From positions 1-64,000 of the forward strand of contig CAMWQM010000009.1 in assembly GCA_947176375.1 (NCBI GenBank): a stretch of DNA of 64,000 nucleotides, given 5' to 3'. The translations under genes were made by a program, and so were the position numbers. Shown one piece after another: positions 1-64,000 of this stretch. The stretch comes from an uncultured Helicobacteraceae bacterium. GTDB taxonomy: Bacteria > Campylobacterota > Campylobacteria > Campylobacterales > Helicobacteraceae. Every line of letters starts with the position of its first letter. Within the stretch, counting starts at the first letter, position 1. The notes beneath the pieces were generated by a model. That model saw nothing but the letters and a program-made list of their open reading frames with translations, did no database searches and was not told the origin of the DNA.

Positions 1-28
1 GCATTGTTATCGCTAAAGTATTGCCTAG

Positions 29-49
29 ATTCTCTACCACCTAGAGAAT
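29..49. repeat. Perfect 8-bp inverted repeat (hairpin) after merR
   Basis: Arms at 29-36 (ATTCTCTA) and 42-49 (TAGAGAAT) enclose a 5-base loop just beyond the stop codon of the minus-strand MerR gene. No run of T follows on the merR strand, so it is a weak case for an intrinsic terminator. It could equally belong to a gene left of the window. Confidence 0.4.
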
Positions 50-56
50 AATGCTA

Positions 57-482
57 CTACCAATTTTTAGAATCCCCGCAGCTTTTATAATCTTTACTCC
101 TAGGATTTAGTTTATCTTTTTGTTTTTGAAGCATTTCTTCATATGTTTTTATCTTGCATTCTAGCTTTTTTGTGGCTTCTTGTAGTTTTTTAGTCTCGTT
201 TTGCATAATTTTCTTTTGCTTTTTGATAATCTCAAGTCTTTGAGGAATACTCTCTTTACCTCTGCTACAAAGCTCATTATAAGCTTTAATCTGTTTAATA
301 CTCATTCCATAAAAGCGAAAAAACTCTACCCATACAGCAAACTCCACATCACTTTTGCTAAAATAATTTACTCCATTTTTATCCTTCTGTACATATGGAA
401 AAAGCCCTTTAGTAAGCCAAAATCTTAGTGTGCGAGAATAGATTCCTGTTTGCTTTTGCACTTCGATAATTGTATATGCCAT
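57..482 (-). CDS. MerR-family transcriptional regulator
   Basis: A 141-residue protein whose first 70 residues form a MerR-type winged helix-turn-helix. Visible marks are the TGIYSRTLRFWLTKGLFP recognition segment, then a NYFSKSDVEFAVWVEFFRFYGMSIKQIKAY wing and helix. Residues 75-125 are a Lys/Glu-rich coiled coil that would form the dimer. The only cysteines are one in the middle and one near the C-terminus, so there is no clear metal-binding pair and the inducer cannot be read from the sequence. MerR proteins dimerise and untwist promoters with an over-long spacer. The gene stands alone, with no recognisable target gene divergent from it. Only restriction-gene relics follow on the other strand. 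Confidence 0.85.
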   Translation of the reverse strand: MAYTIIEVQKQTGIYSRTLRFWLTKGLFPYVQKDKNGVNYFSKSDVEFAVWVEFFRFYGMSIKQIKAYNELCSRGKESIPQRLEIIKKQKKIMQNETKKLQEATKKLECKIKTYEEMLQKQKDKLNPRSKDYKSCGDSKNW

Positions 483-1037
483 TTTTATCCTTATTTTATC
501 AGTCTTTAGATTCTATTTTAGATTCCTAAAATTAAAATTATAAAGCATTACACTAAGTGTTTGTCAAGGAAAAATTTTAGGATATAAATTTATGTATTTG
601 ACAGAAATGGAGTAAGCTTTCAAATATACTAAAAATATAAATTAATAATAAATTAAAAGTTTATGTAAAAGCAAAAATATTAAATGAAAAATCCCAAAGA
701 AATCATAACAAAGCGAAGCTATAATATAATAAAAATTTTTAAAATCAAAGGTGATAGGGAAAACCAAAATAAACAATAATCTACTTAGAAATTTAGAATC
801 TAGATTTAAAAACATGCATAATTTGCGAAGTAAAGCACTTAGCAATGATAATGATTTGCTAAATTTTGCTAGATGATGAGGGCTTAAATGAATGGAGAAT
901 GGTAGGAGAGGCAGAGCTTAGAGATTATGATAAAATTTATTATGCAATGAATGCTCAAGGATTGCTTGAAAATCGCATTTAATAAAATTCTAAGGCTATC
1001 ACAATGATTAGATTTTGATTAAAAAATAGCAAGAATA
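483..1037. other. Intergenic region upstream of merR, no intact gene
   Basis: There is no convincing intact gene here. Positions 550-560 carry a small palindrome (ACACTAAGTGT) about 70 bases upstream of merR that could be an operator. AGATTCT motifs occur near 502 and 515. From about 862 to 981 the plus strand reads DDEGLNEWRMVGEAELRDYD and onward to a stop. This looks like the remnant of a protein, but I cannot name it. A possible minus-strand reading at 642-845 is hydrophobic and lacks family features, so I do not call it. Confidence 0.5.
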
Positions 1038-1557
1038 ATGGAGATGAATTTGAAAAATATATTAGAGATGATTGAAAAAGAATTTGGTAGTTTGCAAGAA
1101 GCAAGGATTGAGTTGATAAATGATTCTATTAAAATACTAGAATTTTTATTCAAAAATCCTAAATCAAAAGAGAAGGTTTTTATAAAGTATAGATGAAAGT
1201 TTTATTTTTAAAAAAGATGAATTTTTAGAGTTTTTGCATTTGAGGATACTAGATAGTTCCTATACTAAGTTTTCTAATAAAATTGGCTTAAAAGTAAGTG
1301 ATGAGTTTATAAAAAATGATTCTAAAGTCGTGCTTAGCTTCCCCTATAAAGATTGCATCTTAAAAGGTGCTCAAAGTAAAGATGAAGAAAAAACTAAAGA
1401 AATATTTTTTAATGAGATTTTAGCTAGCGATGAAATAGATAGATTATATGAGCCAAAGGGACTAACTAATTTTGAATTCCATAATTTGGATTTTATGTAG
1501 CCCCCCCCCAATCTCCTCCTAAAGGGCAACAACCTCATAGCATTACATACACTTTAA
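1038..1557 (+). pseudogene. Type III restriction-modification DNA methyltransferase (Mod), N-terminal remnant
   Basis: Pieces of a Mod subunit N-terminus can be read in more than one frame. From 1038: MEMNLKNILEMIEKEFGSLQ, then stop and shift. From about 1198: KKDEFLEFL, SYTKFSNKIGL, VVLSFPYKDCILKGAQSKDEE and EIDRLYEPKGLTNF, ending in TAG at 1498-1500. After the C9 tract the same frame continues LLLKGNNLIALHTL and stops at 1557. In the Mod family the KGNNLIALHSL segment directly precedes the SAM-binding and catalytic region, which is absent here. The gene is therefore dead: truncated, stopped and frameshifted. What follows is the tail of the partner Res subunit. Confidence 0.8.
1501..1509. 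repeat. C9 homopolymer tract inside the dead mod gene
   Basis: Nine consecutive C immediately follow the TAG stop of the Mod fragment. With nine C the frame before and after the tract is the same, so the upstream TAG, not the tract length, blocks reading. Such tracts commonly switch Mod expression in Helicobacter (established for phase-variable methyltransferases). Here it appears to be a fossil switch. Confidence 0.85.
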
Positions 1558-1577
1558 ACCCAAAAAACTTGAATTGA

Positions 1578-2088
1578 AACTTATTGATAGGGAGATTTAT
1601 AAGCAGGATAGATAGGATAAGGAAATGAGTGGATATGATTGGTATGTATATGATAGATTTGTAGGAAATAGTTTAGAGTGGGAGTTTATGAAGTTTATAG
1701 AATCTCAAAAGAATGAGATAGATAAGGCTTTTTCGCATTGGTATATCATTAGAAATGAGCGAATGAGTGAGTTTGCTGTGTATGAAATATAGAGCTATTA
1801 GAAAATGGGGATTTTAATGAAAAATATGCTGCGAGATTTGAGCCAGATTTTTATTTTTTAGGCAAAAGAAAAAATGGTGAGCAAATTATTTATCAATGCA
1901 TTTTAGAGCCCAAAGGAGAGCATTTAGAAGAGTTTATGCTTTATTTGCTTAAAAAATCTGAAGTGATAAAAGATAATATGAGAGATTCCCTCCCTAGCGT
2001 TTGTGTGCAGGGAATGAGATTTTTTAGAGGGTATAAAGATGAGGATTTTAAAGTAGAATTTGAAATTTTTTTAAAAACTAGTCCTTAG
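1578..2088 (+). pseudogene. Type III restriction endonuclease (Res), C-terminal remnant
   Basis: Frames with several stops read LIDREIYKQD, then SGYDWYVYDRFVGNSLEWEF, then HWYIIRNERMSEFAVYE. After a frame change come NGDFNEKYAARFEPDFYFLG, IYQCILEPKGEHLEEFMLYL and MRFFRGYKDEDFKVEFEIFL, stopping at 2086-2088. The FEPDF...EPKGEHL block is typical of the C-terminal nuclease region of type III Res proteins. The helicase part, well over a kilobase, is missing. The Mod head and Res tail are thus joined by a large internal deletion. Confidence 0.75.
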
Positions 2089-2381
2089 ATATGGCTAATT
2101 TAGGAATAAATTAAGGCTTTAAAGGGCTAAAATTAAATTTTTACTTTGGTTTAGATTTAGGTTATTTTGATTTTTAGATAAAAAGATTCGTGGTAGTATT
2201 CTTAAATGATGGTTCTATCACTCTACCCAAGATTAGTATTAGTTTTTAGCTCTAATTTCTTATCTTGGATTAAGAAATATTCTCTGCCACCAAAGCCTAA
2301 GAGCAAGGTAGATTTCGCCATATAAAGTTAGCACTTCAAAATATAAGCCAAAAGATTAAAGCAAATGCAATGCGAGAATAA

Positions 2382-2615
2382 GAAAGAGCAGAGATTTGCC
2401 GCACTATTTGGAGGGTTGCCGAGGATTTGCGAGGCGGTGTTGATAATAGTTTTAAATCCTATGTATTAGGTCTTATTTTATTGATTTACCTCTCATCTTG
2501 CAAATTACATTAATGACAGAAAAATTAATCAGATTCTGCTAGAAATGCAAATAGTGAGGGCTAGCAAAAATTTGATTATGCTTTGTTAGATGATAAAGAA
2601 ACTCATCTATACCAC
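2382..2615 (+). pseudogene. Type I restriction methyltransferase (HsdM), N-terminal remnant
   Basis: The reading ERAEICRTIWRVAEDLRGGV, then FKSYVLGLILLIYLSS, matches the conserved N-terminal helical domain of type I HsdM proteins (typically IWR.A.DLRG.VD...FK.YVLG..FYR). After a stop, SARNANSEG and FDYALLDDKE follow, also as expected for HsdM. Nothing of the methyltransferase core is seen. The rest of 2089-2818 contains no supportable gene. Confidence 0.65.
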
Positions 2616-2818
2616 ACTTTGATTTTAAGTTTCGCAATGATAGTTTATTCGTCTTATTTGTTTTGCTTGAAGATTTATATAATCCATAATAAAGCGAAGA
2701 ATGGATTTTTAGCTGCTTTGTTCTTTTAAAATGATAGTAGTGGTATCTCGCAATAATAAAATAAAAACAACTTTTAGCAAAAGAAGGATTAGAGCGGCAA
2801 AGTATGAATAAATAAACT
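2616..2818. other. Non-coding remainder between the hsdM relic and the GT-C gene
   Basis: I see no intact reading frame here. Short frames such as KFRNDSLFVLFVLLEDLY on the plus strand may be further restriction-gene debris, but I cannot assign them. No terminator-like hairpin stands out after the minus-strand gene that ends at 2819. Confidence 0.3.
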
Positions 2819-3991
2819 TTAAATAGCGTATCTCGCTACAATCCTACCATTATAGTTAATAATGATATTTCCATTTCGGCTTACTTTTTTTAGTCTTTGT
2901 CCGCCCTCATCTATCCCATAAAATTTTAGTCTCTTTTGCATTTTTTTATCATCAATTTTAACTTTTGAAATATTTTTCTTTTTTAGCTCGATGCTAATTT
3001 CCTTTGCGATGTAGAATTGATTTAAAAATAAATTATCTGTATTGTTAGAAATTAGATAAATTTGTTTTGAGAAAATTAAAAGCATTGCCTCAAACACCAA
3101 AAAAATAAGCACGATCAAGAATCTATTTTTATATGAGTTTTGGAACATAGGCAGTCGAATCCTAATGTCACTTAAAAATTGCCTTACCATAAGCGGAATC
3201 CCACATAAACTCATAACTAAAAACACTTCCTTATCAATTCCTTGACGAATGGAGAGAATAAAGCTAACTAATAGACTAGTAACACTTACATACAGCAACA
3301 AAGTGATTTTATTCCTTGAAAAATTGCGATATAGTGTATAAACATAGTAGATAAATAATGGTGGTGAGTAGAGTAGTGATAGTTCTCCTACCACTTCTAA
3401 AAACTTTCCGCTTGGGCGTCCGCTAATATTAATCCCATAGATATACATATTAATCCCAAAACAAATAAGAGCAAATATCGCAATCTCTAGCTTTTTTTTA
3501 TGTAATGAGTAGAGAAATAATGCTAAAAACACTATAAAGGCACTAGGACTTATAAAAATTGCAAGAACAAATAATGGATATGCGATTTTTTCATTCACTA
3601 GCTCGACATAGCAAACAAAAAGCACTATGGATAAAACAATTATAGATTCGTTTAAAAGCACACCTTGCATAATCACAGCAGGAAGTAGAGCGTAGATTCC
3701 CACGCAAAGTAGAGAATCTATTTTATATTTTAAGATTCTATTTGAGATTAAATAAATTAAAAGTAGATTTATGAAATGAAATGCTAAGTTTGGGAATCTT
3801 AAAGTAAAATCATTCACACCAAAGGCTTGTGTGCTTAAATTTGCTAACTTTGCTATTATCTTTTTGTTTTCAAAATACAGCAGAGCCTCGTTGTAGCTTA
3901 TGCTAATGCCATTTATGATCCACAAAATCACGCATATACTAACACAGCTAACAATTAGAAAATAAAGATTTGCCCTATTAATAATATTCAT
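2819..3991 (-). CDS. Integral membrane protein, GT-C/GT39-like glycosyltransferase
   Basis: A 390-residue protein with about nine to ten hydrophobic segments and a short soluble C-terminus rich in Lys. The first extracytoplasmic loop after TM1 carries ISYNEALLYFENKKI, where GT39-type (PMT/ArnT) enzymes have an acidic pair, and HFINLLLIYLISNRIL follows TM2. This pattern suggests transfer of a sugar from a lipid-linked donor at the outer face of the inner membrane, but the substrate is unknown. The gene overlaps the 3' end of ilvA by 14 bases and is the last of a three-gene minus-strand operon. As I recall, Campylobacter jejuni also has a membrane protein gene next to ilvA. The family call is moderately secure; the function is inferred. 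Confidence 0.6.
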   Translation of the reverse strand: MNIINRANLYFLIVSCVSICVILWIINGISISYNEALLYFENKKIIAKLANLSTQAFGVNDFTLRFPNLAFHFINLLLIYLISNRILKYKIDSLLCVGIYALLPAVIMQGVLLNESIIVLSIVLFVCYVELVNEKIAYPLFVLAIFISPSAFIVFLALFLYSLHKKKLEIAIFALICFGINMYIYGINISGRPSGKFLEVVGELSLLYSPPLFIYYVYTLYRNFSRNKITLLLYVSVTSLLVSFILSIRQGIDKEVFLVMSLCGIPLMVRQFLSDIRIRLPMFQNSYKNRFLIVLIFLVFEAMLLIFSKQIYLISNNTDNLFLNQFYIAKEISIELKKKNISKVKIDDKKMQKRLKFYGIDEGGQRLKKVSRNGNIIINYNGRIVARYAI

Positions 3992-5186
3992 CTATTTTGT
4001 AGCCAGCCTCAAAAAGTTGCTTTCTTACTTTATTTTGATGTTCTAATCCCTTTGTTTCAAGTGTCATAGAAATGATTGCATCGCCGTAATTAAGCGTAGT
4101 TGAGATTCTGTTATAATCGATTTTTATGATATTTGCCCCAGCTTTGCATAAAATATCAGTTAGATTCTTCAAACTTCCGGGCTTATCGATTAGAATCGTT
4201 TTAAATTGCATTTTTCGATGAGATTTAATCAAACCTTTTTCGATGATTAGGCTAAGCATTGTTACATCGATATTTCCACCGCTTAAAACTATGCCCACAT
4301 TTTTATTTGGATTGATTTTTATTTTATTATGCAAGATTGCAGCCACACCTACAGCTCCAGCACCTTCAACTACGAGCTTTTGATTTTCAAGTAAGTATAG
4401 CACAGCATTTGCAATTTCATCATCATCGACCATAATAATATCATCAACATTTTCTAAAATTAATTTGAAATTCTTTTCATTCACATCTCTAACGGCAATT
4501 CCATCGGCAATTGTGCGAACAGATTTTGAATTTTGCGCTTTTTTATTATGGAATGAATCTTTCATAGCACACGCACCCTCTGCGACAACTCCAATGATTT
4601 TAGTCTTTGGGCTAATATTTTTATATACACTTGAGATACCAGATATTAGTCCCCCACCGCCAACAGGCACTAGCACATAGTCTAAATTCTGCTCTTCGAT
4701 CATCTCTAGTGCAATCGTCCCTTGCCCAATTATCACATCATCATCAGCAAATGGGTGTATATACTCTAGCTTTTCTTTTGTTGCTAGTTCCACCGCGTAT
4801 TTGTAAGCCTCATCGTAGTTTTCTCCTGCTAAAATTACTTCTGCACCTAGCGATTTTGTAGAGACAACTTTAAGAAGTGGTGTAGATTCTGGCATAATGA
4901 TTACTGCGCGTATATTAAAGTATTTTGCACTAAATGCTACTCCTTGGGCGTGATTTCCTGCACTTGCTGTGATTACACCGGATTTTTTTTGTGTTTTGCT
5001 AAGCTGTGAGATTCTGTTAAATGCCCCACGAATCTTATATGCCCCTGTTTTTTGTAGATTCTCCTTTTTTAGATATATGTTATATCCGCTTATCTCGCTT
5101 AATTTCGAGGCATAAGAGAGCTCTGTTTTAACTACAATGTTTTTTAACCCAGCTCTTGCGGCTTTGAATAATTCTAAATCTATCAT
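3978..5186 (-). CDS. ilvA: Threonine dehydratase (ammonia-lyase)
   Basis: PLP-dependent deamination of threonine to 2-oxobutanoate, the first committed step to isoleucine. The 402-residue protein has the PLP lysine at K51 in TGAYKIRGAFN, the substrate loop SAGNHAQG near residues 75-82, and the glycine-rich phosphate loop PVGGGGLISG near 175. A C-terminal ACT domain from about 325 (KTILIDKPGSLKNLTDILCK) would bind amino-acid effectors. The length fits the single-ACT short form found in Epsilonproteobacteria rather than the 510-residue E. coli IlvA. The start overlaps the stop of the upstream transporter gene by four bases, indicating translational coupling. Confidence 0.93.
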   Translation of the reverse strand: MIDLELFKAARAGLKNIVVKTELSYASKLSEISGYNIYLKKENLQKTGAYKIRGAFNRISQLSKTQKKSGVITASAGNHAQGVAFSAKYFNIRAVIIMPESTPLLKVVSTKSLGAEVILAGENYDEAYKYAVELATKEKLEYIHPFADDDVIIGQGTIALEMIEEQNLDYVLVPVGGGGLISGISSVYKNISPKTKIIGVVAEGACAMKDSFHNKKAQNSKSVRTIADGIAVRDVNEKNFKLILENVDDIIMVDDDEIANAVLYLLENQKLVVEGAGAVGVAAILHNKIKINPNKNVGIVLSGGNIDVTMLSLIIEKGLIKSHRKMQFKTILIDKPGSLKNLTDILCKAGANIIKIDYNRISTTLNYGDAIISMTLETKGLEHQNKVRKQLFEAGYKIDEYY

Positions 5187-6094
5187 TTTGTAACCTTTTT
5201 CCTTTTAAATTCTTGTATTATAAATGGCATTGCTATTAAGATTCCACTCAAAACTATAAAAAACATTCCAATTATACTAAATATATCAGGGATTGCATCC
5301 CCTAGAATAATTCCAAAAATAAGTCCAAAGATTATCCTTGTATAATCAATAGGTGCGACTACTCCAGGTGGTGCAAATGTATATGCACGAGTGATGTAAT
5401 ACTGCCCTATTGTGCCAGAGATTCCAACCACAAAGATAAAAAACCAATTTTTAAAATTAAGCGAACTAAAGCCATCTTGTGTGAAAAATATTAGCACAAG
5501 CCCCATAAGCGAAGCGATGACTCCAAAGCTAAGCATAATTGTCAAATCATCAAAATAGCCTCGCAATGCTCTTATGCTAATAAATGCTAGTGAGGCAAAT
5601 ACTCCGCTTAAGATCCCATAAATTATATTGATTGTTTTTAGATTCGAAGTTTCGGGATTGCTAATCAAAATCACTCCGATAAATCCTACAATCACGCTTG
5701 AAATGATAGAAAATGTAAGCCTTTCTTTTAAAATCAAAAATGCAAAAATTGCTGTCCAAATAGGCGCAGTCTCTGCGAATGCTACAGAAGTCCCAAGCGA
5801 AATAGTTTCGATATTATAGAGCATTGCATATAGTGAGCTAGAGCCAAGAATGCCGCGAAAGATTAGCTTTCCCCAGCCTCCTTTTTTGTTTTGATGAGTT
5901 TTGTGCTTTTTTTGTTTTTTGATATAAATTAAAATTAGCACAAATAACGCCATTGTAATGCCACGAAAGAAAAGATTTTCATTTATAGTAATACTATTTG
6001 ATAGCACTTTTAGTGCTGAATTCATAAACGAGAAAAATACCGCCCCAAGTAGCATATAGAACATTCCCAGTTTAATTAGTTTGTTTTTAGTCAT
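5183..6094 (-). CDS. DMT-superfamily (EamA) permease
   Basis: A 303-residue protein with ten predicted membrane segments arranged as two EamA repeats. The first has RGITMALFVLILIYI and GSSSLYAMLYNIETISLGTS; the second has GILSGVFASLAFISIRAL and ARAYTFAPPGVVAPIDYTRI-like residues. EamA proteins export amino acids or other small metabolites. Its coupling to ilvA makes an amino-acid-related substrate attractive, but this is only an inference. It is the first gene of the minus-strand operon. About 350 bases of non-coding DNA lie upstream. Confidence 0.85.
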   Translation of the reverse strand: MTKNKLIKLGMFYMLLGAVFFSFMNSALKVLSNSITINENLFFRGITMALFVLILIYIKKQKKHKTHQNKKGGWGKLIFRGILGSSSLYAMLYNIETISLGTSVAFAETAPIWTAIFAFLILKERLTFSIISSVIVGFIGVILISNPETSNLKTINIIYGILSGVFASLAFISIRALRGYFDDLTIMLSFGVIASLMGLVLIFFTQDGFSSLNFKNWFFIFVVGISGTIGQYYITRAYTFAPPGVVAPIDYTRIIFGLIFGIILGDAIPDIFSIIGMFFIVLSGILIAMPFIIQEFKRKKVTK

Positions 6095-6442
6095 TTTGTT
6101 TTCTTTTAAAAGTGAAATAAAATGGATTGTATTATAAAAATAGTTAGCTAGAGATAAATATGAGAGTTTTAGAATCTAAATTTGAATTTTGCTATATTTT
6201 TTTAAGCTATCATTTTTGCTAGGTTAAAATAATTAGAATCCGTATTTATTGATTTTTAATCTAGTTTTTATGTTATTTTGTAATGGCTATATTTATAAAC
6301 AATCTTTTAATGAATCTATAAAACTACCCAAATATCACCTCTATGCTAAATTCACTTATCTATACCTACTATATGCCTATTTATCAATACCGCTTATTGC
6401 CACACATTAATATTTATTAAAAATCCCTCACATTTACATTTA
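6095..6442. other. AT-rich intergenic region
   Basis: 348 bases upstream of the EamA permease operon and downstream of the outer-membrane gene. I see no gene. It should hold the promoter of the permease-ilvA operon, but no single -10 box stands out in this AT-rich stretch. Confidence 0.4.
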
Positions 6443-7171
6443 TCAAAAAGTATAGATATAGTGTAGTTTTAAATTTAAATTTTGTTTGAAATACAGACTT
6501 GTAGAAGTTCCAGAAAATTGGGTATTTTGCAACATATCGTGTTTGTAAAATGGAATCTTTAAAGCTATCTCAAGCCCGTGATTTTGTGCTAATGTGCTTC
6601 TTAAGCCTAAATTGATTCCAGCACCAAAATCTGTATTTTTCTTCTTACCACTTAAGCTTTTATTTAGATTAAGAATACTATTGCCCTCCATATTTACTCC
6701 AGCAAATACACCAAGATTGATATTTTCTTTATTATAAAAATTAAATAAAAAATCTAAACTTCCAACATAATTTAATATAAAAGCCTTGTTATATCCCGCT
6801 AAATCTTTAAAATTAGGTTTAGAGTAGTCGAGATTAAAATACACTCTAAATCCAAAATGTTCATTATAAAAAGCCTTATATCCAACTAGCACACCACCTA
6901 TAAAAACATTTATTTTTTTATTACCTGCAGCCGTAAGGGTTTGATTATTTATTGTAATATTTGTGCTAGCTGTTATTTTATTGAAAGTATATCCTGCGCT
7001 AATCCCAATAAATACTCCATTTTTTTCTTTAAAATCAATCACTTTATTTGTATTTTTTGCAGTGTTGTTAGAATTCTCACTATCTCCAAATTCTTTCAAT
7101 TCGTTTTCCATTTCATTAGCACACACCACACTAAATATGCTTACAAATAACAAAAACATTATCTTTTTCAT
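6443..7171 (-). CDS. Outer-membrane beta-barrel protein
   Basis: A 242-residue exported protein. I place the start at 7171 because MKKIMFLLFVSIFSVVCA is a clean signal peptide and AGGAGAG lies just upstream. A longer frame back to an ATG at 7219 would add a stretch encoded by the G tract and would bury the signal. After a short acidic linker (NEMENELKEFGDSENSNN), alternating hydrophobic strands run from GVFIGISAGYTFNKITAS to the end. The chain finishes in LNLKLHYIYTF, an aromatic C-terminal strand typical of barrel assembly signals. It resembles small Helicobacter OMPs of about 240-260 residues. The function is unknown. A C8 tract in the leader may tune expression. Confidence 0.75.
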   Translation of the reverse strand: MKKIMFLLFVSIFSVVCANEMENELKEFGDSENSNNTAKNTNKVIDFKEKNGVFIGISAGYTFNKITASTNITINNQTLTAAGNKKINVFIGGVLVGYKAFYNEHFGFRVYFNLDYSKPNFKDLAGYNKAFILNYVGSLDFLFNFYNKENINLGVFAGVNMEGNSILNLNKSLSGKKKNTDFGAGINLGLRSTLAQNHGLEIALKIPFYKHDMLQNTQFSGTSTSLYFKQNLNLKLHYIYTF

Positions 7172-7209
7172 AACGCTATCTCTCCTATTAAAATAAAAAT
7201 AGATTCTAT

Positions 7210-7217
7210 CCCCCCCC
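7210..7217. repeat. C8 (G8 on the coding strand) tract in the leader of the OMP gene
   Basis: Eight C at 7210-7217, G8 on the gene's strand, lie about 40 bases upstream of the preferred start codon. An ATG at 7219-7217 runs directly into the tract. Slippage could alter transcription or leader folding, or switch the frame of the alternative upstream start. Confidence 0.75.
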
Positions 7218-7596
7218 ATTAAAGTAAGCTTAAAGTTGAAAAATTCGTGGAGTTTTTTAGAATATTTTTATTGTTTTATCGGATTTTATATATTGGTTAT
7301 TTTTGTATCTTAGTAGTATTAAAAACAACTATAAAGTTTATTTTGCAGATTTTATTTAGTGTGTGATTATATAATTATTAGCATAGTTGCTAGAGTGTCA
7401 GTTATTATGGATGATTATAAGATTTGGTGAAGCAATTAATAGATTTGTAATAATCCTAACTAGAATCTAAAATCAAGAAATTTAAACATTAACATAGTGG
7501 GTAGATTCTAGATTTTCTAATATTTTCTTAATTTTCCAAAGCTGTTTAAAAGATTGAAATCTAGATTCTATCAAATCTAATAAAATCTCTAATCCA
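7218..7596. other. Intergenic region between pilT and the OMP gene
   Basis: About 380 bases without a gene. It should contain the minus-strand promoter of the OMP gene. AGATTCT/AGAATCT motifs cluster toward 7450-7600. Nothing else is recognisable. Confidence 0.4.
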
Positions 7597-7620
7597 AATT
7601 TAGAATCTAGATTCTAAATT
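7597..7620 (-). terminator. 24-bp perfect palindrome at the end of pilT
   Basis: Positions 7597-7620 are identical to their own reverse complement: two AATTTAGAATCT halves. The palindrome overlaps the pilT stop codon. As RNA it would fold into a hairpin with only a few loop bases. It is built from the AGAATCT/AGATTCT motif that recurs throughout the window. A terminator role is plausible, but a T run is weak. Confidence 0.45.
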
Positions 7621-8671
7621 ATAGCGTTGATGAGGCTATTTCGTATTCTTCTTTTGAGATTGTTCGTTTGCTATATAGTTCATCTAGGCTTTGTGCCATA
7701 GTTTTCATTTCTGTTAGTGTCTGTCCTATCATCATTTGGGAATTTATTTGGTGAATTTTATTTTCTCTAATTAAATTCCTAATCGCAGGAGTTGCTACAA
7801 GTATTTCTGTTGCTGCAACCCGTCCGCCATCTATTCTAGGAAGTAGAATCTGAGATAAAATTCCCTCGATTGTGATTGAAAGCTGGCTTCGGACTTGGTC
7901 TTGCTTTGCGCCTTCAAAGGAGCTTACAATCCTATTTATCGTCTGTGCCGCTGAGTTTGTGTGTAATGTTCCTATAACTAAGTGTCCTGTTTCCGCTGCT
8001 TCAAGGGCTATCTCCATAGTTTCTGTATTTCTCATCTCGCCGATGAATATAATATCTGGGTCTTCCCTTAATGCTGATTTTAACGCATTATTAAAAGTCT
8101 TTGTATCCTCACCAACATTTCTATATGAAAATAGACAATTTATCCCTTTATGCACATATTCTATTGGGTCTTCTATGCTTAAGACATGTTTTTTTTGTGT
8201 TTTGTTTATCTCGTCAATCATTGCTGCAACGGTCGTTGTTTTTCCGCTTCCTGTTGGTCCTGTAACTAAGATTAACCCTTTTCGTCTAGTAACCAATTGC
8301 TTTAAGATTGTAGGAGCATTAATTCCCTCCAAAGTTGGAATCTTAGTGGTAATAACCCTAAAAGCTGCAGCCACACTACCCATTGTATAATAGTAATTCA
8401 CCCTAAATCGCCCTATTTCTTCTAAATCAATAGAAAAGTCTAACTCTCTTGTTTCTTCTAGAGTCTTTTTTTGCTTATCTGTTAGCAGAGCGTAACAGAG
8501 TTTATCTATCTCTTTTTTCTCTAAAACTGGGAGGTTTAATTTAACCAAAACCCCATCTATCCTAATTTGCGGCTCACTTCTAGCTACTAAGTGCAAGTCA
8601 GAAGCATTGTGCTTCATTGTCGTTCTAAGTAGCATACTAATATCGTAGTTTAAATTTACATCTTGTTCCAT
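7619..8671 (-). CDS. pilT: Type IV pilus retraction ATPase PilT
   Basis: A 350-residue secretion ATPase of PilT length. The N-terminal domain has NASDLHLVARSEPQIRIDG. Next are Walker A GPTGSGKTTT, Asp-box SIEDPIEYVH, Walker B DPDIIFIGEM and the His-box GHLVIGTLHTNSAAQTINR. The C-terminal AIRNLIRENKIHQINSQM is diagnostic of PilT rather than PilB/GspE. It powers pilus disassembly, giving twitching or DNA pulling, at the cytoplasmic face of the inner membrane. It is last in a minus-strand group of three pilin-like genes and faces away from the main assembly operon. Classical type II secretion has no PilT, so this argues that the machine is a retractable pilus. Confidence 0.93.
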   Translation of the reverse strand: MEQDVNLNYDISMLLRTTMKHNASDLHLVARSEPQIRIDGVLVKLNLPVLEKKEIDKLCYALLTDKQKKTLEETRELDFSIDLEEIGRFRVNYYYTMGSVAAAFRVITTKIPTLEGINAPTILKQLVTRRKGLILVTGPTGSGKTTTVAAMIDEINKTQKKHVLSIEDPIEYVHKGINCLFSYRNVGEDTKTFNNALKSALREDPDIIFIGEMRNTETMEIALEAAETGHLVIGTLHTNSAAQTINRIVSSFEGAKQDQVRSQLSITIEGILSQILLPRIDGGRVAATEILVATPAIRNLIRENKIHQINSQMMIGQTLTEMKTMAQSLDELYSKRTISKEEYEIASSTL

Positions 8672-8689
8672 ATTTCCTCCATTTTAAAT

Positions 8690-9169
8690 TTAAGGTTTGA
8701 TAATCTGTCGTCTTGTAACCCTAAGTGTTTGATTTGTTATAGGATTAGTTACAGAGCCAGAAATATCTAACACCATTGCACTTTTTTGGTCTTCTCTAAA
8801 AGTGCTAAAGCCTGTGTCTGGGTTGATTGGATATAATGTGGTATTTTCTTTATCGTTATTTATCAAAGGAGTCATTTTGTATTTAAATTTATATTCATCA
8901 TTTGCACCATAATTGATATATTTGTCAATAGCAGCATTTACATTAGCTCTTTTATTACCATTTTCATCATATACAAAGCCATAACGTTGAATATATAAGA
9001 TTGCTAACTCAGTAGTTGAGTTGAGGTATAGATCTAGCTGAATTGCAATGTGTTCGTTTGTTGTTGTATTCATTGTGCTTGTGCTTAATCTTAAGGCTAA
9101 GATTCCAAGGGTTGCCACTAAAATTATCAATATAATGGCAAATATCATACCAAAAGCTTTTCTTTTCAT
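8690..9169 (-). CDS. Pilin-like membrane-anchored protein (minor pilin, PilX/GspK-like position)
   Basis: A 159-residue protein starting MKRKAFGMIFAIILIILVAT. A short basic leader is followed by Phe and a 20-residue hydrophobic helix, as in class III pilin signals, but the usual Glu at position 5 is missing. Loss of that Glu is typical of the tip subunit of the GspK/PilX class. The remaining domain is small, with Thr/Asn-rich stretches. It overlaps the upstream pilin-like gene by four bases (ATGA), so the two are probably translated together. The precise subunit identity is inferred from gene order and leader alone. Confidence 0.65.
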   Translation of the reverse strand: MKRKAFGMIFAIILIILVATLGILALRLSTSTMNTTTNEHIAIQLDLYLNSTTELAILYIQRYGFVYDENGNKRANVNAAIDKYINYGANDEYKFKYKMTPLINNDKENTTLYPINPDTGFSTFREDQKSAMVLDISGSVTNPITNQTLRVTRRQIIKP

Positions 9170-10089
9170 TTTATTATTATCCCCTCTTTACAAAAATCTG
9201 GCATAAAATCCATAGTCTTATTATTAAAACATATTCTAAGTCTAATTAAACCTGCATTAGATTCTGTCCATATATTAATACTTGTTACATTTTCTGCTAT
9301 GTTTATTGTGTTTCCAAGTTGTTCTAATTTTAATTTATAGATTAATTTACTTTGCCCATCAGAACCTAATATTTTCTCCTCATCACTTAAATAGATTCTA
9401 GTTGGTGTTGTATTTACAATAGTCCCTATATCACCTATTTGAAATGGAATACTATTGGTATTTAGAGTTATTGTTTTATTTAACTTTCCATTAACATTTA
9501 AAGCATTATTTATTCCTCTTATCTCAAACATTGCTGTATTATTAACTCCATTATAAAACTTATTTTGCACTTCACCGCCTGCATTTACAAAAGGAAAATG
9601 CATTGATAATGAGCCATCAGTTCGAAGACTTATAAAATCGTCTATGTTGGGAGTTGCAGAGAAAATTATATTTTTTCCAGATTGAGATAAATCTATAAAT
9701 CCACTAAAAAGTGGGTAGTTAAAACTACTTGTAGCATCGTATTTACCATTTATAATGTCATTATTTTTTTCTATAAAAACTAAACTTCTATTTTTATCTA
9801 GATTACCATTATTTATACTGTTTGTATTTGATATAGCATTATAGTTATTGCCTGTTCTTATGGCTATTGAATCCCAAATAGAATTTTGTAAAAGCTTTGA
9901 TATGTGCCTAATTGTAGATGTGCTATCTAACTCTAATTTTCCATATTCTTTTTGAATTGCGTAATTTTCCATAATTTGAATGATTGCCCTAGAACCGGCT
10001 ACTGATACTAATCCTGTTATAACTACAACAAAAACCATTTCTATCATTGTAAAAGATGAACGCATTTTATTAGACCTTCTTTTTATCAT
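9166..10089 (-). CDS. Prepilin-type N-terminal cleavage/methylation protein (minor pilin, GspJ-like position)
   Basis: A 307-residue protein with a type IV prepilin signal: basic leader MIKRRSNKMRSS, then FTMIEMVFVVVITGLVSVAG. The Glu at position 5 of the mature chain is kept. The residue before the cleavage site is Ser instead of the common Gly. The remaining 270 residues are rich in Asn, Thr and Ser and would form an exported globular domain. The start overlaps the end of the preceding pilin gene by four bases. It is large for a pilin, in the size class of GspJ/PilW-like minor subunits. Confidence 0.75.
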   Translation of the reverse strand: MIKRRSNKMRSSFTMIEMVFVVVITGLVSVAGSRAIIQIMENYAIQKEYGKLELDSTSTIRHISKLLQNSIWDSIAIRTGNNYNAISNTNSINNGNLDKNRSLVFIEKNNDIINGKYDATSSFNYPLFSGFIDLSQSGKNIIFSATPNIDDFISLRTDGSLSMHFPFVNAGGEVQNKFYNGVNNTAMFEIRGINNALNVNGKLNKTITLNTNSIPFQIGDIGTIVNTTPTRIYLSDEEKILGSDGQSKLIYKLKLEQLGNTINIAENVTSINIWTESNAGLIRLRICFNNKTMDFMPDFCKEGIIIK

Positions 10090-10802
10090 CTATTATCCTT
10101 TATGAATGGTATATCTGTTCCTATATTTGCTGCATAGTATTTATACACAGCCACTGGCTCTTCTACACCTTGAGCATTTAGTTGAGCTGGCATTCTAAAT
10201 AGTGATATTGTTATTTCTTTTACATCATCGGTATTATTTGTTGGTGTTAAACTCCCCGCCACTTGATTTGTGCCAAAATTAACCCTTGCATAGTTGATTT
10301 TTGTTTCCAATCTAAAAATGGTGTTTCCATTGCTTTTAATTTCTAATTTATGGTTATTGAAATGATTAATTGATGATAATGAGCTATCATAGTTATTAGC
10401 AGTTGCTTGCTTTCTATCTGGATCGCACATTCTCCTTCTATTTGCATTTCCAAGCCCTTTTTTTGTATATATTTGTGCTGTTGGAGTGCCTTGAGGATTA
10501 TTAGGATTTCCACCCTGTCCTGGCGGTATTGTGGACTTATCTAAAGTGCAGTTATATCCACCATTCGTTTCTAAAATGTAATATTCACCAGAAATGTTAA
10601 AATCATTTAAATTGTTTGTATCCCAAGGTTTGTTTTTTATGGTTTCCATTAATGTTAGTGCGTTATAAAATCCAAGCACATTTTGTGATTGAATTGTATT
10701 TGCATTACTTTGTTTTATTATTAATGGTATGCTAAGTATCACTATGCCCACTGCCACGATAGAAAATACAAGCTCAATAAGAGTAAATGCATTTTTTTTC
10801 AT
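10086..10802 (-). CDS. Prepilin-type N-terminal cleavage/methylation protein (minor pilin)
   Basis: A 238-residue protein whose N-terminus, MKKNAFTLIELVFSIVAVGI, is a textbook class III prepilin signal, with Ala at -1. I prefer the ATG at 10802 over one nine bases upstream, because it has AGGA at a proper distance and gives a normal leader length. A Gly/Pro/Asn-rich segment (PPGQGGNPNNPQGTPTAQ) lies mid-chain, and two cysteines (C in GGYNCTLD and RRRMCDPD) could form a disulfide. It is the first gene of the minus-strand pilin-pilT operon, divergent from the assembly operon. It is probably a minor subunit; the major pilin is not evident in the window. Confidence 0.78.
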   Translation of the reverse strand: MKKNAFTLIELVFSIVAVGIVILSIPLIIKQSNANTIQSQNVLGFYNALTLMETIKNKPWDTNNLNDFNISGEYYILETNGGYNCTLDKSTIPPGQGGNPNNPQGTPTAQIYTKKGLGNANRRRMCDPDRKQATANNYDSSLSSINHFNNHKLEIKSNGNTIFRLETKINYARVNFGTNQVAGSLTPTNNTDDVKEITISLFRMPAQLNAQGVEEPVAVYKYYAANIGTDIPFIKDNR

Positions 10803-11111
10803 TACCACCATCCTATAAATTTAAAATTCTATAATTTTATAAGAATCTTTGTAAAAAAGTAAATAAAGACTAAATAAAATTTAATACATTAAACCATGAA
10901 ATTTAGAATATCGTAATATTTATTATTTAAAACATAATTTTTTTAATATTTTTAAGTATAATTTCAAACTCATATTTATAAAAATTTATAGTTACCGATT
11001 TAGTAAGGATTTTTAAAGTTGTGTGATTAGCATATATTCTGCTATATTTTAATATACAGAATTTTATGGAAAAATTAGCACATCTTATAAATTTTTTCTT
11101 AAGGAAAGCAT
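10803..11111. promoter_or_regulatory. Divergent promoter region between the two pilus operons
   Basis: 309 bases with no gene separate the minus-strand pilin/pilT operon from the plus-strand assembly operon. A TATAAT at 10957-10962 is a plausible -10 for the plus strand, leaving a leader of about 140 bases. On the minus strand, TATAAAAT near 10837-10845 would serve the pilin genes. A ribosome-binding site AAGGAA precedes the start at 11112. No known activator site was recognised. Shared control of both operons from this gap is an inference. Confidence 0.4.
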
Positions 11112-12851
11112 ATGAAGTTTAATTTGAAAAAACGTAATAAACAAAAAACAGCAAATATTGTTTATTACGATTCTGATACCAAAGTGGCATATAATAGTGC
11201 TGGGGGAAGTATTACACAATACACAAAAAAGCTAGATTCTAAAGCAAGAATTTCATCTACATTTTCATTTGATGCTTTATTGAAAGCAAATGTGGAGGTT
11301 CCAAAGACAATAGATGAATTAGATGTAGATGAGTTTATTGTAGAACAAGCTTATAAGCAGCTAAATATTCCAGCAGATTCTAGCTATGAGTTATCATATT
11401 TTAAACTTGATGTAGGTTTTGATGCAGACTATTGGAATTATGAAGTTTATACAGTAGATGCCAATCAGCTTGAAAAAACTTATGATGATTTGGCTATCAA
11501 AACTCAATATATTGATGTTATTACCTCTGTTCCATTTTTACCTCTAGTTTTATATAAAATGAATAAATTGGATTTGATTTCAAATCATATATTTGTATTT
11601 ATTGGGGATAATGGAGGAACATTTGCATTTTATAGCAGAGGTGGTCCACTTTATGTAAAATCTCTTACTTTAAATGTATATAAATTAAGAATTGAATTTA
11701 ATCAAGAAACTTCGTTAGAGCTTAATAGTGTTGAGTTTGAAAATTTTGTAGCAGGAAATGCACAGAATCTAAATGAATATAGGTCATCAATAGATTCTAT
11801 GTTGAATAAAATTAGTAGAGAGATTGAAGAAAATATTTTATATATTAAAAGAGTATATCAAGATTTAGACCCTACTGCATTATTTTTCGGTATGAGTATA
11901 GAATATGATGATGAGTTTTTATCATATTTGAGAGATAATTTACTAATAGACACAAAGCCATATAATTCACTTGCTTTTACAGAGACAAAAAAGGGGAATC
12001 TAGCTATTGCAGATATAGCAATTTATTATGCTGATTATTATATATCATTTGTAGATTCAAAACTTCCAAACTTTTCTTATATTAAGCGTCCAAAGCCATT
12101 AAGCCAAAGAGATAGTGGTCAGTTTATAATTATAGCTAGTGGGATTTTTGTTCTTTCATTGCTATATCCTGCGTATAATTTTGGTATGTCTGGATTCCTA
12201 TCAATTAGAAGTGATATGCTACAAAAAGAATACGATAATGAGATTTTCCCAAAAGCTGAGGAGTATAGAGCCGATGAAGCTAGGTTAAAAACACAGATTG
12301 AGAATTTACAAAATCAGCATACATCACTAAATCAGCAAATTGCTTCAGTAAGAAATGATATGAAAGATATACAAAATTGGCAACAAGGTTATATTTCAAA
12401 ATCATATTATTTAGAAGATATTTTAAAGGTAGCAGATGAAAGCAAGGTTAGTGTTATAAAATCCACAGCAGTAGCAAATGATAATCATCAATTAGTAATA
12501 GAGCTAAATTTATTTGCTAAAAATCAAAAAGAAATTACAGACTTTATAAAAAAATTGAGCGAAAGTGATATGAATTATAAAAGTGTAATTACAGAAAAAG
12601 TTGAAAAAATAGGCTTTGATGAAAAAGCACAAACTTCTCAAACTAAAGATTCGGAAACTGCGACAAATGTAACAAATCAAGTAGCACAAACTGCTCAAAA
12701 TGTTGCGACATCTGTTAATAATGCACTATCAGAAAGCAATGTTACGAAGTTGCAGCCTATACCTGCTACAATCGATTTTAATGATAAAGAGGCTCTAAAG
12801 CCTTCAGTAGATGGTTATTTAAATTCAATAGTTAAGGTGGTTGTCAGATGA
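11112..12851 (+). CDS. Pilus assembly platform protein, GspL/MshI-like (PilM+PilN architecture)
   Basis: A 579-residue protein. Residues 1-330 are soluble with no signal peptide and occupy the place of the actin-like cytoplasmic PilM/GspL domain. A single membrane helix at about 338-360 (FIIIASGIFVLSLLYPAYNF) follows. Then come a coiled coil at about 375-435 (RLKTQIENLQNQHTSLNQQI) and a PilN-like small periplasmic fold (SYYLEDILKVADESKVSVIK). A Thr/Asn/Ala-rich tail ends it. This corresponds to PilM and PilN fused in one chain, as in GspL. It would dock the ATPase to the inner-membrane platform. It is first in the operon and overlaps the next gene by four bases. Detection rests on architecture and order more than on sequence motifs. 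Confidence 0.65.
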   Translation: MKFNLKKRNKQKTANIVYYDSDTKVAYNSAGGSITQYTKKLDSKARISSTFSFDALLKANVEVPKTIDELDVDEFIVEQAYKQLNIPADSSYELSYFKLDVGFDADYWNYEVYTVDANQLEKTYDDLAIKTQYIDVITSVPFLPLVLYKMNKLDLISNHIFVFIGDNGGTFAFYSRGGPLYVKSLTLNVYKLRIEFNQETSLELNSVEFENFVAGNAQNLNEYRSSIDSMLNKISREIEENILYIKRVYQDLDPTALFFGMSIEYDDEFLSYLRDNLLIDTKPYNSLAFTETKKGNLAIADIAIYYADYYISFVDSKLPNFSYIKRPKPLSQRDSGQFIIIASGIFVLSLLYPAYNFGMSGFLSIRSDMLQKEYDNEIFPKAEEYRADEARLKTQIENLQNQHTSLNQQIASVRNDMKDIQNWQQGYISKSYYLEDILKVADESKVSVIKSTAVANDNHQLVIELNLFAKNQKEITDFIKKLSESDMNYKSVITEKVEKIGFDEKAQTSQTKDSETATNVTNQVAQTAQNVATSVNNALSESNVTKLQPIPATIDFNDKEALKPSVDGYLNSIVKVVVR

Positions 12852-13486
12852 GTAGTTTCCAAGCACAAGTTTATGAACAATTAGACAAATTAGATGAAAG
12901 ATTGGTAAATAAGAGTAAATCCGAAAGACAGATTTATGGATTATTTGTTGGTATAGTATTAGCTCTCATAATATATTTACTTTGCTATGATTTAAGCAGT
13001 GGTTATAAAATGAATTCAGAAGGTAGATTTAACGATATAAATAGCAAAATTAGTGCAGAAAGAGAATATATAGATTCTATGGATAATGGAGGTTTTTTAG
13101 CTCTAAATCAGCAAATAAGCAAGATTCAAGATGATATTACACAAACACAAGAGCATTTAAAATATCTACAAGGCTTAGTTGGTGAAATCTTTGATTATAG
13201 TAAAGATTGGTTTTTAACATTTGATGATGCTTCTAAAGCAGCTACTTCTATGGGATTAACCGTGAATGGAACAGATGTTAAAATGAGCGATGTTGCAGGT
13301 CTTGGTGGAATGAAGTATTCATCATTTGGCTTATTTGGGTATGGGAAATTTTCCCAAATATTGCGTTATATTGATTGGTTAGAAACTTATGGCAAGTTTA
13401 TATCAATAGATAAAATTAGTATAGAAAGTAGGGATAATAGGCTAGAATTTACAATTCTAATAAGAAACTTTAGAGGAGGGATATAA
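12848..13486 (+). CDS. Inner-membrane pilus assembly protein, PilO/MshJ-like
   Basis: A 212-residue bitopic protein: basic cytoplasmic head, one membrane helix at about 28-47 (IYGLFVGIVLALIIYLLCYD), and a coiled coil (NSKISAEREYIDS...ISKIQDDITQTQEHLKYLQG). A C-terminal ferredoxin-like region ends in RLEFTILIRNFRGG. This is the layout of PilO, GspM and MshJ, which pair with PilN/GspL-type partners in the periplasm. It overlaps its neighbours on both sides (ATGA upstream, TAATG downstream), consistent with stoichiometric co-translation. The assignment comes from topology and position between a GspL-like gene and the secretin genes. Confidence 0.6.
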   Translation: MSSFQAQVYEQLDKLDERLVNKSKSERQIYGLFVGIVLALIIYLLCYDLSSGYKMNSEGRFNDINSKISAEREYIDSMDNGGFLALNQQISKIQDDITQTQEHLKYLQGLVGEIFDYSKDWFLTFDDASKAATSMGLTVNGTDVKMSDVAGLGGMKYSSFGLFGYGKFSQILRYIDWLETYGKFISIDKISIESRDNRLEFTILIRNFRGGI

Positions 13487-14016
13487 TGATAAAAATATTA
13501 TTAATACCTTTGCTTGCAATTGGTTTTGTTCTAGCAGATGATAATTCTACTGCAAGTTTGCCAGAAGGTAATTTAACTACACCAGCGGTTGGAATAAGTG
13601 AGTTAGATAATAATTCTTCAATACCAGATCAAAATACAAATACAGTTAGTGCAGGTGCAGAATCTAGCATCATTAATCCAGATGAAAAACTTAAAAACGA
13701 AATCATAACTTATGATAGACCAAGACATATTAATAATGAAGTTATAAATGACCCATTTATTTATGTTTATCCAAAAACACAAGCAGATGTGGAGTATATT
13801 CAAAAAGTGGAACAAGTTGTGCTTACCTTAAAAGGCATTTTTGAGAATAAAGCTAATATAAATAACCAATGGGTTGAAAAAGGTGGTAATGTGGAAGGTT
13901 GGGAAGTTGTGGATATTCAAAAGGATAAAGTGCAACTTAAATTTAGAACGAGTAGTAGGACACTTTCTATTATTCCAGAAAAAGTAAAAATTAAAGAAGA
14001 AATTCAATATAAGTAG
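13486..14016 (+). CDS. Periplasmic pilus protein, PilP/MshK-like
   Basis: A 176-residue exported protein with signal peptide MIKILLIPLLAIGFVLA and a disordered Asn/Ser/Thr-rich linker to about residue 60. A small beta-rich domain at about 105-176 carries GIFENKANINNQWVEKGGNV and EGWEVVDIQKDKVQLKF. The pattern 'protein function must not be null, W-x-x-x-G, residue-by-residue KL' resembles PilP/MshK/GspC homology-region folds, which bridge the platform to the secretin. There is no lipobox cysteine, unlike many PilP proteins. It lies eight bases upstream of the secretin gene, as PilP precedes PilQ and MshK precedes MshL. Confidence 0.6.
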   Translation: MIKILLIPLLAIGFVLADDNSTASLPEGNLTTPAVGISELDNNSSIPDQNTNTVSAGAESSIINPDEKLKNEIITYDRPRHINNEVINDPFIYVYPKTQADVEYIQKVEQVVLTLKGIFENKANINNQWVEKGGNVEGWEVVDIQKDKVQLKFRTSSRTLSIIPEKVKIKEEIQYK

Positions 14017-14023
14017 GTAAGAG

Positions 14024-15727
14024 ATGAAAAAGAGTGTTTTTGTATTAATACTAAACTTGTTATTAGGAAGTCATATTTTATACGCTGATACCTGCGAAGA
14101 TACAGCTTTTAGTATGTCTGCTTCTAGTTTAGATGGAACTTCAGTTGGCGATTTATTAGGACAGCTTGCATTAAAGTGTGAATATAGTATACTTGTAAAA
14201 GATGTTGCAGCACGAGAAAAGCTTTCAAAAAGCTTAGATTCTATAAATATTGTGCAATTGCCTTTAGAAAAAATATTTGATTTATTATTAACTGAAAATG
14301 AATTAAATTATGAATTTGATGGCAAAATGCTAAAAATATCATATTTAATGACAGAGACATTTAAAATAAACTATATAGGGACTTCTAGAATAGGTTCATC
14401 TAGCACAGATATTATTCTTTCACAAAACCAAATGACTTCTATGGACCAACAAAGTAGTACTACTACCACAACTAATCAAGGTGGTGGATTACAAAGTGGT
14501 GCAGGAAATAATACTAATATACAAGGTGAAGCTCATAGAGGTTTAGTAAATGGTGCGTTGCAAGGTGGAACAGTAGATACTATTTCTGGAACAAAGATTC
14601 GCTCTGTTGATGAATTTGACTTTTGGGGAAGAATTGAAAAGGAAATATTTGAAGTAGCCTTTAGACCAGGTGATGAGCATCAACCAAAAAGAATTTTCTC
14701 AACCGATACTTCTAATGCAAGTGGTGGTAGTGGTGGAGCTGCTCAAGGACAAGCAGATAACTTTGATTTAGGTAATAGCCAAAGTGTTATTATTAATAAA
14801 ACTGCTGGGCTAGTAACCGTTACTGGGACTATTAGACAAATTGAGCGAGTTAGAAAATACATTAAAGAATTAGAAGAAAATATGCAAAATCAAGTTATGA
14901 TAGATGTAAATATTCTAACCGTTACTCATAGCGATGCAAATACTGTTGGAGTTGATTGGAATCAATTATTTAATTTAGGGAATTTAACTATACCTAATCA
15001 ACTATCAGGGACTACTACTGACACTCAACCTCTTTTTAATTCTGGTGGATTCCAAGTATTTTCATCTGGTGTATCATTTACTAGAGTTGTAGAATTTTTA
15101 AATTCTTATGGTAGAGTTAGGTCTGTTTCTAATCCAAAAGTGCTTACTTTAAATAATCAACCTGCTTTAATTAGTGTTGGAAGTATATTAAGATATATGC
15201 AACAATCAACATATCAAATGGCTTTAAGTGGTGGAACTGGAACACAAAATACAAATACAACTTATCCAAGCGTATTCTCTGGTGTTTTACTTGATATAAC
15301 TCCTTCGATTCAAGGCGATTATATAATGCTAAAAATCAATCCTAGCATTACTAAAACAAAAGATTTAACGACTGAAAATCAAGCTACTGCCTTGAGAGAA
15401 CCACCAAACTTATCTGCTAATCAATTATCATCATTAATTAGAGCAAAAGATGGTGATAAAATTGTAATAGGTGGATTGATTAGTAAAAGTGTAACAAATA
15501 CTAGAAATGTGGTGCCATTACTTGGATATATACCTATAGTTAAATATTTATTTTCTTATGATTCGTTAGCTGAAGAGACTCAAGAGATGATTATAGTCAT
15601 TACCCCTCATGTAATTAAGAGAAATGATAATCCAAGCTTACAAGATTTAGGATATTCTGAAACAGTTAATGAAATTATAAAAACTAATGATGCAAAGGCA
15701 TTTATAGATGATATTAATTTAGAATAA
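14024..15727 (+). CDS. mshL: Secretin (MshL/PilQ/CtsD-type outer-membrane pore)
   Basis: A 567-residue secretin that would form the gated outer-membrane ring of the pilus. It has a signal peptide (MKKSVFVLILNLLLGSHILYA). An STN-like domain at about 25-110 (SVGDLLGQLALKCEYSILVK) is followed by a low-complexity Ser/Thr/Gly/Gln loop at about 135-190. A secretin N-region at about 245-290 (VIINKTAGLVTVTGTIRQIE) leads to the secretin domain from about 295 (QVMIDVNILTVTHSDANTVG). The hallmark VPLLGYIPIVKYLF appears near 500, then MIIVITPHVI. MshL is the closest architectural match; CtsD is the equivalent in Campylobacter jejuni transformation. The mshL name is a family-level call. Confidence 0.9.
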   Translation: MKKSVFVLILNLLLGSHILYADTCEDTAFSMSASSLDGTSVGDLLGQLALKCEYSILVKDVAAREKLSKSLDSINIVQLPLEKIFDLLLTENELNYEFDGKMLKISYLMTETFKINYIGTSRIGSSSTDIILSQNQMTSMDQQSSTTTTTNQGGGLQSGAGNNTNIQGEAHRGLVNGALQGGTVDTISGTKIRSVDEFDFWGRIEKEIFEVAFRPGDEHQPKRIFSTDTSNASGGSGGAAQGQADNFDLGNSQSVIINKTAGLVTVTGTIRQIERVRKYIKELEENMQNQVMIDVNILTVTHSDANTVGVDWNQLFNLGNLTIPNQLSGTTTDTQPLFNSGGFQVFSSGVSFTRVVEFLNSYGRVRSVSNPKVLTLNNQPALISVGSILRYMQQSTYQMALSGGTGTQNTNTTYPSVFSGVLLDITPSIQGDYIMLKINPSITKTKDLTTENQATALREPPNLSANQLSSLIRAKDGDKIVIGGLISKSVTNTRNVVPLLGYIPIVKYLFSYDSLAEETQEMIIVITPHVIKRNDNPSLQDLGYSETVNEIIKTNDAKAFIDDINLE

Positions 15728-15764
15728 TAATTTAAATATAAGTTTTTTATTTGGGCTTTTATTG

Positions 15765-16823
15765 ATGAAGAAAATGATTGAATTAGAAGATAGGTGGAAA
15801 GCCTATCGTTATAGGGCTATAATATTTTATTTATTCATTGTAGTTTTTATTGCTTTTATAATTATTCTTGGAGTATTTATAAAATATCAATATGATAAAA
15901 TGACTGCCAAAAGTAGCACAAAGGCAGCCCAAACCCATATAGCACAAATACAGAATCCAAATGTAAATGTAAAACAGACAGGACAGCCTAATGAATCTAA
16001 CAATATTTTAAATCAAGCTGCTGTGGATGATGGTAATAAATATTCAAATAAGATATATTTTATTTGTAAAAAGGTTATAACTAATAAATTAACTGTCCGT
16101 GAAAATCCATCATTTAGCTCAAAAGCATTGGGATATTATCCTATTGATTCTATATTTTGTGCTGAGAATGAGAATGTAAATGGATTGATGAAAACTACTA
16201 ATGGCTGGGTTAGTGCTAGCGATAAGTATAGTGAGGTTGTAGAAGTGAATATGTTTGTAGATACTGGATTCTATAAATATCAAAATAGTTCTACAAAGAT
16301 TGCAAAAACTCCTGCCAAACAGACAAGTTTTGAAGAAGTTAGAGTATTTGATAAGCCTCAAAGTATAAATCAACCATCTATGGACATTGCTGCAAATACA
16401 GTGCAAAATGCTAATTTCCAAACTCAATCACAGAATCTAAATCAGTCTCAAAATATACAGAAGGAAATTATACAACCAAAAAAGACAATAGAAATTAATA
16501 CTCAAAAAATTACAAAAGAAGTAGGTATAGAACTTAAAAAGTCGGATTATAGACATTCAAATGATTATGATACAGCAATGGAAGTTGCAAATTATTATTA
16601 TGAGAATAAAGATTATGCTAATTCCATCCAGTGGGCTTTAAATGCTTCTAATGCAGATTCCAAAGGAAAACAAAAAGTTGAAAGTTGGATAATTTATGCA
16701 AAATCTTTATATGCTTCGGGCAAACAGCAACAAGCTATAGAAGTTTTAGATAGATATGTTTCTAGCACTAATTCTAAAGATGCTATTGATGTTTTGAATA
16801 ATATGAAACGAGGGATTATTTAG
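15765..16823 (+). CDS. Bitopic pilus protein with SH3-like and TPR regions (MshN-like position)
   Basis: About 352 residues. An N-terminal basic segment is followed by one membrane helix (about 18-42, AIIFYLFIVVFIAFIIILGV). A small beta domain near 95-150 (KLTVRENPSFSSKALGYYPI) resembles a bacterial SH3 module. A Gln/Asn-rich linker and C-terminal TPR-like helices follow (DTAMEVANYYYENKDYANSI, AKSLYASGKQQQAIEVLDRY). A TTG start three bases earlier is possible; I prefer the ATG. MSHA operons have a TPR protein, MshN, between the secretin and the ATPase, exactly as here. Its role in Campylobacter-type systems is not clear to me. The stop overlaps the ATPase start by one base. Confidence 0.6.
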   Translation: MKKMIELEDRWKAYRYRAIIFYLFIVVFIAFIIILGVFIKYQYDKMTAKSSTKAAQTHIAQIQNPNVNVKQTGQPNESNNILNQAAVDDGNKYSNKIYFICKKVITNKLTVRENPSFSSKALGYYPIDSIFCAENENVNGLMKTTNGWVSASDKYSEVVEVNMFVDTGFYKYQNSSTKIAKTPAKQTSFEEVRVFDKPQSINQPSMDIAANTVQNANFQTQSQNLNQSQNIQKEIIQPKKTIEINTQKITKEVGIELKKSDYRHSNDYDTAMEVANYYYENKDYANSIQWALNASNADSKGKQKVESWIIYAKSLYASGKQQQAIEVLDRYVSSTNSKDAIDVLNNMKRGII

Positions 16824-18586
16824 TGGCTAAAGTTAGAATAGGTGATAGGTTAATATCTGCTGGTCTAATTACTAATGAACAACTTGAAAAGGCATTAGAA
16901 GAACAAAAAAAACAAGTTAGACGAAAAAAGATTGTTAGAATCTTGGTTGATTTGGGGTATATTGAAGAGACTAAATTACTTGGTTTTTTTGTAGAGCTTT
17001 GTAAAAGAAATGAGCTAAATCTAATTTCTATTTTGGAGGATTTTCCAAATAGCGAAGAGAATATATTAAAGCTTTTATCGCGTATAATAAATATGGAATA
17101 TGTTAATTTGGATGCATATGAATTTAATGCAGATGTAGCCGAAATGTTGCCATATAGCATAGTTGAGAAGTATCTTGTTTTTCCTATGAGTGTTGATAGT
17201 GATAATAATATTAAAGTTGTTCTAGCAGACCCATTTGATGTGAGAGCAAAAGATGCCGTTATGCGTTCTATTCGTGGTAAGAAGGTGATATTTTGTATAG
17301 CTAAAAAAGAGCAAATAGTATCTGTTGTAATTAGAATTTCACTTCACGATAGCGTTAAACTTCTAGTTAAAAAGATTAGAGAAGAAATGAGTGGTGATAG
17401 TGCTAATGTAATGTTGGCAGATGATGCAAATCAATCATCCATTACGAAGCTAATTTATGTTATTTTTGAGACAGCAGTAAAACAAAAGACAAGTGATATT
17501 CATATAGAGGGCACAGAAAAAAGCACTTTAGTTAGGATTCGTGTAGATGGTGTTATGCGAGAGGCTTTCAAATTTGATAAAGATATGTTTGCGCCACTTA
17601 GTTCTAGGATTAAGCTGTTGGCAAACCTTGATATTGCAGAGAGAAGAAAGCCTCAAGATGGACGATATAGCGATATAATTTTGGGCAAACCATTTGACTT
17701 TCGTATTTCGACATTACCCATTATTACAGGTGAGAGTATAGTTATTAGGATTCTTGATAAGAGCAAAGTTCTAGTTAAATTGGAAGATTTGGGTATTTCA
17801 GAGCTAAATTATGATAGATTTAGTGAAGCAATCAAGCAGCCAAATGGAATTGTACTAGTTACAGGACCAACAGGAAGTGGTAAAACCACTACACTTTATG
17901 CAGCATTAAATGCGATTAAAAGTGTAACACATAAAATTATAACCGTTGAAGATCCTGTGGAGTATCAAATGGATATGATTCAGCAGGTTATGGTTAATGA
18001 AAGAGCTGGAATGACATTTGCTGCAGGGCTTCGTTCTATCCTTAGGCAAGACCCAGATATTATAATGATTGGTGAGATTCGAGATAAGGAGACTTTGCAA
18101 ATTGCACTTCAAGCAGCGCTAACAGGACACTTAGTGCTTGCTACACTACATACAAATGATGCAATTAGTGGGGTTGCAAGATTGCTTGATATGGGTGTAG
18201 AGAGCTTTTTTATCGGTTCTACTATGTGTGGACTTCAAGCACAAAGACTTGTTAGGAAGCTTTGTCCTCATTGTAAATATGAAGTAGAGCCACCAGATAA
18301 AATGTTAGCTCAAATAAAAAATCTAATACCAGAGGATTACCATTTCTATAAATCCCATGGTTGTAGACAATGCGGTATGCAAGGATATATTGGTAGAGAA
18401 GTAATATCTGAAGTTGTTTTAGGGACAGAAGGTATGAGACGTTTAATTTCTGCTGGAGCTACAAAAGATGAGTTGCTGGCAGAAGCTAGAAAGGATGGCT
18501 TTGTTACTATGTTTGAAGATGCTTTGCTAAAGGCGTTGGAAGGTAGAACAAGCTTAGATGAAGTATATAGGGTGGCAAAAATATAA
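16823..18586 (+). CDS. Pilus assembly ATPase, PilB/GspE/MshE family (CtsE-like)
   Basis: A 587-residue hexameric ATPase that drives pilin polymerisation. The N-terminal GspE-N domain begins VRIGDRLISAGLITNEQLEK. The second domain has DIHIEGTEKSTLVRIRVDGV and RIKLLANLDIAERRKPQDGR. Walker A is GPTGSGKTTTLYAAL, the Asp box VEDPVEYQMD, Walker B DPDIIMIGEIRD and the His box GHLVLATLHTND. A zinc-binding tetracysteine (CPHC ... CRQC) is near 478-515. Those cysteines and the GspE-N domain separate it from PilT. A GTG start overlaps the upstream stop (TAGTG). The active-site motifs are complete. Confidence 0.92.
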   Translation: MAKVRIGDRLISAGLITNEQLEKALEEQKKQVRRKKIVRILVDLGYIEETKLLGFFVELCKRNELNLISILEDFPNSEENILKLLSRIINMEYVNLDAYEFNADVAEMLPYSIVEKYLVFPMSVDSDNNIKVVLADPFDVRAKDAVMRSIRGKKVIFCIAKKEQIVSVVIRISLHDSVKLLVKKIREEMSGDSANVMLADDANQSSITKLIYVIFETAVKQKTSDIHIEGTEKSTLVRIRVDGVMREAFKFDKDMFAPLSSRIKLLANLDIAERRKPQDGRYSDIILGKPFDFRISTLPIITGESIVIRILDKSKVLVKLEDLGISELNYDRFSEAIKQPNGIVLVTGPTGSGKTTTLYAALNAIKSVTHKIITVEDPVEYQMDMIQQVMVNERAGMTFAAGLRSILRQDPDIIMIGEIRDKETLQIALQAALTGHLVLATLHTNDAISGVARLLDMGVESFFIGSTMCGLQAQRLVRKLCPHCKYEVEPPDKMLAQIKNLIPEDYHFYKSHGCRQCGMQGYIGREVISEVVLGTEGMRRLISAGATKDELLAEARKDGFVTMFEDALLKALEGRTSLDEVYRVAKI

Positions 18587-19815
18587 TGAAATTTTATAAA
18601 GTATCGTCAAGAAAAAATGGTAGAAAAGTTGATATTGTTATTAAGGCAAGCACTGCAGAGCAAGCTTTTGATATTGCAAAAAATAAGTATAAGATAAAAC
18701 CGGTTTCGGCAAAAGAGGCAGACCCACCATTTTATTTAAAATTTTATAATGATATGACGAAAGACAAGCAGATTCGATATGATGATTTGATTGCAGCATT
18801 CAAGCAAATGTCGTTTATGCTAAATGCAGGTATATCAATACACGCTACTTTAGAGGATTTAATTAAATATACTGAAAATGAGCGTTTGGTTGCAGTATTT
18901 GATAAGGTGTTTACCGATGTAAATAGTGGTAGGACACTTACAGAGGCATTTATGGACCATAAACTTGTGATAGGTGGATTGCCTATTTCAATGATTTCAC
19001 TTGGAGAAAAAACGGGTAATTTATCAGAATCTCTTAATATGCTTGTTGCTAGTTTGGAGGAATTGCGAAATAATAGAGCAAAGTTTAAAAAAGCTATGAG
19101 ATACCCTATAATAGTTGTTTCTGCTATGGCAATAGCATTCGTTGCACTATGTTTGCTTGTTATTCCACAATTTAAATCTATATTTGCGGAGCTTGGAGCA
19201 GATTTACCACTACCTACAAAGATTCTAATCGGTATTGAAGAACTTATGAGTAATTATGGTGTTGTGGTTGCTTTGGCTATCGCTGCAACAATTATATTTA
19301 TTAAAAATCGCTATAAAAGAAGTGAAAGTTTTAAATATAAATGGGATGAATATATTTTAAAAGTTAAACTTATAGGTAGAATTGTATTTTTATCAAATAT
19401 TAATCAATATACTACCGTTTTATCACTTTTATTAAAAGCTGGTATATCGCTTGAAGAGGGATTGGAATCTTCATCAATGTTACTTGCTAATGATTATATG
19501 AAAGAGAGATTTCTATCTGTAAATAGGGCGATAAAGCGAGGTGTTACGCTTACAGAAGCACTCAATGAGACAAAATATTTTGACCCTATGAGTCTTCAAA
19601 TGGTAAATACAGGAGAGCAATCAGGTGAGCTTGATAAAATGCTTGGTTCTGTGGCGGAATACTATAAGATAAAATATGATTATATTTTAGATAACCTATC
19701 AGCTTATATTGAACCGATAATGACATTCTTTATTGCTTGTTTGGTGCTTTTACTGGCACTTGGAATCTTTTTGCCTATGTGGGGATTAGGTGCAGCTGCA
19801 AAAGGTGGCGGTTGA
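18586..19815 (+). CDS. Inner-membrane platform protein, PilC/GspF family (CtsF-like)
   Basis: A 409-residue polytopic protein with two T2SSF repeats. The first is at about 65-190 (LIAAFKQMSFMLNAGISIHA; MISLGEKTGNLSESLNMLVA). The second is at about 270-395 (NINQYTTVLSLLLKAGISLE; MVNTGEQSGELDKMLGSVAE). Membrane helices follow each (YPIIVVSAMAIAFVALCLLV; IMTFFIACLVLLLALGIFLP). It forms the central platform that couples ATPase motion to pilin extraction from the membrane. It is the last gene of the seven-gene operon, its start overlapping the ATPase stop (TAATG). A strong hairpin follows its stop. No prepilin peptidase or major pilin gene comes after it. Confidence 0.92.
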   Translation: MKFYKVSSRKNGRKVDIVIKASTAEQAFDIAKNKYKIKPVSAKEADPPFYLKFYNDMTKDKQIRYDDLIAAFKQMSFMLNAGISIHATLEDLIKYTENERLVAVFDKVFTDVNSGRTLTEAFMDHKLVIGGLPISMISLGEKTGNLSESLNMLVASLEELRNNRAKFKKAMRYPIIVVSAMAIAFVALCLLVIPQFKSIFAELGADLPLPTKILIGIEELMSNYGVVVALAIAATIIFIKNRYKRSESFKYKWDEYILKVKLIGRIVFLSNINQYTTVLSLLLKAGISLEEGLESSSMLLANDYMKERFLSVNRAIKRGVTLTEALNETKYFDPMSLQMVNTGEQSGELDKMLGSVAEYYKIKYDYILDNLSAYIEPIMTFFIACLVLLLALGIFLPMWGLGAAAKGGG

Positions 19816-19825
19816 TTAAAAAATA

Positions 19826-19868
19826 AATTTTGCAAATTAAGATAATATCTTATTGTATTTGCAAAATT
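19826..19868 (+). terminator. Hairpin terminator candidate after the pilus operon
   Basis: Perfect 12-bp arms AATTTTGCAAAT (19826-19837) and ATTTGCAAAATT (19857-19868) flank a loop that itself contains a TAAGAT/ATCTTA stem. It begins 11 bases past the stop of the PilC-like gene. The AT-rich bases after it are not a clean T run, so its efficiency is uncertain. Confidence 0.55.
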
Positions 19869-20536
19869 CAAAATAATTCTAAATGAGCTTTATTTATTAA
19901 TTTACAACAATATACATTATACTATAAATCTATTATTGAATTTAGCTGATATTCCAATTGGATTCCAAATAAATTTCTCTTATATCATTATTCTAAAATG
20001 CAAGAGCAAAGCAATAACCTGAAAAATTTTTAGTTTCAATTAAATTTATTTTTTATAAAAGTAGATTTTATGTAGAGCTGGGGGATAGTTTAAGAAATAA
20101 TTTATATAAAAATTTATATGGTGAGGGGGTATGGAATTTAAAGTTTTGGTTATTAGTTAGTTTAGCATCAGGAATATTGCTAGATACTGCCGATAAACCA
20201 AAGGCATTAGAGGGTTATGTAAAAGAGAAAAAGACTTTATTTGATATTTTTCTTTAAAACATCAAATTTTCAAGTATGAAAATGGGGGGGGGTGTTTAGT
20301 CAGTAAATATACATTAAGCGATAGACAAGAAGATTTTACGGATATTAATGGCAATCTAAAATATGCTGAAAAGATTGGATTAGATCACTCCAGCATATTA
20401 GTTGTGGCAATAATCTTTGGCTTGCATATTTATGATATTCATTAGGGTTGGATTAATAGAGATGCTATTAAAACACAAAATGGTAGGTATTCATTCAAGC
20501 TATTATTAAAAGCATTACTTGGTCTAGATTTTCTTA
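19869..20536. other. Degenerate region with a G9 tract and unassigned coding debris
   Basis: No intact gene. The plus strand shows pieces in shifting frames, for example GYVKEKKTLFDIFL, then after the G9 tract SKYTLSDRQEDFTDINGNLK and KIGLDHSSILVVAIIFGLHI, then stops. They look like remnants of real proteins, but I do not recognise the family. They may belong to the same lost locus as the cytochrome b relic just downstream. Confidence 0.4.
20284..20292. repeat. G9 tract in degenerate coding debris
   Basis: Nine G follow GAAAAT in a stretch where coding fragments lie on both sides. This may be the fossil of a phase-variable gene. Whether the flanking fragments once formed one reading frame cannot be shown here. 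Confidence 0.7.
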
Positions 20537-21101
20537 ATGCCAAGACTGCAAGATTTTAGAGGCTTAATAGATAATTTCAAATGGTTCTTAGGATTTGGAG
20601 AAAGACTACAATTTGATAGATGGACATATTGGGAGAAATTAGATTATCTAGCAGTATTTTGGGGAATATTGCATAGGATTTTCTGGACTTGTCCTTATGT
20701 TCCCCGTATTTTTACATAATTTTTTGCTTAGATAAGTTATAAATGTTGCATTCGTATTCCATTCAGACAAATCTCTTTTAGCAATGGGCTTTATATTCAC
20801 AATGCATTTCTTTAATACACACTTTAGACTAGATAGGTTCCCTATTGATATGGTAATATCCAACTATATTAGCAAATAATAAATCAAGCACGAGAGAGTT
20901 AAATGGTGTAGGCTTGATGAAATCAACAAACTAGATAAAGTTATGCAAAGTCATCAAGACAATGAAACAAAAGAATTGATAGCTAAAATCATTGGATTCG
21001 TGCTAATTATAATCGGGTTTGCACTTTTTAGCTTTAATTATCACTCGCTGTTTAGAGAAGAATCTATCTTTAATAAGCTGAATTCTATATTTGTAAATTA
21101 A
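20537..21101 (+). pseudogene. Decayed membrane cytochrome b (cytochrome b561/thiosulfate-reductase type)
   Basis: The best fragment, 20537-20716, reads LQDFRGLIDNFKWFLGFGER then QFDRWTYWEKLDYLAVFWGI and loses frame. In other frames, ISFSGLVLMFP-like residues, VINVAFVFHSDESLLAMGFI-like residues and FTMHFFNTHFRLDRFPIDMV follow. A tail with IIGFVLIIIGFALFSFNYHS stops near 21101. The FDRWTYWEKLDYLAVFWG block and the His-rich HSDE...HFFNTHFR block are typical of quinol-oxidising cytochrome b subunits fused to or partnered with multihaem proteins. Several frameshifts and stops make it non-functional. Confidence 0.65.
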
Positions 21102-21142
21102 GTTATTTTAGATAAAATTACATTATTGAAGTCATTTGGGTT

Positions 21143-21260
21143 AGGATAATTATCCTTGAGAGGACCATAAACTCAAAACCTTTCGTTTTGGTTAAGATCG
21201 CTTAGCTTTATTTAGGAAACTTTCACCTTTTAAGTGAAGGTAATTTACAAAAAATAATTT
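21143..21260 (+). promoter_or_regulatory. Palindrome and hairpin-rich leader upstream of the copper genes
   Basis: A perfect 14-bp palindrome AGGATAATTATCCT lies at 21143-21156. Next is a hairpin CAAAAC/GTTTTG with a CTTTC loop (about 21174-21190). At 21220-21240 a CTTTCAC/GTGAAGG stem (one wobble pair) has a 7-base loop. A GGAGAGGA ribosome site follows before the start at 21274. The palindrome could be an operator, for example of a metal-responsive dimer. The stems could form a regulated leader RNA. I cannot match it to a known riboswitch, and a terminator of the preceding dead gene is an alternative. Confidence 0.4.
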
Positions 21261-21273
21261 TGGAGAGGATAAT

Positions 21274-21699
21274 ATGAAAAAAGTCATTTTAGTAATTTTT
21301 ATTTTTTTAAATATATTATTAGCACAAGATGATATAGTGATAACAGAGGCTTATGCTAGGGCTACTCCTCCAAATGTAAAAAATTCTGCTATTTTTATGA
21401 AAATTACAAATAATTCACAAAAAGCAATAGCTTTAATTGATGCTAAAAGTTCTGTGAGTAAGATTGTAGAGATTCATACAAATGTCAAAGAAAATGGAAT
21501 TACTAAGATGATAAAGATGCAAAAGCTAGAAATAGAGCCAAATAGCACTTCAATACTAGCACCAAAGCAAAATCACATAATGTTAATAGATATTGCAAAG
21601 CAGCTTGTTGATGGTGATAGCATAGATTTGACGTTAATTTTTGATAATGATAAAACTATTAAGATAGAAAAAATACCAGTTGTAAAAAAGATTTTATAA
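21274..21699 (+). CDS. Periplasmic copper chaperone, PCu(A)C family
   Basis: A 141-residue exported protein with signal peptide MKKVILVIFIFLNILLA. All four copper ligands of the family pattern H-X10-M-X21-H-X-M are at exact spacing: H68, M79, H101 and M103. PCu(A)C binds Cu(I) in the periplasm and, with Sco, loads the copper centre of cytochrome oxidase. In Helicobacter and Campylobacter the client would be the cbb3 oxidase. It heads a four-gene cluster with an unknown anchored protein, a Sco protein and a thioredoxin-like lipoprotein. C. jejuni has a closely similar string. The start has a strong GGAGAGGA site. Confidence 0.88.
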   Translation: MKKVILVIFIFLNILLAQDDIVITEAYARATPPNVKNSAIFMKITNNSQKAIALIDAKSSVSKIVEIHTNVKENGITKMIKMQKLEIEPNSTSILAPKQNHIMLIDIAKQLVDGDSIDLTLIFDNDKTIKIEKIPVVKKIL

Positions 21700-21714
21700 T
21701 ATCTATGAAAAAAT

Positions 21715-22173
21715 ATGAAAAAAATAGTTATATTGTTTGGTATTGCTTTACTTATAGGCATTTCTATTGCAGTTTTTTATTACAAAAATTCCGAATTTAA
21801 CACTAATGTGCTAAAAGACTATGAACTAGATAAACTTGCTTGCAATCTCATAAAAAATCCTTGTAAAATTGAATTTAAAGGTGGCGAAGTTACTTTTGAC
21901 ATTGCTCCTAGACCTGTTGTTGTGATGGATAAATCAACTATTACAATCTCAAATCTTAAATATAATATTTCTGATCCAAAAATTAGAATATATGGGCTAA
22001 ATATGGATATGGGAACGATTATAGCCTCGCTTGATAAAATAGATTCTAGCACATATCAAGCAGTGATAGCTTTGAGTGCTTGTTTAATAGAAGATGTTAT
22101 GCGTTATAGAATCTCAATATATGATGGTAACGAAGAATTAAAGCTATTTACTGACTTTGATTTAGAGAGATAA
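21715..22173 (+). CDS. Membrane-anchored periplasmic protein in the copper cluster, function unknown
   Basis: A 152-residue protein with an N-terminal membrane helix (MKKIVILFGIALLIGISIAVFY, about 4-22) and a periplasmic domain rich in beta strands. Two cysteines near 43-50 (LACNLIKNPCKIEFKGG) and a third near residue 122 are conserved-looking. There is also GLNMDMGTI, a Met pair that could touch copper. I know a gene of this kind between PCu(A)C and Sco in C. jejuni, but no defined function. The setting suggests a helper in copper delivery or in keeping thiols reduced; that is inference. Confidence 0.75.
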   Translation: MKKIVILFGIALLIGISIAVFYYKNSEFNTNVLKDYELDKLACNLIKNPCKIEFKGGEVTFDIAPRPVVVMDKSTITISNLKYNISDPKIRIYGLNMDMGTIIASLDKIDSSTYQAVIALSACLIEDVMRYRISIYDGNEELKLFTDFDLER

Positions 22174-22174
22174 A

Positions 22175-22735
22175 GTGAATAGCAAGATAAAAGCATTTGT
22201 TATTATTTTATCTTTTATTGCTATTGTGTGTGTATCATTTGCTATAACTCTAAGAATTTTGCATTCAAATAAATATGATTTTAGCGCCACATCGACTAAT
22301 GGAAATATTACTTTACAAGATTTAAATGGCAAGTATAAAATTATATATTTTGGCTATACATTTTGCCCTGATATTTGTCCACTCACACTTGGAATCTTAA
22401 AAGAAGCATTAGATGAGATAGAAAATAATGATTTTTTGGTTGTGTTTATTTCACTTGACCCAGAGCGTGATACACCACAAATATTACAAGAATATGTAGA
22501 ATTTTTCTATCCTAATTCGCTTGGGTTGTGGCTTGAGAGCAATGAATTGCAGAGGGTTGCTAAAAACTATGGCATAAAATATGAAAATATTATGTTAAGA
22601 GATTCCGCGATTGATTATTCTGTGGCGCATAGCTCTGCACTATTTTTGATAGATGAGAATGGAAAATTTGTAGGAAAAATCACAAATCTCACAAAAGAAG
22701 AAATCCAAGATGCCATTAAAAAGACAATAAAATGA
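22175..22735 (+). CDS. Sco1/SenC-family copper metallochaperone
   Basis: A 186-residue protein with an N-terminal anchor (IKAFVIILSFIAIVCVSFAI) and a thioredoxin-like fold. The Sco copper site is intact: C64 and C68 in FCPDICPLT, and H152 in YSVAHSSALF. SLDPERDTPQILQEYV is also a Sco signature. It inserts copper into, or keeps reduced, the Cu site of haem-copper oxidase in the periplasm. The start is GTG, one base after the upstream stop. The gene overlaps the next by four bases, so the copper cluster is one operon. Confidence 0.92.
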   Translation: MNSKIKAFVIILSFIAIVCVSFAITLRILHSNKYDFSATSTNGNITLQDLNGKYKIIYFGYTFCPDICPLTLGILKEALDEIENNDFLVVFISLDPERDTPQILQEYVEFFYPNSLGLWLESNELQRVAKNYGIKYENIMLRDSAIDYSVAHSSALFLIDENGKFVGKITNLTKEEIQDAIKKTIK

Positions 22736-23346
22736 ATCTAGCACTTAAAAAAATATTTATTTGTTTTTTGGTAATTATTGTTTTTTTGGGCTGCAAAGAT
22801 TCCACATCACAGGCTTTAGAGAATCTAAATAATTTAGAAGATTCTAAAAAAGTGTTGCAAAAAGATTTAGTAGATTCTAGAATAGATTCTTCAAGTCAAA
22901 TAAAAGCAGAACCTAGCATTTCTATTTTCTTGCCTAGTCAAAATTTATTATCAAATGAAAATAAAATTACTATACTAATTTTTGGTAGCAATGGCTGTGG
23001 AAGTTGTGAGAGGTTAAAAAATATCATTTCTAGCAATAAAAATGTGCAAGATAAACTAAAGGCTAATTATTTAGTTTATTATATAAATTTGAGCGAAGAA
23101 AACGAGCATAAAATTGATTTTCATAATAAAATAGATATGATTAAAACCTCATCATTAAAAGAGCTTTTTAGTGTAGTTGGGACGCCTACAACTTTATTTA
23201 TAAAAGATAAAAAGATTATTTTTAGATATCCAGGTTTTATGGGGACAAAGAGATTGATTTCAATGTTAGAAGTGCTAAAAAATACAAACTTAAATATAAA
23301 ACAAAATGATATTCTAAAAGAAATTTTAAAGTATGAAAAAGAGTGA
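22732..23346 (+). CDS. Thioredoxin-like lipoprotein
   Basis: A 204-residue protein with a lipoprotein signal: hydrophobic segment then VFLGC, with lipidated Cys at 21. A Ser/Asp/Lys-rich linker (about 25-62) is followed by a thioredoxin fold. The active site is C89-G-S-C92 in FGSNGCGSCERL, and the cis-proline loop is VGTPTTLFIK. It likely reduces or oxidises cysteines in the periplasm. By position, it could reduce Sco/PCu(A)C partners or apocytochrome c haem-binding cysteines. The start overlaps the sco stop (ATGA). A dead ccsBA fragment follows, another cytochrome c maturation gene. Confidence 0.82.
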   Translation: MNLALKKIFICFLVIIVFLGCKDSTSQALENLNNLEDSKKVLQKDLVDSRIDSSSQIKAEPSISIFLPSQNLLSNENKITILIFGSNGCGSCERLKNIISSNKNVQDKLKANYLVYYINLSEENEHKIDFHNKIDMIKTSSLKELFSVVGTPTTLFIKDKKIIFRYPGFMGTKRLISMLEVLKNTNLNIKQNDILKEILKYEKE

Positions 23347-23349
23347 ATC

Positions 23350-23640
23350 TAACAGATTTTATTTTATTGCCAGGATTGATATTACTAATGATTGTAAGCT
23401 TCCTTAGTGGTGTATTGGCAAAAATTAATCTTGTGGGAAAATATTGGATATGTGATTCCAAAGAGACCTGATCGTTAATTATGATAGTTATATATGCTTT
23501 TGTAGTGCATATGAGGCTTATTTCTAGATTCAACTCACCATTTGTTTTAAGTGTTGTAGTTTGCTTTACTCTGTTTTGGTGACTTATTTTGGAGTTAATT
23601 TTTATTTAATAAGTAAGATTCTTATGCTTATGGTGATGTG
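23350..23640 (+). pseudogene. Cytochrome c biogenesis protein CcsBA, C-terminal remnant
   Basis: In one frame with stops: LVGKYWICDSKET, stop, SLIMIVIYAFVVHMRLISRF, then VVVCFTLFW, stop. In a shifted frame LTYFGVNFYL-like residues follow. CcsB/CcsBA proteins have WGRYWGWDPKETWALI, the haem-handling WWD-region neighbour, followed by H.RL. The match is to the last quarter of the protein. The haem-ligand segment is damaged and the rest is gone. A working copy must lie elsewhere if the organism makes c-type cytochromes. Confidence 0.7.
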
Positions 23641-24050
23641 CTATAGATTTCATCATTCTTGTATTTTATAGCAATTAGAACTATATTATTAATTATCTTT
23701 GTAGCACGAAAGTGAAACCTAAAAGAGATAAAATAAAATCTATCAAAAATTAAAAAATAAAGAAATTTAAATGGGATTAAAGAGAGCAGAATCTAAAAAG
23801 AAAATATTTTTAGATTCTATATTTAGTTTCTAGTTTTTTTAAAGATTTTTAGCCTAAATTTAAAATTATCTAAAAGCTTTCATTGTATAAATAGCATTTG
23901 TGAGACAAATATTTAGTAAATATTTAATACAAAAAGTATCAAATGCAAAATAGTTTTCAAAGCTTCAATCAAAAACAAAAAGAAACTTAATTTTTAGATT
24001 TTATTTCTTAAAGATTCTAAATTTTTCACAATTCTTATTTGTTAAATAAA
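23641..24050. other. AT-rich gap with no gene
   Basis: No reading frame of interest. AGATTCT/AGAATCT motifs occur near 23786, 23814 and 24012-24070. The region separates the plus-strand copper cluster from the minus-strand orphan methylase, so transcription from both sides converges here. Confidence 0.4.
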
Positions 24051-25709
24051 TCAATCTCTTAAAGATTCTAATTGTTTATTTAGCTTTAAAATCTCATTTC
24101 CTATTTCATTTATTTTTCTAAATTTTTCTTTTGTCCCATCTTTAAAATTAAGCGGAAGCTCAATGTCGTATAAATTATTTATATTAATAGAGTTTTTGTC
24201 AGTCTGCTCATATATCTCGCTTAAAATTTCTTTTGCTTTTTTAGAAAATAAAAAGCAATAAAGCCCAATAGCGTCCCCTTTATTTTTAGCCCTAATGATT
24301 AATATTCCAGCATTTGCAATCATAGGGGAGCTGCTTTCATTTACAATTGTAATCTTTGGGATAATTCCGCGAAGCGAGAGTAATATATCATAAGGATGTA
24401 GTTTGTATCTCTGTATTTTATCGCTATCACCGATGCTTTCTTCAATCTCTGTATGGTTTATAAAACCATATTCATTAAAGTTTACTATCCCTATATTTAT
24501 GTATTTTTGTGATTGAGAAGTTTTCGCACTGCCAACTCTCTGCCCTCTTATAATCTCTACATCTATGCTTTTTATTGTTTGCGTGTGTTTGGTGATATGC
24601 TTTTGCTTTAAGTAGTTTTGTGCGCGTAAGTCGTTTATATCAATATCTTTTAGATTTGTTAGTTTTGAATATTTTGTGGTTTTTTTGTTTTTTAGGATCT
24701 CTAAAATAATGTCCATTTTTGTGAGTTTATTATACTTTCCTTCTTTTGTGTAAAAACTTGAGGCATCAATATGCAAAATGCTAGAATTATTTTTTGAAAG
24801 CACCATAATTGAAAAATCAGAGCTATTATGTGGAAAAATATTGCTAGGCAGCTCAATTATTGCTTCAATTAACATCTTTTTACATAGAATTTCTTTGAAT
24901 TTCTCTTCAACGGAGGTCTTTTTTAGAAGTTGATTTCTTATGATAAAAACGCCTTTATCTTGTAAATATGAGATTCCATTGATTATAAAACTTAATTCCG
25001 AGGCAGATTTGGTGATAAGCCCATATTGTGCAAATCGCTCATTTTTCTTTAAATCCAGGATTCCTATATATGTATCAATAGGTGGATTGCAGATAATTTT
25101 ATTAAACTTACGATTTGGCGGGAAAATTTGATTTTTAAGAATATTATTTACATAGAGATTGTTTGAATCTATATTTAGTGTTTTTAGTATAAGTTTTGCC
25201 ACTCTATCAAGGCTAGAATCTAATTCTTCTCCATAAATACTAAAATTTTTCTCTACTTGTGCTAGGGCTAAAAATAAGCTGCCAATACCATAGCAAGGAT
25301 TGTAAATCTCATCATTATCTTTTATATCTAAAATCTCCACAATAAGGCTATTTATCTCCATAGGAGTGGAGTATGGGTAGAGCTTATTTATTGTTTTTTT
25401 CTGTGTGATTGTATCTATTAGTAGTTCAATTTGTTTGCTTGTGGGCTTTATTTCGTTAATTGTTCGTAGTATTTTGATTATATTCACATTTTTATTTGGC
25501 TTTACATATAAATCACCAAGAAGATTTGCCATAATAAAATTAAAGTCATCAAATATTGCTTTGCGTTTTTTTGCTTTGTTTAGAAGTTCGGTTATTTTAT
25601 CTTTTTCATAGATTCTAAGTGAAATTATTCCAAGCAATATGCAAAGTGTATCTATAATATCAGAATGGTATCTTTTTAAGTAGTTAAAAATAACTAGCAT
25701 TTGTTGCAT
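24051..25709 (-). CDS. Orphan HsdM-like N6-adenine methylase with S-like C-terminus, altered catalytic motif
   Basis: A 552-residue protein. Residues 1-100 are helical, like the HsdM N-domain. The SAM-binding motif is EIYNPCYGIGSLFLAL (GxG at 141-143), and the catalytic motif IV is C-N208-P-P-I211, where active enzymes have NPPF or NPPY. A C-terminal region from about 375 (VEIIRGQRVGSAKTSQSQKY; PYDILLSLRGIIPKITIVN) resembles one target-recognition half of HsdS. The last 40 residues are a coiled coil (RKINEIGNEILKLNKQLESL). No restriction subunit lies nearby. The frame is fully open, so it is under selection or recently altered. It may be a weak or non-catalytic methylase. Confidence 0.7.
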   Translation of the reverse strand: MQQMLVIFNYLKRYHSDIIDTLCILLGIISLRIYEKDKITELLNKAKKRKAIFDDFNFIMANLLGDLYVKPNKNVNIIKILRTINEIKPTSKQIELLIDTITQKKTINKLYPYSTPMEINSLIVEILDIKDNDEIYNPCYGIGSLFLALAQVEKNFSIYGEELDSSLDRVAKLILKTLNIDSNNLYVNNILKNQIFPPNRKFNKIICNPPIDTYIGILDLKKNERFAQYGLITKSASELSFIINGISYLQDKGVFIIRNQLLKKTSVEEKFKEILCKKMLIEAIIELPSNIFPHNSSDFSIMVLSKNNSSILHIDASSFYTKEGKYNKLTKMDIILEILKNKKTTKYSKLTNLKDIDINDLRAQNYLKQKHITKHTQTIKSIDVEIIRGQRVGSAKTSQSQKYINIGIVNFNEYGFINHTEIEESIGDSDKIQRYKLHPYDILLSLRGIIPKITIVNESSSPMIANAGILIIRAKNKGDAIGLYCFLFSKKAKEILSEIYEQTDKNSININNLYDIELPLNFKDGTKEKFRKINEIGNEILKLNKQLESLRD

Positions 25710-25839
25710 ATCTATATCCTAGCAAGTAGATTGGGTGTAGAATTATATAACTTTTTGTTTTAAACTTAATAAGAAAAAAGCAAAGAAGTTTTGTTTTAAC
25801 TTTAATAAATTAGAATAGTGATTTTTAGCTATATTTTGT
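25710..25839. other. Upstream region of the orphan methylase
   Basis: This short AT-rich stretch should carry the methylase promoter on the minus strand. No feature is evident. Confidence 0.3.
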
Positions 25840-26195
25840 TCAAATCTAGCCTAATTTACTTAAATATTTAGAGAAAATGGTAGTTTTATTATAAAAATTT
25901 GATTAATTATGATATGGATAATAATATAGAATCTAATATCAATCCTTTGAAATCTAACAAAATGAATTTTACTTTAAAAGATTCTAATTATTCCATTTTA
26001 GAATCCAAAATAGGATCTAATAAATATTTAGATTTTAATTCTTTTAATTCCATAGATTCTAATTTAGATTTTAATCTTAAATCTAATCATTTGGAATCTA
26101 ATAATAGCTTTAATAACATAAAATATTTAGATTCCAACAATAGATTAAAAACTAAATCTAATAAGCTAGGATCTCAAGTAGATTCTGCAATGTAG
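25840..26195 (+). pseudogene. Autotransporter passenger-linker fragment
   Basis: The DNA at about 25867-25935 (TTTAGAGAAAATGG, then TTTTATTATAAAAATT, GATTAATTATGATATGGATA) closely matches the coding strand of the intact autotransporter around 35222-35275. That region encodes FRENGRFYYKNSINYDMDTN. A frame from 25899 continues INYDMDNNIESNINPLKSNK and runs as Asn/Ser/Lys/Asp-rich low complexity to a stop at 26193-26195. It is opposite in strand to the intact gene. Neither a signal peptide nor a barrel is present, so it is a broken paralogue or a duplicated fragment. Confidence 0.7.
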
Positions 26196-26238
26196 TAAAT
26201 ATTAGAGTGGCTTTAAGATTTATCGAAATTCCCAAAAA

Positions 26239-26429
26239 CTTTATGCACAGCTATTGGAACTTCAAAAATACTATTTAAGATATTTTATAATTAGTAGCTT
26301 ATCTTTTTCATCTAAAAAATAAATCTGCCTACTCATTGCTTGATTTTAAGCTAGCTATTCAAAGTCCCCATATTCAAGTGGTTTGCCAAAAATTAAATCT
26401 TTTGAGGCAGTTTTATTTAAAATGGAATC
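26239..26429. repeat. 191-bp inverted repeat, left copy
   Basis: By direct comparison this stretch is the exact reverse complement of 33490-33680. It contains the last 25 codons or so of pseI (26355-26429) and the sequence beyond its stop. It borders a fragment of autotransporter DNA, as the right copy borders the intact autotransporter. Confidence 0.93.
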
Positions 26430-27542
26430 TATCATTTTTGGTGGAAGTCCTGCATTTGGGCGAATTGATTTGATATTTTCTAAACTCAATTTTTCACCTT
26501 TTTTAATATTTTTACTTACAAAGAGACTTCTTGCAAACACCCTGCCTTTAATATTTTCACTATCTTTGAGATTTATATTTTTTATTTCTATTTCAAAATC
26601 ACTCTCCCCTAGCGCGGTTTCTGTCTCTCTAATATCTCTAACTAAAGCACTAAATTCGTTCATATCAAGGCTAAAGCTAGAATCCACTCCACCAAATTTT
26701 TTATTCAAAATGAAATGTTTTTCAATCACACTCGCCTTTAGGCTAGTGGCGATAACAGCTGCTCTATTCCCTAGAGTATGGTCGGATAAGCCATAACTGA
26801 CATCAAATTTTTTGCCAAGTGCTACCATTTGAGCAATATTTGCCTCACTTAAATTTGCAGGATAGGCACTAGTGCATTTAAGTAGTGTAATATCCGGGAA
26901 TGAGGCTAAATCCCACTGACAATCAACACTCATAGAATCTAAATTCCTACTTTTATCTCCACTTTGATTATATTCAGATTCTAAGTTTTTCTCTAAATTC
27001 ATATTTTGCTTTGAATCTTGCTTCAAATCAAAACTTTTAGTGGAATCTGCATTTCTTCTTACTTTTCTAATTGCTTCTATTGCCTCTTGCAATTCGCTTA
27101 ATTGCGCAATCCCACTTGAAAGGATAATAGGTTTATTCTTACTTGCGATATATTTAATCAAAGGGATATCGGTTATTTCAAAACTAGCAATCTTGTAAAG
27201 CGGATTTTCAAGACTCTCTAGCAAATCCACTCCTGCCATATCAAATGCTGAACTAAAACAGCAAAGATTAATTTTCTTAGCTAAACTAAAAAGCTCTTCA
27301 TTCCATTCTAGCGGCATATACGCCTCTTTGTATAAATCATAAAGATATTTATTATCCCACGAAGTGCCACCTTTGATTTTAAAAATTTCACTTTTGCAAT
27401 CTAGTGTTAGACTATCTGGCGTATAAGTTTGAAGCTTAATTGCGTCTGCTTTGCATTCTTTTATTGCATATAAGCTCTCTTTTGCAAGGCTTAAATCTTT
27501 ATTATGATTTGCACTCAATTCTGCTACAATAAAAACTCCCAA
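26355..27542 (-). CDS. pseI: Pseudaminic acid synthase PseI (NeuB family)
   Basis: Condenses a dideoxy-diacetamido-altrose with phosphoenolpyruvate to make pseudaminic acid, used to glycosylate flagellin in this group. The 395-residue protein has the NeuB TIM barrel: FIVAELSANHNKDLSLAKES, ADAIKLQTYTPDSLT, FSSAFDMAGVDLLE, YKIASFEITDIPLI, YGLSDHTLGNRAAVIA, and VIEKHFILNKKFGGVDSSFS. A C-terminal SAF/antifreeze-like domain (RSLFVSKNIKKGEKLSLENI) follows. Residues about 162-215 are an insertion of low-complexity Ser/Lys/Asp/Asn sequence not usual in the family. It lies 19 bases after pseH. Its 3' end is duplicated at 33490. Confidence 0.9.
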   Translation of the reverse strand: MGVFIVAELSANHNKDLSLAKESLYAIKECKADAIKLQTYTPDSLTLDCKSEIFKIKGGTSWDNKYLYDLYKEAYMPLEWNEELFSLAKKINLCCFSSAFDMAGVDLLESLENPLYKIASFEITDIPLIKYIASKNKPIILSSGIAQLSELQEAIEAIRKVRRNADSTKSFDLKQDSKQNMNLEKNLESEYNQSGDKSRNLDSMSVDCQWDLASFPDITLLKCTSAYPANLSEANIAQMVALGKKFDVSYGLSDHTLGNRAAVIATSLKASVIEKHFILNKKFGGVDSSFSLDMNEFSALVRDIRETETALGESDFEIEIKNINLKDSENIKGRVFARSLFVSKNIKKGEKLSLENIKSIRPNAGLPPKMIDSILNKTASKDLIFGKPLEYGDFE

Positions 27543-27561
27543 AATAGCTCCTTTAGATAGA

Positions 27562-28443
27562 TTAATGGATAGATTCTAGCATTGATTTTGAATGCAGTGT
27601 CAAAATCTCTATATCAATAAATGTATTATCTCGCCTGACTGCGTCTTTTAAACTTCCACAATATTTAAAATTATGCTTATAATAAAATTTTAAAGCCCTT
27701 TTGTTTGTGGATAACACTTCCGCAAATAAGATTCTTAAATTTAACTCACTAAAAGCGATACGCCACAATACCTCAAATAAATGGCTACCAATACCCCTAA
27801 ATTTAGGATTAGCATAGATTCCAAAATAAGCGATTTTATTTATTAAATCAATTCTATTAAAACAAACAACACCTAGAATCTCATCTCTAAAAGCATTAAG
27901 AGAGGAATCTAAATTAGTATCTAGCGGATAATTGAAGGAGGATTTTAAAGAAGAATCTATGGAGGAAACTATTTTGGATTCCGCTTTTAAAATAGGTTTT
28001 GCTTTGGAAGCTGAGTCTATACTAGGCTTTATAGAATCTTCTAAATCTTTTTGAAAAATCATAGAATCTATTTTAAAATCCATTTTAGAATTTGCATTTA
28101 AAGAATATTCCATTTTATTAGATTCTACTTTTTGTGTGAAATGTATTTTTTGGCTAGATTTTACATTTAGCAAATTAAAAGCATTTTTATCAATATTTTT
28201 ATTTTCCATACTAGATTCTACTTTGGAATCTATAAGCTTAAGTGCATAATAAGCCCTGTTGCTAGCACTCTCTAGGTTTTCAATAAATCTAAAATGCTCT
28301 TTTTGTCCTATCTTCCTATTTGTAAGCATAAAATCTCTAATATTTCTATCATTGCGTAAATCTAGCACTTCCAGGCTTTCCTGCCTATTTAGATTGGTAA
28401 AATTAATTGCAATTAAATTTTTAAATATGAAATTCTCTGCCAA
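27562..28443 (-). CDS. pseH: GNAT acetyltransferase, PseH-like, with a large low-complexity insertion
   Basis: Acetylates the 4-amino group of the UDP-altrosamine precursor in pseudaminic acid synthesis. The family is about 160-180 residues; this chain is 293. The N-terminal part has NDRNIRDFMLTNRKIGQKEH and FRFIENL. After residue 73 there is an insertion of about 110 residues made of DSK/ESK/SSID-type repeats. The fold then resumes at about 186: EILGVVCFNRIDLINKIAYF, GIYANPKFRGIGSHLFEVLW (acetyl-CoA loop) and EVLSTNKRALKFYYKHNFKY. Its neighbour pseI supports the role. Whether the insertion is tolerated as a loop must be tested. Confidence 0.82.
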   Translation of the reverse strand: MAENFIFKNLIAINFTNLNRQESLEVLDLRNDRNIRDFMLTNRKIGQKEHFRFIENLESASNRAYYALKLIDSKVESSMENKNIDKNAFNLLNVKSSQKIHFTQKVESNKMEYSLNANSKMDFKIDSMIFQKDLEDSIKPSIDSASKAKPILKAESKIVSSIDSSLKSSFNYPLDTNLDSSLNAFRDEILGVVCFNRIDLINKIAYFGIYANPKFRGIGSHLFEVLWRIAFSELNLRILFAEVLSTNKRALKFYYKHNFKYCGSLKDAVRRDNTFIDIEILTLHSKSMLESIH

Positions 28444-28531
28444 AAAATATCCTTAAATTTATCAATTTAATAAGCCAATAAACTTACAAACTAATAAACC
28501 AAACTCTGCATTTAACATTTATTTAATACTT

Positions 28532-29536
28532 CTACCACCTAGTAACTGCGATTCCAATGCCAATTTTATGGCTTAAAATATTATACTCAAAAAGATTATC
28601 ACCATAGCCATAGAAATACTGCGCATATAGAGAGATTCCGCTATCAAATAAATCATATTTATATTCAAGTCTTATACTCCCTTTGTATTTCGCATAATTA
28701 TGAAATAAATTGCCAATATTTAGAATAAAATGATGGTCTTTATACAAATCATAAGTCAGCCTCAAACTACTATAGCCAAGATAACTATCAACATTTATAG
28801 GATCTTTTCTTAAGAACGTCCACGCTTTTAGTGCAATATCAAGATTCCAAATATCCTCATTGCCAATCCTATACATTATATCAGCAAAGATTCTATCAAT
28901 TCCGCGTGACTTTTTAAAACCAACTTCATCTATTCCCTCGCCATTTGAAATATGATTGTAGCCTAAGCGGACATTATAAAGCTTCCCACCCCAAAAATGC
29001 ACATCTAATGGGCGATAGGCTATAAGCTCTGGAATAAAATCATTATCCCTAAATGGTGATGAGAGGATAGGGGCATAGATTTGAAAAAATGAAGTTTGAG
29101 TATATGCAAAATATAGTCCAATATTCGCAAATATATTTTCAAAAATCAAAGTCTTAAAACTAACTTGAAGTTTTACTTCTGCCTTGCTATACTCTCCTGC
29201 AATAGAATCTACTGGATAATATGGCTTTCTAAATGAATAATAAATAGGCAAAACATAAGTCTCTTCATTCAAAGAAAATCTATTAATTATACTTTGCATT
29301 AAACTTACATCATCATTCTTAAAATCCTTAAACTCATAGTCAATTAGATTCTCACTATTTTTAATCTCATTATTATTTGCGATATTTTGATTGCTAGATT
29401 TGCTTGTATTTTTTTTAGATTCCAAAGTTTGATTTTCATCTAAATTAGCATTATTGTAATATATTGAATCATTAGCATTTAAAGATAAAATAAAAGCCCC
29501 AAAAAATATCGAAAATAGCTTTTTAAAACTAATCAT
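28532..29536 (-). CDS. pldA: Outer-membrane phospholipase A (OMPLA/PldA family)
   Basis: A 334-residue protein with signal peptide (SFKKLFSIFFGAFILSLNAN), a Ser/Asn-rich stretch to about 75, then a 12-stranded barrel. The catalytic signature is present as GYNHISNGEGID (H195, S197). The partner segment, usually SRSWNR with the catalytic Asn, reads KSRGIDR, giving Asp214 where Asn is expected. The ending IGIGIAVTRW is a barrel C-terminal strand. OMPLA hydrolyses phospholipids in the outer leaflet and forms active dimers with calcium. Asn-to-Asp exchange may lower activity. The gene is on its own, divergent from glmS. Confidence 0.82.
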   Translation of the reverse strand: MISFKKLFSIFFGAFILSLNANDSIYYNNANLDENQTLESKKNTSKSSNQNIANNNEIKNSENLIDYEFKDFKNDDVSLMQSIINRFSLNEETYVLPIYYSFRKPYYPVDSIAGEYSKAEVKLQVSFKTLIFENIFANIGLYFAYTQTSFFQIYAPILSSPFRDNDFIPELIAYRPLDVHFWGGKLYNVRLGYNHISNGEGIDEVGFKKSRGIDRIFADIMYRIGNEDIWNLDIALKAWTFLRKDPINVDSYLGYSSLRLTYDLYKDHHFILNIGNLFHNYAKYKGSIRLEYKYDLFDSGISLYAQYFYGYGDNLFEYNILSHKIGIGIAVTRW

Positions 29537-29614
29537 ATTTTAACCTAAAACATATTTTTAATTAGATAAAATCCGAATTTTACCTAATTTTACTTAATAT
29601 TTGGAGAAATGTTT

Positions 29615-31399
29615 ATGTGTGGTATCATAGGCTACATAGGCGACAAAGAAAAGAAAAAGATTATTATTGAGGGATTAAGAGAGCTTGAATATAGAGGCTA
29701 TGATAGTGCTGGAATATCTGTTTTTAGCGACAATGAATTGCATTCTTTTAAAACTACAGGAAAATTAATCAATTTAGAAAAAAAATGTGAAAATTTTAGC
29801 TCATCTGGCTTTGGGCTTGCCATAGGACATACTAGATGGGCTACGCACGGAAAAGCCACTGAGATAAATGCACACCCACATAGTGCGGAATTTAGCAATA
29901 TTGTTCACAATGGAATCATAGAAAACTACGCTATTTTAAAAAAAGATTTAGAAAAAAAAGGACATATTTTTTTAAGCCAAACAGACACGGAAGTAGTTGT
30001 GCATTTATTTGAGGAAAATTTGCTTCATTTAAAAGATTCTACACTTGCATTTAAAGAAACGATAAAGGCTCTAAAAGGTTCTTATGCAATTCTATTAATC
30101 ACAAAAAAAGAAAATGATAAAATCTTTTATGCTAAAAATGGCTCACCGCTAATAATTGGTACAGATGGGAGTGATATATATTTTGCCTCATCATCCACAC
30201 CTTTAATTGGGCTTGTAAAAGATGTTTGTTATTTGGAAGATGGTGAGGTAGGCTATATGGATAAAAATAATTTTAAAAGCCTAAAAAATATCATTCCATT
30301 AAGTGGCACAAAGATTTCTTCGCAAAAAGATGGTTATAGGTATTTTATGGAAAAAGAAATTTATGAGCAACACAAAGTCTTGCAAGATACTATATCAAGC
30401 AGAATCTTGGAAGATAAAATAGAGCTAAATTTGCCAAAAGACTTTCTAAAAGATATTAATTCAATCACCATCTGTGCTTGTGGGACGAGCTATCACGCAG
30501 GATTGAGTGCAAAATATATTTTTGAGCGAGAAGCAAAAATTAAAACAGATGCGATAATAGCAAGTGAATTCCGCTACTCAAATCCCATTATGCGCAAAGA
30601 TGAACTTTTCATTGTAATTTCACAGAGTGGCGAGACAGCTGATACACTAGAGGCACTTAAGCTTGCAAACAAAAATGGTCTTAAAACTCTTGCGGTTTGC
30701 AATGTGGAAAATAGCTCTATGGTTAGAGAGGCAAAGTATAGCCTTTTAACTCGTGCGGGCATTGAAAAAGGTGTAGCCTCTACAAAAGCCTATGCAACAC
30801 AGGTTATGCTACTTTGGATTCTAGGAATCTATATAGCAGAGATTAAACAAAGCATTTCAAAAGAAAATATCAAAAAACAAATAAAAAATATGAATGAGGC
30901 AATCAAAGCCACTATGATTAATCCAAAGATTCACGATAGACTTAAGAAACTCTCAAAAAGGTATTTGCATGGACACGGATTTTTCTTCATTGGTAGAGAT
31001 ATTTTCTATCCGTTGGCATTAGAGGGGGCATTGAAGTTAAAAGAAATTAGCTATCTTCACGCAGAGGGTTATCCGGGCGGAGAAATGAAACATGGTCCAA
31101 TAGCCCTAGCAGATAGTGAGCTTTTTACAATATCTCTAATGCCAAAACACTTACTTTTTGATAAAATAAAAAGCAATACAGAAGAGCTAGCAAGTAGAGA
31201 TGCAACAATTTGTGCCATAAGTCAAGAAATAATTGACATAGCTGATGATATGGTTTTAATTGATAAATTTGATAGTTATATGGAGGAATTTTTTGCAATG
31301 ATGATAGTTTTACAGATTCTAGCGCTCGAGGTTGCTATAAGACTTGGCAATGATGTTGATATGCCGAGAAATTTAGCAAAAAGTGTAACGGTTGAATAG
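29615..31399 (+). CDS. glmS: Glutamine-fructose-6-phosphate aminotransferase (isomerising)
   Basis: Makes glucosamine-6-phosphate from fructose-6-phosphate and glutamine, the entry to peptidoglycan and LPS amino sugars. I choose the ATG at 29615, six bases after an earlier ATG, because the catalytic cysteine must become residue 1 (MCGIIGY) and GGAGA is well spaced. The N-terminal glutaminase domain has GHTRWATHG and HSAEFSNIVHNGIIENY. The two SIS domains have CGTSYHAGLSAKYIF, ISQSGETADTLEAL and ASTKAYATQVMLL. The C-terminus is MPRNLAKSVTVE. The length (594) is normal. A diguanylate cyclase gene follows within 15 bases. Confidence 0.97.
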   Translation: MCGIIGYIGDKEKKKIIIEGLRELEYRGYDSAGISVFSDNELHSFKTTGKLINLEKKCENFSSSGFGLAIGHTRWATHGKATEINAHPHSAEFSNIVHNGIIENYAILKKDLEKKGHIFLSQTDTEVVVHLFEENLLHLKDSTLAFKETIKALKGSYAILLITKKENDKIFYAKNGSPLIIGTDGSDIYFASSSTPLIGLVKDVCYLEDGEVGYMDKNNFKSLKNIIPLSGTKISSQKDGYRYFMEKEIYEQHKVLQDTISSRILEDKIELNLPKDFLKDINSITICACGTSYHAGLSAKYIFEREAKIKTDAIIASEFRYSNPIMRKDELFIVISQSGETADTLEALKLANKNGLKTLAVCNVENSSMVREAKYSLLTRAGIEKGVASTKAYATQVMLLWILGIYIAEIKQSISKENIKKQIKNMNEAIKATMINPKIHDRLKKLSKRYLHGHGFFFIGRDIFYPLALEGALKLKEISYLHAEGYPGGEMKHGPIALADSELFTISLMPKHLLFDKIKSNTEELASRDATICAISQEIIDIADDMVLIDKFDSYMEEFFAMMIVLQILALEVAIRLGNDVDMPRNLAKSVTVE

Positions 31400-31413
31400 A
31401 TAAGGAGGATAAA

Positions 31414-33384
31414 ATGTTTTTTATTAGGCTTAAAGTGATAATTTTATCAATAATTATTTTGGTTGGAATGTCTATTTTCTTGCTCTATAAAGTAGATTTA
31501 TATATTAAAAATCGTTCTGTTGATTTGCTTGCATCACAATTAAGCAGTATTACTAAAACTGCATTTGATATTGCAAGCATCACAGGACTTGGGGTAACTT
31601 CTCATACTTATGAGATAATAAACACTGCAAAAAATCAAAAAGAATTAAAAGATTTATGGATTAGCAGAAGTGATATTTTAAGCGAAGATTTAAATAAATC
31701 TAAAAGCACACTTAGAGATGCACTAGAGCGAAAAGTCTATGTAACAAAAACACAAGAAAGAGATATTAATAAAATAGAAGGTTCAAACGACCATACAGCT
31801 AGAATCTCCATTCCCATTATTGCTAATGATAATTGTATAGTTTGCCACATTAATGTGAAAGCAGGCGAGATTGTAGGAAGTGTGAATGCGGAATATAACT
31901 TGCAAGATAGCATAAGAACGATATATGAGACTATGAAGCTGGATTTCTGGGCGATTATAGCTGTCGCTTCGCTAATATTTATGTTTGCAATGATGATGAG
32001 TATTAGCTCAGCTACAAAGATTATAAATAGGATTAGAATTGCACTACAAGGGGCAATCAATGGTGATTTCAAACTTAGGGTAAAAGATACAGGGCTTGAA
32101 ATATCAAGCGAAATTAGTAAAATAACAAACAGACTCCTAGAAACACTAGATAGAAATGTAAGTGCTATTGATGTGAAAATCTCATCTTTATTTGTTTATA
32201 ACAAAAGCCTATATAATAAAAACCCATTAATTAGGCTAACAGAGTTAGTAAGCGAGTTGGCAAATTTATTTTCATTTAAGAATAAATTAGATAGTTTCCG
32301 CCAAGTAAGCGAGATTTATAGAGAATTGCAAATTACAATATCAAAATACATAAAATATAAAAGTCTAATATTTGCAGAATTCATCAATGGTGAGATTACA
32401 AGCGGATATAAAGTAGAAAATGGCACAGAAATGAAAGTCAGTGCAGGTGAGATAAAAAGAATTGAGGAACGTTTCAATAAAGAGAATCTAAATGTTTTAT
32501 TTGACGATAAAAAAGGCTGTATTTTTATTTCAACTTCAATAGATAGTCTAAATGTGATTGATTTGAAAGTCTTTGTGTCGGATAAAATTATGCTTTATTA
32601 TTCGATATTGTTTGGTTCTAAAAAAGAATTACAAGAGAAAGAAAAAAGCATTAGTAGAATCTACAACTACATACGAGATGCAAAGCCTATGATAAACAAT
32701 GTTTTCCTAGTAAAAAGCATTGAGGAATCTTCATATACAGATCCGCTCACAAAAGCTTATAATAGATTCTATCTTGAAAAATACGCACATAGCGTGGAAG
32801 ATAAGGTTAGCAAAAACATAAATTATGGAATCTTAATGATAGATATCGACCATTTCAAAAGAGTAAATGATACTTATGGGCACGCTGTTGGGGATATGGC
32901 TATTGTGCTTCTAGTTGAGACTATAAGAAATGTTATAAAAGCTAGTGATAAGGTTATTAGATATGGTGGAGAGGAATTTGTAGTGATTTTGGATAATTGC
33001 GATATAGAAGATACATACAAAGTCGCTGAACGATTAAGAAACTCATTTGCTATGGCAAAACAAAGCTCACTTGGCACAATAGATTTTAAAAAGTCTATTA
33101 GTATTGGAATTTCTTCTATGCCTGAATTTTCACGCAATGTTTGGGAATGTATAAATCAAGCGGATTTAGCCCTATATGATGCAAAAGAAAGTGGTAGAAA
33201 CAGAGTTATAAAATATTCTCTTGATTTAAAAGCAAAAGATGATGAAAAGAAAGCAAGGGAAGAGAGAGAAGAGCGAGAAAAAGCAAAAAAAGATAATGAC
33301 TATACTACCACCACTATACTTGGTAATGATGATGATGACGATGATGACTTTTTGGAGAGTTTAAAATTAAATAATTTAATTTAA
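31414..33384 (+). CDS. Membrane diguanylate cyclase with a periplasmic CxxCH sensor domain
   Basis: A 656-residue protein. TM1 (about 7-25) and TM2 (about 178-198) flank a periplasmic domain holding C141-I-V-C144-H145 in ANDNCIVCHINVKAGEIVG. This is a c-type haem attachment motif of the kind seen in Tll0287/DUF3365-like sensors. A HAMP-like linker (INRIRIALQGAINGDFKLRV) and an unassigned region (about 260-440) follow. The GGDEF domain spans about 450-605 with GGEEF at 518-522 and DIDHFKRVNDTYGHAVGD. The inhibitory RxxD site appears as KASD, so feedback control may be weak. The C-terminal tail is charged, ending in an Asp run. The gene is coupled to glmS. Confidence 0.88.
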   Translation: MFFIRLKVIILSIIILVGMSIFLLYKVDLYIKNRSVDLLASQLSSITKTAFDIASITGLGVTSHTYEIINTAKNQKELKDLWISRSDILSEDLNKSKSTLRDALERKVYVTKTQERDINKIEGSNDHTARISIPIIANDNCIVCHINVKAGEIVGSVNAEYNLQDSIRTIYETMKLDFWAIIAVASLIFMFAMMMSISSATKIINRIRIALQGAINGDFKLRVKDTGLEISSEISKITNRLLETLDRNVSAIDVKISSLFVYNKSLYNKNPLIRLTELVSELANLFSFKNKLDSFRQVSEIYRELQITISKYIKYKSLIFAEFINGEITSGYKVENGTEMKVSAGEIKRIEERFNKENLNVLFDDKKGCIFISTSIDSLNVIDLKVFVSDKIMLYYSILFGSKKELQEKEKSISRIYNYIRDAKPMINNVFLVKSIEESSYTDPLTKAYNRFYLEKYAHSVEDKVSKNINYGILMIDIDHFKRVNDTYGHAVGDMAIVLLVETIRNVIKASDKVIRYGGEEFVVILDNCDIEDTYKVAERLRNSFAMAKQSSLGTIDFKKSISIGISSMPEFSRNVWECINQADLALYDAKESGRNRVIKYSLDLKAKDDEKKAREEREEREKAKKDNDYTTTTILGNDDDDDDDFLESLKLNNLI

Positions 33385-33489
33385 TTTTTAGCATTTCTTT
33401 AGTGAATTTTGGAATTTAGATTCTATGCTTTTGATTAAAGTTTTAGATTCTAGATTCTGCTTTTTTAAGTGCAAATTAGTTTGTGTTTG
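33385..33489. other. Short gap after the cyclase gene
   Basis: AGATTCT motifs at about 33418, 33447 and 33454; no gene. It leads directly into the right copy of the 191-bp repeat. Confidence 0.3.
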
Positions 33490-33680
33490 GATTCCATTTT
33501 AAATAAAACTGCCTCAAAAGATTTAATTTTTGGCAAACCACTTGAATATGGGGACTTTGAATAGCTAGCTTAAAATCAAGCAATGAGTAGGCAGATTTAT
33601 TTTTTAGATGAAAAAGATAAGCTACTAATTATAAAATATCTTAAATAGTATTTTTGAAGTTCCAATAGCTGTGCATAAAG
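33490..33680. repeat. 191-bp inverted repeat, right copy
   Basis: Exact reverse complement of 26239-26429. It encodes, on the plus strand, the last residues of PseI (LNKTASKDLIFGKPLEYGDF) without the rest of the gene. The start of a broken small gene at 33583 follows. The identity stops abruptly at both ends, so the duplication or gene conversion is recent. Confidence 0.93.
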
Positions 33681-33802
33681 ATAAATACTACAAAAATGAT
33701 AAAAAAGATTTTAGATTACTATCAAATTCATTTTTACCTCTTTTAAAATTCACAAGGTGTGTATCAAGGGGCGATTTTATTGCTGTTACAAAGAGAGTTT
33801 GA
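33583..33802 (+). pseudogene. Small unidentified gene, frameshifted
   Basis: An ATG at 33583 opens MSRQIYFLDEKDKLLIIKYL and stops. Skipping one base, the frame resumes SIFEVPIAVHKDKYYKNDKK, then SFLPLLKFTRCVSRGDFIAV, and stops at 33800-33802. One extra base therefore breaks a chain of about 72 residues, probably the N-terminus of a longer protein. I do not recognise the family. The first part is repeated in the left inverted copy, downstream of real pseI. Confidence 0.5.
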
Positions 33803-34034
33803 TAAAAAGTATTATTTTTATCCTAAATAGGATGGTTAAATCTAACTAATACTCTATAAATTATTATTTTAGGTTTAGAACACTCTCCAAATTCCCTGCT
33901 TCCTAAACTCCAATCTAACTTTCATTCCCAACCTAGAATTCAAATATCTATTTTTCTTCTTTTCTTGTAATATTCTTATGTTTGCAGTCTATACTAAAAT
34001 CTTTATTATTTTATTAATAATTTCATTTTATCAT
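33803..34034. other. Gap between the right repeat and the autotransporter
   Basis: About 230 bases, AT-rich. No gene or clear terminator was seen for the minus-strand autotransporter. Confidence 0.3.
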
Positions 34035-36347
34035 TTACCACCATACCCTAACATTAAAGAATCCACTATTGCTAATACTCTTATCTCCAAAGCTTCCTAG
34101 ATATTCAAGTCCTAGCTCCACTATATCATTAATTGCATAATTTACTCCAACATTTGCATATCCACTAAATCTATCTATCCCAATACTATATTCTATATTA
34201 TTATTTAAAAGTATAATGTTAGCTATAGGTTTTGTTAAAAGTACATTTCCTCCAAGTCCTAAATCAAATCCAAAGCCATTACTAAAAGAATTAGAATAAT
34301 TAAGCCCTAGATTGATATATCCTAGAAGAAGTAGATTTTTATTATATATTTCATTACCAAAGTTTATAGCTTCATTTTGAAGTCCATTATAATTAGCCCC
34401 AATCTCTAAAGTTAAGATCCCATTTCTCTTAAAATCAAAGTCTTTTCCAAAGTAACCACTTGCACCAAATCCAAAGTTCTTAGGAGACTGCTTTAATCCT
34501 GCATAACTCATATCATTTAAAAAATAAAAGACATCACCCCTAAGTTTTACAAATATATCATAAGCTAAATCTAATTTATAATGAAGTCCAGCCATTATAT
34601 TAATAGTATTTAGATTTGTGCTAAATTCACTCTCACTTAAACTTCCATAGCTAAAACCAAGATGAACTCCTAGTGTATTTAAATTTCCTAACTTTGCATT
34701 AAATCCACTTATAAAGCCATAATCTAATCCAGAATAATTAAGCCCATCATTGTAAAACATATTATGACTAATAAATGGACTAAAGAAAAAGTGGTATTTA
34801 TCACTAGAGCTTTGAGTTTGAATATTTCTAAAATTATTATTTGTTTGAGTTATATTGTTTAGATTATTTGTATTATATCTATTTGGTATATTAATTTGAT
34901 TTTGTGCTTCAGTTTTAATTCTAGTATTTATTTCATAATTTTTACTTAACTCATTATTTATTTTATTGCTATTAGTATTTAATTCTCTCGTATTTAGTTC
35001 ATTTACTCTGGCTCTCCTTACTCTATTTTCTTTTTTAGTATTTGTTTTTATATTATCTACTAGAAGTAAAGGAATGGGAGTTTTATTTACTAGATTATTT
35101 GAGGCATTATCACTTAATATTGTATTGGTTATATTATTAGTATTATTGAAAGAATTGGATTCTAATGTTTCAGATTCTGCATTATTAGAGTTTAAATTAT
35201 TATTAGATTTTATATTAGTATCCATATCATAATTAATCGAATTTTTATAATAAAATCTCCCATTTTCTCTAAACTTATAAGCTAGATATTTAGGATTAGA
35301 TTCTATTTTATTAGAATTATTTAGAGCAAAGTTTCCTTTATAGCTTTTAGTTTTAGCATTAAAGATTACAAAATTTGATTTAAAAAGTAGATTATTAATA
35401 TTTGATATATTGCTTTTATAGATCGTATTTCCTGCACTATTTAATCCATCTATATTAACTCTAAAGCTATTCGAAGTATCTCCTCTTTGAAGGGTGTAGA
35501 TGGGGGAGGAGGATGTAAGATAATTAAACAAATTATTAGTAGAGATGTTATTGTTACTAGAATCTTTTATTCCATCAGTACTATTATTACTATTTACTAT
35601 TAATTTATTGAGTAAATAATCTTTGTTTAATTCAAAGTTGTTACCAAAGTCTAATATAATTGCTTTATTATTGTTTAGTTTTAGATAACCATTACTATTT
35701 GCTGTATATACCAAATGGGAATCATCATATCCACTACTAGTATTATTAAATGTGTTTGCATCTTTATTTAAAGTTATTTTATATTTATCTATACCAATGT
35801 AATTACCATTAATGCTTAAATATCCTTTAATTGTTCCTAAATTAATTAAATGTTCTATCTTGCTATTATTATCAGTCTGTATGACATTGCCATTGCCATT
35901 GCTATTGTCATTTATTATTTTGCCATTATTTATAAAATAATTTATAGTGCTATTTTCTATTTTTATAGTTATATGATTTGAACCACCACCATTAATTTCA
36001 TTATTATTAGTAAAGGAGTTTAAATCAGTTTGAAAAGTAAAGCGAGAGTCAGTGCTTCCTACATTGGTTGTTATTTTTACATTATTAGTAATAGAATATT
36101 TGTTATAAGTGCTGTCGATTGTAAAACTCATACTATCAGGTTTGCTTTGATAATCAAGCTTTATTTTATCTATTACACAAGTTTTATTAGCACTATTGCA
36201 AGTTGCATATTGGCTTAAATCCTCGGCACCAAGTAGATCCTCCCCCCCCCATATAAATAATAAGTAAAATATTAAAATAGAATTTTTGTTAAAACTGCTA
36301 TTTTGTTGTAATTCCCTTTTTTCATTCAATTCTTTAGCATTTAACAT
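34035..36347 (-). CDS. Autotransporter with outer-membrane beta-barrel, phase-variable
   Basis: A 770-residue protein. The N-terminus has an extended signal (NSILIFYLLFIWGGEDLLGA) in which the Gly pair and flanks are encoded by a G9 tract. The frame is currently open through the tract. The passenger (about 45-380) is rich in Asn, Ser and Thr with short repeats (NGNVIQTDNNSKIEHLINLG), as in beta-helix adhesins. A disordered Asn/Thr/Glu/Arg linker (about 380-505) follows. The C-terminal barrel (about 515-770) begins YHFFFSPFISHNMFYNDGLN and ends SISNSGFFNVRVWW. The barrel secretes the passenger to the surface. A fragment of a second copy lies at 25.8-26.2 kb. Confidence 0.87.
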   Translation of the reverse strand: MLNAKELNEKRELQQNSSFNKNSILIFYLLFIWGGEDLLGAEDLSQYATCNSANKTCVIDKIKLDYQSKPDSMSFTIDSTYNKYSITNNVKITTNVGSTDSRFTFQTDLNSFTNNNEINGGGSNHITIKIENSTINYFINNGKIINDNSNGNGNVIQTDNNSKIEHLINLGTIKGYLSINGNYIGIDKYKITLNKDANTFNNTSSGYDDSHLVYTANSNGYLKLNNNKAIILDFGNNFELNKDYLLNKLIVNSNNSTDGIKDSSNNNISTNNLFNYLTSSSPIYTLQRGDTSNSFRVNIDGLNSAGNTIYKSNISNINNLLFKSNFVIFNAKTKSYKGNFALNNSNKIESNPKYLAYKFRENGRFYYKNSINYDMDTNIKSNNNLNSNNAESETLESNSFNNTNNITNTILSDNASNNLVNKTPIPLLLVDNIKTNTKKENRVRRARVNELNTRELNTNSNKINNELSKNYEINTRIKTEAQNQINIPNRYNTNNLNNITQTNNNFRNIQTQSSSDKYHFFFSPFISHNMFYNDGLNYSGLDYGFISGFNAKLGNLNTLGVHLGFSYGSLSESEFSTNLNTINIMAGLHYKLDLAYDIFVKLRGDVFYFLNDMSYAGLKQSPKNFGFGASGYFGKDFDFKRNGILTLEIGANYNGLQNEAINFGNEIYNKNLLLLGYINLGLNYSNSFSNGFGFDLGLGGNVLLTKPIANIILLNNNIEYSIGIDRFSGYANVGVNYAINDIVELGLEYLGSFGDKSISNSGFFNVRVWW
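36242..36250. repeat. G9 tract (C9 on plus strand) in the autotransporter signal region
   Basis: Nine G on the coding strand make TGG GGG GGG GAG (Trp-Gly-Gly-Glu) at about residue 33-36. The frame is in register in this assembly, so the gene reads ON. One base gained or lost would end translation soon after. Confidence 0.88.
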
Positions 36348-36578
36348 ATTTCCCCCATTTGTATGTGTTTTAATTGTATGTTTGGTAAATAATTATGCTA
36401 GATTCAAACAAAATATAGCTAAAAATATCATTAAATTAAGTTTGAAATTATTTTTAAATATAAAAATAGTGGATTGGTATTTCTAAACTTTGAAGTTTAT
36501 AAAATTATTAAAACAATAAAAATATAAAAACCACAAGAGGAATCTTACTTAAAATATTAAGCAAGATTATTTTATGGG
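36348..36578. other. Region between dsbI and the autotransporter gene
   Basis: About 230 bases without a gene. It should contain the minus-strand promoter of the autotransporter. No clear regulatory site seen. Confidence 0.3.
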
Positions 36579-38093
36579 CTATTTTAGCGTATATAGCCTG
36601 TTTTCACCATTTTGATAAGACATAATTTTAAAAGTATCATTATCTATAATCAAAGCCCTTGCATTAGTGATTTCACTAGGAAAGCTAATGATATTTGTAA
36701 TTTCCTCATTTTTTATATCAATTTCTGCAATCACATTATAATTCTTACTCAAGGCATAAATCAACCCATTGTGGTAAAACATAGAAGTTACATATAGCTC
36801 ACCCAAATTCCTATCATCTTTTAGATTCGCCTTTGGAGTGAATTCAGCAGATAAAGTCCTGTCGTTTAATAAAAATTTGCTTATCACAAAGTTTTTCTTG
36901 TCTTTATTATTTGGCACAGTTGAGAGATAGAAATATTTAGAATCTCTTGTCATTCCCATAGTGTGATGAAATTTAGAGCGAATCGTATCAAGCCTACCTC
37001 TACCTAGTCCATTTCCTTGTCCCTCAAAGCGTGAAGCACCCTCTATAAAGTCAGCATATTGCAATGCCTCATTAGCATTAGGATTCTTGCCAAATCTAAG
37101 CAGAGTTTTATTTGAACCCATTAGCATAAATTTATCTTCCAAATATGGAATCACACCAATAATAGGGTCGATAGTTGCAGAAAAATATGGGTCGATTTGT
37201 AAATAATCACTTTGCTTAAAATCATTATCCAAAAAATAAATATTAAATTTAGAGCTAGCAACCCACTCACCATTGATATAATTTAGGCTATTTAGTGGCT
37301 TATCTATGCCAATTGCACTAGAAACTGTTATTTTTAATTGTTTATCTATATTTTTAAATGGAGATTCGTTGCTATTATTGTTAAACGAGATTCCTAGTTT
37401 TGTGGCAGGGGCAAATGCGTAGTCTGGCGACTTCACATCTCTTTTACCTAGAAATGAAAGATTTTGCCAATTTCCTTTCCAGCCATCAGTGCTCCAAATT
37501 ATATATTTTGGATTTAAACTAAATCTAACTGGGTCTCCTTGTCCTAAATATGGTGGAATTCCTGTGGATACGAATGCTTGAAAAATGTTTGATGCGATAA
37601 TAAAGCCACAAATCACAAATGAAGTTAGCGTAAAACCACTAAATTTGCGGAATTTTTCGCCTCTTAATTCATTCTCCAAAGAGCTTAATTTTGGAGCAAA
37701 GAAAAACATAATTCCTAGCAAGACAATCACAGCCCAAAATACAACTTCAGCCCAGAAATATGTGTGGATTCCAAATACTGCCAAACTAAAGCCCTGGTCT
37801 AAATCCCTCATAGCGTGGTTTCCAAAATGTGCGAAAGATTGATATAATCCAAATGCTGTGATTATCAAAATAGCAGCGATATATTTTGCCTTTAGCCCAT
37901 AGCGCACGATAAATAATGCAATCACACCGATAAAAATCATAGATTCCCGCTGTCCCCAACATAAATAACAAGGACTATCGCCTAGCACATATCCAAAAAT
38001 AATATTAGCAATCCCAACTGGCAGTAGTATGATAAGCAGTGCTGCAAGGCATATTAAGTTATAAAATAGCTTTGCTTGTTTTATTTCATTCAT
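36579..38093 (-). CDS. dsbI: Disulfide oxidoreductase DsbI (DsbB-like with C-terminal propeller domain)
   Basis: A 504-residue protein. Residues 1-180 hold five or so membrane helices with the DsbB redox pair C42-x-x-C45 in DSPCYLCWGQR. Residues about 200-504 form a periplasmic domain with repeating strands (YIIWSTDGWKGNWQNLSFLG; RSKFHHTMGMTRDSKYFYLS; LGELYVTSMFYHNGLIYALS), likely a beta-propeller. DsbI passes electrons from periplasmic Dsb proteins to quinone. In C. jejuni it pairs with Dba and acts on a subset of substrates, including arylsulfate-transfer-related proteins. Here too the small dba gene precedes it by nine bases. The length matches the epsilonproteobacterial form. Confidence 0.92.
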   Translation of the reverse strand: MNEIKQAKLFYNLICLAALLIILLPVGIANIIFGYVLGDSPCYLCWGQRESMIFIGVIALFIVRYGLKAKYIAAILIITAFGLYQSFAHFGNHAMRDLDQGFSLAVFGIHTYFWAEVVFWAVIVLLGIMFFFAPKLSSLENELRGEKFRKFSGFTLTSFVICGFIIASNIFQAFVSTGIPPYLGQGDPVRFSLNPKYIIWSTDGWKGNWQNLSFLGKRDVKSPDYAFAPATKLGISFNNNSNESPFKNIDKQLKITVSSAIGIDKPLNSLNYINGEWVASSKFNIYFLDNDFKQSDYLQIDPYFSATIDPIIGVIPYLEDKFMLMGSNKTLLRFGKNPNANEALQYADFIEGASRFEGQGNGLGRGRLDTIRSKFHHTMGMTRDSKYFYLSTVPNNKDKKNFVISKFLLNDRTLSAEFTPKANLKDDRNLGELYVTSMFYHNGLIYALSKNYNVIAEIDIKNEEITNIISFPSEITNARALIIDNDTFKIMSYQNGENRLYTLK

Positions 38094-38102
38094 AATTGCT
38101 CC

Positions 38103-38270
38103 TTAAAGATTCATAATAGTTAAGAATGCACTTGACTTGTGTCCTGCATACATAAACACCATTATAACCCACGAAATTATCACTAAATTAAAAGCTAGTT
38201 TCTCTTTCTGCGGCTTTTTCATAATCAAAATCACAGAAATCAAAATTAGCACTAATTCTAAAAATTCCAT
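38103..38270 (-). CDS. dba: Dba, small membrane partner of DsbI
   Basis: A 55-residue protein beginning MEFLELVLILISVILIMKKP and ending AGHKSSAFLTIMNL. It has one or two hydrophobic helices separated by KKPQKEK. An AAGGAGATG ribosome site precedes the ATG. Its position directly upstream of dsbI on the same strand is that of dba in Campylobacter and Helicobacter. It has no cysteine, so it cannot be a redox carrier. In C. jejuni, translation of dba and dsbI is coupled and the two proteins are needed together. It is easily missed because of its size. Confidence 0.85.
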   Translation of the reverse strand: MEFLELVLILISVILIMKKPQKEKLAFNLVIISWVIMVFMYAGHKSSAFLTIMNL

Positions 38271-38614
38271 TTCATCTCCTTAAAAATTAAAGTTGCGAAT
38301 TGTAATAAAATATAAATTAATTTTTTTATTTTAGTTTAATATTTATTGCCAAATATTTGATGAGTGGTAGATAGTGAATGAGTTATTATAAAGGCATAGG
38401 TGTATCTATGAAAGCTTTAATAGTTTAAATACAAATTGTGGAATCTAAAAAAGTATTTTTAGATTCTAATTCTTAAGCATTAAAACCAGAAATCTTTATT
38501 TATTTTTAATTAATAGAGGTGTCTTTATAATATTTGCTTTAGATACTATTTTGAGTTTAAGATTCTGCAATCTTTAGTATTTAAATGCTTAAATTTTAGT
38601 AATTGTTTGGAGTT
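38271..38614. other. Intergenic region upstream of dba
   Basis: 344 bases holding the dba-dsbI promoter (minus strand). AGATTCT at about 38460. No gene. Confidence 0.35.
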
Positions 38615-39340
38615 TTATGCTTCTATAATTTGAGTTTCAAGCATATCAAATAGAATACTTGTATTTTCATCTAGCAATATTTTTATCTCGCTAAAGCCTT
38701 CTAGTCTGTCTTTGCTTTTCTCTAGAAGATTTTTTACATTTTGATACTGCACTTTTAAAATTAAAATGTTACTTTCATAAATACTTCCTGCAATCACTCC
38801 AAGATTGCCAAAAATCGCACTAAAATCGATCTTATCTCTCTTTTTATTTTTGATTTGAAGTAAAATGCGCTTATTCCTATCTTTTATTACAAGATTAGTT
38901 ATCTTTTTTTCATAAGCCAAAAGTGCATTCGAAAGGAATAAAAAATCTTCCTTATTTTCCGCATTTATAGTGCTATCAATCAGTTTATCATAAAAGTTTT
39001 GACTAAATTTTTTTTCTTTTATCATAGTTTGAAACTCATTCATTTCAAATGAAAGCGAAGTACTTTTCACATAGTCAAAGATTTTTGGCTGTTTGATTAG
39101 ATTTTGAATAATAATTTCACCCACACTAGAATCTTTTACAATAGCCCAATATTTTGCACCAATTTGTAAATTTGCAGGGCTTCTTGCCTCTATTGTGCTA
39201 TTTCCAAGCTTAAGCATATAGCCCATTCTTGTTTTCTCTAGCACTTGAAGCAAAATAGGAAGAGTTGTATTGAAAGTCTTTATATTGCTATTTTGCGTGA
39301 TTTGAGAGAGTTTAGCGATATTTAGGATTTTATTAATCAT
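38615..39340 (-). CDS. Conserved hypothetical protein
   Basis: A 241-residue soluble protein of unknown function. The segment ARSPANLQIGAKYWAIVKDS, then VGEIIIQNLIKQPKIF, resembles the beta-rich 'glycine-tyrosine-Trp' motif found in FliK-like N-terminal regions. Similarity is too slight for a name. The rest alternates helices and charged loops; no signal peptide or membrane helix. It follows coaBC on the same strand after 36 bases, so the two may be co-transcribed. I do not recognise it. Confidence 0.6.
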   Translation of the reverse strand: MINKILNIAKLSQITQNSNIKTFNTTLPILLQVLEKTRMGYMLKLGNSTIEARSPANLQIGAKYWAIVKDSSVGEIIIQNLIKQPKIFDYVKSTSLSFEMNEFQTMIKEKKFSQNFYDKLIDSTINAENKEDFLFLSNALLAYEKKITNLVIKDRNKRILLQIKNKKRDKIDFSAIFGNLGVIAGSIYESNILILKVQYQNVKNLLEKSKDRLEGFSEIKILLDENTSILFDMLETQIIEA

Positions 39341-39376
39341 TTGCTAATTACTAGAACTTTTTAAATGTGCCAGACT

Positions 39377-40585
39377 TTAAGCATTATTTTGGATAAATTT
39401 TGCAATCTCAAGGCTAATGCTAAATTTATCTTGCTTTTTAAAATTAGCATAATTGTTTTTGCTAAATATACTAATTTCATTGCTAGAACCACCTATTTGA
39501 TTAGCCGAATCTATGATGTTTAAAATCACCATATCGCATCCTTTTCCACCATTTGAAGTGGAATCTAGCAATTTTTTTGCAAATTTTGGGGCATTTTTCC
39601 TATCACTCTCTGCCTTAAAGCCAATCTTTAGAGCACATTTTAAATCTCTTAAAATATCCTCATTTTGCACTAAATCTAGATTCCAAGTCTTGCCTAGAGC
39701 CTCTTTTTTTAGTTTAGTTTTTAGTTTAGTTTTTGGGATATAGTCGCTAATTGCTGCTGCCATAAAAAGAATAGAATCTTTTTTTAGCTCTTTTTTTATT
39801 GCATTTTTAAAATCTAGGCTACTTTTAACTTCTATCTTTTTTATTCCAAGTGGCAAGGGAAGTGGGAATCTTGAGCTAATAAGAGTAACTTTCGCGCCGA
39901 GAAAATACAAAGCTATGGCTATATTTGAGCTCTGTTTCCCGCTAGAGTGATTTGAGATGCATCTAATGCTATCAATATCCTCTATACTCCCACCACCTGT
40001 GATTATTATATTTTTATCTCTCCACCATCCATTTTGATAAAGTGCTTTTTTGATATGGAAAATTATCTCCTCAATGCTTGCCATAGCACCTTTTGCAGTG
40101 ATATTACAAGCAAGCAAGCTTTCTCGTGGTGGGATTATTGTGTATCCAAGATTTTGTAGTTTTTTTAGATTCTCTTTATTTTGCTTTGTTTCAAGCATAT
40201 TTATATTTGCACTAGGAGCGACTAAAATAGGGCATTTACAAGCAAGTAAGGTCTCTATTACCAAAGTATCTGCCACTCCATAGCAAAGCTTTGCGATAGA
40301 ATTCACACTTGCAGGAGCAAGGAGAGCAATATCTGCAAAAGAAGCGTAGCTTATATGATTTGGAGATGATTGTAAAAATCGTTCATTTTGGACGCAAAGC
40401 ACCTCATTATTACTTAAAGATTCAAAGCAAAGTGGATTTATAAATTTAGTTGCATCTTCACTCATTACCACTTTAATATTTGCTTTCATTTTTTTTAAAG
40501 AGCTTATCAAATCTAGTGTCTTGTATATTGCAATAGAGCCACTTACTAGGATTAAAATATTTTTATTTTTTAAGATATTATCCAT
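39377..40585 (-). CDS. coaBC: Bifunctional phosphopantothenoylcysteine decarboxylase/synthase CoaBC
   Basis: Two steps of coenzyme A synthesis: ligation of cysteine to 4'-phosphopantothenate and decarboxylation to 4'-phosphopantetheine. A TTG at 40624 could extend the frame; I choose the ATG at 40585 (MDNILKNKNILILVSGSIAI). The FMN-binding decarboxylase domain has GSIAIYKTLDLI, APASVNSIAKLCYGVADTL and ACNITAKGAMAS (catalytic Cys). The usual PxMNxxMW appears as PSANINML. The synthase domain from about 190 has NIIITGGGSIEDIDSIRCIS, NHSSGKQSS and MAAAISDYIPK. Domain order and about 402-residue length are normal. Confidence 0.92.
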   Translation of the reverse strand: MDNILKNKNILILVSGSIAIYKTLDLISSLKKMKANIKVVMSEDATKFINPLCFESLSNNEVLCVQNERFLQSSPNHISYASFADIALLAPASVNSIAKLCYGVADTLVIETLLACKCPILVAPSANINMLETKQNKENLKKLQNLGYTIIPPRESLLACNITAKGAMASIEEIIFHIKKALYQNGWWRDKNIIITGGGSIEDIDSIRCISNHSSGKQSSNIAIALYFLGAKVTLISSRFPLPLPLGIKKIEVKSSLDFKNAIKKELKKDSILFMAAAISDYIPKTKLKTKLKKEALGKTWNLDLVQNEDILRDLKCALKIGFKAESDRKNAPKFAKKLLDSTSNGGKGCDMVILNIIDSANQIGGSSNEISIFSKNNYANFKKQDKFSISLEIAKFIQNNA

Positions 40586-40884
40586 TTTACAATCTGCCTT
40601 AATTTTAATAGTGGAGTTTATCAAATATCACTTAAGAAAAATCTTATTTGTTGAGCGATAGGTGATTTATGCTATTTTTGGCACTTTGGCAAGTAATAAT
40701 TATTTTTTTGCTTTTGGTAATTATAAAAAGTTTATTGATAATAATTTTTAGAAATTTAGACAAAAGAAGGTTGCAAAAAAAGCCAATAAAGATTTGAATT
40801 TTGAGAGGGTTTTGATAATTGTATTTCAAAAAAATTGATAATCTGAGTAGATTAACCTATGGAATCTTATCCATAGGTATAAAA

Positions 40885-42567
40885 TTAATGAGCTTGTGGT
40901 ATCAACCAAGGAATCCAAAATGCAATTGCATATGTAAAGATTCCAATAATTATTACAAAAATTATAGAGTATTTAACCGTGAATCTAAATAGCTCGCTCT
41001 CTCTTCCTATCAGTCCAACCGCTGCACACGCAATCGCAATACTTTGAGGGCTTATCATTTTTCCTACAACCCCACCCACAGAGTTTGCCGCAAGGAATAA
41101 GACCTCAGGGATTCCAAGCTGTCTTGCTGTAACTTGTTGTAATGTGCCAAATAGTAGATTCGAGCTTGTATCACTTCCTGTTAGGAATACACCAATCCAG
41201 CCAATTATAGGTGAGAAGAATGCAAAGGCATTTCCTGTGCTAGCTAATGCTATTGCTAGAGTTGCCGAGCTCCCACTATTATTTGAGATAAATGCGAATC
41301 CGACAACTAATGCGATAGTTAGGATTGCAAATTTCATTTCATTTAGAGTTTCGCCAAAAGTTTTAATCGCAGTGCTAACCTTTACTTTGAGTAATACCAT
41401 AGTTAATAAAGCAACTACAAATATCGAAGTTCCAGTAGCATTTATAATAGATAGATTAAATACTGCTTTTACAGGAGCATCTTTAACTACGACAGGGCTA
41501 ACTTGCACGATTTCAGCAAGTGAGCTAAAATTGAAATTAAATACACTAAATGCCATAATCCCAGCTTCTGCCGCTTTGCTTCCATCGCTTAATTTACCAC
41601 CCTCTAGCACAAATAAATCTTTAAACCAGCCTTGCGTCCAAACAATAATAGCTAATATTAATAGCACAAAGGGTAACCAAGCAAGGACAATCTGTCCCAT
41701 TGTATAACTATGTTTGCTTATTTCTATTTCTTTATCATCGCTAAATTTAAAGATATTTTTTGGTTGCCAAAATCGTAGAAATATTGCAACTGCTGCGATT
41801 GAAGCGACTGCTGATGCAATATCAGGAAGCTCAGGTCCAAGATGTGTAGCGGTTATAAACTGCACTATCGCAAAGCTTCCACCAGCTACCAATGCCACAG
41901 GCCAAGTTTCTTTCACACCTTTAAAACCATTCATTAAGAATATTAAGAAAAATGGCACAAAAAGCGAGAGTGGAGGAAGCATATGCCCAGCCATTGCCGA
42001 AATATCTTTAGCAGGAACGCCAACTGCTCCAGACATTGCAATAATCGGAATCCCAACTGCTCCAAATGCAACCGGAGCGGTATTTGCAATCATACAAAGT
42101 CCAGCTGCATAAAGTGGGCGAAGCCCTAAACCAACAAGCAGAGCCGCAGTGATTGCCACAGGTCCGCCAAAGCCTATTGCACCTTCTAAAAACGCACCAA
42201 AGCAGAATCCTATTAGTATAACTTGAATCCTTTGATCTGGTGTAATTGCGATGATTGATTCTCTTAAAATATCAAAATAGCCGGATTTTACGGTTAGCTT
42301 ATATAAGAAAATTGCTGCAATAATAATCCACGCAATAGGCCACAAGCCATATAAAGCACCATAAACTAAGCTCAATGCTGCTTTATCAAGTGGCATTTTA
42401 TACATAAAGATTGCAACAAGTGTAGCCAAAATAACGGTTAGAAGCCCTGCAATATGTCCCTTAAGCTTAAAAACAACAAGTGATATGAAAAAACAGGCTA
42501 TTGGAAGAAGTGCTACTAATGCACTTAACCAAATATTGTTTAATGGGTCATAGTTTTGAGTCCACAT
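40885..42567 (-). CDS. lctP: L-lactate permease (LctP/LldP family)
   Basis: A 560-residue polytopic transporter with about 13 membrane segments, proton-linked uptake of lactate or glycolate. Family features: NIWLSALVALLPIACFFISL at the start, EGAIGFGGPVAITAALLVGL, the conserved ANTAPVAFGAVGIPI, then LGPELPDIASAVASI and FLTGSDTSSNLLFGTLQQV near the end. Helicobacters use lactate as an energy source, and H. pylori has two tandem copies, whereas only one is seen here. The gene is monocistronic, with about 240 bases on its 3' side before coaBC. Confidence 0.93.
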   Translation of the reverse strand: MWTQNYDPLNNIWLSALVALLPIACFFISLVVFKLKGHIAGLLTVILATLVAIFMYKMPLDKAALSLVYGALYGLWPIAWIIIAAIFLYKLTVKSGYFDILRESIIAITPDQRIQVILIGFCFGAFLEGAIGFGGPVAITAALLVGLGLRPLYAAGLCMIANTAPVAFGAVGIPIIAMSGAVGVPAKDISAMAGHMLPPLSLFVPFFLIFLMNGFKGVKETWPVALVAGGSFAIVQFITATHLGPELPDIASAVASIAAVAIFLRFWQPKNIFKFSDDKEIEISKHSYTMGQIVLAWLPFVLLILAIIVWTQGWFKDLFVLEGGKLSDGSKAAEAGIMAFSVFNFNFSSLAEIVQVSPVVVKDAPVKAVFNLSIINATGTSIFVVALLTMVLLKVKVSTAIKTFGETLNEMKFAILTIALVVGFAFISNNSGSSATLAIALASTGNAFAFFSPIIGWIGVFLTGSDTSSNLLFGTLQQVTARQLGIPEVLFLAANSVGGVVGKMISPQSIAIACAAVGLIGRESELFRFTVKYSIIFVIIIGIFTYAIAFWIPWLIPQAH

Positions 42568-42765
42568 TTTATCTCCTCAAATTAAAATTCAGTAATTTTT
42601 AAATCAATAAGGTGAAATTATAAAATAAAAAGGATTAATTGAATTACTAAAATCTGCATTTATAATTAATAATTTGTTACGAAATGGAATTTTTATCTAT
42701 AAGCAAGAATTTTAAAAAAATTTAAGATAGAATCTCATATTTTATATTATTATAAAGGCAAATAT

Positions 42766-43233
42766 ATGAGATTAGAATCTAATCAATCAGCTCCACAATT
42801 TAGCGCTAAAAATCAAAATGATGAGAAAGTTTCTCTAAACGATTTTAAAGATAAATTTATAGTTTTATATTTCTATCCGAAGGATATGACAAAGGGTTGC
42901 ACGATAGAGGCAAATGAATTTAGCTCATTATTTGATGAGTTTGAAAAGCTTAATGCCATAATTATTGGCGTTAGCCCAGATAGTATAAATTCACATCAAA
43001 AATTTATCAAAAAAGAGAATCTGAAGCATATTTTATTAAGCGATGAGGATAAAACTATTTCTAAATTATATGGTGTTTGGGAAAAGAAAAGTATGTATGG
43101 CAGGGAGTATATGGGGATAGTTCGCTCTACTTTTATAATCAAAAATAGAGTGATTTTAGAAGCATTATATAATGTAAAATCGAGTGCTCACGCACAAAAA
43201 GTGCTTGATATTCTAAAAAAATATGCAAAATAA
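42766..43233 (+). CDS. bcp: Thioredoxin-dependent peroxiredoxin, Bcp/PrxQ type
   Basis: A 155-residue enzyme that reduces hydrogen and organic peroxides. The peroxidatic cysteine sits in FYPKDMTKGCTIEANEFSSL (about residue 45). The active-site Thr and Arg (RSTFIIKNRVILE) are kept. There is no resolving Cys at the +5 position (CTIEA), so it may be a one-cysteine form using an external thiol. The length is typical. The downstream threonine exporter genes begin 12 bases later, so the three may be one transcript. Confidence 0.9.
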   Translation: MRLESNQSAPQFSAKNQNDEKVSLNDFKDKFIVLYFYPKDMTKGCTIEANEFSSLFDEFEKLNAIIIGVSPDSINSHQKFIKKENLKHILLSDEDKTISKLYGVWEKKSMYGREYMGIVRSTFIIKNRVILEALYNVKSSAHAQKVLDILKKYAK

Positions 43234-43245
43234 AAATTACACAAA

Positions 43246-44028
43246 ATGAGAGCTGGACGAGTAGAGATTCAGGAACTTACAGATTTTTTAATGGAATATA
43301 CCATTAGTTTATTATCTGTTGGCTCATATACTTCTAGAGTTGAAAAGTGCGTTACAAGGATAGCAGTTGCATTTGGCTATGAAGTGCATATTTCTATATT
43401 TTCAAAGAATATCACAATTAGTGTAGTAAGCCCAGAAGATTACTCAATTAGAAGGACTTATGTAAGAGGTTACAAAGATAGTATCTTAAATTTTAATCTA
43501 ATCTCACTTTTAAGTGGTTTATCGTGGTATGCCTATGATGAGAAAATCACCTTTTCGCATTTAAAAAAGCAGTATGAAAAAATTATGAATAAGACTAGAT
43601 ATAGCTTTATTGGCATATTGATTTTGCTTTGTTTTGCAAATGCTGCATTCTGTAGACTTTTTGGTGGAGATTTTGGCTCTATGCCTATTATTTTCGTCTC
43701 AACATTTGTAGGAATTAATTTAAGGAGATTCCTAACAAAACTAAATGTAGATATGAGAGTAATTTTTGTGATATGTGCTTTTGTCGCTTCAATGGTGGCG
43801 TATGGTGGGACAATGCTAGGATTTACAAAAACACCTGATGTAGCAATAGGAACAAGTGTGCTATTTTTAATACCTGGAGTGCATCTAATAAACTCTGTGA
43901 TTGACATATTGGATGGTCATTCACTAATTGGCGTATCAAGAGTTATTAGCACGATAATTTTAATCTCTTGCATAGCAATAGGTTTATATATCACACTTAG
44001 CTTTTCTGGCATTAGAATGGAGTATTGA
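43246..44028 (+). CDS. Threonine/serine exporter, ThrE N-terminal-domain protein
   Basis: A 260-residue protein of the ThrE (DUF1212) family. A cytoplasmic N-terminal region begins ELTDFLMEYTISLLSVGSYT and SRVEKCVTRIAVAFGYEVHI. Five membrane helices follow, including FLIPGVHLINSVIDILDGHS. ThrE-type exporters move threonine or serine out of the cell. Here the transporter is split into two proteins, as in several bacteria, and the next gene encodes the second half. The stop codon overlaps the next start by one base (TGATG). Confidence 0.85.
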   Translation: MRAGRVEIQELTDFLMEYTISLLSVGSYTSRVEKCVTRIAVAFGYEVHISIFSKNITISVVSPEDYSIRRTYVRGYKDSILNFNLISLLSGLSWYAYDEKITFSHLKKQYEKIMNKTRYSFIGILILLCFANAAFCRLFGGDFGSMPIIFVSTFVGINLRRFLTKLNVDMRVIFVICAFVASMVAYGGTMLGFTKTPDVAIGTSVLFLIPGVHLINSVIDILDGHSLIGVSRVISTIILISCIAIGLYITLSFSGIRMEY

Positions 44029-44525
44029 TGCAAGTTATTGTATCTTCATTGATTGATGGAGGATTTGCAGCTATTGCTGGGTTAGGCTTTGCGTATGCGT
44101 GCAATCCTCCTATAAGAACTCTTTTTATATCTGCATTTCTTGCTGCAATCGCACATGCTTTTAGATTCTATCTTATGCAGCTTGATTTTGGAATTACAAG
44201 TGCCACATTTTTTTCTGCATTTATTGTTGGAATCTTGGGATTGATATTTGCAAAGAAAGTAAAATGCCCGACAGAAATAATCACATTCCCTGCGATTTTA
44301 CCTATGATTCCAGGAATGTATGCGTATAGGACGATTTTATCAATTGTTTCATTTTCACAAGAAAATAACACAGAATCACAATACAAGCTATTAATTGAGC
44401 TTACAAATAATCTAATAACCACAATTTCTGTAGCGCTTGCCATAGCAGTTGGAATCTCACTTTCATTATTAATATTTTATGAGCATAGCTTTATGATGAC
44501 TAGAAAGAGTTTTAAGGTGGATTAA
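44028..44525 (+). CDS. Threonine/serine exporter, ThrE C-terminal-domain protein
   Basis: A 165-residue membrane protein of the DUF3815/ThrB-like half. It has five helices, with PPIRTLFISAFLAAIAHAFR and CPTEIITFPAILPMIPGMYA near the middle. The PxxPGxxxYR segment after the ITFPA helix is typical. The ATG at 44028 is preferred over a TTG three bases before, and it overlaps the upstream stop. It would assemble with the preceding protein. A stem-loop follows the stop. Confidence 0.85.
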   Translation: MQVIVSSLIDGGFAAIAGLGFAYACNPPIRTLFISAFLAAIAHAFRFYLMQLDFGITSATFFSAFIVGILGLIFAKKVKCPTEIITFPAILPMIPGMYAYRTILSIVSFSQENNTESQYKLLIELTNNLITTISVALAIAVGISLSLLIFYEHSFMMTRKSFKVD

Positions 44526-44547
44526 GATTCTTTAATAAAAGATTCTT
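44524..44547 (+). terminator. Hairpin after the ThrE pair
   Basis: Arms AAGATTCTTT (44524-44533) and AAAGATTCTT (44538-44547) pair at nine of ten positions around AATA. It starts at the stop codon of the second ThrE gene. No T run follows, so termination is uncertain. The arms contain the AGATTCT motif. Confidence 0.4.
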
Positions 44548-44586
44548 GATACTCTATAAAAAGCTAATTGTCACTTAAATATTGGC

Positions 44587-44592
44587 TATAAT
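44587..44592 (+). promoter_or_regulatory. Probable -10 box of ppk
   Basis: TATAAT at 44587-44592 with GGC before it lies 32 bases upstream of the ppk start. It matches the strong -10 seen in Helicobacter sigma-70 promoters, which lack a conserved -35. A ribosome site AAGGGGG follows at about 44612-44620. Confidence 0.5.
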
Positions 44593-44623
44593 ATAGAATT
44601 AATTTTTAAGCAAGGGGGAAATA

Positions 44624-46717
44624 ATGAAAGATAATGCAAAGCTATTTTTTAATAGAGAATTATCGTGGCTAAGGTTTAATACAAGGGTGCTAGATGAGGC
44701 TAATAATGAGAATTTTCCTCTTCTAGAGAGATTAAAATTTATAGCAATTTATGGCACAAATTTAGATGAATTTTATATGGTGAGAGTGGCAGGACTAAAG
44801 CGATTATATCAAGCAGGGATAATTGATTGTGGTGCAGACAAGCTCACACCTTCACAGCAATTAGATGAGATTCGCTCCTATATTCATAAAGAAAAATCAA
44901 AATTAGAGAAGCTTTTTAAGGGAATCTGCTCTGATTTAGCAAAAGAGAATCTCTATATCAAAAGTTTTGATGAATTAAAAAATGAACAAAAAAAATATTT
45001 AAAAGACTTTTTCTTTAATAATTTATATCCTATTATTGTGCCTATTATCGTGGATTCTACGCATCCATTTCCACATTTTAATAATCTTACTTTTGCAATG
45101 GCAATCAAACTGAAGGATACTCAAAATAAAAACAAAATCAAATTTGGAATGGTTAGAATCTCAAGAATGCTACCTAGATTGATCGAAGTAGATAGCGGAA
45201 TTTATGTTCCAATAGAGGATGTTGTAAGCGAATTTATAGGTGATGTTTTTGAGGGCTGTGAAGTGGTTTCTTGCACTTCATTTAGGGTTACAAGAAATGC
45301 TGATATGGAGATAGAAGAAGAGGAGGCAGATGACTTTATGGAGCTAATGGCAGAAGGACTAAAGGCTCGTAAAAAAGGTGAGATTGTTCGCCTTGAAGTT
45401 GGAGAGAATAAAGATTCTAGTTTGCTTGATTTTATTATTAGTCACATTAAAGTGCAGCGAGAAGATATTTATGAGTATTCTATTCCTCTTAATTTAAGCG
45501 CATTGTGGCAGATAGTTGGTGCAAAGAAGTTTGCTCATCTAACACTTCCTAGTTTTAATGCTAAGATTCTCCCACCGCTAAATAATACAATGGATATTTT
45601 TAGTGTGATAGATTCTAATGATATTGCGTCATTTCAGCCATATGAGAGCTTTGATCCGGTTGTTAATTTTATCCAAAGTGCGGCAAAAGATCCAGAAGTC
45701 TATTCTATAAGAATGACTTTGTATAGGGTAGGGCGAAATTCTCCTATTGTAAAGGCTTTGAGTGAAGCGGCAGAAAATAATAAGCAAGTAACCGTTTTGG
45801 TAGAATTAAAAGCAAGATTTGATGAGGAAAATAATCTCTATTGGGCTAAAGCCCTTGAGACTGCTGGGGCGCATGTAATATATGGAATCCCAGGGCTTAA
45901 AGTCCATGCAAAAATCGCCCTTGTTGTTAAAAAGGTTGGCAATAGTTTTAAGAAATATGTGCATTTAGCCACAGGGAATTACAATCCTGCCACTGCTAAA
46001 ATCTATACAGATATAAGCTATTTTACTTCTAATGAAAATATAGCTGATGATGCAGTTAAGCTCTTTCACTCTCTTTCTACTGGGTATTCACATAAAGTGA
46101 AGCTAGATTCTCTATTTGTCGCACCCACACAGATTAAACCTCAAATTTTAAGTTTAATTAAAAATGAAACTAAAAGTGGCAAAGATGGGCATATAATACT
46201 AAAGGCTAATTCTGTCGTGGATATGGATGTTATTGAGGCATTATATGAGGCAAGTAAAGCAGGAGTGAAAATTGAAATGATAGTAAGGGGAATCTGTTGT
46301 CTAAAGCCAAAAGTTGCTGGAGTTAGTGAGAATATAAGGGTTGTTTCGATTATTGGTAAGTATTTGGAGCACGCACGGATTTATTATTTTAAGCATAGTA
46401 ATCCACAGATTTACTTTGCTAGTGCAGATTTAATGCCTAGGAATCTTGAAAAAAGAGTGGAGATTATGACGCCTGTGCTAAATAAGGGGATTTCTGAAAA
46501 GCTATTTGGAATCTTAAAATTACAACTTGAAGATAATATGCAGTCCCACGAATTGCAAGAAAATGGCGAGTATATCAAACTAAAACCAAATGATAAAAAT
46601 GCGATTAGCTCACAAATTGAATATGAAAAATATATCAATGCTTTAAATAATGCCTCTAGCAAGGCTCAAGATGATAAAGCTAAAAAGCTAGTCTCAAGGA
46701 TAATGGGAGAGAGCTAG
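44624..46717 (+). CDS. ppk1: Polyphosphate kinase 1
   Basis: Makes inorganic polyphosphate from ATP through a phosphohistidine. The 697-residue protein has the N-terminal FFNRELSWLRFNTRVLDEA. The middle has LNLSALWQIV, and the catalytic domains have SIRMTLYRVGRNSPIVKALS, RFDEENNLYWAKALETAGAH, and GLKVHAKIALVV carrying the phosphorylated His. A second conserved His is in KYLEHARIYYFKH. The ending RNLEKRVEIMTPVLN is usual. Domain set and length are complete. It stands alone between two unrelated units. Confidence 0.96.
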   Translation: MKDNAKLFFNRELSWLRFNTRVLDEANNENFPLLERLKFIAIYGTNLDEFYMVRVAGLKRLYQAGIIDCGADKLTPSQQLDEIRSYIHKEKSKLEKLFKGICSDLAKENLYIKSFDELKNEQKKYLKDFFFNNLYPIIVPIIVDSTHPFPHFNNLTFAMAIKLKDTQNKNKIKFGMVRISRMLPRLIEVDSGIYVPIEDVVSEFIGDVFEGCEVVSCTSFRVTRNADMEIEEEEADDFMELMAEGLKARKKGEIVRLEVGENKDSSLLDFIISHIKVQREDIYEYSIPLNLSALWQIVGAKKFAHLTLPSFNAKILPPLNNTMDIFSVIDSNDIASFQPYESFDPVVNFIQSAAKDPEVYSIRMTLYRVGRNSPIVKALSEAAENNKQVTVLVELKARFDEENNLYWAKALETAGAHVIYGIPGLKVHAKIALVVKKVGNSFKKYVHLATGNYNPATAKIYTDISYFTSNENIADDAVKLFHSLSTGYSHKVKLDSLFVAPTQIKPQILSLIKNETKSGKDGHIILKANSVVDMDVIEALYEASKAGVKIEMIVRGICCLKPKVAGVSENIRVVSIIGKYLEHARIYYFKHSNPQIYFASADLMPRNLEKRVEIMTPVLNKGISEKLFGILKLQLEDNMQSHELQENGEYIKLKPNDKNAISSQIEYEKYINALNNASSKAQDDKAKKLVSRIMGES

Positions 46718-46950
46718 TTTTTAAATATATTAATTTAACAACATATATTTGTGCTATTTTTTAAAAGTGTCAATAAGTTGCTTTAACATTTGTGTATTCA
46801 CTAGGTGAGGAAAATGCAAGCGTGCAAACGATTTATTTTCAAATGTTTATATAAATTAATTGATTTGATAATCAAGTTCTAAAATATTAATTAAAAATTT
46901 ATAACTTTTTTTAAAGATGATTTAATATATTTATAATATCTTTTGTTGTA
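46718..46950. other. Gap between convergent ppk and the type IIG gene
   Basis: About 230 bases; AT-rich. No gene and no clear strong hairpin. Confidence 0.3.
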
Positions 46951-49137
46951 TTACATCATATCTGCATATGTCAAATTTTTTACAAAATTTGACATATAAT
47001 TCCAATTAATACTTTTATCACTCTTTATTGGCAATTTGATTTCTATATTATTTGGAATATCACTAATTGTCCTGCCATGCTGTATAGTTTGATAAAGTCT
47101 TTCACTAATGGCTACTGCAAGGTAAAATCTAGCGTATTTATCAGCCAAATTTTTATAACACTCTTGCAAGTCACAAATCATTACAAAGCTAGTTGCTCCA
47201 AATTCAAAATCACAATAATAAGTTTTTCCGCCACCACCATCACCACCTGATACAATGCAAAGTTTATCATTATATATTTTTGCAGGATTATTTATCATTC
47301 CACCTATGCCATTGTTGTCTTTTTTTGCAACAATTACAGGATATTTACCTAGATATTTATTTTCTAGTTTTTTGTTTGGTGATTTTGTCTTGCCTTTTTC
47401 AATCTTCACGAGCAAATCAGTAATTTTAAACCTTGCATAATCTATTTGTGTTGGGAGTGTAATTTTTTCAAAGTTTTTAATATTTATATTCCTACCACAA
47501 AGAATTTGACTAGCAATTTTTTCTCGCATATATTTGTCAAAAATATCTTGCGTTAAATCAAATGCCCTTTTAGAGCTAAACGCTTCAAATAAGAGTTCAT
47601 CATCAAAGGTTACATTTTTCTTAGTGGCTCTAAATTCTGTATAACTGCCATTTAAAACGTTTAAAATCTCTTCTTCTATTAAATTCCATTTGTTTTCAGT
47701 ATCAATTCGTATATCATTTGCTGAAGTAAAGCCATCATTAGAACAATCAATAAGTAAAGTTTCACCACTATGTCCTCTACTATTTTTCTCAAATACAACT
47801 ATACAAGTAGCAGGAGAGGCATTGGGGTAAAATAAATCACTTGGTAATGATACAACTAGAAGTAATCTACTTATCTTAAAAATATTTTGTAGATAATTCA
47901 AGTTCTTTTCAAGTGTCCCCTTAACACAAGATTTTGGTAAAATAGAAGCTAAAACTCCACCCTCTCGCATATTTTCTAATGCTACTTTGACAAATTTTAG
48001 CTCATCGTCGCTTGTAGAAAATGGTGGATTCATTAACACTCTATCGTAGCAGTTTTTTATTTGCGGAACTTTAACAAAACAATCATCACACCATATATTT
48101 GATGCCCCATCCCCGTGCAACATCATATTCATTCCTGCCAAAGTTGCATTAAAATCATTTGCCTCAATACCGATTAGGCGATTTTCTTGTATGTTTTTAC
48201 TCTCACTTGGTGCTTCATATAGCATATTTGCCATAGCATTAGTTAAAAATGTTCCACTCCCACAAGTTGGGTCAAGTATAGTGTTATCTTTAGAACAATT
48301 TGCAATTTTATACATAAGCTGGGCGATATGGTCAGGCGTAAAAACTTCACCTTTTTCATTGGCGTTTGCGGAATTCCATTTTCTAAAAATACGCAGAAAG
48401 CTATTCATTATATCGTGTCCTTGATAATCATCAATGGATATATTTATAAAGTTGTAAATATTTGAAATTTCTTGCACTATCATAAATAAATCCTCTGTTT
48501 TTGCTCTTTGTAGTGTAGAATCTTGCAAAGCAATTTTTATAAACTCTTTCTTTTGTCGCCTTGTTAAAGGATTATCTCTTATGATAATCTCTATACCACG
48601 AGATAGAGAATTTAAAATAGTTTTTGTTGAAGTGAGGTCTATATCCTCACCAAATTTTAGACAAAGCATAACTGCACCAATGAATGGAACATTCATTTGC
48701 TTATCTATTTTAGAATTTCTAAAAAAATTTGCTAATCTTTTTGCGCTTTTTTCAACTATGCTTTCATTATTTATTTTTTGTGGAAAATATTTGTTACGAT
48801 AATAATCTTTATCTTTTAATTGTATTTCATCTTTCTTTAAAATACCTTTGACATAGCATTCAAACTCTTCTCCATTATATTTAAAGCCTATAAAGTTTTC
48901 ATTGCTTTCAAGTTTCATATAATCTTCAAGTTGTCCTGTAAATGCTTTGCCTTGTGCTTTTGCATCAAGTATAAAAGTGATGCCTTCATAGTAGTAATAT
49001 CCATCAGGTTTTGTTGCGATACCTTTTTGGGCTTTGTAGATATATAAAGTGCCATCGGTTTTGTTTGGAAGTCCTAAAATGTGTGTGAAATTAGCTACAA
49101 TTTCGCTTTCATAGAGTTTTCCCTTATAAGTAGCCAT
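46951..49137 (-). CDS. Single-chain restriction-modification enzyme (type IIG-like: nuclease + N6-methylase + specificity)
   Basis: A 728-residue protein that seems to join three activities. Residues 1-70 contain a PD-(D/E)xK-like nuclease site: P44-D45 in ATKPDGYYYY, then D58-A-K60 in TFILDAKAQ. From about 250 a type I-like methylase begins (RKWNSANANEKGEVFTPDHI). It has SAM motif ILDPTCGSGTFLTNAM and catalytic NPPF in VLMNPPFSTS. The C-terminal 180 residues (KKLENKYLGKYPVIVAKKDN; GATSFVMICDLQECYKNLAD) look like a target-recognition domain. No hsdR or hsdS gene is adjacent, fitting a self-contained system. Recognition sequence unknown. Confidence 0.82.
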   Translation of the reverse strand: MATYKGKLYESEIVANFTHILGLPNKTDGTLYIYKAQKGIATKPDGYYYYEGITFILDAKAQGKAFTGQLEDYMKLESNENFIGFKYNGEEFECYVKGILKKDEIQLKDKDYYRNKYFPQKINNESIVEKSAKRLANFFRNSKIDKQMNVPFIGAVMLCLKFGEDIDLTSTKTILNSLSRGIEIIIRDNPLTRRQKKEFIKIALQDSTLQRAKTEDLFMIVQEISNIYNFINISIDDYQGHDIMNSFLRIFRKWNSANANEKGEVFTPDHIAQLMYKIANCSKDNTILDPTCGSGTFLTNAMANMLYEAPSESKNIQENRLIGIEANDFNATLAGMNMMLHGDGASNIWCDDCFVKVPQIKNCYDRVLMNPPFSTSDDELKFVKVALENMREGGVLASILPKSCVKGTLEKNLNYLQNIFKISRLLLVVSLPSDLFYPNASPATCIVVFEKNSRGHSGETLLIDCSNDGFTSANDIRIDTENKWNLIEEEILNVLNGSYTEFRATKKNVTFDDELLFEAFSSKRAFDLTQDIFDKYMREKIASQILCGRNINIKNFEKITLPTQIDYARFKITDLLVKIEKGKTKSPNKKLENKYLGKYPVIVAKKDNNGIGGMINNPAKIYNDKLCIVSGGDGGGGKTYYCDFEFGATSFVMICDLQECYKNLADKYARFYLAVAISERLYQTIQHGRTISDIPNNIEIKLPIKSDKSINWNYMSNFVKNLTYADMM

Positions 49138-49242
49138 TCTTTTTTCCTTGATGTAAATTTTATTTTGTATATTATATTTCCAGTATATTGATAATAAATT
49201 AATCTAAAAATTAATATTTTTATATAATGTTTTAAAATCAAC

Positions 49243-50208
49243 CTAATTTCTTGTTAGTTTGCGTAGCTTAACTTGCATTTTTTGCCACTCACCTAACTCC
49301 ATTAGCGGATGTCCGCCCCACTTTGTATTTGGTGGTAGATTCTTTCCAACTGCTCCTCTGCCAGCCACTTGCACAAAATCTCCTATATGTATATGTCCGC
49401 CTGTGCCTACTTGTCCACCACACACCACATTTCTACCTGTCGTAGTGCTTCCAGCAAAGCCAACTTGAGATACTAGAATGCTATGCTCACCAATCACGCA
49501 ATTATGCCCAAGCTGAACTAGATTATCAATTTTCGCACCTTTTTTTACTATTGTGCTTTCAAAAACTGCTCTATCTATCGTAACATTCGCACCAATTTCG
49601 ACATCATCTTCTATTATCACATTTCCAAAATGTTCTATTTTTATATGCTCCCCAAGTTTCGTGTGTGCGTATCCAAAGCCATCAGAGCCAATGACACTTC
49701 CAGCGTGGATTGAGACATTATTACCGATTATGCTATCTTTGTAAATCACCACATTTGGATAAATCTTTACATTATTCCCAATCTTTACATTATCACAAAT
49801 CACCACATTTGGCATAATCTCACAATTCTCGCCAATCTCTACATTCTCCCCGATGAATGCTCCGCTAAAGATTTTGCTATTTTTGTAATTTGTTTTACTT
49901 GAAGTTTGATTTTTAATTTGTGGGTTTTTAAAAAAATGTGAAATATAGGCAAAAACTAGATTAGAATTCTCAACAAAAATGATATTTTTATTACTAAATT
50001 TACTTATATGAATCTTATCTATAAGAATTGCTCCAGCCCTAGAGTACTCCACTAAAGGCAAATATTTATCTTTTGTGACATAGCTTATATCACACTCATT
50101 TGCTAAATCTAGTGGGAGTAGGGACTTAACCTCAAAGTCTTGTATATCATTATCTACTTCTATATTTATCTTTTTTAAAATCTCAAATAATCTCAAGTCT
50201 TTCTCCAT
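49243..50208 (-). CDS. lpxD: UDP-3-O-acylglucosamine N-acyltransferase
   Basis: Third enzyme of lipid A synthesis, adding the N-linked hydroxyacyl chain. The 321-residue protein has an N-terminal uridine-binding domain ([20 protein letters not shown]). A long left-handed beta-helix of hexapeptide repeats follows ([40 protein letters not shown]). The catalytic His is in [14 protein letters not shown], and GVHI-like coils end in [13 protein letters not shown]-like residues. The length is slightly short of the 340-residue norm, but motifs are complete. It is monocistronic here. Confidence 0.95.
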
Positions 50209-50403
50209 TGTTAAATCTAAATTGTTAATTTTACCATTATTTTAATGGATTCTATTCATTATGCTTGTGATTAGAATCTATAGCTTTCAAAGCAGGATAT
50301 AAAAATAATTTTTCAAATTAAACTTTTAGTGATTAAGGTAAATTTTAAAAAATTATCTTATACTAACAGCTCGGCTAAAGCCAGATTTTTTAAGGGAGTT
50401 AAT

Positions 50404-50679
50404 ATGTCTGTTAAAATTACTGATATTTGTATTTCTTGTGGTTCTTGTATAGATGAGTGCCCTGTGAGCGCAATTGTAGATGATGATGATAATCCAACAG
50501 GTGAGGGAATTTACTATGTCTATCCTGATAAGTGTGTAGAATGTGTAGGGCATAATGATGCGCCAGCTTGTGCTACGGCTTGTCCAACAGAGGGTTGTAT
50601 CGTGTGGAGTGCTCTTGGTAGTGTAAATCGAGATGAGATTCCACTAGACCAAAGAAATGATAGTGTTCCTTGTGTATAA
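50404..50679 (+). CDS. fdxA: 2[4Fe-4S] ferredoxin
   Basis: A 91-residue electron carrier. I start at the ATG at 50404 because AAGGGAG precedes it and the chain then begins with the ferredoxin fold. Cluster 1 ligands are C9, C12 and C15 with C19 (CISCGSCIDECP). Cluster 2 has the C-x2-C-x8-C-x3-C spacing (CVEC...ACATACP) of the Allochromatium-type ferredoxins. A C-terminal extension rich in Asp/Gln ends with a final Cys. In H. pylori the homologue FdxA accepts electrons from pyruvate or 2-oxoglutarate oxidoreductases, and its loss contributes to metronidazole resistance. A rho-independent terminator follows. Confidence 0.94.
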   Translation: MSVKITDICISCGSCIDECPVSAIVDDDDNPTGEGIYYVYPDKCVECVGHNDAPACATACPTEGCIVWSALGSVNRDEIPLDQRNDSVPCV

Positions 50680-50703
50680 CAAGTAAGGCTATAAAATCTT
50701 GTT

Positions 50704-50737
50704 AAAGGCTTTAGATTCCAAAATTTAGAGTCTTTTT
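50704..50737 (+). terminator. Rho-independent terminator of fdxA
   Basis: Arms at 50704-50716 (AAAGGCTTTAGAT) and 50723-50735 (ATTTAGAGTCTTT) form 13 pairs, three of them G-U. A run of five T ends at 50737. A smaller TAACAAG/CTTGTTA stem precedes it, from the stop codon on. Confidence 0.75.
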
Positions 50738-51235
50738 AATTTAATTAAATTATCTTGCGTAGTTTTTAGAATTTTAAAAATCTAAATTTATTACTCTATT
50801 CTTTGCTTTATAGGCATAGTTAATAATCTATTAAATCATTAATATTAGAGTCATTGTAAAATCTTTATATTTTTAATTTGCGATTTTGAAGTGTTTTGCA
50901 AAATGTTTAATAGGCTCTTCAAAAGATTCCATTCCTTCAAATAAAATAAATTAAATGTTTAAATTATTTTATAGATTTATTGTGTATTTATTCTTTAAAA
51001 TAAATCTTGATGTATTTCATATCTTTGTTATAAAATCTAAAATTAGCAAAATTTTTAATCTATTTTAAATTAGATTCTAAATTTTAAGAAGATTTTATCA
51101 ATCTATCTTTTTGGATTTTTGAGGCACGAAGCGCTCTAATTTTTTATAACTTATTTTAAAAAATTAGCAAAGTCTATTTAAAATAAATTAGAATCTAAAT
51201 ATTTTGCTTTATAATTGCTATTAGAATTTAAAAAA
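50738..51235. other. AT-rich gap between convergent fdxA and acpS
   Basis: About 500 bases with no gene. AGATTCT motifs occur near 51070. A TAATTTTTT/AAAAAATTA pair at about 51138-51167 could form a hairpin for the minus-strand acpS end. No small RNA could be recognised with confidence. Confidence 0.4.
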
Positions 51236-51601
51236 CTATTTAAAATTTATAAGCACGACAGCGATAGCATAGCCTTTATCGTGTGTGATTGAGAGATATG
51301 TCTTTTTTATTTTAAAATATTTTTTAATCTTTTTTTTGAGTTTTATTTTTGGTGCATTTTTAATATTTTTTATAATTTTTATATCTCTAAAGCCTAGCTC
51401 CTTCCCTATGCCACAGCCTAAAGCTTTTGAAATAGCTTCTTTTGCAGCGAAAAATCCAGCTATACTATTTATATTAAAGCTAGAATCTCTGCATACCAAC
51501 TTAATTTCACTTTTATTTAGGAATCTTTTTAGAAATGAGATTCCATATTTTTGCACTATTTTTTCAATTCTTTCTATTGCTACAACATCAATTCCTATCA
51601 T
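51236..51601 (-). CDS. acpS: Holo-[acyl-carrier-protein] synthase
   Basis: Transfers 4'-phosphopantetheine from CoA to acyl carrier protein. The 121-residue protein has the family signature MIGIDVVAIERIE at the start, NSIAGFFAAKEAISKALG with the metal-binding Glu, and LSITHDKGYAIAVVLI at the end. The length is normal. It follows fliL by 12 bases on the same strand, the fliL-acpS order known from C. jejuni and H. pylori. Confidence 0.94.
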   Translation of the reverse strand: MIGIDVVAIERIEKIVQKYGISFLKRFLNKSEIKLVCRDSSFNINSIAGFFAAKEAISKALGCGIGKELGFRDIKIIKNIKNAPKIKLKKKIKKYFKIKKTYLSITHDKGYAIAVVLINFK

Positions 51602-51613
51602 TTTGATAAACTG

Positions 51614-52129
51614 CTATTGCACCGCAAAATCAATGAAAAATACATTGCGAATCTTACCATCTACTAAAGATTCATTAATCCTTTGTGCTATTTCTTCTTT
51701 TAATTTGTCTTTTCCTCTTTGTGTGCTAACTTCCTCTAGAGATTTTGAGCTTAATATATTAATGATTGTATCTCTTATTGGAACTCGTTTTGTGTTTAAC
51801 TCGTTTTCAAGGTTAGGAGTTGTCATTTCTAGCCCGATTGTAGTTTTTAAATAGCGTCTGCCACTTTGAGTTTGCAGATTTACAATAAATTGGTCTAGTT
51901 GATAAATCATTCCTACTCGTGTATAGTTAGAGCTAATTGTCCCTGCTGTGGCTGGACTTTGTGTTGTGGTGGTATTATTAACTTGGTTTTGTTCTTGTTG
52001 TATAGGGTTTGGGACTTCCTTCCCACTTTGAGTGAGGAAGAAAAATGCCGCTGCTATACCTAATAAAATTACTACTAATAAAATTACAATAATTATAATA
52101 ATCTTACTCCCTGTTTTGCCTTCTGCCAT
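51614..52129 (-). CDS. fliL: Flagellar basal-body-associated protein FliL
   Basis: A 171-residue inner-membrane protein that supports stator function at the flagellar motor. It has one TM helix (about 10-30, IIIIVILLVVILLGIAAAFF), a Gln/Thr/Asn-rich periplasmic linker, and the FliL domain. That domain has YQLDQFIVNLQTQSGRRYLK, KTTIGLEMTTPNLENEL, RVPIRDTIINILSSKSLEEV and KIRNVFFIDFAVQ, all typical. In the Helicobacter order it is followed by acpS and preceded by rsmD, with about 200 bases between rsmD and fliL here. Confidence 0.93.
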   Translation of the reverse strand: MAEGKTGSKIIIIIVILLVVILLGIAAAFFFLTQSGKEVPNPIQQEQNQVNNTTTTQSPATAGTISSNYTRVGMIYQLDQFIVNLQTQSGRRYLKTTIGLEMTTPNLENELNTKRVPIRDTIINILSSKSLEEVSTQRGKDKLKEEIAQRINESLVDGKIRNVFFIDFAVQ

Positions 52130-52332
52130 TTGTTACTCCATTAAAAAAATTATGTTATTTTATCAAAATTTTAGGTAATAAAACTCTTATTCCCTAAACT
52201 TAAGAGGTGAATTTTGTATAGTTTATAGTTAATAACTAAATATTTTTAGCCATCTTAAGATTCTTTAGTTAGCATATTTTAAGTTAGCAAGATTCTACTT
52301 TTTTAGTTGATATAGAAGTGGTTTTATTAAAA

Positions 52333-52977
52333 TTATTGATAATAGCTAATACTTGTGCGACCAAATTTTTTTGTTTTAATTAAGTTTAGGTTTTTTAATT
52401 TACAGGGCATTTTGAAGTTAGAAATGTGTTCAAAAATAATCATTTTATTATCTAAATTTAGTTTCTCTAAAATCTCAAAAGATTGCAAATAATACTCTCC
52501 ATTCTCCCCAAATGGTGGGTCAAAATAAAAAATATCAATATTTTTATCTAATTTTGTTAAAAATATAAAGCTATCTTCATTATAAGTTTTTAATTTATCC
52601 TTTAAATGTGGAATCTTATCGGTAAATAGGGCAATATTTTGCTCTAAAATTCTAAAACTTTTAATGTCTTTTTCAATAAATATGACTTCCTTCGCACCGC
52701 GACTTAAAGCCTCAAAACCAACGCTCCCATATCCTGCAAAAACTTCTATAAAAGTTCTGTTTGATATAAAATTTTGTAAAGTATTAAAAACAGATTCTCT
52801 AACTATCGCTTTTGTCGGGCGAGTGTTTGGCAAAATCTCTATATTTAGAATCCTACCTCTAAAAATCCCGCCTATAATCCTAATGCTAGTGATTTTGGTA
52901 TTAGAATCTTGCCTTGAGTTTGGCTTTTTTCTAATTTTTGGTTTATTGGTTGGATTCTTTGTGTAATTTTTTTTCAT
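52333..52977 (-). CDS. rsmD: 16S rRNA (guanine966-N2)-methyltransferase RsmD
   Basis: A 214-residue SAM-dependent enzyme that methylates G966 of 16S rRNA. A basic, low-complexity head (KKNYTKNPTNKPKIRKKPNS) is followed by RIIGGIFRGRILNI and PTKAIVRESVFNTLQNF. The SAM-binding segment is FIEVFAGYGSVGFEALSRGA, and the catalytic motif is FYFDPPFGENG. It overlaps the upstream gene by four bases. The gene lies next to fliL and acpS, as in H. pylori. Confidence 0.92.
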   Translation of the reverse strand: MKKNYTKNPTNKPKIRKKPNSRQDSNTKITSIRIIGGIFRGRILNIEILPNTRPTKAIVRESVFNTLQNFISNRTFIEVFAGYGSVGFEALSRGAKEVIFIEKDIKSFRILEQNIALFTDKIPHLKDKLKTYNEDSFIFLTKLDKNIDIFYFDPPFGENGEYYLQSFEILEKLNLDNKMIIFEHISNFKMPCKLKNLNLIKTKKFGRTSISYYQ

Positions 52978-53396
52978 ACTGATTTTGATAAAACTTCATA
53001 GAGTCTATTTGTAAAATCTTGCACTATGTTTTCAATCTCACTTCTTATTTCATCTTTATTTTTAGATTCTATATTGATTGAATCTAGTGATTTTTTAAGA
53101 GATTCTAGTTCGTTTGTATCAAGGATTGTATTGAATTTATTAATATTAATTCTTGATATTTCTTCAACTTGTTTATTAAATTTTTCTAAATCACTCAGTA
53201 AAGATTCTTTATAGATTGGGCGTCTAATGTCTGAATCTTCATTAAAATTAATAAGGCAAATTGGCTTATTGAAATTCTCATCAATCTCATCGAATATTAT
53301 AAAATCGCATTCATCGTAGTTTGTGATATATTCTTTTAGGTAAGAATCTAGCGTCTTTTGTAAAAGTGGCGATTTGCAAAGTATGTTTATTTTCAT
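52974..53396 (-). CDS. Conserved hypothetical acidic protein
   Basis: A 140-residue protein of unknown function. It begins MKINILCKSPLLQKTLDSYL and then DECDFIIFDEIDENFNKPIC, a short alpha-beta start that resembles a response-regulator-like or Rossmann half without its catalytic Asp set. The second half is a helical, Glu/Lys-rich tail (DEIRSEIENIVQDFTNRLYE). It overlaps rsmD by four bases and lies nine bases after priA, so it is part of the same minus-strand operon. I do not recognise the family. Confidence 0.65.
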   Translation of the reverse strand: MKINILCKSPLLQKTLDSYLKEYITNYDECDFIIFDEIDENFNKPICLINFNEDSDIRRPIYKESLLSDLEKFNKQVEEISRININKFNTILDTNELESLKKSLDSINIESKNKDEIRSEIENIVQDFTNRLYEVLSKSV

Positions 53397-53405
53397 TCTT
53401 ATCCT

Positions 53406-55331
53406 TTAAAGTATTTGTAATGGGTCTATATCTATGATAACTTGCCTATTTTTTAGTAAATGTAAGCATTCTAATAGGTTTTTTTTATTTTTAGAGCGAA
53501 TTAATAAAAAATATCTCCAAAGTCCATTTATACGCTCTATTGGAGCGTGATTTAGCCCAACTATTTCAATATTTTCAAAAGATTCTACTATTTTTTTGCA
53601 ATTTTGTAATATTTCTTTTGCTTTGTTATCATTTTTATTTTGTGAAATTATTAATGCAAATTTTACGAATGGTGGGTAGATTCCAGCTCTATATTCTAAT
53701 TCAAAATTTAAAAAATCCTCATAATCATTTAAAAATTTTGTAAAAAAAACTTTATTTAAACTTTGCACAAATACTTCGCCATCTTCTTTTCGCCCACATC
53801 GCCCTGCAATTTGATAAAACAAGCTAATGGCTCTCTCGTAGGAGCGAAAATCGCCACTATTTAAAAGATTATCAATGCCCAGAATCGCCACCAAAGCGAC
53901 ATTATGATAATCGTGTCCTTTGCTAATCATTTGTGTGCCGACCAAAATATCAATTTTAGAATTATTAAAATCATTTAGAATCTTTTTTAGTTTATTATCT
54001 GTGCTAACCTCATCTCTATCGAATATAGCTATTTTTTTATCGCTAAAAATTTCACTTAATTTTTTGGCAATTTCTTGAGTGCCTATTTTTAATGTGCCAA
54101 ATTCATTGTTATGGCAATTTGGACAACTTTTTAAAAGTGGCATACTAAAGCCACAATAATGGCAAATTAGTGCATTTTTCTTACTATGGAAGCTTAAATT
54201 TATACTACAATTTTTGCATTTTACGCTATTCCCGCAATTTATACAAAATAGTGTTTTAAAATTAGCACGAATTGGGACAAATATAATGATTTGCCTATCT
54301 TTTTGTAATGTTGTGCGAATTTTTTCTACTAAATTTGGCGATAGAGATTCCATTGATTTATCAAAAATGATAGTTTTTTTGCTATCGAAATGCCTACCTT
54401 TTAGCCTAAAAACTTCATCATTTTGCTTAAAATTATAATAGCTATTTAAGCTTGGCGTAGCACTTCCTAAAATCAATTTTATATTTTGTTTATTGGCTAG
54501 ATAAATACAGCAATGTGAGGCATTATACCTTGGTAATGAGTTTGATTTATAAGCCTCATCATGTTCCTCATCAACGATGATTAGCCCAATATTTTCTATC
54601 GGCAAAAATAGAGCAGACCTAGCACCTATAAAAATCTTAAAATTATGTATATTTGCTAGAATTTCTTTCTTTTTAGCCTTTGAAATTTTTGAGTGCCAAA
54701 TGCAAACTAAATCCCCAAATACACTTTTTAGTCTAGATTCCATTTGAGGAGTAAGTGAGATTTCTGGCATTAAAAAAATTACATTTTTGTTATTTTGAAT
54801 CGTCTTTAAAATCATATTTATATAAATCTCTGTTTTCCCGCTGCCTGTATCGCCAAAAAGTAGAGTCTTGCTGTGGTTATTAATGAATTCTAGGGCGGCT
54901 TGCTGTTTTTTATTTAGCTTATTTGGAGTTGAAAGTAGAGCTAGTTTTTTGGAATCCAATTTAGAATCTATAGAATCTGATGTAGTTTTAGTAGATTCTA
55001 AATCTAGTTTGCTTAAAGAATTTTTAATATTGGAATCCGCACTAGAATCTTTGTGTGGAGTGAAGAGACTAAAAGCAACTCCAATATTGCAAACATAATA
55101 ATTTGCAATAAAATTAGCCAAAATCCCTTGTGTTTGAGTAAAAAATTGTCCTATTTTACTAGCAATTTTACACTCAAATTCTGGTTTCGTAATTTCTTTA
55201 ATCACTACGCCAAAGGTGCTTTTGGAGTGTATTTCTATGCTAACAATTTCTAAAATAGAAAGAATTTCATTGCTTTTGTAGGTTAATAACGCTAGGTTTG
55301 CTTTTAGCGGTGCGATTAGGTAGTATTTCAG
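53406..55331 (-). CDS. priA: Primosomal helicase PriA, apparent CTG start
   Basis: Restarts stalled replication forks. With the first ATG/GTG/TTG the chain begins at 55205 and lacks the N-terminal DNA-binding head. Reading further upstream, the frame is open and encodes KYYLIAPLKANLALLTYKSN and EILSILEIVSIEIHSKSTFG, matching that head. The earliest plausible codon is a CTG at 55331-55329, overlapping the stop of the upstream gene (CTGA). This gives 641 residues, normal for the family. The helicase has GDTGSGKTEIYI, DEEHD, and zinc-finger cysteines (CINCGNSVKCKNC; CHYCGFSMPLLKSCPNC). A low-complexity insertion of about 45 residues lies near residue 95-140. Confidence 0.85.
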   Translation of the reverse strand: MKYYLIAPLKANLALLTYKSNEILSILEIVSIEIHSKSTFGVVIKEITKPEFECKIASKIGQFFTQTQGILANFIANYYVCNIGVAFSLFTPHKDSSADSNIKNSLSKLDLESTKTTSDSIDSKLDSKKLALLSTPNKLNKKQQAALEFINNHSKTLLFGDTGSGKTEIYINMILKTIQNNKNVIFLMPEISLTPQMESRLKSVFGDLVCIWHSKISKAKKKEILANIHNFKIFIGARSALFLPIENIGLIIVDEEHDEAYKSNSLPRYNASHCCIYLANKQNIKLILGSATPSLNSYYNFKQNDEVFRLKGRHFDSKKTIIFDKSMESLSPNLVEKIRTTLQKDRQIIIFVPIRANFKTLFCINCGNSVKCKNCSINLSFHSKKNALICHYCGFSMPLLKSCPNCHNNEFGTLKIGTQEIAKKLSEIFSDKKIAIFDRDEVSTDNKLKKILNDFNNSKIDILVGTQMISKGHDYHNVALVAILGIDNLLNSGDFRSYERAISLFYQIAGRCGRKEDGEVFVQSLNKVFFTKFLNDYEDFLNFELEYRAGIYPPFVKFALIISQNKNDNKAKEILQNCKKIVESFENIEIVGLNHAPIERINGLWRYFLLIRSKNKKNLLECLHLLKNRQVIIDIDPLQIL

Positions 55332-55549
55332 TTTATATCCAGTTTGTTTGCAAGATTTGAGATTTTTTCTTCTAATTCTGCATAGTCTTGAGCTTTCTGT
55401 ATATATGCTTTTAGAATATCTTTTACATCTAAATTTCGTTTTGATAGTAGAGATTCTACTTCATTTTTGGCATTTTCATTAATACAGGCAATATTTACCT
55501 GTACTTTCCTGCCATATAAATATAAGTCAATATTAAGTCTTGAATCCAC
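55328..55549 (-). CDS. Small protein upstream of priA, ZapA-like in part
   Basis: A 73-residue protein with a GTG start directly after the preceding gene's stop. The beginning (SRLNIDLYLYGRKVQVNIAC) has the beta-hairpin pattern of ZapA-type cell-division proteins (V-x-I-L-G-R-x-Y). A helical coiled coil follows (QKAQDYAELEEKISNLANKL). The resemblance is short, so ZapA is only a suggestion. It overlaps the putative CTG start of priA. The upstream neighbour is another small coiled-coil protein. Confidence 0.6.
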   Translation of the reverse strand: MDSRLNIDLYLYGRKVQVNIACINENAKNEVESLLSKRNLDVKDILKAYIQKAQDYAELEEKISNLANKLDIN

Positions 55550-55550
55550 T

Positions 55551-55769
55551 TTATTTGTTTGCTTCGTCTATTTTGTTGATTATATTTTCATAGGAGCGGT
55601 CGCGTGAAGCTAACTCTTCATATAAGTTATTTATTTGAATGTCTTTTTCTTTAGTTTCGCTAATTAATGCACTATTTTCAAGTCTCAAACGCTCTATTTC
55701 GTTGTGTTGCTCGTCTAGTTTATTTAAAAGTTCATCAACTTTTTGTGTAAGTCTCTCTAAAATGCTCAT
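55551..55769 (-). CDS. Small coiled-coil protein (ZapB-like in form)
   Basis: A 72-residue protein that is nearly all coiled coil: LERLTQKVDELLNKLDEQHN, then EIERLRLENSALISETKEKD. It has no signal or membrane helix. Form and size recall ZapB, and the next gene resembles ZapA, so the pair may act at the division ring. This is inference from shape and order. It is the first gene of a minus-strand operon leading into priA, the hypothetical 52974 gene and rsmD. Confidence 0.6.
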   Translation of the reverse strand: MSILERLTQKVDELLNKLDEQHNEIERLRLENSALISETKEKDIQINNLYEELASRDRSYENIINKIDEANK

Positions 55770-56066
55770 ATTTCAACCTTAATAAAAATAAATATAATTG
55801 TAACAAAAATACTTGCTAGAATCATAAAATTTATTTTATCTAAAAAATTTGTCAAAACACCTGCTTCTTAAGCAAGAGGTAATCACCTATCGTTTTAGCA
55901 TTTAGTAGCTAAAATTAAGATTTAGTTATAATTTTTTAAGTTGTTTAGATATGAAATAGCCTAAATTATTAAACTTAAAGCCATTTAAATTGTGTAGGAT
56001 TTTGGCTTTCAAGTTAAAAACCAACCACTTCTTTGAAGTGTAAGTAATTTTCATCAAGGAATTTTA
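55770..56066. promoter_or_regulatory. Divergent region upstream of uvrB with a hairpin leader
   Basis: Holds the promoters of uvrB (plus) and of the small coiled-coil operon (minus). A clean hairpin CACTTC-TTT-GAAGTG lies at 56026-56040, followed by TAAGTAATTT and a CAAGGA site. A stem followed by GTAATTT also occurs upstream of the copper genes at 21220-21247. A TGCTT/AAGCA stem lies near 55862-55874. Whether this is a structured RNA or a coincidence is open. Confidence 0.35.
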
Positions 56067-58034
56067 ATGAATAAATTTGTTTTATATTCTCCTTTTGAGC
56101 CAGCTGGAGACCAGCCAGTTGCAATTGACAAAATCACTTCTTATGTAGAATCTGATTCTAAATATTCTATGCTACTTGGTGTTACAGGAAGTGGAAAGAC
56201 TTATACAATGGCAAATATTATAGAAAAACTTCAAATGCCAACACTCATAATGTCGCACAATAAAAGCCTATGTACGCAGCTTTATAGTGAGTTTAAGGGA
56301 TTTTTTCCAGAAAATAAGGTTGAATATTTCATCTCACACTTTGATTATTACCAGCCGGAAGCATATATTCCACGAAGAGATTTATTTATAGAAAAAGATT
56401 CTAGTATAAATGAGGATTTAGAGCGGCTTAGACTTAGTGCTACGACCTCGCTTTTGGCTTATGATGATGTGATTGTGATAGCAAGCGTTTCGGCAAATTA
56501 CGGATTAGGAAATCCAGCTGAATATTTGCAAATGATTGAAAAAATTGAGATAAATGATAAAAAAAGCCAAAGAGATTTTCTCCTAAAGCTAGTTGAGATG
56601 GGATATAGCAGGAATGATACTTATTTGAAACGAGGGGAATTTCGCGTAAATGGTGATGTGATTGACATTTATCCAGCATATATTGAAGATGAAATTTTGA
56701 GAGTTGAGTTTTTTGATGATGAGTGTGAGAAAATTTCATTTATAGATTCAATTGATAATAAAGAAATTAAAAGCCTAAAATCTTATGTGTTATATGCGGC
56801 AAATCAATTTATAGTAGGGCAAAATAGGCTTAAAGAGGCAATTGAAGGCATAGAAGTAGAGTTGGAATCTAGGCTTAAATTTTATAAAGATAATAATAAA
56901 GAGCTTGAATATACACGCTTAAAGGGGCGAACAGAGTTTGATTTAGAAATGATAAAAGAAAATGGAATCTGTAAGGGAATAGAAAATTACGCTAGACATT
57001 TAACAGGTAAAAAGCCCGGTGAAACACCATTTTGTCTGCTAGATTATTTTGAGCAAAAAAATAGACCATATCTTGTTATAGTCGATGAATCACATGTTTC
57101 CTTGCCTCAATTTGGTGGAATGTTTGCGGGTGATAGAAGCAGAAAAGAAGTGTTGGTAGAGTATGGATTTCGTCTTCCTAGTGCGCTAGATAATCGTCCG
57201 CTAAATTATGATGAGTTTATAAATAAAGCCCCTCATTATCTCTTTGTTTCTGCTACTCCTGCAAAAGAAGAGCTAGATTTAAGCAAGGAAAATATAGCAG
57301 AGCAAATCGTGCGACCCACAGGGCTGCTGGATCCAGAGTGTGTGGTTATGGATTCTTCTAGGCAAGTTGAGCTTTTATATGATGAGATAAAGATTGTAAT
57401 AGAGCGAGGTGAGAGGGCGATTGTTGGCACATTGACCAAAAAAATGGCAGAGGATTTATGTAAATATTACAATGAACTTGGACTAAAAACGCAGTATATG
57501 CACAGCGACATAGATGCAATAGAGAGAAATCATATTATCCGCTCTCTTAGACTTGGGGATTTTGATGTTCTAATTGGTGTGAATTTGCTTCGAGAGGGAC
57601 TTGATTTACCAGAAGTGAGTCTAGTTGCAATTTTAGATGCAGACAAAGAGGGATTTTTGCGAAGTGAAACAAGCCTTATTCAAACTATGGGGCGTGCTGC
57701 TAGAAATATCAATGGAAAAGTTATATTTTTTGCTAATAAAATTACAAAATCTATGCAAAAAGCAATTGATATTAGCAATTACAGGAGGGATAAGCAAATA
57801 AAATTTAACAAACTTCACAATATCACTCCAAAAAATACAAAGAGAAATATTGAAGATGAGCTAAAGATAGAATCTAAACAAGAGAAGGGCTTAAAGCTAG
57901 GTAAGATTCCAAAAAAGGAAAAAGATAAGATTATAAAAGAACTCTCAAAGCAAATGCATGAAGCTGCAAAAAAGCTTGAGTTTGAGGAGGCTGCTAGGCT
58001 ACGAGATGAAATTGCAAAAATTAGAAAAATTTAA
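56067..58034 (+). CDS. uvrB: Excinuclease ABC subunit B
   Basis: Damage-verifying helicase of nucleotide excision repair. The 655-residue protein begins [20 protein letters not shown], has Walker [15 protein letters not shown], and the beta-hairpin region [20 protein letters not shown]. Helicase motifs include [31 protein letters not shown] and [20 protein letters not shown]. The C-terminal UVR motif ([20 protein letters not shown]) recruits UvrC. All motifs are intact and the length is typical. It is monocistronic. Confidence 0.97.
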
Positions 58035-58090
58035 ATAAAATGAGTAAAAATAATATTAAACTATAAATTAATAATTCTATAATTCAAATA

Positions 58091-58330
58091 AACAAGGCGA
58101 ATTTCAACTATATTTGTGTGAATATAGCATTGCAAATAAATGAAAATCTAGCTATTCCAAATAAACATTTAGTAATGCTTAATTTAGGGCTTGATGGTAA
58201 CTATAATAATGGATTTTTTATAAAACAGGGATTAACATTATTTAATCAAAAAAGCTTAATATTCAGGGGGAGTCTAAGCCTTGAATATGGTTTAACTACT
58301 TTCTTAGCATTTTTATGGAATCTAAATTAA
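58091..58330 (+). pseudogene. Outer-membrane beta-barrel C-terminal fragment
   Basis: A frame without a good start reads NKANFNYICVNIALQINENL, then VMLNLGLDGNYNNGFFIKQG, LTLFNQKSLIFRGSLSLEYG and a stop after WNLN. Alternating hydrophobic strands with aromatic ends resemble the last strands of a Helicobacter outer-membrane barrel. No signal peptide or start region is found. It is probably a truncated OMP gene. Confidence 0.45.
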
Positions 58331-58393
58331 AATAGATTCTAGGCTTTAAAGTAAAATTTTGCTATGATTTTGAAATTTTTTTAAGGGATAAAA

Positions 58394-58642
58394 TTGTCAG
58401 ATTTGCTACAAAAAAAGCCAACTTTAAGACAAACTCTTAGGCTTTATAGACCATATGTTTTAGCAATTATTGCTCTAATAATGCTTTTGTGGCATATATT
58501 TGATTTACTCGTGGGGCAAAAGAGTTTAGTCGTTTTATTAGAATTACGTGCTCAAGAAAGAGAGCTAGAGCAGAGCATTAAATTTTATAAAAGGCAAAAT
58601 GCCACATTGCAAAAAGAAATATTTGAGTTAATTGGAGAATAA
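58394..58642 (+). CDS. FtsB/DivIC-like septum formation initiator protein
   Basis: An 82-residue protein with a TTG start behind AAGGGA. A basic head (RQTLRLYRPY) is followed by a single membrane helix (about 20-40, VLAIIALIMLLWHIFDLLVG) and a coiled coil (ELRAQERELEQSIKFYKRQN). That is FtsB/DivIC topology, a part of the divisome. It abuts the AMIN-domain gene, and aroK follows, an order known in H. pylori (HP0155-HP0157) and in Campylobacter. The divisome role is likely but inferred. Confidence 0.7.
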   Translation: MSDLLQKKPTLRQTLRLYRPYVLAIIALIMLLWHIFDLLVGQKSLVVLLELRAQERELEQSIKFYKRQNATLQKEIFELIGE

Positions 58643-59407
58643 ATGAAAAAGCTTTTAATTTTACTTTCATTTATTAGTCTATTATTTGCAAGAGAAGACC
58701 CATTTATTCCGCTAATCACACCAAAGGAATCTATTCGTCCATATTATGGTGAGAGTAGCGTTTTTGAAAGTGCAAATATAGAATTTCCCAGCTCCGCAAG
58801 GCTTATAAAAAAAATAGAAGTAACATTTCAAAATATTGATGGTTCTATTGAGAGTAAGAGTATTCCTGTGAGTGGAAGGATAGATTGGCGAATGCCGTTA
58901 GAAATAACGCAGAAATTAAACAAGATGCAAAATATTTCAAAAGCAGATTCTGCTCACTCTAATGATTCCAAATCATCTAAAACTAAATCTAGCAAAGCAG
59001 AATCTACAAAAGATTCTATTAAAAAAAATAAGCTAGATTCTGCTTCACAAGCTTCCACTAAAGATTCTACTATTGCAAATAAAATAGGTTTCAAGCAAGA
59101 ATCAAAAATACAAAATAGAAATCTTAAAACCAAGCCTTATATAATAGATAATAACAATATTTTTATTAGTTATAAGGGGAATTTAAAGCGGGATTTTATA
59201 ATGCAAAATCCATTTAGAATCGTGCTTGATTTAGATATAAATAAAGATTATTATAAATGCAACAAAATTACTATAAACAAGCCTTACTTTACACTTTTAA
59301 AATACGGGCTTCACACAGATTTTATGCGAATCGTGCTAGAGCTTGATGGAAGCTATGTTTATAAGCTTGAAAAAAAAGATAATGGAATTTTAATTAATGT
59401 TCAATAA
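58643..59407 (+). CDS. AMIN-domain periplasmic protein with low-complexity insertion
   Basis: A 254-residue exported protein (signal MKKLLILLSFISLLFA). An N-terminal segment with EDPFIPLITPKESIRPYYGE precedes a Lys/Ser/Asp-rich insertion at about 98-155 (SKSSKTKSSKAESTKDSIKK). A C-terminal AMIN domain follows: ISYKGNLKRDFIMQNPFRIV, LDLDINKDYYKCNKITINKP and RIVLELDGSYVYKLEKKDNG. AMIN domains bind peptidoglycan and place amidases or secretin-type machines. It sits between the FtsB-like and aroK genes, overlapping aroK by 11 bases. The insertion carries AGATTCT motifs. Confidence 0.72.
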   Translation: MKKLLILLSFISLLFAREDPFIPLITPKESIRPYYGESSVFESANIEFPSSARLIKKIEVTFQNIDGSIESKSIPVSGRIDWRMPLEITQKLNKMQNISKADSAHSNDSKSSKTKSSKAESTKDSIKKNKLDSASQASTKDSTIANKIGFKQESKIQNRNLKTKPYIIDNNNIFISYKGNLKRDFIMQNPFRIVLDLDINKDYYKCNKITINKPYFTLLKYGLHTDFMRIVLELDGSYVYKLEKKDNGILINVQ

Positions 59408-59894
59408 TATAGTTTTAATAGGTTTTATGGGTGCAGGAAAGACAACTATAGGCAGAGAATTAGCAAAAAAATTAGATTTAGTTTTACTAGATAGTGATAG
59501 CATTATTGAGGTAAATTGTGGAATGAGTGTGAATGAGATTTTTGTCAGATATGGTGAAAAATATTTTAGAGAATGCGAAATAAAGCTTTGTGAGTGGATT
59601 AAAAATAATGTCAAAAATGCTGTGATTTCTACAGGTGGCGGAATGCCTATGCAGTATGATATGAGAGATATTGGAAATGTGTTTTATTTGCAAGCTCCCA
59701 TCGAAGCATTAATTGAGCGAATAGAAACTGATGGTATTAGTAAAAGACCTGTTTATAGACGCTTTAAAGTATCTGGTGATTTGTATAATCAACGCGTTAA
59801 AAAATATGAGCTTCAAGCAGACTATACTCTAAATGCGATGGAAAGCATAAGTGAAATAACTACTAAAATTTACAATCACATAAAGGCGTATTAA
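59397..59894 (+). CDS. aroK: Shikimate kinase
   Basis: Phosphorylates shikimate at position 3 in aromatic amino acid synthesis. The 165-residue protein has Walker A GFMGAGKTTIGREL, the shikimate-binding LLDSDSIIEVNCG, GEKYFRECEIKLCEW, and STGGGMPM. The lid and RPVYRR segments are also present (DGISKRPVYRRFK). The length is standard. The start overlaps the AMIN gene by 11 bases and the stop is followed at once by purH, so the three are translated together. Confidence 0.95.
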   Translation: MFNNIVLIGFMGAGKTTIGRELAKKLDLVLLDSDSIIEVNCGMSVNEIFVRYGEKYFRECEIKLCEWIKNNVKNAVISTGGGMPMQYDMRDIGNVFYLQAPIEALIERIETDGISKRPVYRRFKVSGDLYNQRVKKYELQADYTLNAMESISEITTKIYNHIKAY

Positions 59895-61412
59895 ATGAAA
59901 GCAATTTTAAGTGTAAGCGACAAGGAAAATATAGAATCTTTTGCAAGAAAGTTGATTTTACTAGGTTATAGTATTTTAAGCACAGGCGGGACTTTGGAAT
60001 ATCTTAAAAAGCATAATATACAAGCAGAGGATTTAAGTCTCTATACTAATCAAGATGAGCTTTTCGGTGGTAGGGTAAAGACGCTTCATCCAAAGATTTT
60101 TGGCGGAATCTTGTATAGAAGAGATAACAAAAATGATGTAGATTCTGCAAAAAATAGCGGAATCCTACCAATAGATTTAGTATGTGTAAATCTCTATCCA
60201 TTTAAAGAGACTACCAAAAAGACGCAAGATTTTGATGAAATTATAGAGAATATTGATATAGGCGGTCCAAGCCTCATTCGTGCTGCTGCAAAGAATTATA
60301 AAAACGTGCTTGTAGTGGTAGATAAGAGTGATTATAGCAATGTAATTGATGTAATTAAAAATAATCAAAATGATGAAGATTTTAGAAAAAATCTTATGAT
60401 AAAGGCTTTTGAGCACACTGCAAACTATGATAGTTACATCGCAAATTATATGAATGAGCGGTTTAACTCTAACTTTGGAGAGAAAAAATTTATTGTAGGA
60501 AGTAAATATAGAATTACAAAGTATGGTGAGAATCCTCATCAAAGTGGTGCTTTGTATGAGTTTGAAGATTTTTATAGCAAGAATTTTAATATTTTAAAAG
60601 GCGAGGCGAGTTTTAATAATTTTTTAGATTTAAATTCTGCTTTTAGGATTGTAAACGCTTTTAGTAAAAATGCAGTTTGCATTGTCAAGCATGGGAATCC
60701 TTGTGGATTTGCCATAAAGGAAGATATGCTTCTTTCATATAAAGAGGCTTTAAAGTGCGATAGCCTCTCTGCCTATGGTGGTGTTGTAGCTGTAAATGGA
60801 GAGCTTACTTTGGAATTAGCAAATGAAATGAATAAGACTTTTTTTGAAGCAATAGTTGCTAATAGTGTTAGCAAAGAGATATTAGAGATCTTTGCTTCTA
60901 AAAAGCGAGTTAGGATTTTTACTCTGAGCGATTTTAAAAATGATAGTTTTGATTTTCGCCATATTAGCGGAGGATTCCTATTTCAAGAGCAAGATAAAAT
61001 ATTAGATTTAGAGGTAAAAGATGCAAAACAAGTAAGCAATACCAAAGCTACACATTCTCAAATACAAGATTTGGAAATTGCCTATAAATTAGCTGCATTT
61101 ACGAAGTCAAATTGTGTTACTTATGTAAAAGATTCCGCTTTAATTGGCATTGGAATGGGGCTTACAAGTAGAGTAGATTCCGCTAGGATTGCCACTCTTA
61201 AAGCTAAAGATATGGGTCTTAGTTTGCAAAATTGTGCAATGGCAAGTGAAGCATTTTTCCCTTTTAGAGATAGTATAGATTTGGCTGCAACTACTGGAGT
61301 AAAGGCGATAATCCAGCCTGGTGGAAGCATTAGAGATAATGAGGTGATACAAAGTGCAAATGAGCATAATATTGCACTTTATTTCACAGGCAGACGCCAC
61401 TTTTTGCACTAA
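59895..61412 (+). CDS. purH: Bifunctional AICAR formyltransferase/IMP cyclohydrolase
   Basis: Final two steps of purine nucleotide synthesis: formylation of AICAR and ring closure to IMP. The 505-residue protein starts [20 protein letters not shown] and [14 protein letters not shown] in the cyclohydrolase domain. Next are [20 protein letters not shown] and NLYPFKET. The transformylase half has [28 protein letters not shown] (with catalytic Lys-His), [14 protein letters not shown] and [14 protein letters not shown]. The ending is [20 protein letters not shown]. Complete and of normal length. As I recall, H. pylori lacks this pathway, so its presence helps separate this organism from H. pylori. 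Confidence 0.95.
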
Positions 61413-61435
61413 TTGCACAAAGTTCAAGGAATTAA

Positions 61436-61573
61436 ATGCTAGAAAATTCTATATATTTTAAAAAAGTAAGGAATATACTTATGATTTTATATGTGATGGA
61501 TATTTTTGCACTTGCTGTTTTAATTTTAAAATTTAGTGCCAATTTAGTCTATATAAAAAGAGTTTTTAAATGA
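61436..61573 (+). CDS. 45-residue membrane protein coupled to lepA
   Basis: An open frame of 45 codons starts at ATG 61436, six bases after AAGGA, and its TGA stop overlaps the lepA ATG by four bases (ATGA). The chain begins [20 protein letters not shown] and has one hydrophobic helix ([20 protein letters not shown], about residues 17-36) with basic ends. I know no named family. The ribosome site, the exact overlap and the membrane helix together support it as a real small gene; a spurious frame in AT-rich DNA remains possible. Confidence 0.5.
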
Positions 61574-63360
61574 AAAACATTAGAAATTTCTCAATCATAG
61601 CTCATATAGACCATGGCAAAAGCACTCTAGCAGATAGGATAATTCAAGAGTGTGGTGCTATCTCAAATCGAGAAATGAGTTCTCAAGTAATGGATACGAT
61701 GGATATAGAAAAAGAGCGAGGCATTACTATTAAGGCTCAAAGTGTTCGTTTGGAGTATAATTTAGATGGGGTTGATTATATTCTAAATTTAATTGATACG
61801 CCTGGGCATGTGGATTTTAGCTATGAGGTCTCTCGCTCGCTTAGCTCTTGTGAAGGGGTTTTGCTAGTAGTTGATGCAACGCAGGGTGTGGAAGCACAGA
61901 CTATCGCAAATGTTTATATAGCACTTGAAAACAATCTTGAAATTATCCCTGTGATTAATAAGATTGATTTAAGCGCGGCAAATCCAAAGCAAGTAAAAGA
62001 TGAGATAGAAAATACTATTGGGCTTGATTGTAGTGAGGCGATGGAAGTTTCTGCAAAAAGTGGCATTGGGATAAGAGAACTAATTGAAACTATTATTAAA
62101 AAGATTCCACCACCAAATGGGAATCCTAGCTCACCGCTTAAAGCTTTGATTTATGATTCGTGGTTTGATAGCTATCTTGGTGCTCTTGCTTTGGTGCGTG
62201 TAATTGATGGTGAGATAAATATTGAAGATGAGATTCTAATATTTAGCACACAAAAATCGCATAAAGTTTTGAATCTTATGTATCCTCACCCACTTTATCC
62301 AAAAAAAACAAATAGCATCAAATGTGGTGAGATTGGTATAGTTTCTCTTGGGCTAAAGCAAGTAAATGATATTGCGGTGGGTGATACAATGACGCTTGCA
62401 AAGTCTCCAACTGCTAATGCAATAGCAGGATTTAAACCTGCCAAACCATTTGTTTTTGCTGGAATCTATCCTATATCCACAGATAAATTTGAGGATTTGA
62501 GAGATGCACTAAATAAATTGCAATTAAATGATGCTTCGCTTAGCTTTGAGCCAGAGACTTCTATTGCACTTGGATTTGGCTTTAGGATTGGCTTTTTAGG
62601 ATTGCTTCATATGGAAGTGATTAAGGAGAGATTGGAGCGGGAATTTGGACTTGATTTGATTGCCACAGCCCCAACCGTGCCTTATAATGTGTATTTGACA
62701 AATGGTGATATGGTTGTTGTGCAAAATCCATCACAGCTACCACCAGAGCAGAATATTTCTAGGATTGAGGAGCCTTATGTGAGAGCTAGTGTGATTACTC
62801 CTAGTGAATTTTTAGGAAATATTATTGGACTGCTTACTTCAAGACGTGGGGTTCAGGAAAAAATGCAGTATCTAAATGAGAGCAGAGTAATGCTAACCTA
62901 TCTAATGCCTACAAATGAGATTATAATGGATTTTTATGATAAGCTAAAGTCTTGCACGAAAGGCTATGCAAGCTTTGACTATGAAGATGTCGGGTATAAA
63001 GAGGGGGATTTGATAAAGCTTGATATAAAGGTGGCAGGTGATGTAGTCGATGCATTAAGTATCATAGTGGCTAGGCAAAAGGCTTATGAAAAAGGTAGGA
63101 ATTTAGTCTCTACAATAAAAGAGATTATTCCGCGTCAGCTTTTTGAAGTGGCTATTCAGGCAAGTATTGGCAATAAAGTCATAGCAAGAGAAACAATTAA
63201 ATCAATGGGAAAAAATGTAACTGCAAAATGTTATGGTGGAGATATAACTAGAAAGCGAAAATTGCTAGAAAAGCAAAAAGAAGGGAAAAAGAGACTTAAA
63301 TCAATAGGTAAAGTGGAAATCCCGCAGGATGCTTTTTTAGCAGTGTTAAAAATTGATTAA
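61570..63360 (+). CDS. lepA: Translation elongation factor 4
   Basis: A ribosomal GTPase that back-translocates or helps assembly of the ribosome. The 596-residue protein has G1 [14 protein letters not shown]2 [14 protein letters not shown]3 [14 protein letters not shown], and G4 [12 protein letters not shown]. LepA-specific regions include [20 protein letters not shown] and [20 protein letters not shown]. The C-terminal domain has [20 protein letters not shown] and [20 protein letters not shown], diagnostic of LepA over EF-G. It may be translated with the small upstream membrane protein. Confidence 0.97.
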
Positions 63361-63429
63361 AGTAAATATTTAGCTTAATTTGTAGTTATTGTCTAATTTA
63401 CTTTTATGTTCATTATGATAAATATAAAG

Positions 63430-63468
63430 TTTATTGTGCAATAATTAATCTATTTATTGCACAATAAA
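63430..63468. terminator. Strong hairpin between convergent lepA and rpsR
   Basis: Perfect 15-bp arms TTTATTGTGCAATAA (63430-63444) and TTATTGCACAATAAA (63454-63468) surround a 9-base loop. It lies 70 bases past the lepA stop. Neither strand has a long T run, but the stem is the strongest in this stretch. A bidirectional terminator is the simplest reading; a binding site is an alternative. Confidence 0.55.
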
Positions 63469-63915
63469 GCTAAAAAGTTTGGATAATTTAGAATTTAAAA
63501 ATTACTTAAGTCTAAATATTGATAAATTGTTTAAATATTTTATTTACTTTAGGTATCGGATTATAAAATTTTAGTATCGTTGGAACAAAAAAATTTCATT
63601 TTTTAGATTCTGTTGGGCTTGTATAGGGCTAAAGTGTTATAGATTAAATAATATCTAGATTCTAATTTTAAAGATTAGTTGAATTTTTAGATTCTAAATA
63701 AAGTATTTTTATTTATTAGCTTGATTTTTTAAGTAAATGTTTCTGAAATTTAAAAGAAATTTTTTAAATAATATTTAAATTAAATATCTCTTTTATCTCT
63801 AGAATCTGATTTTTTAAAAAGAGGATTGAAAGAAAATTCAGCTTTTCCAAAACTCTTTATATTTTACATATTAGCGAAAACAATAAATTTTCATCTAGCT
63901 AAATAGATTCTAAAA
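63469..63915. other. AT-rich gap before rpsR
   Basis: About 450 bases without a gene, with several AGATTCT motifs (63604, 63656, 63690, 63905). I see no RNA gene. Confidence 0.35.
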
Positions 63916-64000
63916 TTATCCAATCTTAAAAGGATTTTCAACCACATTTTTTGTATCAATAACATAAGGGATTAGTGCCATATGTCTTGCTCTTTTGATT
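63916..64000 (-). CDS. rpsR: Ribosomal protein S18, C-terminal part (cut by window end)
   Basis: The last 27 codons of S18 are read on the minus strand: NQKRARHMALIPYVIDTKNV, then VENPFKIG and stop at 63918-63916. KRARHMALIPYV is the conserved S18 C-terminal block. The start is beyond the right edge. S18 binds the platform of the 30S subunit next to S6; rpsF and ssb would be expected further upstream. Confidence 0.85.
   Translation of the reverse strand, partial: IKRARHMALIPYVIDTKNVVENPFKIG

Follow-up and report, generated by a model that had tools for sequence, protein, structure and literature searches.

Identical inverted repeats of 189 and 518 bp have been described in Helicobacter pylori, where they were attributed to illegitimate recombination (PMC3046158). 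The exterior borders of such repeats differ within a strain, and the repeats are found at the borders of inversions, with many of them also occurring where there is no inversion (PMC3046158). DNA duplication associated with inversion has likewise been reported for H. pylori (Furuta et al. 2011, as cited in PMC3120642, PMC3154945 and PMC4671568). In Drosophila, inverted duplications at inversion breakpoints are reported to arise by staggered breaks (PMC5080602 and PMC4965816).

We analysed a stretch of 64,000 nucleotides from an uncultured Helicobacteraceae bacterium (the window), in which an inverted repeat encloses genes for pseudaminic acid synthesis, a phospholipase, GlmS and a diguanylate cyclase. 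The features of the locus are as follows.

25821..25960, forward strand: autotransporter relic, consisting of an upstream tract (25821-25856) and a passenger tract (25859-25960), recognised by sequence comparison
26239..26429, reverse strand: left arm of the inverted repeat (191 bp), running without a break into the whole pseI gene, from sequence comparison
26355..27542, reverse strand: pseI, pseudaminic acid synthase with NeuB and SAF domains and a low-complexity insert, from domain matches
27562..28443, reverse strand: pseH, GNAT acetyltransferase interrupted by a long insert of low complexity, from domain matches
28532..29536, reverse strand: pldA, phospholipase A1 with a PLA1 domain, from domain matches
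29609..31399, forward strand: a gene that we take to be glmS from its sequence, with 76-80% identity to its counterparts in four congeners by sequence comparison
31414..33384, forward strand: GGDEF diguanylate cyclase, following pldA-glmS in all four congeners, from a domain match and gene order
33385..33489, no strand: spacer from the cyclase gene to the right arm, a gene-order break relative to three congeners, from comparison
33490..33680, forward strand: right arm, identical to the left, from sequence comparison
34035..36347, reverse strand: intact autotransporter-like gene, with a Pfam beta-domain match below the curated cut-off
40885..44525, no strand: block lctP-42766-43246-44025, displaced and inverted here, from comparison

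The left arm equals the reverse complement of the right arm at 191 of 191 positions, and comparison of the flanks revealed a sharp loss of identity at both ends. Thus, the perfect repeat with abrupt limits that a sequence-only reading of this DNA had reported was borne out. The distance from arm to arm is 7060 nt. Searching the whole genome (1.8 Mb in 37 contigs) yielded exactly two copies, the third match being just 26 bp long. No other perfect within-contig pair of at least 50 bp was present in the 437 kb examined, comprising stretches from contigs C1, C6, C9, C17 and C25 and including the whole window. The next-best repeats in this set were a 166-bp tandem repeat (96%), a 73-bp autotransporter pair (93%) and a 71-bp contig-end pair (94%). 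This shows that the 191-bp identity is far beyond chance and that the pair does not belong to a dispersed family. With two copies only, and with the end of pseI as its content, the repeat does not have the properties of an insertion sequence or mobile repeat. The two inverted copies bound a single segment, one at each end, as in DNA duplication associated with inversion.

Each arm comprises the final 75 nt of pseI including the stop codon, followed by 116 bp of downstream DNA. The earlier reading had also placed the pseI 3' end in both copies and the gene in the left one only, and this agrees with our comparison. The left arm continues into the whole gene and the right arm holds a truncated end; at the inner boundary, the left copy is therefore the original and the right copy is derived. 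A scan of genome contigs with PseI found distant relatives only. Beyond the arms, the exterior borders share no significant similarity apart from the autotransporter relic. An open stretch with a broken frame (33583-33799) crosses the outer limit of the right arm. We considered it as a gene remnant crossing this boundary, which would have revealed the original context, and rejected it: its codon score is background-like, no homologue was found in 121 genomes of the family, phages or plasmids, and it had no Pfam or NCBIfam match.

The case matches the H. pylori type in its identity, its size and its location at gene-order breaks, and identical arms, similar size and differing exterior borders are common to both (PMC3046158). 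It differs in residing in another genus-level lineage, in involving the end of pseI, and in that inversion of the segment was not seen in the comparison genomes (four congeners). With the type of Furuta et al. (2011), as described in the papers citing it, the locus shares that a piece from one border reappears inverted at the other and that an outer-membrane-type gene adjoins; here, however, the perfect copy is short and contains no whole gene, and inversion of the segment would be conjectural. The Drosophila staggered-break case likewise has duplicates in inverted orientation bounding a segment, but it is eukaryotic and was established against uninverted arrangements.

To place the repeat in its genomic context, we compared gene order with the four congeners (G001-G004), whose block proteins are 38-80% identical. 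Relative to all four, the locus is rearranged. Each congener carries pseF-pseG-pseH-pseI with a convergent fur-like gene after them. In the present genome, pseF-pseG are on contig C1, the fur-like gene is on C25, and pseH-pseI adjoin pldA. The genes pldA, glmS and the cyclase gene are together in all four congeners, with pseI and the cyclase gene far apart. In G002, G003 and G004 the four-gene block 44025-43246-42766-lctP begins 18-57 bp after the cyclase gene, and in G001 holA follows it. Here, the cyclase gene is followed by 105 bp and then the right arm. Both arms therefore lie at gene-order breaks, on the cyclase side relative to G002-G004 and on the pseI side relative to all four congeners. 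Operon-scale breaks in order are frequent in many places, so that the position of the arms at breaks lends weak support. Long stretches without recognised genes occur at C1:45387-46597, where pseH-pseI left pseG, at C9:66241-67535, between holA and an RNase-R-like gene, and at C25:11204-11850, beside fur; all three resemble decayed DNA left at former breakpoints.

We consider that the repeat is probably the scar of an inverted fragment duplication by illegitimate recombination during chromosome rearrangement. The chromosome would have been rearranged around the pldA-glmS-cyclase block, and the 3' end of pseI with its downstream DNA would have been copied, inverted, into the break beside the cyclase gene, through illegitimate recombination by way of break repair or template switching. 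This explanation draws on the exact identity, the presence of two copies, the truncated pseI in the right copy and the changed neighbour of the cyclase gene there. We infer that a single event brought about both the copying and the rearrangement, and likewise how it proceeded and that it is recent. The inner border starts with GATTCC, and the 105 bp that precede the right arm contain three further occurrences of GATTC. The pattern fits microhomology, but also the high frequency of this word in the genome. As a variant of the same explanation, an 11-kb inversion (33490-44525) would restore the adjacency of the cyclase gene and 44025, with the second copy of the repeat serving as templated filler only. 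A 33-kb inversion (33490-66240), prompted by the adjacency of cyclase gene and holA in G001, was dropped. The order and orientation of rpsR-rpsF-holA followed by the RNase-R-like gene, HDOD and ilvC, names that are in part presumptive, are the same in G002-G004 as here, with about 11 kb in between in G002-G004. Considering that this order is common to G002-G004 and the present genome, the arrangement in G001 is derived.

The sequence-only reading had further proposed that autotransporter DNA lies in mirror orientation beside each copy, and that a unit of autotransporter plus pseI tail was copied in inverse order. The mirror arrangement is real and the two pieces are on opposite strands; the left piece, however, is a decayed relic. 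Its upstream tract (36 bp) is 92% identical to the region upstream of the right-hand gene, and its passenger tract (about 102 bp) is 84% identical to the passenger of that gene. Both tracts are collinear with the right-hand gene, and their order, seen from the arm, is the same as there. The relic has no beta-domain, its divergence is clearly greater than that of the 191-bp repeat, and the DNA separating autotransporter sequence from repeat is not the same on the left as on the right. Its weak matches to other autotransporter paralogues of the genome identify the relic as a local relative of the right-hand gene in inverted orientation. Across the tracts there are about 15 differences in 139 sites; at this rate, the probability of zero differences in 191 bp would be about 3e-10, in a simple calculation that ignores selection and assumes one event of one age. 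This suggests either two events or later homogenisation of the 191 bp. Hence, the inverted duplication stands, with the pseI side as the original at the inner boundary, whereas the copying of autotransporter and pseI tail as one unit in a single event is doubtful given 84-92% against 100% identity. By these comparisons, the repeat and the autotransporter DNA do not simply form one recently copied unit.

The relic counts to some degree against a scar formed during rearrangement, as it also fits an older and longer inverted duplication of the autotransporter, downstream DNA and the pseI tail. The left copy would then have decayed, and recombination or conversion between the arms would have kept 191 bp identical. 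The far better fit of the relic tracts to the right-hand autotransporter than to other paralogues speaks for such a history, as does their order relative to the arm. However, the 354 bp between the right arm and the autotransporter gene have no counterpart on the left, and the difference between 84-92% and 100% identity requires an extra process. We regard this explanation as rather unlikely.

We examined inversion of the block in silico. Both pseI and the cyclase gene stay whole after the flip, and a RecA-type inversion between the arms could therefore take place without harm. It is improbable, in our estimate, that the arms recombine often, that both orientations are present in the population and that conversion keeps the arms identical while the autotransporter copies diverge. 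If true, this would be an inversion that requires no recombinase and keeps genes intact while changing the position of the pseudaminic-acid, phospholipase, glmS and cyclase genes with respect to the chromosome.

A further reading, in which frequent recombination between the arms makes the segment actively invertible, with the two orientations side by side and an effect of the flip on how the surface and sugar genes are expressed, is distinctly improbable. It would agree with the perfect arms, with the survival of pseI and the cyclase gene and with the report of H. pylori inverted repeats at inversion borders (PMC3046158). However, gene and domain annotation recognised no recombinase gene in the block or beside the arms, promoter- and terminator-like sites were no more frequent than in shuffled sequences, and the assembled record holds a single orientation. 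No Rfam family was found, nor a shared terminator or RNA within the repeat. With no recombinase recognised nearby and with pseI and the cyclase gene left whole by the flip, the locus does not have the features of a site-specific invertible element (phase-variation switch). Should the repeat be the scar of an inverted fragment duplication, its arms may still recombine, flipping or converting the block as a by-product and not as an evolved switch.

Mis-resolution of the repeat during assembly could also have given the 7-kb block a wrong orientation in the record. In two cases, a pair of contig ends has exactly 55 bp in common, which suggests a short-read assembly graph with k=55; read pairs alone would then probably have bridged a repeat of 191 bp, and the recorded orientation may depend on them. 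However, unique sequence flanks each arm on both sides within one contig, and a wrong choice would alter the orientation and not the existence of the repeat. We consider such a mis-assembly highly improbable.

Several further observations were made. Low-complexity inserts rich in LDS, LES or DSK interrupt otherwise conserved enzymes, namely PseI and PseH (26355-28443), the product of 53406-55205 and that of the RNase-R-like gene (C9:67536-69716, beyond the window). The near-palindrome AGAWTCT occurs at 885 sites in the 437 kb, compared with 103 expected from base composition, and TAGAWTCTA at 262 compared with 12. In frame, AGAWTCT encodes D-S or E-S, and the low-complexity inserts may be built from this word. 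GATC (183 sites against 1227 expected) and GASTC (88 against 374) are rare in the same set. The four congeners, in the stretches examined, are likewise enriched in AGATTCTA, within coding as well as non-coding sequence. AGAWTCT may act as an uptake or Chi-like word or be linked to methylation; a search of the literature for published links to it returned nothing relevant. The window also contains two separate N6-methylase-type genes, one at 24051-25709 that matches N6_Mtase and also, in part and below the curated cut-off, HsdM, the other at 46951-49137 with weak matches to defence methyltransferases.

By itself, the repeat disrupts no recognisable gene. Such rearrangement scars have already been described in H. 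pylori, and the present one is in a relative outside that species. The finding extends a type of rearrangement scar that in H. pylori was linked to gene birth and loss to a relative of Helicobacter.
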